The notes under the pieces: model-generated | Seen by the model: only the letters and a program-made list of their open reading frames with translations | Told to the model about the DNA's origin: nothing | The model's database searches: none | Part shown: in pieces, positions 1 to 33,501 of the stretch | Layout of the letters: each line of letters starts with the position of its first letter | Position numbering within the stretch: position 1 is the stretch's first letter | From: Actinomycetes bacterium | GTDB taxonomy: Bacteria; Actinomycetota; Acidimicrobiia; Acidimicrobiales; Palsa-688 | Assembly: GCA_021809885.1 (NCBI GenBank) | Contig: JAJZJY010000004.1 | Location: 1-33,501 of the forward strand | Length of the DNA: 33,501 nt | Direction: 5' to 3' | Position numbers and translations under genes: made by a program

Positions 1-128
1 CGTGTGGGCGAGGCGGTCTACGGTAGTGGCGCGGTCGTCGTGGCACCGGTGTCCGAGAAGCCTCGGCTCTCGGGTCGGAACTGCGTTGGTCGACCCCGGT
101 TGCCGAAGGCTCTCGGTGCCGGTCCGCG

Positions 129-205
129 GGGCGCTTAGCTCAGTTGGTCAGAGCAGCTGGCTTACAACCAGCAGGCCGTCGGTTCGAGTCCGGCAGCGCC
201 CACCA
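129..205 (+). tRNA. tRNA-Val (anticodon TAC), CCA encoded
   Basis: Cloverleaf by eye: acceptor GGGCGCT/AGCGCCC, D-stem GCTC/GAGC, anticodon stem GCTGG/CCAGC with loop CTTACAA (anticodon TAC), T-loop GGTTCGAGTCC, then ACCA. Confidence 0.93.
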
Positions 206-375
206 GGTCAGAGGCCATTTTGAGCTTCACCGGCTTCCGGGCGTGCCAGACGCATGCCAGACTGGTCGGCGGTGGCGGTTCGGATCCTCTCGTTAAGCCC
301 GGCGGTGAGCGCGTCGTCGAGCGCTGGGAACAGGTGGCCGTAGCGATCCAGAGTGACGGTGATCGAGCTGTGGCC
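203..375 (-). pseudogene. 3' remnant of a tyrosine integrase abutting the tRNA
   Basis: Minus-strand reading gives GHSSITVTLDRYGHLFPALDDALTAGLNERIRTATADQSG..., matching the C-terminus of the full integrase at 17679-18914. No N-terminal or core domain is present. Confidence 0.88.
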
Positions 376-809
376 ATCAGGCCGCCTCCCACGGTTTGTA
401 ACGCTCTCGGGGACTTCTCGGTGCGTGATCTTGCCCGGCGATGGGGGGTCAGCCCGGCGGTGGCCGGGGCGGTGACCCGCCGCGACGACTTCGCCTGCCG
501 CTGGGCCTCGGATCGCGAAGCCCGTGGCGGCTCATGGCCAGGGGTGTGGCCTGTAGGCGCGACCGCCGCCGTCGTGGCGTCGACGAGGCGCTCCTTGCCG
601 ACGAGGCCGCGCCTGCGGGGGTGGCACCGCCACCGGCACCCAAGCGGCAGCGGCAGAGCCGTGCCCAACCTAGCGGCCCGACAAGGCCGCAGGCCGGATT
701 CGCGACCATGACCCCGCGGTCGGGCGGCGGGTGGAGCGCCTGGAGGCCGACGAGCGCCAGGCGCTTCGGCTGGCTGAACAGGCGGAGCGGTACGAGTTCC
801 CGAGGTGTG

Positions 810-847
810 AGCAAGCGCTTGCTTTCTCTGTCGGATGAGCGTATCCT
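810..847 (+). promoter_or_regulatory. Promoter with TetR-type palindromic operator
   Basis: Palindrome AGCAAGCGCTTGCT (810-823) overlaps -35 TTGCTT (819-824); 17-nt spacer; -10 TATCCT (842-847). Same geometry as 14726-14763. Confidence 0.68.
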
Positions 848-1177
848 GGTCACACGAGCGGCTGGAGGGCACGGGATGGCGTGTTTTCACGGGGAGGGAC
901 TTGCGATGCCACGACATCGGGGACCATCGGGCACCTCAACCACCTACGCGGCTCAACACACCGCTAACTCTGACCGGAGTACAGCTTCGGTAACCGCAAC
1001 ACTGTGCGGTTCATGCGGACCGCCTGCGGTTGATCCACACGATGGTGGTCGGTCGGTTCAAGTGGAGAACTCGGACAACGATGACGGCTTCATCGTACAT
1101 GATATTCAGATGTGTATTGCTCTATCTACAACTCTATCTATCTACACTCCGGTGTACACTCCTACTAACATGCTGTT

Positions 1178-1206
1178 GCGGGATGGCCCGAAACGGGCCA
1201 TCCCGC
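1178..1206. repeat. Perfect 13-bp inverted repeat, AAA loop
   Basis: GCGGGATGGCCCG-AAA-CGGGCCATCCCGC; no U-tract on either side. Confidence 0.85.
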
Positions 1207-1693
1207 ACGGTATAGACCAGTTTGCAAAGCACTCGGACCAGATCGCGCGACAGCCCGCCAACACAAGCACTGGCCCATACAGGATGCCTGTGGTTGTGGA
1301 TGCGTCTGTGTGTTCGGCGGGAACTAGCCAAGGCATCGTAGCGAGGCGGTGCCACCTCGCAGCTGACACTCACCGCCAGCAATGTGCCAAGTTCTACCAA
1401 ACCGCGATCAGGGTGTGCCGACGACTGTTCGCATGGCATGGAACGAAACAGCATCCGAACCTATCGACAGCGACTTCCTTCAGACCTACTACCACCACTA
1501 CGCATCTGCGGATGCGTGGCGCGCGGCCCAGGCGTGTCCGCCAGGGCGGTGATCGAGAGAACGGACGCACATCACGATGAAGAGTTCTGCCTATCCGCGG
1601 AGCGTTACCAAAGAACAAGAAATATGTGACCCATGTCACAACGGAGCGCCAATTGGAAGAAGCGCCAGGAGGCCACGGTCCGTGGGCAATATC

Positions 1694-2485
1694 GTGAGCG
1701 ACTCGGGAAACAAGAGCGTCGGAATAGCGATTGACTCTGTCACCCACCGATTTGGACCTGGTCAGCTGACTCTCGATAACGTATCGCTCAATGTGGAGCC
1801 CGGTGAATTCGTCGCGATCGTCGGGCCTAGTGGCTGCGGCAAAACCACACTGCTCAATCTGGTCGCTGGCCTCCTGCCGACGCAGGAGGGAACTATCACG
1901 TTAGCGAACGAGCAGCCTCGTCCAGGACATCCGCTTGTCGGCTATATGCTCGCTCGTGACGCCCTCTTTGGATGGAGAACCGTTCGCCGCAATGTCGAAC
2001 TCGGCGCAGAGATCCGTGGGCAGGACGAAGCCCTGCGGGAGATACGGGCTGTCGAACTTATCCGACAAGTTGGGCTCGCTGGGTACGAGGACGCATACCC
2101 GAAGGCCCTCTCGCATGGTATGCGGCAACGTGCCGCACTGGCTCGTACGTTCTGTCTGGATGTCGCCGTGCTTCTCATGGACGAGCCGTTTGGGGCACTT
2201 GACGCGCAGACCAAGCTGCAACTCGAGGACCTCCTGTTGGACTTGTGGACGCGCGAACGCCGTACCGTTCTCTTTGTCACTCACGATCTCAACGAAGCCC
2301 TTGTCCTGGCCGATCGGGTTGTCGTGATGGGCAGGAACCCAGGAACCATTCGGCTGGTTGTCCAGGTGACGTTGCCCCGACCTCGCGAGGCGAGGATGCT
2401 GCAGAGCGACCCTCATTTTCACGACCTGTCGGCGACCATCTGGCGCGAACTGGAAGGTGGTATGGGACCATGGCTGGACCGTTGA
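1694..2485 (+). CDS. NitT/TauT-family ABC transporter ATP-binding protein
   Basis: Walker A GPSGCGKTT, signature LSHGMRQRAALAR, Walker B VLLMDEPFGALD, H-loop VTHDLNEAL. GTG start at 1694 preferred over 1577. Confidence 0.9.
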   Translation: MSDSGNKSVGIAIDSVTHRFGPGQLTLDNVSLNVEPGEFVAIVGPSGCGKTTLLNLVAGLLPTQEGTITLANEQPRPGHPLVGYMLARDALFGWRTVRRNVELGAEIRGQDEALREIRAVELIRQVGLAGYEDAYPKALSHGMRQRAALARTFCLDVAVLLMDEPFGALDAQTKLQLEDLLLDLWTRERRTVLFVTHDLNEALVLADRVVVMGRNPGTIRLVVQVTLPRPREARMLQSDPHFHDLSATIWRELEGGMGPWLDR

Positions 2486-3348
2486 CCTCGCCGGCTAAGC
2501 GTCGCATCCGAGACAGTGGAACCGTGGCAGTGTCTCGGCCTATCGCGGACACGAAGAAGCCGCATGGTGACGAATCGCAGGCGGTGAGTGCCCCCAAGAA
2601 CTTGGTGCTCATGTGGGTGGGTCGGTTGATCGTCACCGTGGTGGTCCTCGGAGTATGGCAGCTGGTATACGTCAAAAAGGTGTTCAATCCTGTTGTCACC
2701 GGGTCCCCGGTGGAAGTCGCAAAGTTCCTCGTGGATAACCTCGTCACGTCAACGAAATTGTGGGGGAGTGTCGGGGTGACGCTCTGGACCACGCTCATTG
2801 CTTTTGTGGTCGGATCGGGGTTGGGGATCGGCTGCGGGTTGCTGTTCGCTCGATCTCCAAAGCTTGAGCACTTCACGAATCCGTTCTTCACAGGCTTTAA
2901 CTCCGTGCCCAGAATTGCGCTTGCACCACTGTTCATCGTGTGGTTTGGGCTTAGCCAGGTGTCGAGCATCCTCGTCGGCGTGAGCCTGACGTTTTTCATC
3001 CTGCTGAGCAGCACGATGGCGGGTGTCGCCAGCCTTGAGCGTGACGCTACGACCCTTCTCGATACGCTGGGGGCGACGGAACGACAGCGGTTCTTCCGGG
3101 CGACCCTCCCCGCGGCCGTGCCGACACTATTTTCCGGGCTACGTTTGGGACTTGTGTACGCGTTGCTCGGTGTCGTGAGCGGCGAGATCATTGGTGCCCC
3201 GGCAGGGCTGGGCGAAAAGCTGAGCTATTTTGCGGGTTCGTTCGAGACGGACGCTGTGTTCGGTGTGCTCATCGTGCTGGGTGTGATCGGGGCCGTCATC
3301 CAAGGAGTGATGACGCTTGCTGAGCGGAAGCTCTTGCGGTGGCAGTAG
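2470..3348 (+). CDS. NitT/TauT-family ABC transporter permease
   Basis: Overlaps the ATPase stop; SsuC/TauC-like sequence (GVTLWTTLIAFVVGSGLGIGCGLLFARS..., PRIALAPLFIVWFGLS) with several hydrophobic segments. Confidence 0.88.
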   Translation: MAGPLTSPAKRRIRDSGTVAVSRPIADTKKPHGDESQAVSAPKNLVLMWVGRLIVTVVVLGVWQLVYVKKVFNPVVTGSPVEVAKFLVDNLVTSTKLWGSVGVTLWTTLIAFVVGSGLGIGCGLLFARSPKLEHFTNPFFTGFNSVPRIALAPLFIVWFGLSQVSSILVGVSLTFFILLSSTMAGVASLERDATTLLDTLGATERQRFFRATLPAAVPTLFSGLRLGLVYALLGVVSGEIIGAPAGLGEKLSYFAGSFETDAVFGVLIVLGVIGAVIQGVMTLAERKLLRWQ

Positions 3349-3529
3349 GTGATCCCTATGTCTCCCAGGACCGCCCAGAGATGGCGGATGATGGCCGCAT
3401 GGGCCTGGCCGACGCTGTGCCGGCCCTCGTCGAGCCGCAGGCACAGGAGCACGGCGCGATAAGGCCGTTGGCCCCGACCGGGGCCTATCGCATATCGCCG
3501 TGTCCGAACCAGAGAAGAGGATCGAAGCC

Positions 3530-5185
3530 ATGAAGGACGAGCAGTTCGACGTTGTCGTGATCGGGAGTGGGGGGGCGGGGCTCACGGGCGCTCTGGCGAG
3601 CCGTACGCTGGGAGCTCGGACGCTGCTGTTAGAGCAAGCGGATACCGTCGGGGGTACCTACAGTTACTCGAGCGGACTTGCATGGGTTCCCAACAACACT
3701 CAGATGCGCACGCTTGGCTGTACGGACTCCGAGGAAGAAGCGCTCGCCCATGTTCGCGAGCTGAGCGGTGGCCGACACAACGAGGAGGTCCTGCAGAGCT
3801 TCGTCCGCAACGCATCGCGGGTCATCGACTGGCTCGAGCGCATGCAGGTCCCATTCGAGGTGGTCCCAGGTTACCCTGACTACTACGCGGAGCGGCGTGG
3901 AGGGATGCGCGAAGGGCGCTATGTAGGCTCGCCTGTTTTCTACCCCGAGGGACATTTGGACGAGTATTGGAGAGAGCACTCGAGCTCGTCGCCGCACTAC
4001 ACTGGTCTCGTCGTCTCGTGGCCGGAGATCCAGCAGTGGGGTGGTCTGACGGCGATGGCGTCGTGGGACTGGGCCGAGCTGGCGTCGAGGGTGGTGAAGG
4101 ACGGTCGCGCCTTCGGGGCGGCAACTACGGGGTACCTCCTCGCCGCATGTCTGAAGGCTGGGGTCGACGTTCGTTGCCGATGGTCGGCTAGCGAGCTCGT
4201 CACCGCTGACAAGCGCGTGACGGGCGTTGTGGCTCGATCGCTCAATGGCGACGGACAGGCGGTTCGGATCGGAGCGAACTGGGGTGTGATCCTGGCGACC
4301 GGGGGGTACGACGCCGACAAGGGCATGCAGGCCCGCTGGGACCCGCACCCTCCTGCCACCAGCATCGGCGTGCAGTCCGTCGACGGCTCCGGCGTGGTGA
4401 TGGCGCTCGAGCTCGGAGCGGCGTTCCAGGTACTCGATGGGCAGCTCCTGACGCCCTGCTACCACATCCCCGGCGAGGAGGCGGACCGCGTGCCACTCTA
4501 CCGGATAGCGGTGCGTGAGCCCTCGTTCCCGGGGAGCATCATCGTCAACGGCTCCGGAAGGCGGTTTTGCGACGAGTCCTTCTATAGGGCGATCTGCCAC
4601 GGCATGGCGGAATGGGACGTGGTGCACCAAGAATACCCGAACCGCATAGCGTACATGGTGTTCGACGAGGAGTGGAAGCGCCGGTACCCGCTGGGTTCGA
4701 TCGGTCCCGGTGAGGTTCCCCCTTGGCTCGTCCATGCTTCGACGCCGGCAGTGTTGGCGGAGAAGATCGGCGTCGACGGGCATGAGTTCCAAGCGACGAT
4801 CGAGCGGTACAACCAGTTTGCCAAGGCTGGCGAGGACCCCGAGTTCCACCGGGGAGGCACCGAGTACGGCCGCAATTCCGGCGACGCGTCGGTCACCCCC
4901 AACCCGTGCGTCCGGGCGCTCGAAGGCGAGCTGTATGCAATCGAGATCCTGCTGGCGACCGTCGGCACGAACAACGGCCTCGTGTACGACGCCAACGGCC
5001 AGGTGCTGCACGTGCGCGGTCGGCCGATCCCCGGCCTGTACGCGGCGGGCAACGCGGGTGCGAACCTGGCGGAAGGCCTCTGGTACAACAGCGGCTGCTC
5101 CAACGCCCGGGGGATGACCTTCGGGTACCTGGCTGCGCAGCACATGGCCGAGCTGGCCGCTGCGCCTGGGCCGAGCGACCGATAG
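3530..5185 (+). CDS. FAD-dependent dehydrogenase (fumarate reductase/3-ketosteroid delta1-dehydrogenase-like flavoprotein)
   Basis: N-terminal VVVIGSGGAGLTGAL dinucleotide-binding motif; GVILATGGYD; C-terminal PIPGLYAAGNAGANLAEGLWYNSGCSNARGMTFGYLAA. Alternative GTG start at 3500. Confidence 0.87.
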   Translation: MKDEQFDVVVIGSGGAGLTGALASRTLGARTLLLEQADTVGGTYSYSSGLAWVPNNTQMRTLGCTDSEEEALAHVRELSGGRHNEEVLQSFVRNASRVIDWLERMQVPFEVVPGYPDYYAERRGGMREGRYVGSPVFYPEGHLDEYWREHSSSSPHYTGLVVSWPEIQQWGGLTAMASWDWAELASRVVKDGRAFGAATTGYLLAACLKAGVDVRCRWSASELVTADKRVTGVVARSLNGDGQAVRIGANWGVILATGGYDADKGMQARWDPHPPATSIGVQSVDGSGVVMALELGAAFQVLDGQLLTPCYHIPGEEADRVPLYRIAVREPSFPGSIIVNGSGRRFCDESFYRAICHGMAEWDVVHQEYPNRIAYMVFDEEWKRRYPLGSIGPGEVPPWLVHASTPAVLAEKIGVDGHEFQATIERYNQFAKAGEDPEFHRGGTEYGRNSGDASVTPNPCVRALEGELYAIEILLATVGTNNGLVYDANGQVLHVRGRPIPGLYAAGNAGANLAEGLWYNSGCSNARGMTFGYLAAQHMAELAAAPGPSDR

Positions 5186-5195
5186 GCGTGGTCGC

Positions 5196-6848
5196 ATGAA
5201 CGACGACCAATTGACCATCGGCAGCATTGCCGAGCGAGCCCTAAGGCAATACCCTGACCAGGTGATCGCCACCGCTCGTGGCGCGTCAGTGGGTACAATC
5301 ACCTACGGCGACTTCTTCGGCCGCGTATACCGGCTCGTCCGGGCGCTGCGAGCACTGGGGGTGCAGCCGGGCGACCGGGTTGCCACGGTGGCCTGGAACC
5401 ATCAGCGGCACTTGGAGCTGTACTTAGCGGTGCCGTGCATGGGTGCGGTGCTCCACACGATCAACCTCAGGCTCCACGAGAACCAGGTCGCTGACATCAT
5501 CGCCCATAGTGGCGACACCGTGGTCATGGTCGACGAGGACTGCCTGCCGGTCGTGGGGGCCGCCACCCGGACGGCACGCTGCGAGCGGCACTGGGTGGTG
5601 CTCCGAAACGGTGCGCTTGCGCCCGAGCTTGACGGCGTGGCATGGCTCGACTACGAGGAGCTGCTGGGCAGCCAGGAGCCCGAGGAGTTGGCGCTGGACG
5701 GGCGGGTCGACGAACGGGCGCCGGCCGCCATGTGCTACTCATCGGCGACGACGGGTCGGGCGAAGGGAGTCGTGTACTCTCATCGGGCGGTCTACCTGCA
5801 TTCGATGATGCTCGGGCTCGCCGACACTTGGGGCATCTCCGAGTGGGACACAGCACTTGTGGTCGTGCCCATGTTCCATGTCAACGGCTGGGGGATCCCC
5901 TACGCGTCCATGTGGATGGGTGCCAAGCTGGTGCTCCCAGGGGTGCGTCCGCGGCCGGCCGACCTGGCCGTGCTGCTGCAACGCGAGCAGGTGACCTTCG
6001 CGGCAGGCGTCCCGTCGGTGTGGGCGGAGGTGGCCGAGCACCTGCGGACGTCCGGCGTGGCGTTGCCGCACCTGCGGTTCGTCGTGTCTGGCGGGGCACC
6101 GCTCAGCCCGAAGCTCCTCGACGTCGGACGGCAGGTGGGCCTGCCCATCATCCAATCCTACGGTATGACCGAGGCGTCGCCGCTTGTGCTCGTTGGACGG
6201 CCGGGGCCGGAACTGCAGGGAGAGCCTGCTGATGTGGTCCGCTCGGCAATGTTGGCGCAGGGTCGGCTGGTTCCCGGGCTCGCCATGTCGGTCAGGGACG
6301 AGTACGGGCACGAGGTTCCCCGCGACGGCAGGACCGCCGGGGAATTGTGGTTGAAGGGCCCGTGGATCGCCGATGGGTACTTTCGCGACCCGCGTTCGGC
6401 GGCGGCGTTTGTCGAGGGGTGGTATCGCACTGGCGACATGGTCACGGTGGACCGGCAGGGCTACGTGCGGGTTGTCGACCGCGAGGCGGATCTCATCAAG
6501 AGCGGCGGTGAGTGGATCTCATCCATCGAGCTGGAGAACGTCATCCTCGGTCTGGCGGGCGTTCGCAGCGCCGCCGTCGTCGGCGTGCCAAACGAGCGAT
6601 GGCAGGAGCGGCCTGTTGCCTTTGTTGTCCTCGACGACGCGATGTCGCAGGACGCCATCCGCCAGCAATTGCAGCAACTGGTGCCGCGCTGGTGGGTTCC
6701 CGACGAGGTGGTGGTCGTCGAGGAGATCCCGCTGACGTCGGTCGGCAAGACCGACAAGAAGGAGCTGCGCCAGCGGTGGCACGTGGCGATGGAGGGTAGG
6801 CCGGGGGCCGAGCTTTCGGCCACGACTCCGGGGCAGGGGCAGAGGTAA
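5196..6848 (+). CDS. Acyl-CoA synthetase (AMP-binding, adenylate-forming)
   Basis: SSATTGRAKGVVYSH, YGMTEASP, GWYRTGDMVTVDRQGYVRVVDREADLIKSGGEWISS, C-terminal SVGKTDKKELR. Confidence 0.93.
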   Translation: MNDDQLTIGSIAERALRQYPDQVIATARGASVGTITYGDFFGRVYRLVRALRALGVQPGDRVATVAWNHQRHLELYLAVPCMGAVLHTINLRLHENQVADIIAHSGDTVVMVDEDCLPVVGAATRTARCERHWVVLRNGALAPELDGVAWLDYEELLGSQEPEELALDGRVDERAPAAMCYSSATTGRAKGVVYSHRAVYLHSMMLGLADTWGISEWDTALVVVPMFHVNGWGIPYASMWMGAKLVLPGVRPRPADLAVLLQREQVTFAAGVPSVWAEVAEHLRTSGVALPHLRFVVSGGAPLSPKLLDVGRQVGLPIIQSYGMTEASPLVLVGRPGPELQGEPADVVRSAMLAQGRLVPGLAMSVRDEYGHEVPRDGRTAGELWLKGPWIADGYFRDPRSAAAFVEGWYRTGDMVTVDRQGYVRVVDREADLIKSGGEWISSIELENVILGLAGVRSAAVVGVPNERWQERPVAFVVLDDAMSQDAIRQQLQQLVPRWWVPDEVVVVEEIPLTSVGKTDKKELRQRWHVAMEGRPGAELSATTPGQGQR

Positions 6849-6869
6849 TCCCGGCAGGGCCGAGGACGG

Positions 6870-8312
6870 GTGGAGCGAGAAGGGAGCAGCGACGTCGTGC
6901 AGGGTTGGTCTGATAAGAGAATTGCTGTCTGCGGCAGCGGTATGGCGGGGCTGGCTGCTGCTGTCACCGCGGCCGAGCGAGGAGCACGGGTCGTCGTCTT
7001 CGAGAAGGCACCGGGCATCGGTGGGACGACAGCGATGTCGTCCGGCCTAGTTTGGACGTTCGCCGACATCGGCGAGCTTATGGATGCCATACCGGACGGG
7101 AACCCGGCGCTGCAGGCGGTCGTTTTCAACACCGTCGACGAGGGAAGGGACTGGCTGGCAGCCTGCGGGGTCGAGATGGGCCCCGAGGAGTCGCTGATCG
7201 GACACGGGCGCGGGCGGACGTTGGTCGACCCGCGCCAGGCCGTCGAGGCACTTGCCGGTCGGCTGCGTGAGCTCGGGGGCACCATCGAGCTCGACACGGC
7301 GCTCGAGGAGCTGCGGACTGACGGGGGCCGAGTGATCGGGCTACGGGTGGGCGACGGCACCAGCCGCCACACCATGGCCGCCGACGCGGTCGTCCTCGCC
7401 ACCGGTGGGTTCCAGGGGAACCCGGAGCTCGTCACCCGGTACATCGTTCCCTCCACGGACAACCTCTACCTCCGGGCCAACCCGTGGAGCAGCGGAGACG
7501 GACTGCTGTCCGCCTTGGCCGTGGGCGGAGCGGCGACACCGGGCATGGACACGTTCTACGGACACCCGATGCTGGCGCCACCGGCCAGCTTCAGCGACAA
7601 GGATTTCTTGAACGTGACGCAGTGGCAGGGCGCCAGCTGCGTCGCCTTGAATCTGCTGGGGCGGCGGTTCGTCGACGAGTCGACGGGGACCGGCGGCGAG
7701 GTCCTCAACCAGGAGCTGGCACGCCAGCCCAAGGGACGGGGGTTCTACGTGCTCGACAGCAGGACGGCAGGCATGGACCTTATGGGCGGGTTCGTCAACG
7801 CCCGTGTGATCCTCGAGCGGGCGCAGAAGTACCACGGCGTGGTTCTGCAGGCCGACACGCTCGAAGAGCTGTGCCAGCGCATGCAGGAGCACGGGGTGCC
7901 CGGTGGCGGGGCGGAGCGGACGCTCAACGAGTACAATCGGGCCATCGCCGCCGGCGAGGGTGCAAGCCTTTCTCCGCAGCGGCTTCGCAAGCCGTTTCCC
8001 GTTACCGTCCCACCGTTTTTTGCTGTGTCGGTGAAGGCGTCGATCACGCTGACCATGGGCGGCATCGCCGTCGATGAGCAGATGCGCGTTGTCCGGCGCA
8101 GCGGGGCCACCTCGCTGTTGGCCCAGTCGCTGAGCGACCCGTCGCTGCTGCGCGAACCAGTCGTCGAGGGGCTGTACGCCGCCGGCTGCGACGTCGGGAA
8201 CATCAACCACCGGAACTACATGGGCAGTTTGTCCGTGGCTTTGACCACAGGAAGGAGGGCCGGCGCGGCAGCGGCCGGGCCGGGCCCCGACGAGGGAGCA
8301 GAGAGACGATGA
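6870..8312 (+). CDS. Second FAD-dependent fumarate reductase/KstD-like flavoprotein
   Basis: IAVCGSGMAGLAAAVTAAERGARVVVFEKAPGIGGTTAMSSGLVW; VVLATGGFQGNPEL; EGLYAAGCDVGNINHRNYMGSLSVALTTGRRAG. GTG at 6897 is an alternative start. Confidence 0.87.
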   Translation: MEREGSSDVVQGWSDKRIAVCGSGMAGLAAAVTAAERGARVVVFEKAPGIGGTTAMSSGLVWTFADIGELMDAIPDGNPALQAVVFNTVDEGRDWLAACGVEMGPEESLIGHGRGRTLVDPRQAVEALAGRLRELGGTIELDTALEELRTDGGRVIGLRVGDGTSRHTMAADAVVLATGGFQGNPELVTRYIVPSTDNLYLRANPWSSGDGLLSALAVGGAATPGMDTFYGHPMLAPPASFSDKDFLNVTQWQGASCVALNLLGRRFVDESTGTGGEVLNQELARQPKGRGFYVLDSRTAGMDLMGGFVNARVILERAQKYHGVVLQADTLEELCQRMQEHGVPGGGAERTLNEYNRAIAAGEGASLSPQRLRKPFPVTVPPFFAVSVKASITLTMGGIAVDEQMRVVRRSGATSLLAQSLSDPSLLREPVVEGLYAAGCDVGNINHRNYMGSLSVALTTGRRAGAAAAGPGPDEGAERR

Positions 8313-9223
8313 TTGTCGACCAGCACGTGCACATCGGGACCTTCCCGGCCTTGGAGGGGATGGAGAATCTGGTCCGCTCCGACGAGGAGATCGCGGCCTG
8401 GCGTACGCGGTACCCGGACCGCTACCGCAAGGCGCTGTTCGAAGAGGAGGGCATCGACAACTCAGACGCCCTGCTCGGCGACATGGACCGTCACGATATC
8501 ACCCATGCCCTGGTGATGGCCTACCCGGGGTCGGTGAGCAACGACATGGTCGCCGACGCCGTCCGGCGGAACCCGGACCGCCTCAAGGGAATGGTGCGCC
8601 TCGGCCACGACCAGCAGGCGCGGGGGTACCTGAAGGACCCGAGCCCGTACGTGCCCGAGGCAGTCCGCGAGATCCGCCGTGGCGTCGAGGACCTCGGCAT
8701 GGTCGCCGTTGGCGAGGTCTTCATCCGATCACTGACGTGCGAGGTCCACCCCGAGCGCGTCGCCGACGACCTCGACCCGATCCTGGCGGAGTGCGAGCGC
8801 TACGGGATCCCGATCCAGTTCCCTACGGCGTGGACCCAGTTCGCCGGAGGCCTGGCGTACGGCGACGTCACCTGGGCCGACGAGGTGGCCGGGCGGCACC
8901 CCGACGTCAAGATCGTCCTGACGAAGATGGGTCGGGGCATCGGCAGGTACTTCGACACCGCGCTGACCGTGGCCATGCGCAACACCAACGTCTACCTCGA
9001 CACCGTCAGCACCATCAGCGAGCACCTTCGCCACGCCGTGGACCGCATCGGCGCCGGGCGCATCATGTTCGGCTCGGACTGGGCGGTGTCGTGCCTGTGG
9101 CTCTCCGAGCCCATCTACCAGCAGCGCATGCAGGTTATCGACGGTGCGGGGCTGAGTGACACCGAGCGTCAGGCGGTGCTGTCGGGAACAGCCTGCGAGG
9201 TGTTCGGCTGGCCGAACCCATAG
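8309..9223 (+). CDS. Amidohydrolase_2-family protein with altered metal-site residues
   Basis: Starts MIVDQHVHIG (HxH), ends GRIMFGSDWAVS; NVYLDTVSTIS segment; overall Amidohydro_2 layout. Confidence 0.82.
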   Translation: MIVDQHVHIGTFPALEGMENLVRSDEEIAAWRTRYPDRYRKALFEEEGIDNSDALLGDMDRHDITHALVMAYPGSVSNDMVADAVRRNPDRLKGMVRLGHDQQARGYLKDPSPYVPEAVREIRRGVEDLGMVAVGEVFIRSLTCEVHPERVADDLDPILAECERYGIPIQFPTAWTQFAGGLAYGDVTWADEVAGRHPDVKIVLTKMGRGIGRYFDTALTVAMRNTNVYLDTVSTISEHLRHAVDRIGAGRIMFGSDWAVSCLWLSEPIYQQRMQVIDGAGLSDTERQAVLSGTACEVFGWPNP

Positions 9224-9241
9224 GGCCGGCCAGCGACATGG

Positions 9242-9271
9242 GCCTGGCCGGAGCCTTCGCCCCGGCCAGGC
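9242..9271. terminator. GC-rich hairpin after the amidohydrolase gene; possible terminator or attenuator
   Basis: GCCTGGCCGG-(10 nt)-CCGGCCAGGC, perfect 10-bp stem 19 nt past the stop codon; no U-tract. Confidence 0.45.
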
Positions 9272-9391
9272 CGGCAGTGCCCGAGCCCGGCGGAGCCGGT
9301 GCCCGGTGAGGACATGGCGACAGGGGCGGTTCGCCGACACGGACCGCGACATGAGACGACGGTCGGCCACGACCGGAGCGCAGGAGGAACC

Positions 9392-10309
9392 ATGAGGACA
9401 GACATCGAGTTCACAAGCGACGGTGCTGTCTGTCGCGGCGTGCTGGTGACGCCGGGCAGCAGCGAGGGGCCGTTCCCGACGATCGTCATGGCGGGTGGCT
9501 GGTGTTACGTCAAGGAGATCGTCATGCCGCACTACGCGGAGCGCTTCGTCGGAGCCGGCTTCGCCGTCTTGATGTTCGACTACCGGCACCTGGGTGCAAG
9601 CGACGGCACTCCGCGCCAGCACATTGACCCGGCACGCCAGATCGAGGATTACCGCAACGCCATCTCGTTCGCCGAGGGGCTGCCCGACGTGGACGCGGAG
9701 CGTATCGGGGTTTGGGGGATCTCCTACAGCGGTGGGCACGTGCTGATCCTCGGTGCTACCGACCCGCGTGTCTCCTTTGTCGTCTCGAACATCCCGGTGG
9801 TGGACGGGTTCGAGAACATGCGCCGATCGCACGGCGAGCTGCGGTTCCGCGCGCTGCAGGATTTCCTGCTGGCCGACCGCCGCGCCCGGTTCGCGGACCC
9901 CAGCCGTGCGGGCACCCTGCCCATGTCGGCACCCGACCCGGCCAGAGAGCTCTCCACCTGGCCGTACCCGGAGATCGGCGAAGTGTTCAGCAGCCTGAAG
10001 GCCACGGAGGCGCCGCTGCACGAGCACTACTCGACGGCGGAGTCCACCGAGTTGCTCCTCGGCTACTCGGTGTTCCCGTACCTGTCGCGCATCGTCGACA
10101 AGCCGGTGCTGATGCTGGTTGCGGAGGGCGACAACATCACGCTGTGGGACTTGGAGATCGAAGCATTCAACCAGGTGCGCTCCCGACGCAAGGAGCTCTT
10201 CGTCATCCCCGAAGCCAGCCACATGTCGCTGTACAGCAGCCGGACGCGGCTCGACATCGCTTCGGAGGCGACCGTGGAGTGGCTCGACCGAGCCGTCCTC
10301 GGCAAGTGA
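9392..10309 (+). CDS. Alpha/beta hydrolase (dienelactone hydrolase/S15-like)
   Basis: Nucleophile elbow GISYSGG, FDYRHLGASDG, late LVAEGDN and EASHMS; RBS gcaggagga before ATG. Confidence 0.87.
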   Translation: MRTDIEFTSDGAVCRGVLVTPGSSEGPFPTIVMAGGWCYVKEIVMPHYAERFVGAGFAVLMFDYRHLGASDGTPRQHIDPARQIEDYRNAISFAEGLPDVDAERIGVWGISYSGGHVLILGATDPRVSFVVSNIPVVDGFENMRRSHGELRFRALQDFLLADRRARFADPSRAGTLPMSAPDPARELSTWPYPEIGEVFSSLKATEAPLHEHYSTAESTELLLGYSVFPYLSRIVDKPVLMLVAEGDNITLWDLEIEAFNQVRSRRKELFVIPEASHMSLYSSRTRLDIASEATVEWLDRAVLGK

Positions 10310-10337
10310 GCGGCCGCGTCGGTCGGGGGGCATACTG

Positions 10338-10937
10338 ATGCCCGAGGTGCGGTGTTCCAGGATGGTCCCCGCGGACGTGGCGCGGACGTGGGACTTCGTC
10401 AAGGAGATCGACAACTGGGCCAAGCTGATCCCCGGATACCAGCACCACGAGAAGCTCGACGACCGGCGGTCGCGGTGGACCGTCCGTGGCGAGGTAGGGG
10501 TCCTGGCCCGCACCGTCGATCTCGAGGTGGCGATCACGGAGTGGGTCGAGGAGACCCGCGTGGGCTTCGAGATCACCGGCATCAGCGAGATGGCATCGGG
10601 CGAGGGTAGCTTCCACCTCCTCGGAGTTGGCGCCAGGATTGGTGACGGGGCCCCGTCCGAGGGCGGTACCGACGCTGCGGCAGAGGACCCGGCGTCGACG
10701 TCGTGGCTGGCACGGCTCCTCCGGCGCATCCGCCGGGCCCTGTCCCGTCGACCGGCCGACACCGGTCCGGCGCAAGTCGTCGGCGACGGGCATACCGGCT
10801 TCGAGTTCGAGCTGGGGATCCGGGCGGGTGGCATGGTCGGGCCGGTGGTGAACGTGATGCTCGAGTCGCTGATCCAGAAGGTCGGCGAGGAGTTTGCCGA
10901 CGAGATCGTGGCGGCCATCGAAGGAAACGCGGGCTGA
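10338..10937 (+). CDS. SRPBCC/CoxG-like protein
   Basis: MPEVRCSRMVPADVARTWDFVKEIDNWAKLIPGYQHHEKLDD... resembles the CoxG family; R/A/P-rich linker before the C-terminal part. Confidence 0.75.
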   Translation: MPEVRCSRMVPADVARTWDFVKEIDNWAKLIPGYQHHEKLDDRRSRWTVRGEVGVLARTVDLEVAITEWVEETRVGFEITGISEMASGEGSFHLLGVGARIGDGAPSEGGTDAAAEDPASTSWLARLLRRIRRALSRRPADTGPAQVVGDGHTGFEFELGIRAGGMVGPVVNVMLESLIQKVGEEFADEIVAAIEGNAG

Positions 10938-10983
10938 GGTGCGGCCCGCAGCAATTGGTTGCCTAGGCTTCGTACCGGGGGCG

Positions 10984-11700
10984 GTGATCATCGTCACGGG
11001 ATCGGAGGGAGAGATCGGCAGGGCCCTCGCCAGGCGGGCGGTCGAGGAGGGCCTGACGGTGGCCGCGTGGGACCTCGCCGATCGCGTCGCGGCAGCCGAG
11101 GAGGCTGACCCGGCCGGCGGCACCGTGCACCGCCGCGCGGTCGATGTGACGGACGAGGCGAGCATCGCTGCGGGGCTGGAGGCCGCTCGCAGCCGCGGCC
11201 CTCTGCGGTACCTCGTCAACAACGCGGCACCGCCCGCCGCCTATGCGCGAGGGTTCGCCGCCGGCGTCGATGGGGTCCTCGGCAGTGTCGAGAAGGTCAC
11301 CAGGCAATTTTGCGCTGCTGTCGGCGAAGACGGCGAGCGATGGCGGGACGACGCGGCGATCGTCAACGTGTCGTCGGTGGCCGGTACAGCGGTGGCGCTG
11401 GGGGCCGACTGGTATGCGGCGGGCAAGGCAGGTGTTGTCGGCTACACGCGGTACCTGGTCGGGTCCGGGCGTGCCGCGCTGCGCGTCAACTGTGTCGCCC
11501 CGGGTCTGATCGCGACGTCACGGAGCATCGCCCTGCAGACGAGCGACCTGGGCCGGCGCGTGGTGGAGCGCACTCCGATGGGGCGCGCGGGCCACGCCGA
11601 CGAGGTGGCGGAGGTGGCGCTGTTCCTGGCGTCTCCGCTGGCGTCTTACGTGAACGGTGCTGTCGTGGTGGTGGACGGCGGTCTGCTGTGCGTACCGTGA
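10984..11700 (+). CDS. Short-chain dehydrogenase/reductase
   Basis: VIIVTGSEGEIGRALA, LVNNAA, VNVSSVAG, WYAAGK (YxxxK), RVNCVAPGLI, VVVDGG. Alternative start at 10939. Confidence 0.88.
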   Translation: MIIVTGSEGEIGRALARRAVEEGLTVAAWDLADRVAAAEEADPAGGTVHRRAVDVTDEASIAAGLEAARSRGPLRYLVNNAAPPAAYARGFAAGVDGVLGSVEKVTRQFCAAVGEDGERWRDDAAIVNVSSVAGTAVALGADWYAAGKAGVVGYTRYLVGSGRAALRVNCVAPGLIATSRSIALQTSDLGRRVVERTPMGRAGHADEVAEVALFLASPLASYVNGAVVVVDGGLLCVP

Positions 11701-13541
11701 CCGCCAGGGAGGCGGCGGCCGGGTCGACCGACGAGCGGCCGTCGACCGGGTCGCGACTGCTGTCCCGCCGAGACGTGGCATTCCTGCTCTACGAGTGGCT
11801 GGACGTCGGTCGGCTCGCCGACCGTAGTCAGTACCGCGGGCACTCGCGCGAGACATTCGACGACGTGTTGGCGCTATACGAGGCGATCGCCGCCGACCAC
11901 TTCGCCGGTCACAACCGCAAGGGCGACGCGTTCGAACCCTCGGTGCACGGCGGCCGGGTCCGCTTGATCCCCGAGGTCGCCGGTGCGCTGGCGGCCTACA
12001 CGTCCGCCGGTCTGCTGGCATGCCAGGTCGGGGGACCACCCCGTCCGCGCGAGCTGCCGTACGTCATCGCCCAGGCGGGGTTCGCCTGGGTGCAGGCCGC
12101 CAACATCGCCAGCGCGGCCTATCTACTGCTAACCGCCGCGAACGCCAACTTGATCCTGGCGCACGGATCGCCGGCCCAGGTCGAGCGGTACGTGCCGGCG
12201 CTCGAGTCCGGGCGGTGGTTCGGCACGATGTGCCTGTCCGAGCCACACGCGGGGTCGTCCCTGGGGGACCTGACGACGCGAGCCGAGCCTCAAGTGGACG
12301 GGACGTACCGGGTCTTCGGAGACAAATGCTGGATATCCGCCGGTGACCACGAGCTGACGGACAACATCGTGCACCTGGTGCTGGCCCGCGTCCCGGGCGC
12401 CGCCCCCGGGGTGAAGGGCCTGTCCCTCTTCATCGTGCCGAAGGTGGTCGTGGGCCTTGACGGGCAGCTCCACGGGCCCAACGACGTGACGCTGGTCGGG
12501 CTCATCCACAAGATGGGTTACCGGGGTGCCACGAACACGCTGCTCAATTTCGGCGGCGGGCGCGTCGAGCCGGGCGGCAAGCCCGGCGCGGTGGGCGAGC
12601 TGGTTGGGGAGGAAGGCCGCGGCCTCGCCTACATGTTCAGCATGATGAACGAGGCACGCATATGTGTCGGCGCCGGGGCAGCGGCACTGGGATACACCGG
12701 GTACCTGAAGTCCCTGGAGTACGCGCGGACCCGGATACAGGGACGCCGGGCACAGGAGAAGGACCCCGCAGGGCCACCGGTGCCGATCATCGAGCACCCC
12801 GACGTTCGGGCGATGCTGCTCGCTCAGAAGGCCTATGTGGAAGGCGCGCTGGCGCTGGTGCTGTACGGCGCGCTGCTCGCCGACGAGCGCGACACGAACC
12901 CCGACCCTCGGACTCGTCGGCGGGCCGGCCTGCTTCTCGACGTGTTGACCCCAATCGTCAAGAGTTGGCCGTCGCAATGGTGCCTGCGGGCGAATAGCCT
13001 GGCCATCCAGGTGCACGGCGGCTCGGGGTACGCGCGGGACTACGACGTGGAGCAGCACTACCGGGACAATCGGCTGAACGCCATCCACGAGGGCACGCAC
13101 GGGATCCAGGCGCTCGACCTGCTGGGGCGGAAGATGACCATGGCACACGGCGCGGGCTTCGATGCCCTGTGCGACGCTATTCAGGGCACCTGTAAACGTG
13201 CCGTGGCGGCCGGTGGCGAGATGGCGCGCTTCGGTGCCGAGCTCTGGGCGGTCCTGGGCGAGCTGGGCGAGGTCACCCGGACGGTCGCCGCCGCAGGCGA
13301 CAAGGAGGTCGCGCTCGCTAACGCCACCGTCTACCTCGAGGTCTCCGGGCACGTGGTCGTCGGATGGATGTGGCTCGAGCAGATGCTGGTCGCCGGTGAT
13401 CGCCCGGGCGCCTTCTACGCAGGCAAGCGACAGGCGGCACGGTACTTCTTCACCCGCGAGCTGCCGACCGTCGGCCCCCAGCTACAGGTCCTGCGAGCGA
13501 TGGACCGCTTGGCGCTGGACATGCGCCGGGAGTGGTTCTGA
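11697..13541 (+). CDS. Acyl-CoA dehydrogenase, long form (~614 aa)
   Basis: MCLSEPHAGSSLGDL, GDKCWISAGDH, IQVHGGSGYARDYDVEQHYRDNRLNAIHEGTHGIQALDLLGRK; GTGA overlap with the SDR stop. Confidence 0.92.
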   Translation: MTAREAAAGSTDERPSTGSRLLSRRDVAFLLYEWLDVGRLADRSQYRGHSRETFDDVLALYEAIAADHFAGHNRKGDAFEPSVHGGRVRLIPEVAGALAAYTSAGLLACQVGGPPRPRELPYVIAQAGFAWVQAANIASAAYLLLTAANANLILAHGSPAQVERYVPALESGRWFGTMCLSEPHAGSSLGDLTTRAEPQVDGTYRVFGDKCWISAGDHELTDNIVHLVLARVPGAAPGVKGLSLFIVPKVVVGLDGQLHGPNDVTLVGLIHKMGYRGATNTLLNFGGGRVEPGGKPGAVGELVGEEGRGLAYMFSMMNEARICVGAGAAALGYTGYLKSLEYARTRIQGRRAQEKDPAGPPVPIIEHPDVRAMLLAQKAYVEGALALVLYGALLADERDTNPDPRTRRRAGLLLDVLTPIVKSWPSQWCLRANSLAIQVHGGSGYARDYDVEQHYRDNRLNAIHEGTHGIQALDLLGRKMTMAHGAGFDALCDAIQGTCKRAVAAGGEMARFGAELWAVLGELGEVTRTVAAAGDKEVALANATVYLEVSGHVVVGWMWLEQMLVAGDRPGAFYAGKRQAARYFFTRELPTVGPQLQVLRAMDRLALDMRREWF

Positions 13542-13567
13542 GCGTGCGCCCGTCACCGGCCAGGCCG

Positions 13568-14659
13568 CTACCCGAGCACCCGGAGCAGCAGCGCGCGCCG
13601 GAAGACGACGGAGCCCGACGCGAACCCGGCGGCCTGTGCCAGCACCGCCCAGGCGACGCCGAAGGACCCGTGCCCGGCGATCACACCCACGGCCAGGGGG
13701 CCGAGCATGGCGCCGAGCCGCCCGCCCACCTGAGTGATGGCGATGACGCGGACGGGTGCCTGCGCGTGCGAGCGGACGACGACGTGGTTCACGACGCCGA
13801 CCCATCCCCAGCCGAGCTCCGCAGCGTTGCCGGCCGCACCGGCGAAGAGCCAACCGATGCGCAAGGTGGCACCGAGCGCCAACATCGTCGCCACGATCGG
13901 CAGGTGCTTTCGGCGCCGCCGGTCGGAACGCCGGCCGGCGACGAGACATGCGGCGGCAGCGCCCAACAGTCCCACGGCTCCCTTGTCGAACCCGGCGCCG
14001 ACCGCCTCTGTGGCAAGGATGGTCATGAGCCGGCCGGTAGCGAAGACGCCGAGGCGGATGCCGACGGCCAGGACCACGAGCGGGGCGAGGACCACCGCCA
14101 GTGGGCCATCGGCTGCCTCGTCGACCGACGGCCCGGCAGCGGCGTGCTCGCCTGGGACGGCGGCCAAGGACGCCACCGCTACCACCGGGTCGGGCGCGAA
14201 GGCCCATCGCCAGCGTACGGTCAACGCGATGCTCGGCACCGCGAGCTCGCCGAGGGCCGAAGCCAGCGCCACGGCGGCCGAGTTGGCGTTGAACGCCAGG
14301 CCCTGGAGGTCGCCGTGGACCGTGCGAGGCACGTACATGTTGGTGGCCGGTACGGCCACCGGTTCCGTCAGCAGGCTCAGCGTGATGGAACTGCTGGCCC
14401 TACTCGGGTAGTAGACGCTGACCGCCGCGCCAAGCTCGGTGGTGCCAAAATGCATGGAGTGGCGAATCTCGATCGCCAGGGTCGCTACCAGGAATGCCGG
14501 CATAGCCCAGGTCGTCGTCACCGGCAGGGCGATCGACCGCACGCCGCCCGGGCCGAGGCTGTCGGGTTTGTCGCACTCGGGCTCATCGCGTGAGCGCGTC
14601 AACGAACCACCGTCATCGGTACCGATCACCCAACCGCGCGACGGCGCAACGAACGGCAA
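13568..14659 (-). CDS. MFS-type transporter
   Basis: Hydrophobic multi-segment protein (AMPAFLVATLAIEIRHSMHFGTTELGAAVSVYYPSRA..., LLGAAAACLVAGRRSDRRRRKHLPIVATM, VGGRLGAMLGPLAVGVIAG); antisense to neighbours, divergent from tetR. Confidence 0.72.
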   Translation of the reverse strand: MPFVAPSRGWVIGTDDGGSLTRSRDEPECDKPDSLGPGGVRSIALPVTTTWAMPAFLVATLAIEIRHSMHFGTTELGAAVSVYYPSRASSSITLSLLTEPVAVPATNMYVPRTVHGDLQGLAFNANSAAVALASALGELAVPSIALTVRWRWAFAPDPVVAVASLAAVPGEHAAAGPSVDEAADGPLAVVLAPLVVLAVGIRLGVFATGRLMTILATEAVGAGFDKGAVGLLGAAAACLVAGRRSDRRRRKHLPIVATMLALGATLRIGWLFAGAAGNAAELGWGWVGVVNHVVVRSHAQAPVRVIAITQVGGRLGAMLGPLAVGVIAGHGSFGVAWAVLAQAAGFASGSVVFRRALLLRVLG

Positions 14660-14725
14660 GCGCCGCGGCCTGCGACGGCAGCGCCGGGCTTCTGGGACAG
14701 CATCTGAATTTCGCTCTCGAGGCTG

Positions 14726-14763
14726 AGCAAGCGCTTGCTTTCCGGCGAAGCCTGCGATAGACT
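14726..14763 (+). promoter_or_regulatory. tetR promoter with palindromic operator
   Basis: AGCAAGCGCTTGCT (14726-14739) overlapping -35 TTGCTT (14735-14740), 17-nt spacer, -10 TAGACT (14758-14763); tetR GTG at 14800 with gggGAGGtgg. Confidence 0.75.
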
Positions 14764-14799
14764 ACCTAAAGTTGCTGTACTCATTGGGGAGGTGGTGAA

Positions 14800-15423
14800 G
14801 TGAACGCGCTGGCGACAGCAGACGAGGGAGCCGCTCCTGGCATCATGGTTAGAGCTGCCCTCGAGGCGTTCGCCAAGCACGGGTATAACGGAACGACCAC
14901 GCGGCAGATTGCGAAGATGATCGATCGGAGTTCGGCTGTCATCTACAGCCGGTTTCCGTCGAAGCGGGCTCTTTTGTACGAGATCATCGCCTCGTCGCAC
15001 GAATCCCTGAAGGCGGACCTCGACGAGGCGGTACGTCAGGCCACGGACACCGTCGACTGCGTTCGTCGGCTGACCATGGCACACGTCAAGTTTCATGCGC
15101 AACACTGCCTCGCGGCCCGCGTCGCCAATTACGAGCTCTACAACCTCGCTCCCAACGAGCTCCAGTCGATCCTGCAGATGCGTCACTGGATGGAGGCGCT
15201 GATGCGCGAGACGATCATGAAGGGTACGGAAGAAGGCCTGCTGCACGTATCAGATCCGGCGCTCGCCAGCAGCGCGGTCATGTCGATGGGTATCGACGTC
15301 TCGCGGTGGTACCGCGAGGGACGGCGGCTGACCCCCGAGGGGCTCAGCCAGCGATATGCGGAGTACGTGCTCGCGATGCTCGGAGCGAAGACCGAACGAG
15401 TAACGGTGCCACCTCGTAGGTAG
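14800..15423 (+). CDS. TetR-family transcriptional regulator
   Basis: N-terminal HTH AALEAFAKHGYNGTTTRQIAKMIDRSSAVIYSRFPSKRALLYEII; C-terminal SRWYREGRRLTPEGLSQRYAEYVLAMLGA. Confidence 0.92.
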   Translation: MNALATADEGAAPGIMVRAALEAFAKHGYNGTTTRQIAKMIDRSSAVIYSRFPSKRALLYEIIASSHESLKADLDEAVRQATDTVDCVRRLTMAHVKFHAQHCLAARVANYELYNLAPNELQSILQMRHWMEALMRETIMKGTEEGLLHVSDPALASSAVMSMGIDVSRWYREGRRLTPEGLSQRYAEYVLAMLGAKTERVTVPPRR

Positions 15424-15563
15424 GACGGGCGTCGCCGCGTCTTCGCTCGTACGTTACTGCCAGGTTCGCCAGTATCCATCTAACGAATATCAGACCCGGA
15501 CCGGAGGCCCGGAGAATCAGGTATGGCCGGCTGCATCGTGCCTACCTAGAGGAGGGTGAGAAG

Positions 15564-16697
15564 GTGTCAACAGAAGGCATGATGTCAGAAGCACGATACG
15601 ATGGAATATCATCGCGGCGTCCAGGCAAGGTGCGGAAATACCGAGTCCTGACAGGGGTCCTCGCTGTGGGGATGGCATTGGCGGCGTGCGGGACGACAGC
15701 CGCGAAAAGTGCCACTGCGAAGACGTCAAGTGGGGGCGCGTCCCAGCCGGTGACGACCCTCCACGTGCAGACGTACGGGCCGGCCCTGATCGATCTACCG
15801 CTGGCAGTTGGCATCACGACAGGCATTTACGCGGCACACCACCTGAACGTGATTCCCACCCCGGTGAACACAGGTCCGCTAGGGATCACGGCAGTAAGCG
15901 CGGGGAGCATTCAGCTCGCGTGGGACCCGACCGACCTGGTGGAGGAGGCCGTCTCCAAGGGGTCGACCCTGCAGATCGTGGCAGCAGGGATGAAGAACAT
16001 CTACCAGCTCGTCATCGCTAAGAGCGTTAAACTCAAGGTTCCACTCAGCGCGGGCTACCCGGCGGTCATGAAGGACCTGGTCGGCTTGAAGGTCGGCGTC
16101 ACCAACCTGGGTGCCGACACGCAGCTCGAGGTAGAAGCCCTCCTTCAGGATGCCGGCCTGAGCCCGAACAGCGTCACCTACGACCCGGTCGGACTCATCG
16201 GGACCGCGTACCCTGCAATGCAGGCGAATCAGATTCAGGCCTATCTGGCATGGGAGCCCATGGTGTCACTCTGCCAAGTGCAGAACGTGTGCTCCGTAGT
16301 GCTGGACTTGGGCGCGGGGCAGGGGCCGTCGCAGATCACCTCCTTCAACGGCGCCTTCGAGTGCTACGTCGGCGACACCAGCTACATCGACTCGCACAAG
16401 CAGGCCATGAATGACTTCGTCGCCGCCGACAAGGCAGTGATCCAATGGATGCAGGACCCGAAGAACTTTCCAAAGCTCGTGAACATCACCCTCAACGCCG
16501 TCTCGGTCGGGTCGGTGTCGAACAAGAAGCAGTTTGTGACAACGATGCTCAAGAAGAACCTCAATGACTTTTCGTACACGGTGAACCCGGCATCGGTGAA
16601 GGCGTTCGACCACTACTTGGTGTCGACGAAGCTGATCTCCGCACCGGTCAACACCAAGAGCATCATCTACTCGGGGGCACCGAAGCCCGGGTCGTGA
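15564..16697 (+). CDS. NitT/TauT-type ABC substrate-binding lipoprotein
   Basis: Lipobox LAAC after a hydrophobic segment; HVQTYGPALIDLPLAVGITTGIYAAHHLNV... NMT1/TauA-like layout. Confidence 0.87.
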   Translation: MSTEGMMSEARYDGISSRRPGKVRKYRVLTGVLAVGMALAACGTTAAKSATAKTSSGGASQPVTTLHVQTYGPALIDLPLAVGITTGIYAAHHLNVIPTPVNTGPLGITAVSAGSIQLAWDPTDLVEEAVSKGSTLQIVAAGMKNIYQLVIAKSVKLKVPLSAGYPAVMKDLVGLKVGVTNLGADTQLEVEALLQDAGLSPNSVTYDPVGLIGTAYPAMQANQIQAYLAWEPMVSLCQVQNVCSVVLDLGAGQGPSQITSFNGAFECYVGDTSYIDSHKQAMNDFVAADKAVIQWMQDPKNFPKLVNITLNAVSVGSVSNKKQFVTTMLKKNLNDFSYTVNPASVKAFDHYLVSTKLISAPVNTKSIIYSGAPKPGS

Positions 16698-16858
16698 CCG
16701 TCGTCACGGTGGAGCACTTCCGGGTGATCCTCCCGAACTAGAGGTGCTGGGCCGCAGCGGCGGTGGATCGCCACCACCGAGGACGCGCGGTTCGGAGCCC
16801 CCAGATCCGAGCGGGCTCCAGCAATCCCCCGCAGACTCGAGGAGAGGACGGCACCACG

Positions 16859-17620
16859 ATGCAAGACGAGCTGGCAGTGGTGGTGGGGGGCGCCAATGGC
16901 ATCGGAGCGGCGATCGCTGAGAGGTTGGTGGCGGACCGCTCCTGCGGGCGTCTGGTCGTCGCTGACATCGACATGCCTGGTGTTCGGCGCCAGGCGGATT
17001 CGCTTCACGGGCGTGGCGTGGAGGTGGCCGAACATCAGGTGGACGTGTGCGACCAGGGGTCGGTGGACGGGCTGGTCGCCGACACGGCCGACGCCTCGTG
17101 GCTCGTGGTGGCATCGGGGATCTTTGGCACAGACGACGCGTTGTCGGTCACGAGGGACGCGTTCCGGCGGGCGATGGCCGTCAACGGCGAAGGCGTCTTC
17201 TTCGTGGTCCAGGCGTATGCCAGGGAGATGGCAGCACGTGGCCGGGGATCCGTCGTGGCCGTGGCTTCGGTGGCAGCACGAGTGCCTCGGGTCCGCCAGG
17301 TGGCATACGGGGCATCCAAGGCTGCGCTGCGTCAGGCACTTCGCGTCTTGGCGCTCGAGGTGGCGGGATCCGGTGTGCGGATCAACACGGTGTCGCCCGG
17401 ACTGACGGCGACGAGGATGATGGACCAGATGTCGGCGGATGCCGCTGCCGTTAGCAACTTCGCCTGCGGCGACCTGTCCACGTTCCGGCCGCGCATCCCT
17501 CGAGGCACAGTGGCCCTGCCGCAGGACGTGGCGGCCGTGGTTGCGTTCCTGTTGCGCGACGCCGCACACATGACGATCCAGGATCTGGTAGTCGACGGCG
17601 GGGAGCTCCTCGGGATGTGA
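16859..17620 (+). CDS. SDR, 2,3-dihydro-2,3-dihydroxybenzoate dehydrogenase (EntA/DhbA)-like
   Basis: VVVGGANGIG, VASVAARVPRVRQVAYGASKAALRQALRVLALEVAGSGVRINTVSPG, C-terminal MTIQDLVVDGGELLGM; RBS gaggagagg. Confidence 0.85.
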   Translation: MQDELAVVVGGANGIGAAIAERLVADRSCGRLVVADIDMPGVRRQADSLHGRGVEVAEHQVDVCDQGSVDGLVADTADASWLVVASGIFGTDDALSVTRDAFRRAMAVNGEGVFFVVQAYAREMAARGRGSVVAVASVAARVPRVRQVAYGASKAALRQALRVLALEVAGSGVRINTVSPGLTATRMMDQMSADAAAVSNFACGDLSTFRPRIPRGTVALPQDVAAVVAFLLRDAAHMTIQDLVVDGGELLGM

Positions 17621-17673
17621 CCTGTTTCTGAGTTCCGGTCAGGAGGTTGGACGTTGGAGCCCTCCCCGGCCAG

Positions 17674-17834
17674 CCAGGTCAGAGGCTATTTGTGGCTTCA
17701 CCAGCTTCCGGGCGTGCCAGACGTGTGCCAGACTGGTCGGCGGTGGCGGTTCGGATCCTCTCGTTAAGCCCGGCGGTGAGCGCGTCGTCGAGCGCTGGGA
17801 ACAGGTGGCCGTAGCGATCCAGAGTGACGGTGAT
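17674..17834. repeat. 161-bp direct repeat of 203-363
   Basis: Ungapped alignment at offset 17471 with 7 mismatches, all in the first ~52 bp; last 109 bp identical. Confidence 0.95.
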
Positions 17835-18914
17835 GCTCGAATGCCCGAGGCGCTCCATGACGGCCTTCGGGTGACCGCCTTCGGCGATGAGCAAGCTGGC
17901 ACAGGCATGTCTCAGGTCATGCCACCTGGTGCCCGGTACTCCGGCCCTGGCAGCAGCAGGACGGAAGTGGCGGCGGTAGACCGCCAGGTGGCGTACAAGC
18001 TCCCCGGTCTGTCCGACGAACAACCAGGCAGCGGGGTCTTCGGGCCGGGTCGCAAGCTGGGCGGCGAGGGGCTCGCGCAGCTCGTCCGGCAGCGGCACCC
18101 GCCGACTCATCCCGGTCTTCGGCGGGGTCACCACGAGCTTGCCTCTCACCTCGGTCACCGACTCGGTGACGAGCAGCGCAGGTCCGGCCAGGTCAACCGA
18201 CCGCCGGCGGAGCGCCCACAGCTCGCCGGCCCGAGGCCCGCCGTAGGCAGCCAGGCGCACAGCCAGCGCCAGGTCGGGGCGGTGGCTTGGTGCAGCCGCC
18301 CGCGCACCGTGTCCGGCTGGCCTGTACACCGGGTGCTCGATCTCGTGTGCCAGGGCCTCGACCTGTGCGACGGTGAGCACGGTGAGCGCCCGCTTGGGCT
18401 GGCGTGGCAGACGGACACGGGTTGTGGGATCGGCACCCAGTGCCCCCTCCTCTATGGCCAGTCGACAGATGGCACGGAGCGGCTCGAGTGCTCGGCGTAA
18501 CACGTCGGGCTGGGCACCCGCCGCCACCAACTCTGCCACCCACGTCTCCACGTCGCGGCGGGCGATCGCCGCCAACTCGACGGTGCCCCACCTGGGCAGT
18601 GTCCTTGCGCGAAGCATCTGCTCGTTGCCGGCCCGTGTTGACGGCTTCCAGTGGACGGAGCGGTCCAGCCAGCGCTGAGCCCACTCAGCCACCGTCCCGG
18701 CGGAGTCGAGCTGGCGTTGTCCGCGCAACTCGTCGGCCTCGGCCAGTACCAGCGCGTGCTCAGCGTCAGCCTTGGTGCGGTATGACCCGAGCGACACCAT
18801 CGTCCCGTCGGCCTCGGTCCGTCGTGCCTGCCACCGGCCAGAGGGCAGGCGTCGGACTGTGCCGGCTCCCGACCGGCGATGGCGGCGCTGCCCATCCGTA
18901 CTATCCTGTGCCAC
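17679..18914 (-). CDS. Tyrosine site-specific recombinase (phage/ICE-type integrase)
   Basis: Catalytic GGPRAGELWALR, HDLRHACASLLI, LGHSSITVTLDRYGH; N-terminal arm-binding GTVRRLPSGRWQARRTEADGTMVSLGSYRTKADAEHAL. Confidence 0.93.
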   Translation of the reverse strand: MAQDSTDGQRRHRRSGAGTVRRLPSGRWQARRTEADGTMVSLGSYRTKADAEHALVLAEADELRGQRQLDSAGTVAEWAQRWLDRSVHWKPSTRAGNEQMLRARTLPRWGTVELAAIARRDVETWVAELVAAGAQPDVLRRALEPLRAICRLAIEEGALGADPTTRVRLPRQPKRALTVLTVAQVEALAHEIEHPVYRPAGHGARAAAPSHRPDLALAVRLAAYGGPRAGELWALRRRSVDLAGPALLVTESVTEVRGKLVVTPPKTGMSRRVPLPDELREPLAAQLATRPEDPAAWLFVGQTGELVRHLAVYRRHFRPAAARAGVPGTRWHDLRHACASLLIAEGGHPKAVMERLGHSSITVTLDRYGHLFPALDDALTAGLNERIRTATADQSGTRLARPEAGEATNSL

Positions 18915-18948
18915 GAGGTTGTCTCCCCAGCTCGACCTCGAACCGATG

Positions 18949-18982
18949 CAGCGCCCTCTCTCTCTCTCTCGTGGGGGCGCTG
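18949..18982. repeat. Hairpin with (CT)n loop upstream of the integrase start
   Basis: CAGCGCCC ... TCTCTCTCTCTC ... GGGCGCTG inverted repeat. Confidence 0.6.
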
Positions 18983-19033
18983 TGTCGCGTAAGGGTAGCG
19001 GCCGGGTGGGTAGCGGGAGATAGGGCAGCGGGA

Positions 19034-19057
19034 GCCGGGGGGTGTGATCCCCCCGGC
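19034..19057. repeat. Perfect 9-bp inverted repeat
   Basis: GCCGGGGGG-TGTGAT-CCCCCCGGC. Confidence 0.75.
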
Positions 19058-19364
19058 CACCCGGCGTGAAGTCCGGTTCCGTGGTCCGGATCGTCTCGAC
19101 AGGCGCGAACGCGACCTCAATACCGGGCACACGTCCCCGCTCCGATGTCTGCGGGAAGGCCGCGCCCCCAGACGGGTCACCGATGAGCAGCCTCAGTTCG
19201 AGCTCGGTAGCGTCGCAGCCGACGTTCTCACCGCGGAGGGGTGTTGCTGTTCGGCGGGCGGGGCAGGCACCTCGGTCCCGGGATGCACCGGTGATCCGGA
19301 TCTCGACGCTGCAGCCGGCCGGATACCAGAGGGCGTCTGTGCCGTAGTGGCCCGGCAAGCCAAA

Positions 19365-19396
19365 TGTTGACATCCCACATTCCGGTGCTAACATCC
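19365..19396 (+). promoter_or_regulatory. iclR promoter with 21-bp-spaced direct repeats
   Basis: TGTTGACATCC (19365-19375) and TGCTAACATCC (19386-19396) contain -35 TTGACA (19367-19372) and -10 TAACAT (19389-19394), 16-nt spacer; GTG start at 19402. Confidence 0.7.
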
Positions 19397-19401
19397 ATGA
19401 T

Positions 19402-20265
19402 GTGGACAGATCGAGTGCCTCCGACCCGCAGAAGCTGGCCGGGGTTATGGTTGATTCCGGCCACGACGCTGCGCGCCAGGGGCCCGGGTTCGGGCTTGTA
19501 GGTACCGACGGACCTTCGAAGGTGCAGGTTCTCGCCAAGTTCCGACAGCTACTCGACGCTTTCTGCCCCAAACAGCCCGTCTTGACCCTCAGCGAACTGC
19601 GATCCAGTACGGGCTTGCCCGCCAGCACCTGTTTCCGACTGGTCCACAACCTCGTGGACGAAGGCTTGCTTGAGCGGGTCGGGGACCGTTATCGGGTCGG
19701 GCCAGCTGCGATCCGCTGGGCTGCATCCGCGATCGAAGCTCGTAGCATCATCAACGAGGCAGCATCTGCACTTGAGGAGCTTCGGGTGTTCACGGGGGAG
19801 AGTGCCCACCTCGTGGTGCGCGACGGTGCCTTCCGGATCTGTATTGCGCTCGCCAACAGCCACCGCTCGGTGGTGCGCCTGCTGCGCATCGGTGAGGTTG
19901 TCCCGCTCCATGTAGGCTCGATGGGAAAGGTCTTCCTGGCATTTGACTCTGAAGCGCTCCCCGCGCTCATGGGCAGCCCGCTCGACGCCTTCACGAGCCA
20001 CACCACCACGGATTGGGAAGAGCTGGACCGCGAGGTGGCAGACATCCGCGCCAAGGGCTACGCTGTCAGCTTCGGTGAACGCGACGCAGACGCGGTGGGC
20101 ATCACTGCACCCGTGTACGACCACCAAGCACAAATGGTCGCGGGCGTGGGGATCTCGGGGCCGATCCAACGCATAGGCAAGCAGCAGGCCGAAGAATACG
20201 CCGCGGCCGTCGTTAACGTGGCTCAAGAGATCTCGACGGCCCTCGGATGCCAGCTCTATGTATGA
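19402..20265 (+). CDS. IclR-family transcriptional regulator
   Basis: wHTH LTLSELRSSTGLPASTCFRLVHNLVDEGLLERVGDRYRVG; IclR effector domain (VVPLHVGSMGKVFLAF, GYAVSFGERDADAVGITAPVYD). Confidence 0.92.
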   Translation: MDRSSASDPQKLAGVMVDSGHDAARQGPGFGLVGTDGPSKVQVLAKFRQLLDAFCPKQPVLTLSELRSSTGLPASTCFRLVHNLVDEGLLERVGDRYRVGPAAIRWAASAIEARSIINEAASALEELRVFTGESAHLVVRDGAFRICIALANSHRSVVRLLRIGEVVPLHVGSMGKVFLAFDSEALPALMGSPLDAFTSHTTTDWEELDREVADIRAKGYAVSFGERDADAVGITAPVYDHQAQMVAGVGISGPIQRIGKQQAEEYAAAVVNVAQEISTALGCQLYV

Positions 20266-20340
20266 GCGCAACGCAACGCGATTGAGGACAGCGGGGTGGG
20301 CACCGACTGCGAGCGACACTGCAGGAGCCAGTCACCGGCT

Positions 20341-20372
20341 TCCTCTTTCGGTAAACCAGTAAACCAAGAGGA
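20341..20372 (+). promoter_or_regulatory. Inverted repeat enclosing tandem GTAAACCA, upstream of the SBP gene
   Basis: TCCTCTT (20341-20347) / AAGAGGA (20366-20372) flank GTAAACCAGTAAACCA (20351-20366), 28 nt before ATG 20401. Confidence 0.5.
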
Positions 20373-20400
20373 CACAAGTAGAAACAGGGAGGATCAACAC

Positions 20401-21630
20401 ATGTCCCACATGCGCCATAGCTTCAAGAGAGAGGGTGCCGAATTCGAATTGCCTCGGTTCAGGTCCCGGTTCATCAACCTGGTGGCGGTGCTCGCTGCTG
20501 GTTCGATCCTGTTGACCGCATGTGCCTCGTCCTCGAATTCGGCGACCAGCACGAAGAAGAAGCAAGCAGCCGTCACCCCGAGCAGCGGTGCATCCAACTT
20601 CACCTTCAGCTCCGGAGTCGCTTCGCCTGCCGTAGCCAGCCTCGTGAAGAGCCTCTGCCCCACCCACGCGGTGAAGGTCGGGTTCGTAGGCGGACCGGTC
20701 AACCCCTGGAGCCTGAAGGTCCAGTCCAATATCCAGGACGTGCTCAACCTCTGCCCGAACGTGACAACCTATCTTCACACGAACGCGAGTTCCCTGGCAC
20801 AGGCAACGTCAGAGGTCAACGGCTATGTCACCCAGGGCGTCAACATTTTGATTGTCCAGCCGGAATTCGGCCCCGCGCAGCTCACCTCGTACGCCGCGGC
20901 GGTCAAGGCCGGTGTCACGGTCGTGCCCGAGCTCACCACGGGGAACGGAAAAGTCGGAGTGGACTTCCAGACCTACGCAGCGGAGAACTACACTCAGTCC
21001 GGCACGGCATGGGCTGACTTCTTCCACCGTGCCGTGAAATCGGGGAAGATCGTGTTCTTGGGCGGGGCGCCCGGCACTGCCTCAAGTACCGACTTCCTCA
21101 ACGGCCTGGCTACCGCACTGAAGGCATACCCGGGTCTCTCCCTCGTTCAGAGCACCCCGGTGTGGACGAATTGGACGACGAGCGGTGCCCAACAGGCCAT
21201 GTCGGGGTTGTTGGCGAAAGATGGCCGGATCGCCGGAGTTGCCTCTGACTACGGCCTGGTCATGACCGGCGTCGTCAACGCATATAAGCAAGCAGGGATG
21301 GCTCAGCCCGACATCGCAACGATCGCAAGTGCCGAGGCGAACGCCTGTCAGTTCGCCACGACACACTTCGGCTTCTACACCCTGGGAGCCTCGACCCTGT
21401 TCGGTGTGGTCGCGTTGCTGAAGGCATTCCAACTTGAGCGGCACCAGTCGTCACCCCCGGCGAACGTGCCGCTTCCTGGTGTCGTCGACACATCGAGTGG
21501 CCAGGGCATGCCGGCCTGTCAGTCGGGCGTCTCGACCGATGAACCGCTGACTGCCGTGCTGTCGAACGCCCGGCAAGCGACTGCCGAAGAGGCAATGCTC
21601 AAGTCCGCGGGCTTCACGCTCTCGAGCTAG
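20401..21630 (+). CDS. Sugar-type (ribose/autoinducer class) ABC substrate-binding lipoprotein
   Basis: Lipobox LTAC; VKVGFVGGPVNPWSLKVQSNIQDVL..., NGYVTQGVNILIVQPEFGPAQLTSYAAAVKAGVTVVPE; ATG preceded by gggagga. Confidence 0.87.
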   Translation: MSHMRHSFKREGAEFELPRFRSRFINLVAVLAAGSILLTACASSSNSATSTKKKQAAVTPSSGASNFTFSSGVASPAVASLVKSLCPTHAVKVGFVGGPVNPWSLKVQSNIQDVLNLCPNVTTYLHTNASSLAQATSEVNGYVTQGVNILIVQPEFGPAQLTSYAAAVKAGVTVVPELTTGNGKVGVDFQTYAAENYTQSGTAWADFFHRAVKSGKIVFLGGAPGTASSTDFLNGLATALKAYPGLSLVQSTPVWTNWTTSGAQQAMSGLLAKDGRIAGVASDYGLVMTGVVNAYKQAGMAQPDIATIASAEANACQFATTHFGFYTLGASTLFGVVALLKAFQLERHQSSPPANVPLPGVVDTSSGQGMPACQSGVSTDEPLTAVLSNARQATAEEAMLKSAGFTLSS

Positions 21631-21708
21631 GCATCGTCTCAAGGCGACTTTTACAGCATGTGATGGCTCATTGTCAGGAAGGCAACGGTTTGAAGGGAGA
21701 CGTCTGCT

Positions 21709-23763
21709 GTGCCATTCTTCGTTGGTGTTGACATCGGGGGTACGTTCACCGACGTTTGGGCCATTCGCGATACGGGAGCAACTGCTATTGCAAAGACCTC
21801 GTCCACGCCACCGCGCTTTGAAGAGGGATTCTTGAACGGCATCGGTGAACTCGCCACGAAGTTCGACACCACGGTCGAGGCCCTGCTGGCTGATACCGTA
21901 CTCCTCGCTCACGGCACGACGGTTGCGACAAACATCATGGTTCAGCGTGAAGGAGCGAAGGTCGGGCTCATCGTGACGAAGGGCCATCGGGACGCATTGA
22001 CCATGATGCGTGCAACCGGGCGGACGGCGGGACTGAGCCCAGAGCTCCTCGCGGACACGAAGGCGACCAACAAGCCCAGTCCAATCGTCGATCCCAGTAC
22101 AATTGTGGAGATCGACGAGCGGATCGACGTCGACGGTGATGTGGTGGTGCCACTGGCCGAGACGCAGGTGAAGGAGGCTATCGAGTTCTTCTCGGCCAAG
22201 GGTATAGAGAGCATCGGGATCTCGTTCCTTTGGTCCTTTGCAAACCCAGCACACGAACACACCGTTGAGGCGATGGTCAGGCGGGCGTTGCCAACGACGT
22301 TCGTGTCGTCCTCGACAAACCTGTCGCCGCAAATCGGGGAGTACGAACGCACCGCGGCCGTCGCCATCAATTGTTACGTCGGGCCCGAGACGGCCACGTA
22401 TCTCACACGTCTCCAGCGACAACTGCGCGAACTGGGCTATCAGCGACCACTGTACTTAACCCATTGCTCTGGCGGCGTGATGGAAGTGGACGAAGCAGTC
22501 CGATCACCGATCAAGCTGTTTCAGTCTGGTCCCGTGTCCGGCATCAACGCGTCTGTGAAGGTACCAGGCATCGGTGACCAGATCATCGCGGCCGACATGG
22601 GGGGAACATCGTTCGATGTGGGGTTGGTCGTCGACGGACGCCCGTTATCCCGCAAGAGCACCATCGTCGATCACTACGAGTATCAACTGGCGACCGTTGA
22701 CATCCAGTCGATCGGCTCCGGCGGGGGAAGCGTCGCGTGGTTCGATGAGGAGCAAGGCGCGCTGCGTGTGGGGCCGCACAGCGCTGGCGCACGCCCTGGG
22801 CCCGCGGCCTACGGCCGCGGCGGCACGAAGCCGACCGTCACGGATGCGGACCTCCTCCTGGGCTACCTTAATCCCACGTATTTCCTCGGCGGCGCGATGG
22901 GACTCGACGTGGATGCCTCCGAACAAGCAATGGCAGGACTGGCTAACAAGATGGGGCTATCCGTCACGGAAACGGCAGCGGGTGTGGGTGAGATCGTGGA
23001 CAAGCAGATGGGCGACCTGGTCCGGCGCCTGACGCTCGGAAAGGGATTTGACCCCCGAGACTTCGTGCTCGTGGCGTACGGCGGTGCCGGACCTGTCCAC
23101 GCCGCCGGGTTCGCGCAAGATATCGGTGTTCGCGAGGTCGTGATCCCCGGGACGGACGCCTCGTCGGTTTGGTCGGCATTCGGTGCAGCGACCAGCGACC
23201 TCGTCCACGTCGTTGAGCAGGGGTGCTACTTCACAGCACCGTTTCAGACATCCCAGATCGGGCAGGTCATCGCCGGTATCCGGGACCATATTGACCAACG
23301 CCTGGGTAGAGACAACTACAGCGTCACCTGGACGGCGGACATGCACTACACGACCCAGATCAGCGAGCTCGAGGTTACGCTGCCGGACCTCAGTGGCAGG
23401 TCGTTCGGCGAGGAGGCTGTGGACAGGTTCCAAGATCTATATGAACGGACCTACGGCAGGGGCGCTGGCTTCAGCGAGGTCGCCGTGGAGATCACTGCGA
23501 TCCGCGCCCGGGCACAGCAGTCGCTCGGGCAACCAGGAACCGCGTCGGATCAAGTGGACCGGTCGGGTGTGAAGGGCCGTCGAAAGGTCTACTGGCCCGC
23601 GTTACACGATTACGCCGAGACGCCCATATTCAGCTCAATAAAAGAACGCGCCGAAGGCCCACTGGTTGTCGAGCTCCCGGATACTTCGATTGTTGTTCAT
23701 CCAGGCCAAGCTATTCATGCCGATTGCTCGGGCAACCTGGTTCTGACGCTCAGAGAGGGCTAA
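21709..23763 (+). CDS. hyuA: Hydantoinase/oxoprolinase-family protein, HyuA-like (ASKHA ATPase)
   Basis: VGVDIGGTFTDVWAI, AHGTTVATNIMVQREGAKVGLIVTKGHRD, CSGGVMEVDEA, DMGGTSFDVGL, YGGAGPVHA. Confidence 0.92.
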   Translation: MPFFVGVDIGGTFTDVWAIRDTGATAIAKTSSTPPRFEEGFLNGIGELATKFDTTVEALLADTVLLAHGTTVATNIMVQREGAKVGLIVTKGHRDALTMMRATGRTAGLSPELLADTKATNKPSPIVDPSTIVEIDERIDVDGDVVVPLAETQVKEAIEFFSAKGIESIGISFLWSFANPAHEHTVEAMVRRALPTTFVSSSTNLSPQIGEYERTAAVAINCYVGPETATYLTRLQRQLRELGYQRPLYLTHCSGGVMEVDEAVRSPIKLFQSGPVSGINASVKVPGIGDQIIAADMGGTSFDVGLVVDGRPLSRKSTIVDHYEYQLATVDIQSIGSGGGSVAWFDEEQGALRVGPHSAGARPGPAAYGRGGTKPTVTDADLLLGYLNPTYFLGGAMGLDVDASEQAMAGLANKMGLSVTETAAGVGEIVDKQMGDLVRRLTLGKGFDPRDFVLVAYGGAGPVHAAGFAQDIGVREVVIPGTDASSVWSAFGAATSDLVHVVEQGCYFTAPFQTSQIGQVIAGIRDHIDQRLGRDNYSVTWTADMHYTTQISELEVTLPDLSGRSFGEEAVDRFQDLYERTYGRGAGFSEVAVEITAIRARAQQSLGQPGTASDQVDRSGVKGRRKVYWPALHDYAETPIFSSIKERAEGPLVVELPDTSIVVHPGQAIHADCSGNLVLTLREG

Positions 23764-23767
23764 ACAC

Positions 23768-26050
23768 ATGCAGCAGGCGATTCCAATGGACGGCAGGCAA
23801 CGTGGCTACGTGCCCCCGGAAAAGCTCACGATAAGCTCGAAATTGGTGCTTCACGAAGAGGCCGTGTCCCTCGACGGGCTGAACCCCATCGATTTTGAGA
23901 TCATTCGCTATCAGCTCTGGTCGATCAACCAAGAACACGGGGAGACCATCTCCAAGATCTCGGGCTCGCCGATAACCAAGTACACCATGGACTTCAATCC
24001 TACCCTTCTGACTGAGGATGCGGAGAACGTCTACTTTGGACCGTATGTGCAGTGGTTTTCCGGCATGGCCGATAATGTTGTTAAATGGATCATGGAGAAC
24101 CGCAGCGAGAACCCGGGCATTAATGATGGCGACATGTTTCTCAGCAACGATCCATGGGTCGGGACAACGCACCAGCAGGATGTCGGGCTCTTCTGCCCCG
24201 TTTTCGTTGAGGGAAAGTTGTTCGCCTGGGTTACGAACGTCCTCCACCAGTACGACGTGGGCGGGATAGCGGCAGGGAGCTTCGTTCCGCAAGCGCGCAA
24301 CGTGTTCGACGAGGCGGTTCCGATTCCTCCGATCAAGATCGTGGATAGGGACGGCATACGACAAGACGTGGAAGAGGCATACCTGCGGCACTCGCGACTG
24401 CCAGGGCTTGTGAAGCTTGATCTGCATGCGGGCATCGCCGGCAATGCGACCGCCCGTGACCGGTTGCTCCAGCTGGTCGGGCGGTATGGCGCGGCGAAGG
24501 TGAAAGGGGTGATGCGGAAGGTCCTGGCGAACGGCGAGCAAGCCCTGCTTCGTAAGCTGGAAAAGATACCGGACGGGGTCTGGCGTGACCGGGTGTACCT
24601 CGATGTGGCGGTGGAGGGCGACCGTGGTCTCTATGGCGTCCAGCTGAACCTGCGGAAAACGGGAGACACGCTGACATTCGACAACGAGGGGACGGAGCCG
24701 CAAGTCGGGGTACTTGGCGCGTCATTTGCTGCTTGGCGAGGCGGAATCCTGACCGTGTTGAACGCGTTCCTGGCGTACGACCAACTCTGGTCGCTCGGGG
24801 GCGCGAGCCGACACGTGAAGTTCCACCCGACACCAGGGTTGATCAGCTGCGCGGACTATCCCGCTGCCATGAGCTGTGGCGGGACGATTGGCGCATACCA
24901 TGCCATCGTCCTGGCCAACAACTGCCTGGCGCGCATGATGGCGAGCTCGGGCGACGAGGAGCTGCAGCGTGATGTGATGGCCAATGAGGCGAACAGCATG
25001 TGGCCTATCACGCAGTTGTCTGGCACGGACCGAAAGGGTGAACCGTTCGGATCGGCGATCCTCGACCCGATGATTGGTGGCCTGGGTGCTTTCAGCTTTC
25101 GGGACGGGATCGATACGGGCGGAATGTACCTCGTGCCAAAGGGTCGAGCGGCCAACGTGGAGCAGAATGAGCTTCATTTCCCGGTGCTCTACCTGTACCG
25201 GAAGGAGCTGTGCGACTCGGGAGGCCCCGGCCGCTTCCGGGGAGGCAACGGCGGAGAATTGGCATTTGTCCCCCACAAGACGGAGCGGTTAAACCAGGAC
25301 ACCGCGACGTCGGGAGCAGCGGTGCCGACGGGAATGGGCCTCTTTGGCGGCAATCCGGGCTGTACGAACGAGTACGTGATGGTGTTCGGGAGCGACGTAC
25401 GCGCTCGGATGGCTGCGGGCGAGATCCCCACGGCTTGGCAGACGCTGGAGGGGACGGTGGAGGCCCTGCCGCCGAAGAAGGCGGGCATCGACCAGGGGCA
25501 GGACGACGTGTACGTCATGCATTGGTCGGCTGGAGCAGGGTTCGGTGATCCGCTCAAGCGAGAGCCCGGTGCGGTGGCCAGAGATATCAGGCAGGGTACT
25601 GTGAGCAGGGAGGCGGCTCGGAGGCAGTACGGCGTAGTGTTCGATGAAGCCACCGGTGAGGTGGATGTTGCGGCCACCCAGGCGGAACGGGAGAGAAGGA
25701 CGAGCGAGCGCCTGGACGGAGGCGCGCGAGTGGCTCAGGGCGGGTCGACCTGTGGCAGGCGGGTGCACGAGGCGCTTGCGCTAAGCTGTGATGGAAAGTC
25801 ATGGCTGTGCGGGTACTGCGGCTGCACTCTGGGTGGCGCGTCCTCGGGATACAAGGAGCAGGTCGTGCGGGTGACCCATCCGGTGTCGGACGCGAACGAG
25901 CTGATCGGGGATCCAAGCCGATTCGTGGACGTCGGGATCGTGTGGGTCGAATATTGCTGTCCGAATTGCGGTGTACGCGTGGAGTCCGAGCTCCTGCGGG
26001 AAGGCGACACTCCCCTGGTGGATATCGAATTGCTCGACTATCAAGCGTAG
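23768..26050 (+). CDS. hyuB: Hydantoinase B-family protein, HyuB-like, with C-terminal Cys-rich extension
   Basis: LNPIDFEIIRYQLWSINQEHGETI, DMFLSNDPWVGTTHQQDVGLFCPVF, GPGRFRGGNGGELAF; C-terminal CGYCGCTLGG...EYCCPNCGVRVESELL. Confidence 0.9.
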   Translation: MQQAIPMDGRQRGYVPPEKLTISSKLVLHEEAVSLDGLNPIDFEIIRYQLWSINQEHGETISKISGSPITKYTMDFNPTLLTEDAENVYFGPYVQWFSGMADNVVKWIMENRSENPGINDGDMFLSNDPWVGTTHQQDVGLFCPVFVEGKLFAWVTNVLHQYDVGGIAAGSFVPQARNVFDEAVPIPPIKIVDRDGIRQDVEEAYLRHSRLPGLVKLDLHAGIAGNATARDRLLQLVGRYGAAKVKGVMRKVLANGEQALLRKLEKIPDGVWRDRVYLDVAVEGDRGLYGVQLNLRKTGDTLTFDNEGTEPQVGVLGASFAAWRGGILTVLNAFLAYDQLWSLGGASRHVKFHPTPGLISCADYPAAMSCGGTIGAYHAIVLANNCLARMMASSGDEELQRDVMANEANSMWPITQLSGTDRKGEPFGSAILDPMIGGLGAFSFRDGIDTGGMYLVPKGRAANVEQNELHFPVLYLYRKELCDSGGPGRFRGGNGGELAFVPHKTERLNQDTATSGAAVPTGMGLFGGNPGCTNEYVMVFGSDVRARMAAGEIPTAWQTLEGTVEALPPKKAGIDQGQDDVYVMHWSAGAGFGDPLKREPGAVARDIRQGTVSREAARRQYGVVFDEATGEVDVAATQAERERRTSERLDGGARVAQGGSTCGRRVHEALALSCDGKSWLCGYCGCTLGGASSGYKEQVVRVTHPVSDANELIGDPSRFVDVGIVWVEYCCPNCGVRVESELLREGDTPLVDIELLDYQA

Positions 26051-26260
26051 AGGGAGATCGGTTTCCGGGAGAAGAGTTCTCCATCGCTGTGCTGTAGACT
26101 ACCCTCCTCCGCTAGATACGGCAGCGGGACCTGAGAACGAGCCCCACGTGGCCCGACATGTAGTGGTGACAACGCGCCAGCAGCATCCAGATGGAGATCC
26201 CCTAGGAGCATTGGGTTGTGATCAGCAGGACGAGAACCGTGTTGATGCGAGCCCCGGACT

Positions 26261-28921
26261 GTGCTCGAGACGCTCGAGACGATGGTGCTGAGGGTAGGGA
26301 GTCGATTGTCTAGATCGCCACGAGAGATGCAGGTTGCTAGTCCGACTGCAGCAGCGTCGGTTTCAGGTGGGTCCACTGCCGCGGTGTCGGTGCGAGCCGT
26401 GATGAAACACTATGGGGCCATACGCGCTCTCGATGATGTCAGCATCGAGCTGCAGTTCGGAGAGGTCCACGGCATCATTGGGGAAAACGGTGCTGGCAAG
26501 TCGACGTTGGTGGGAGCGATCAGTGGCAGCGTGGCGTGTGATAGCGGTTCCATCGTCGTGCTGGGGAAGGAGGTCGGGCGAGCGGGGGTCGGGCGCATTC
26601 AGGCGCGCGGAGTCAGGATCCTCCACCAGAACCCGGCGATCGAGCCCGACCTGACCGTCGCCGAGAACATCGCCCTGTGGCATCGGGGGCATGGGGGCAG
26701 GATCTGGCGTGGTACCAACGAGATCGCGTCGGAAACGCTGGCTATCTGGAGTGAGGATGTGGCGAGGCAGATCTCCCCAGAGTTGCGCGGATGGGCACTG
26801 TCCCAGTCGCAGCGAACGATCGTGGCGCTGTGCAGCGCCCTCGCCGCCAAGCCACGCGTGCTGATTCTAGACGAGCCGACCGAGCACCTCCGTGGCGCTG
26901 ACGTCGAGCGACTCTTCGACCTTCTCGGAGCACTGCGGGCTGAGGGAGTGGCGATCGCCTACATCAGCCATCGGCTGAAGGACGTGACGAGGATCGCCGA
27001 TCGCGTCACCGTATTGCGGGCCGGCAGGAGCGTCGGAACCTTTGTCGAAAAGCTGAGTGATAGTGAGATGGTTGCGCTCATCACGGGGGAACGCCGAAGC
27101 GTGGAAGGCGCTGCAGGTGACTCGGACCGTCTCCGCGCCAGCAGACTTCTTTCCGCAGATCAAGAGGGGGTGGTCCTGAGGAACGTCCGCTTCGGCGATG
27201 GCATGGTGGGCGAGATCCGGCTGGGGCGGGGGCTGATCGTCGGGGTCACCGGAATGGCTGGCGCGGGACAGGAGGAGATCCTTCGCCAGCTTGCCGGTCT
27301 GGGGAAGAAGAACGCCCACGCATGCAGAATCGACCTCGGTGGGAAAGCCGGGATCGTTGACACCGCGAGGAAGGCCCGCCGAGCCGGTGTGCACCTCGTA
27401 AGCGGCGACCGAATGATGGAGGGCGTCTTTCCCGGGCTGACCGTGAGGGAGAACGGCACGATGCGGGCGCTCTCGCAATTGAGCCGTGGGCCACTGATCC
27501 CGCCGCGGGCAGAGGCTGGGTTCGTAACGCAATTGGTCGAGAAGTTCGATGTCCGTCCACGAGACATTGAGTTGGAGATTGAGTCGCTCTCAGGCGGGAA
27601 TGCACAGAAGGTACTGCTCGGGTCGGCCTTCGACGCCATGTGCACGGTCTTGTTGCTGGAAGAACCAGTCCAAGGGCTGGACGTGATCACGCGTGAGCAC
27701 ATCTTTGCGATGCTTAGGAGCAAAGCGGAAGAAGGCGGCGTCACGGTGGTGATCTCAACGACTGATGCAAGCGACCTCGTGGGCGTGGCCGACAAGGTCT
27801 TGGTCGTGTCGCGAGGTGAGGTCTTGACCGTCCTGGAGGGTGACGCCATCTCGGAGGGTGGGATCACCGAAGCCATCGTGATGGCGAGCAATGCGGGCGG
27901 GGAGCAGAATGCGTCGCAGCACGGGGGTCGCGGGTGGCGGTGGTGGCAGCGGGTCGTCAGGTCGGGGGGTGACGGGCAGGTGGCGCCGGCTGCGCTCCTG
28001 GCTGTCGTCATCGTCTTCATCGCGGCCGCGGGCCAGGGCACGCAGAGCTTGTTCCTGTCCGGGAGGAACGTCACGAGCATGCTCCAGGTGCTGCTCCCGT
28101 ATGCATTTGCCGCGTTCGGAGAGGTGGTCGTGCTGCTCCAGGGCGGCTTCGACCTTTCGATCGGCCCACTGATGGGCTTGGACCTGGTGATTGCCTCCTA
28201 CTTCTTCACGTCGCCAATCGACGCCTCGCACGTCTTCATCGGGGCCGTCGTCCTGGTGGGAGCGAGCGTGGGGGTTGCCGTCGTGAATTGGGCGCTCATC
28301 GAGTTCGCCAAGCTCGAATCCATGATCGCGACGCTGGTGACTTTCGTCGCCCTCGAGGGCCTGGGATTGGTGTTGAGGCCCGTGCCGGGGGGCCAGGTCG
28401 CGTCATCCATCGCGAATGTGCTGACCAGCACGGCCGGGGATGTGCCCGTGCTGGCAATCGTCGCGGGACTCCTTGCGGTGATCGGCTCGCTCATCGTAAG
28501 CAAGGCGCTCCGAGGCCGCGAGCTCCGGGCACTTGGCTCTGACCGACGTGCGGCGTCGCTGATGGGCATCAGCTCCCGGAAGCTGCGGCTCGGGGCCTAT
28601 CTGGTGTCATCGGCATTCGGTCTGTTGGGTGGCGTTGCCCTGATGGGGCAAGTCGCCTACGGCGATCCGACTGTTGGAGTTGTGTACACGTTGGGCGGGC
28701 TCAGTGCGGGCGTGATCGGCGGTGTGAGCATTAGCGGTGGCATTGGCGGTCTGGTTGGCCCGCTCCTCGGGGCACTGTTGCTCGCGGAGGCACTTTCTTT
28801 GGGCGCATTCGTCCAAGCTGGTGGTTGGCTGCCGTACGTGCTCTCGGGCGGGGTGACGATCGTCGGCGTGCTTGGCTATTCGGTGCTCAGGAAAGTGGTA
28901 CGAAGTCGTTATGCGACGTGA
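26261..28921 (+). CDS. Fused sugar-type ABC transporter: duplicated RbsA-like NBDs plus RbsC-like permease domain
   Basis: NBD1 GENGAGKST and VLILDEPTEHL; NBD2 LSGGNAQKVLL and LLLEEPVQGLD; then membrane domain FGEVVVLLQGGFDLSIGPLMGLD in the same frame. True start uncertain (26261, 26282 or 26327). Confidence 0.88.
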   Translation: MLETLETMVLRVGSRLSRSPREMQVASPTAAASVSGGSTAAVSVRAVMKHYGAIRALDDVSIELQFGEVHGIIGENGAGKSTLVGAISGSVACDSGSIVVLGKEVGRAGVGRIQARGVRILHQNPAIEPDLTVAENIALWHRGHGGRIWRGTNEIASETLAIWSEDVARQISPELRGWALSQSQRTIVALCSALAAKPRVLILDEPTEHLRGADVERLFDLLGALRAEGVAIAYISHRLKDVTRIADRVTVLRAGRSVGTFVEKLSDSEMVALITGERRSVEGAAGDSDRLRASRLLSADQEGVVLRNVRFGDGMVGEIRLGRGLIVGVTGMAGAGQEEILRQLAGLGKKNAHACRIDLGGKAGIVDTARKARRAGVHLVSGDRMMEGVFPGLTVRENGTMRALSQLSRGPLIPPRAEAGFVTQLVEKFDVRPRDIELEIESLSGGNAQKVLLGSAFDAMCTVLLLEEPVQGLDVITREHIFAMLRSKAEEGGVTVVISTTDASDLVGVADKVLVVSRGEVLTVLEGDAISEGGITEAIVMASNAGGEQNASQHGGRGWRWWQRVVRSGGDGQVAPAALLAVVIVFIAAAGQGTQSLFLSGRNVTSMLQVLLPYAFAAFGEVVVLLQGGFDLSIGPLMGLDLVIASYFFTSPIDASHVFIGAVVLVGASVGVAVVNWALIEFAKLESMIATLVTFVALEGLGLVLRPVPGGQVASSIANVLTSTAGDVPVLAIVAGLLAVIGSLIVSKALRGRELRALGSDRRAASLMGISSRKLRLGAYLVSSAFGLLGGVALMGQVAYGDPTVGVVYTLGGLSAGVIGGVSISGGIGGLVGPLLGALLLAEALSLGAFVQAGGWLPYVLSGGVTIVGVLGYSVLRKVVRSRYAT

Positions 28922-30026
28922 CGGAAGCACCATTCGGCCGCACGGCGTGCCCGCCGCACCAAGCCGGAAGGCGATGAGCGGGATGGTGGGTCGCCTGCTC
29001 CGCTGGCAACCGGCTTACTCGACCGCGGTCATCGTGGCGGGGGTCTTCTTGCTCAGTTGGGCGGTGGACGGGCGGTCGGTCAGCCTCATCGCCCTCCGGA
29101 GCATGCTGCCGGCAGCGGGCATTTTGGCAATTGCGGGGGTAGGCGAGACGCTGGTCGTCCAACAGCGGGGAGTCGACCTCTCGGTGCCGGGAGTGATTGC
29201 GCTGACCGCTTACGTGGTATCGGACCTACCGATCCGATACGGCATCTCACCCGCGCTGGCATTTCTGGTAACCATCGTCCTGGGTCTGGTGGTCGGGCTC
29301 GTCAGTGGCATGATCATCACGAAGGTCGGAGTTAGCCCAATTGTCGTGACGTTCGGCATGAACTCGCTGTTGGTGGGGCTTGTGATCTGGTACTCCGGGA
29401 CCCAACCAGTGACGACGTGGGCGGGCTTGCAAGCATTCGCCACCGGGCGTTGGTTGGGTGTGTCGTTCCTCACCTGGATCGGGCTATGCGTCGTCGTCGT
29501 TGCCGCACTCGTAGAGAGCTTCACAAAGTGGGGTAGGCGGTTTGCTGCAGTTGGTGCCTCTCCGGGAGCAGCGCGAATTGCAGGATTGGCAGTAGGCCGC
29601 TACGTGACTATGGCCTACGTCATTGCCGCGGGATGCTACTCCCTTGCCGGGATCCTGCTGGTGGGCTTCGTGCAGACGAGTTCGACGTCGCTGGGAGATC
29701 CCTATCTCTTGTCGGTATTTGTCGTCGTCATCATCGGTGGAACGCGGCTGCGCGGGGGTAAAGCCACGATGATGGGCACTGGACTCGCTGCCCTCGCGTT
29801 GGCTCAGATCGATCAAGCGGTGCTGACCTTGGGCGCGACCGGCGCAGTGCAGGACCTCGTCGAGGCGACGGTGCTGGTGCTGGCCGCGCTCATGGGGGTC
29901 GCGAATGTTCCGCAGCTGTGGACCCGGGCAAAGAGACTCCTCGGTGGCCCGCCCGGCCGCAGGGCATCGAAGCATGGAGGTGACGAGGCAACGGTAGTGG
30001 CGCCTGTGGGGAGTGAGCGGCTCTAG
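28911..30026 (+). CDS. Sugar-type (RbsC-like) ABC transporter permease
   Basis: GETLVVQQRGVDLSVPGVIALTAYV, AVGASPGAARIAGLAVGRYVTMAYVIAAGCYSLAGILLVG, IIGGTRLRGGKATMMGTGLAAL; overlaps upstream stop. Confidence 0.9.
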   Translation: MRRDGSTIRPHGVPAAPSRKAMSGMVGRLLRWQPAYSTAVIVAGVFLLSWAVDGRSVSLIALRSMLPAAGILAIAGVGETLVVQQRGVDLSVPGVIALTAYVVSDLPIRYGISPALAFLVTIVLGLVVGLVSGMIITKVGVSPIVVTFGMNSLLVGLVIWYSGTQPVTTWAGLQAFATGRWLGVSFLTWIGLCVVVVAALVESFTKWGRRFAAVGASPGAARIAGLAVGRYVTMAYVIAAGCYSLAGILLVGFVQTSSTSLGDPYLLSVFVVVIIGGTRLRGGKATMMGTGLAALALAQIDQAVLTLGATGAVQDLVEATVLVLAALMGVANVPQLWTRAKRLLGGPPGRRASKHGGDEATVVAPVGSERL

Positions 30027-30250
30027 CCGCCGATGTGGGATCCCCTAAGCTCCGGGATGTGCACCGGCGCGGGCATAACGTGAGAGCGGAGAAGAGCCTC
30101 TGTGCGCTCTGAGGGCGGTTTGGCCCAGCCGGTAAACCCAGGAGTCGCACGTGGGGCCCAACGGTCGCAGGATGCGGACGGGCTTCGCGAAATCGGGCGG
30201 CGTGGGCCGAATGGGATGTGGCCGATGGATGAGAATGGAAAGGTGAGGAT

Positions 30251-31546
30251 GTGATGGGTGTGACGAATTCGAGACTCGAGCGCTTTTACGACATGAACCC
30301 CCGGGAACGACTCGACGTGCTAGCCGAGCGGCTCGGCCTGTCCGCCGAGGAGCTCGGCGAATTGCAGGCAGGGGGTGCCTTGCCGCTGGAGACGGCGGAC
30401 CGCATGATCGAGAACGTCGTCGGCGTGTTCCCGCTACCGTTCGGCATCGCGTCCAACTTCGTCATCAACGGGAAGCAGTACCTGATCCCCATGGTGGTGG
30501 AAGAACCGTCGATCGTTGCGGCCGCCAGCTTCATGGCCAAGATTGCTCGGGATCACGGTGGGTTCGCGACGTCATCGACTGGGCCCGTCATGGCGGCGCA
30601 GATCCACGTCACCGGGGTGAGCGACGTGCACGGGGCTCGCCTGGCGGTGCTGGCGGAGAAGGCATCATTGCTTCGCGAAGCGAACACGTACGACCAGACG
30701 TTAGTGTCCCTGGGCGGAGGTGCTCAGGACGTGCTGGTCCGGCTGGTGTCCGACTCGGCACTGGGCGAAATCCTCGTGATCCACTTGGCGGTGGACGTGC
30801 GCGACGCGATGGGCGCGAACACCGTCAACACCATGGCAGAGCGGCTGGCGCCACGGATCGAGGCGATCACAGGTGGGCACGTGGCGCTCAGGATCCTGAC
30901 CAACCTCGCCGACTTGCGGCTGGCTCGGGCCAAGGTGGTTGTGCCGTGCGAAGCGCTGAGCACGAACGAGTACTCAGGTGATGCGGTGGCCGAGAGCATT
31001 GTGGCGGCATACAGGATCGCGGACTGCGATCCATACCGGGCGACCACCCACAACAAGGGGATCATGAACGGGATCGATCCGGTCGTCGTGGCGACGGGCA
31101 ACGACTGGCGCGCCATCGAAGCAGGTGCGCATGCGTACGCGGCGCGCACGGGGCGCTATCGATCGCTCACCACCTGGGAGCGCAACGCGGCGGGGGACCT
31201 CGTCGGAACGCTGGAGCTCCCCATGGCCATCGGTATCGTGGGCGGTGCGACGAAGACTCATCCGCTGGCTCAGCTGTCGCTGAAGATCATGGGAGTGTCG
31301 ACCGCCTCCGAGGTCGCGGAGATCGCCGCAGCCGTGGGTTTGGCGCAGAACATGGCAGCGTTGAGGGTTCTGTCCACGGAGGGTGTCCAGCGAGGACACA
31401 TGGAGCTGCACGCGCGGAACATCGTGGTGCAGGCGGGGTTGGTTGGCGACGTTGCGGAGGCGGTCCTCGCCCAGATGGTGAGAGAGCGTGACGTGCGTGT
31501 CGACCGGGCAGTGGAGATCGCAAAGGACCTGGGGTCTGATGCGTGA
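30251..31546 (+). CDS. mvaA: Hydroxymethylglutaryl-CoA reductase, class II/degradative type
   Basis: [100 protein letters not shown]. Confidence 0.95.
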
Positions 31547-31615
31547 GGCGCAGGCGATGGAGCAGTCGCGTCGCGCGCCGGCCATTGAGCCGCCAGCGCG
31601 AACGGAGGAGAGGTA

Positions 31616-33409
31616 ATGGCAGCGAGGAAGGTCGTGATCGCCAACGCAGGGGGTTTCTGGGGTGACGACCCAGGGGTTGGAAAGCGCCAGGTCGAGGGTG
31701 GCCCCATTGACTACTTGGTGATGGACTACCTGGCGGAGGTCACGATGGCGATTTTGCAGAAACAACGCCAGCGGAAGCCGGAAGGAGGATTTGCCGACGA
31801 TTTCCTCGTGCAGCTGAGGAAGGTGCTGCCGTCCTGCATGGAGCGGGGCATAAAGATCGTGACCAACGCCGGCGGGGTTAACCCGATGGCCTGCCGAGCT
31901 GCGGTCGAGGAGTTGGCCAGGCAGCAAGGGGTGGCCGATCAGCTGAATGTCGGGGTGATCATGGGTGACGACATCTATGGTGACCTGGACGCGATCTTGG
32001 AAGGCGGGGAGACGCTTGCCAATATGGACACGGGTGGACCGCTGTGCGACATCCGTAATCGTGTGCTGAGTGCCAACGTTTACGTGGGGGCAGCGCCGGT
32101 GGCCAAGGCCCTGGAGATGGGCGCGAATGTTGTCATTGCCGGTCGTGTGACGGACACGGCGCTCACGCTAGGGCCCATGATGCATGAGTTCGGCTGGAGA
32201 GAGGACGAGTGGGACCGCCTGGCTGCGGGGATCGTCGCGGGTCACATCATCGAGTGTGGCGCTCAGGCCAGCGGTGGCAACTTCACGGATTGGCGCTCCG
32301 TTCCGAGCTTCGCGAACCTTGGCTATCCGCTCATCGAGGCGTACCCGGATGGCACGTTCGTGGTGACGAAGCATCCTGGTACGGGCGGGGTCGTCAACAC
32401 GCATACGGTTGGGGAGCAACTGCTCTACGAGATGGGGACGCCAAGTTACGTAGCCCCGGATTGTGTTGCGCATTTCGATTCGCTTGTTCTGGAACAGGAG
32501 GGCCCTGATCGCGTCCGGGTGAGCGCGGTGCGGGGAGACCCAGCACCGGAGAAACTGAAGGTGTCGGTCAGCTTCGCTCACGGGTACCGGATCTTTGGCC
32601 GGATCCTGGTCTCAGGTCCGGAAAGCCTCGCGAAGGCGGAGAAGGTCGTCGAGATCTTCTGGAACATGGTTGGGGGGCGGGATCTGTATGAGGAGGCGGT
32701 GACGCAGTTCATCGGATGGAACGCCTCCCATCCGCCGCTGAGCGAACATGAGCCGAGCGAGGTGCTTGTTCAGGTTGGCGCCAGGGATTCCGACAAGGAG
32801 AAGCTCGATACGCGGTTCGGACCGTTCGTCGTAGCGGGCCTTCTCGGGTCCGTTCCCGGCATCACTCCTGCGGCCGATCAGGGGCGGCCGCGCGCGTCGG
32901 ACGTGGTCGGGTACTGGCCTGCACTTATCTCACGGGACCGGGTAAGGATTAGCGTGCGCGTTGGAGACACTGAGGAACCGGTCTCGTCGGCGGCACCGTC
33001 GGAGACAGTGAGCGCGGCGTTCACGCCTGTGCGTCTTGAGTCAGTGGTGCCATCGGCGGGACGCCAGGTGACCGTTCCGCTCGGTCGGCTCTGCCTGGCA
33101 CGGTCGGGAGACAAGGGGAACACGGCGAATGTGGGGGTCATTGCTCGGACGATCGGCGTGTACGGCTGGATGGTGGAGAACCTGACGACGGACTTCGTGA
33201 AGCACTATTTTCGCGAGCTGTGCGAGGGGACCGTCGAGCGGTACGAGCTGCCAAACCTCCTCAGTGTGAACTTCCTCCTGCACGAAGCGCTCGGAGGGGG
33301 TGGGACGCTGTCCGTGCGTTTCGACGCCCAGGGGAAGACCTACGCGCAGTTTCTGCTCGCAGCACACGTGACGGTCGATGAGCAGATCCTCAAAGGAGTC
33401 GAAGCGTGA
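31616..33409 (+). CDS. atuA: AtuA-family (DUF1446, acyclic terpene utilization) protein
   Basis: VVIANAGGFWGDDPGV, KIVTNAGGVNPMACRAAVEELA, NVVIAGRVTDTALTLGPMMHEFGW, GNFTDW; C-terminal LCLARSGDKGNTANVGVIAR. Confidence 0.88.
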   Translation: MAARKVVIANAGGFWGDDPGVGKRQVEGGPIDYLVMDYLAEVTMAILQKQRQRKPEGGFADDFLVQLRKVLPSCMERGIKIVTNAGGVNPMACRAAVEELARQQGVADQLNVGVIMGDDIYGDLDAILEGGETLANMDTGGPLCDIRNRVLSANVYVGAAPVAKALEMGANVVIAGRVTDTALTLGPMMHEFGWREDEWDRLAAGIVAGHIIECGAQASGGNFTDWRSVPSFANLGYPLIEAYPDGTFVVTKHPGTGGVVNTHTVGEQLLYEMGTPSYVAPDCVAHFDSLVLEQEGPDRVRVSAVRGDPAPEKLKVSVSFAHGYRIFGRILVSGPESLAKAEKVVEIFWNMVGGRDLYEEAVTQFIGWNASHPPLSEHEPSEVLVQVGARDSDKEKLDTRFGPFVVAGLLGSVPGITPAADQGRPRASDVVGYWPALISRDRVRISVRVGDTEEPVSSAAPSETVSAAFTPVRLESVVPSAGRQVTVPLGRLCLARSGDKGNTANVGVIARTIGVYGWMVENLTTDFVKHYFRELCEGTVERYELPNLLSVNFLLHEALGGGGTLSVRFDAQGKTYAQFLLAAHVTVDEQILKGVEA

Positions 33410-33501
33410 GCGGGAGGTTGTCCCGGTCCCTGTGGAATATGGTGGTAACCTCCGCCTCGGTCCTGTCATAAGGCAGGCTCAAGATTGAACGGCACCAGGT
33501 T

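Follow-up and report, generated by a model that had tools for sequence, protein, structure and literature searches.

The described systems closest to the locus analysed here are the mvaAB genes of Pseudomonas mevalonii, the acyclic terpene (Atu) pathway, the Acx and Apc carboxylases and a plasmid cluster of Rhodococcus pseudokoreensis. HMG-CoA reductase (HMGR) has high specificity in the known cases. The functional assignment of AtuA has two sources (PMC4847356 and PMC12016498), in which cleavage of a 3-hydroxy-3-alkylglutaryl-CoA substrate is tentatively proposed for an AtuA homologue of the acyclic terpene pathway. A review credits the isohexenylglutaryl-CoA lyase step to LiuE, not to AtuA (PMC4097962). 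The result for ThnQS is based partly on unpublished data. HMG-CoA is, like both AtuA-related substrates in the literature, a 3-hydroxyglutaryl-CoA-type compound with a tertiary hydroxyl. The ATP and metal motifs of the carboxylase/hydrolase superfamily have been defined (PMC8453981), and a gamma subunit is present in Acx and Apc and absent from plain hydantoinases (PMC5214803). Our literature search, which mostly covered sources other than subscription journals, returned nothing on degradative HMGR or bacterial mevalonate catabolism and no link between AtuA and HMG-CoA.

Here we describe a block of eight genes. We tentatively read it as a horizontally acquired module that degrades mevalonate, or a mevalonate-yielding compound, with AtuA cleaving HMG-CoA. 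The gene set would represent a previously unseen version of mevalonate-catabolic modules.

Organization of the locus

The window, that is, the whole stretch of DNA that was analysed, is an entire contig of 33501 bases (C165) from a fragmented assembly (894 contigs, 80.7% complete). Eight co-directional genes occupy positions 19402-33409 of the + strand, beside an integrase gene, and the contig stops 92 bases past AtuA. All eight family names are backed by profile searches, far above curated cut-offs. Gene listing and profile scores agree with the preliminary description on the genes, their order and their strand, and the profile matches bear out its picture of a block headed by an IclR-family regulator and equipped with its own importer.

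129-205, + strand: tRNA-Val(TAC), found by ARAGORN
17628-17676, + strand: 3' fragment of a tRNA-Gln gene, 49 bases, 86% identity to the tRNA-Gln(TTG) of relatives
17679 to about 18923 (start estimated; open frame to 19649), - strand: tyrosine integrase gene (Phage_integrase PF00589, E 4e-17)
19402-20265, + strand: IclR-family regulator (PF01614 124 bits, HTH_IclR 37 bits)
20401-21630, + strand: sugar-type Peripla_BP_4 lipoprotein, the substrate-binding protein (SBP; PF13407 75 bits; lipobox LTAC)
21709-23763, + strand: HyuA-type ATPase (kinase) subunit (PF01968 266 bits; motifs DIGGTFTD, DMGGT and GARPGP)
23768-26050, + strand: HyuB-type subunit with fused Acetone_carb_G (PF02538 323 bits, PF08882 28 bits)
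26261-28921, + strand: duplicated sugar-type ABC ATPase fused to a permease (ABC_tran in two stretches, BPD_transp_2; AraG/XylG-like)
28872-30026, + strand: second permease (BPD_transp_2 83 bits)
30251-31546 (ATG 30254 likely), + strand: class II degradative HMGR (TIGR00532 427.5 bits)
31616-33409, + strand: AtuA with C-terminal ferredoxin-like domain (PF07287 471 bits, PF23544 87 bits)

Intergenic gaps of ~210 bases before the fused ATPase and ~225 bases before HMGR leave a single transcript of all eight genes unproven.

Signs of horizontal acquisition

The integrase gene and the 49-base tRNA-Gln fragment lie immediately to the left of the block. The fragment matches the 3' portion of tRNA-Gln(TTG) from two family relatives and is likely the remnant of an attachment site. 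The complete tRNA-Val at the left contig end runs directly into a second, 161-bp copy of the 3' end of the integrase gene: positions 203-363 and 17674-17834 form a direct repeat (95.7%). The operon has a GC content of 62.9%, below the 66.5% of the window's left part and the 65.6-72.3% of five other host contigs. Tetranucleotide patterns correlate with those of the host contigs at r 0.72-0.76 for the left half and at 0.55-0.62 for the operon. Searches of three congeneric, incomplete genomes detected neither HMGR nor HyuB and gave only short, weak matches to the SBP. The integrase, the tRNA-Gln fragment, the lower GC content and the absence of HMGR from relatives together support the reading of the block as a horizontally acquired island whose far border is not visible. 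Because the left half is host-like in its tetranucleotides and the operon less so, this reading, while unproven, is simpler than that of a misbinned contig.

A degradative HMG-CoA reductase

The HMGR scores 427.5 bits against TIGR00532 (curated cut-off 259.95) and matches PDB entries 6dio and 1qax (P. mevalonii) with E about 1e-163. Motif search and alignment place all four catalytic residues (E85, K269, D285 and H383), and the sequence identifies the protein as a degradative enzyme of the P. mevalonii type. The family score and the catalytic residues strengthen the earlier proposal that this class II HMGR points to mevalonate oxidation. The enzyme would use NAD+ and CoA to oxidise mevalonate to HMG-CoA, a step well supported by its family, and we regard production of HMG-CoA as highly probable. 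The genome holds a single HMGR gene of this type, and the nearest sequences that the search detected, at about 62% identity, come from proteobacteria. None of the other 60 genomes in the relatives set and none of 394 further genomes of the class yielded an HMGR; a strong match occurs in only three other genomes of the phylum sample (396 genomes searched).

Conservation of the neighbourhood

The conservation search covered 80 HMGR loci, 395 genomes of the class and 396 genomes of the phylum, and yielded no second copy of the complete gene set. Within the fetched stretches of the HMGR loci, an HMG-CoA lyase (HMGL) was present in 21 of the 80 and a Rhodococcus-type CoA transferase in 5. The preliminary description had staked its reading on these genes being conserved together; this was not supported, with HyuAB in none of the 80 neighbourhoods and AtuA in one. 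Given how common AtuA is, one locus in 80 is close to chance. In that locus, from a member of the Sporomusaceae (L084), the frame of the second AtuA domain runs to 10004 and that of HMGR begins at 10001, an overlap of 4 nt; aconitase X genes precede the pair, and an HMGL match is absent within 21 kb.

Other HMGR genes lie beside TRAP or tripartite carriers (Paroceanicella, Ruegeria, Sulfitobacter and Lichenicola) or in an HMGR-HMGL-TctA arrangement (the actinobacterium-like genome G483). The HMGL of a relative within the phylum is 71% identical to a Rhodococcus protein, and in R. pseudokoreensis HyuAB, a CoA transferase, an enoyl-CoA hydratase, HMGR and HMGL are grouped. The pairs HMGR-HyuAB, HMGR-AtuA and AtuA-HyuAB are thus each found elsewhere, and the full set only here.

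These observations bear on an unlikely reading, in which unrelated catabolic genes were assembled by integrative elements and do not form one pathway. The integrase, the tRNA fragments, the repeat and the atypical composition are what such a history predicts, and the gene set is not conserved and is interrupted by the two gaps of ~210 and ~225 bases. Against it stand eight co-directional genes with their own regulator and importer, and the recurrence of each of the three pairs.

HMG-CoA cleavage and a possible role of AtuA

No HMGL gene lies next to HMGR, as one does in an mvaAB module, and none was found in the window. On this point the preliminary description was right. It had also suggested that the missing gene may lie just past the right edge; an HMGL is encoded on another contig (C471:2315-3202, 393 bits, cut-off 246), or AtuA may substitute for it. 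The C471 gene is flanked by biotin carboxylase and acyl-CoA dehydrogenase genes, forming a leucine-type cluster, and its product may act as a back-up for HMG-CoA cleavage. The same genome also has a gene with a mycothiol-type domain, which, together with the Rhodococcus-like HMGL of the phylum relative, suggests that the host is probably a member of the Actinomycetota.

AtuA passes the family test (PF07287, 471 bits against 22.8) and carries the ferredoxin-like domain PF23544 (87 bits). The family is present in 128 of 296 sampled genomes of the class. The closest relatives (67% and 62% identical) belong to genus g179 and lack HyuAB, HMGR and SBP neighbours; the 67% relative adjoins a phosphate acyltransferase and a TetR gene. 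A further AtuA in the same genome, on contig C21 (48% identity over the matched part), lies near acyl-CoA carboxylase genes, and a search of viral contigs for AtuA gave nothing. An AlphaFold model of AtuA built from two input sequences was too poor (pLDDT 38) and was discarded.

The identity of AtuA given in the preliminary description holds, as judged by PF07287, but its role as an activating enzyme is better replaced by that of a C-C lyase acting after HMGR. Encoded directly downstream, AtuA would split HMG-CoA on the side of the free carboxylate, giving acetate and acetoacetyl-CoA. By analogy with the proposed reaction of the terpene pathway, AtuA is a candidate HMG-CoA:acetate lyase, an assignment that we hold to be plausible at somewhat less than an even chance.

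A less probable alternative assigns AtuA to another 3-hydroxy-3-alkylglutaryl-CoA: HMGR would supply HMG-CoA, and the HMGL on C471 would complete a classical mevalonate module. That HMGL is well above its cut-off (393 bits versus 246) and sits in a leucine-type cluster, and HMGR-HMGL linkage is common (21 of 80 loci). This alternative leaves unexplained why AtuA lies beside HMGR both here and in L084.

HyuAB and its gamma domain

HyuA and HyuB carry the ATP and metal motifs common to the superfamily, with HyuB metal residues D75, H135, D138 and H160 and C-terminal Cys pairs CGYC and CPNC. Residues 675-755 of HyuB form an Acetone_carb_G domain (PF08882, 27.7 bits, cut-off 21) that matches chain C of PDB entry 5l9w (5l9w_C, E 1.5e-4); HyuB also matches the delta and beta chains of 5l9w. 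The equivalog cut-offs of NCBIfam are not reached for Apc (ApcC 356 versus 1500, ApcD 215 versus 1500) or for caprolactamase (CapA 464 versus 1000, CapB 152 versus 1000), and HyuAB is therefore a relative of both and a member of neither. The nearest plasmid HyuB proteins are haloarchaeal (at most 46% identity). A separate acetone carboxylase gamma gene adjoins them, and their neighbours include genes for acetoacetate decarboxylase, for CoA ligase, or for 2,3-butanediol dehydrogenase together with alpha-ketoacid dehydrogenase. Contig C285 encodes a further Hyu set, which is Apc-like and has a gamma match of its own.

The gamma domain of HyuB and the relatives beside gamma-subunit genes argue for an ATP-dependent ketone-carboxylase type, and HyuAB-gamma is probably such an enzyme. 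Of the activities offered in the preliminary description, carboxylase or hydantoinase/oxoprolinase, the former is retained; a plain hydantoinase was dropped owing to the gamma domain. HyuAB-gamma may take a ketone from the same source, or it might recover acetone lost from acetoacetate.

Such an enzyme could also stand at the head of a pathway for a ketone or terpenoid fragment, in which HyuAB-gamma would carboxylate an imported ketone, AtuA would cleave a branched intermediate and HMGR would be a side branch. The neighbourhoods of HyuAB-gamma relatives, which hold acetoacetate decarboxylase, CoA ligases, or 2,3-butanediol dehydrogenase alongside subunits of alpha-ketoacid dehydrogenase, are in line with this pathway, as is genome G259, where AtuA adjoins an acetophenone-carboxylase-like set. 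We nevertheless judge it improbable: the block contains no CoA ligase or transferase, and the known specificity of HMGR speaks against a side role. Far more remote is a biotin-free C5 isoprenoid route, in which HyuAB-gamma would carboxylate the methyl group of a C5 isoprenoid aldehyde such as prenal, hydration would give mevaldate (C6), HMGR would convert this with CoA to HMG-CoA, and AtuA would split the product. Its sole basis is chemical plausibility, and it comes without an identified hydratase.

Substrate import and significance

The importer shows the features of a sugar-type (ribose/arabinose-like) system: a Peripla_BP_4 SBP, two ATPase domains per chain and BPD_transp_2 permeases. The open frame of the SBP spans 20296-21630, with ATG 20401 as the better start, and its distant relatives include sugar-binding PDB structures. 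Under IclR control, the SBP, the fused ATPase-permease and the second permease would bring the substrate in. Whether this sugar-type system imports mevalonate or a precursor of it is, in our estimate, evenly balanced.

The mevalonate module with an AtuA lyase step remains our preferred reading. Degradative HMGR elsewhere sits with a transporter and often with an HMGL, which speaks for a mevalonate module; the importer speaks against one, being of the sugar type, unlike the carboxylate carriers usual beside HMGR, and HyuAB is left unaccounted for. As to the AtuA step, the genuine HMGL in the genome means that AtuA need not cleave HMG-CoA, and its nearest relatives adjoin neither HMGR nor HyuAB.

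AtuA is widespread and has no settled activity, and its position behind HMGR offers a simple test substrate. If AtuA splits HMG-CoA into acetoacetyl-CoA and acetate, this would be a second bacterial route of HMG-CoA breakdown, and it would, by analogy, do much to clarify what AtuA does in terpene degradation.

Comparison with known systems

The locus shares with P. mevalonii mvaAB a degradative class II HMGR linked to a transporter. In place of an adjacent HMGL, it has AtuA, HyuAB-gamma and a sugar-type ABC importer. With the Atu pathway it has AtuA in common, tentatively acting on a 3-hydroxy-3-alkylglutaryl-CoA, but it adds HMGR, and the window is without geranyl-CoA carboxylase: the scanned genes contain no biotin carboxylase or carboxyltransferase domain. 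Like Acx and Apc, it encodes a HyuA and a HyuB subunit that bear ATP motifs, a metal site and a gamma domain; here, however, gamma is fused to HyuB, and scores are far below the Apc equivalog cut-offs. The R. pseudokoreensis plasmid cluster (L091) likewise combines HyuA, a HyuB with two C-terminal Cys pairs and a degradative HMGR. In contrast to the present locus, it has an HMGL, a CoA transferase and an enoyl-CoA hydratase and no AtuA, and its HyuAB proteins are 34% and 28% identical to those described here.

Additional gene clusters and integrative elements in the genome

Besides the HMGR/AtuA block, the window contains another catabolic cluster:

441-17620, transport genes: taurine/nitrate-type ABC importer and NMT1-type SBP
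441-17620, enzyme genes: ketosteroid-dehydrogenase-like flavoprotein, acyl-CoA ligase, amidohydrolase, acyl-CoA dehydrogenase and SDRs
441-17620, regulator: TetR

At window positions 129-363, the 3' remnant of an integrase comes after tRNA-Val, and at 17628-18923 a 3' fragment of tRNA-Gln precedes an apparently intact integrase gene; this one contig holds two related tRNA-targeting integrative elements. Elsewhere in the same genome, locus L143 (G000:C285) carries an acetophenone-carboxylase-like set, separate from the window HyuAB, that consists of two HyuA, HyuB and a gamma match and is adjoined by ABC transporter genes.

AtuA and HMGR in other genomes

At two loci (L197:1172-3989 and L097:7955-10359), from Rhodococcus gordoniae and from g179, a genus in the same class as the window, a phosphate acyltransferase gene adjoins AtuA. 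In Sporomusaceae (L084:6610-11266), the aconitase X large and swivel genes, AtuA (in two frames) and HMGR are closely packed downstream of an MFS transporter, a gene set that possibly serves the use of anhydromevalonate or mevalonate. A CoA transferase lies near the degradative HMGR in five loci (L015, L052, L054, L019 and L021), three of which also contain an enoyl-CoA hydratase; the transferases and hydratases share 53-63% identity with their counterparts in the HyuAB-HMGR plasmid cluster of Rhodococcus pseudokoreensis.
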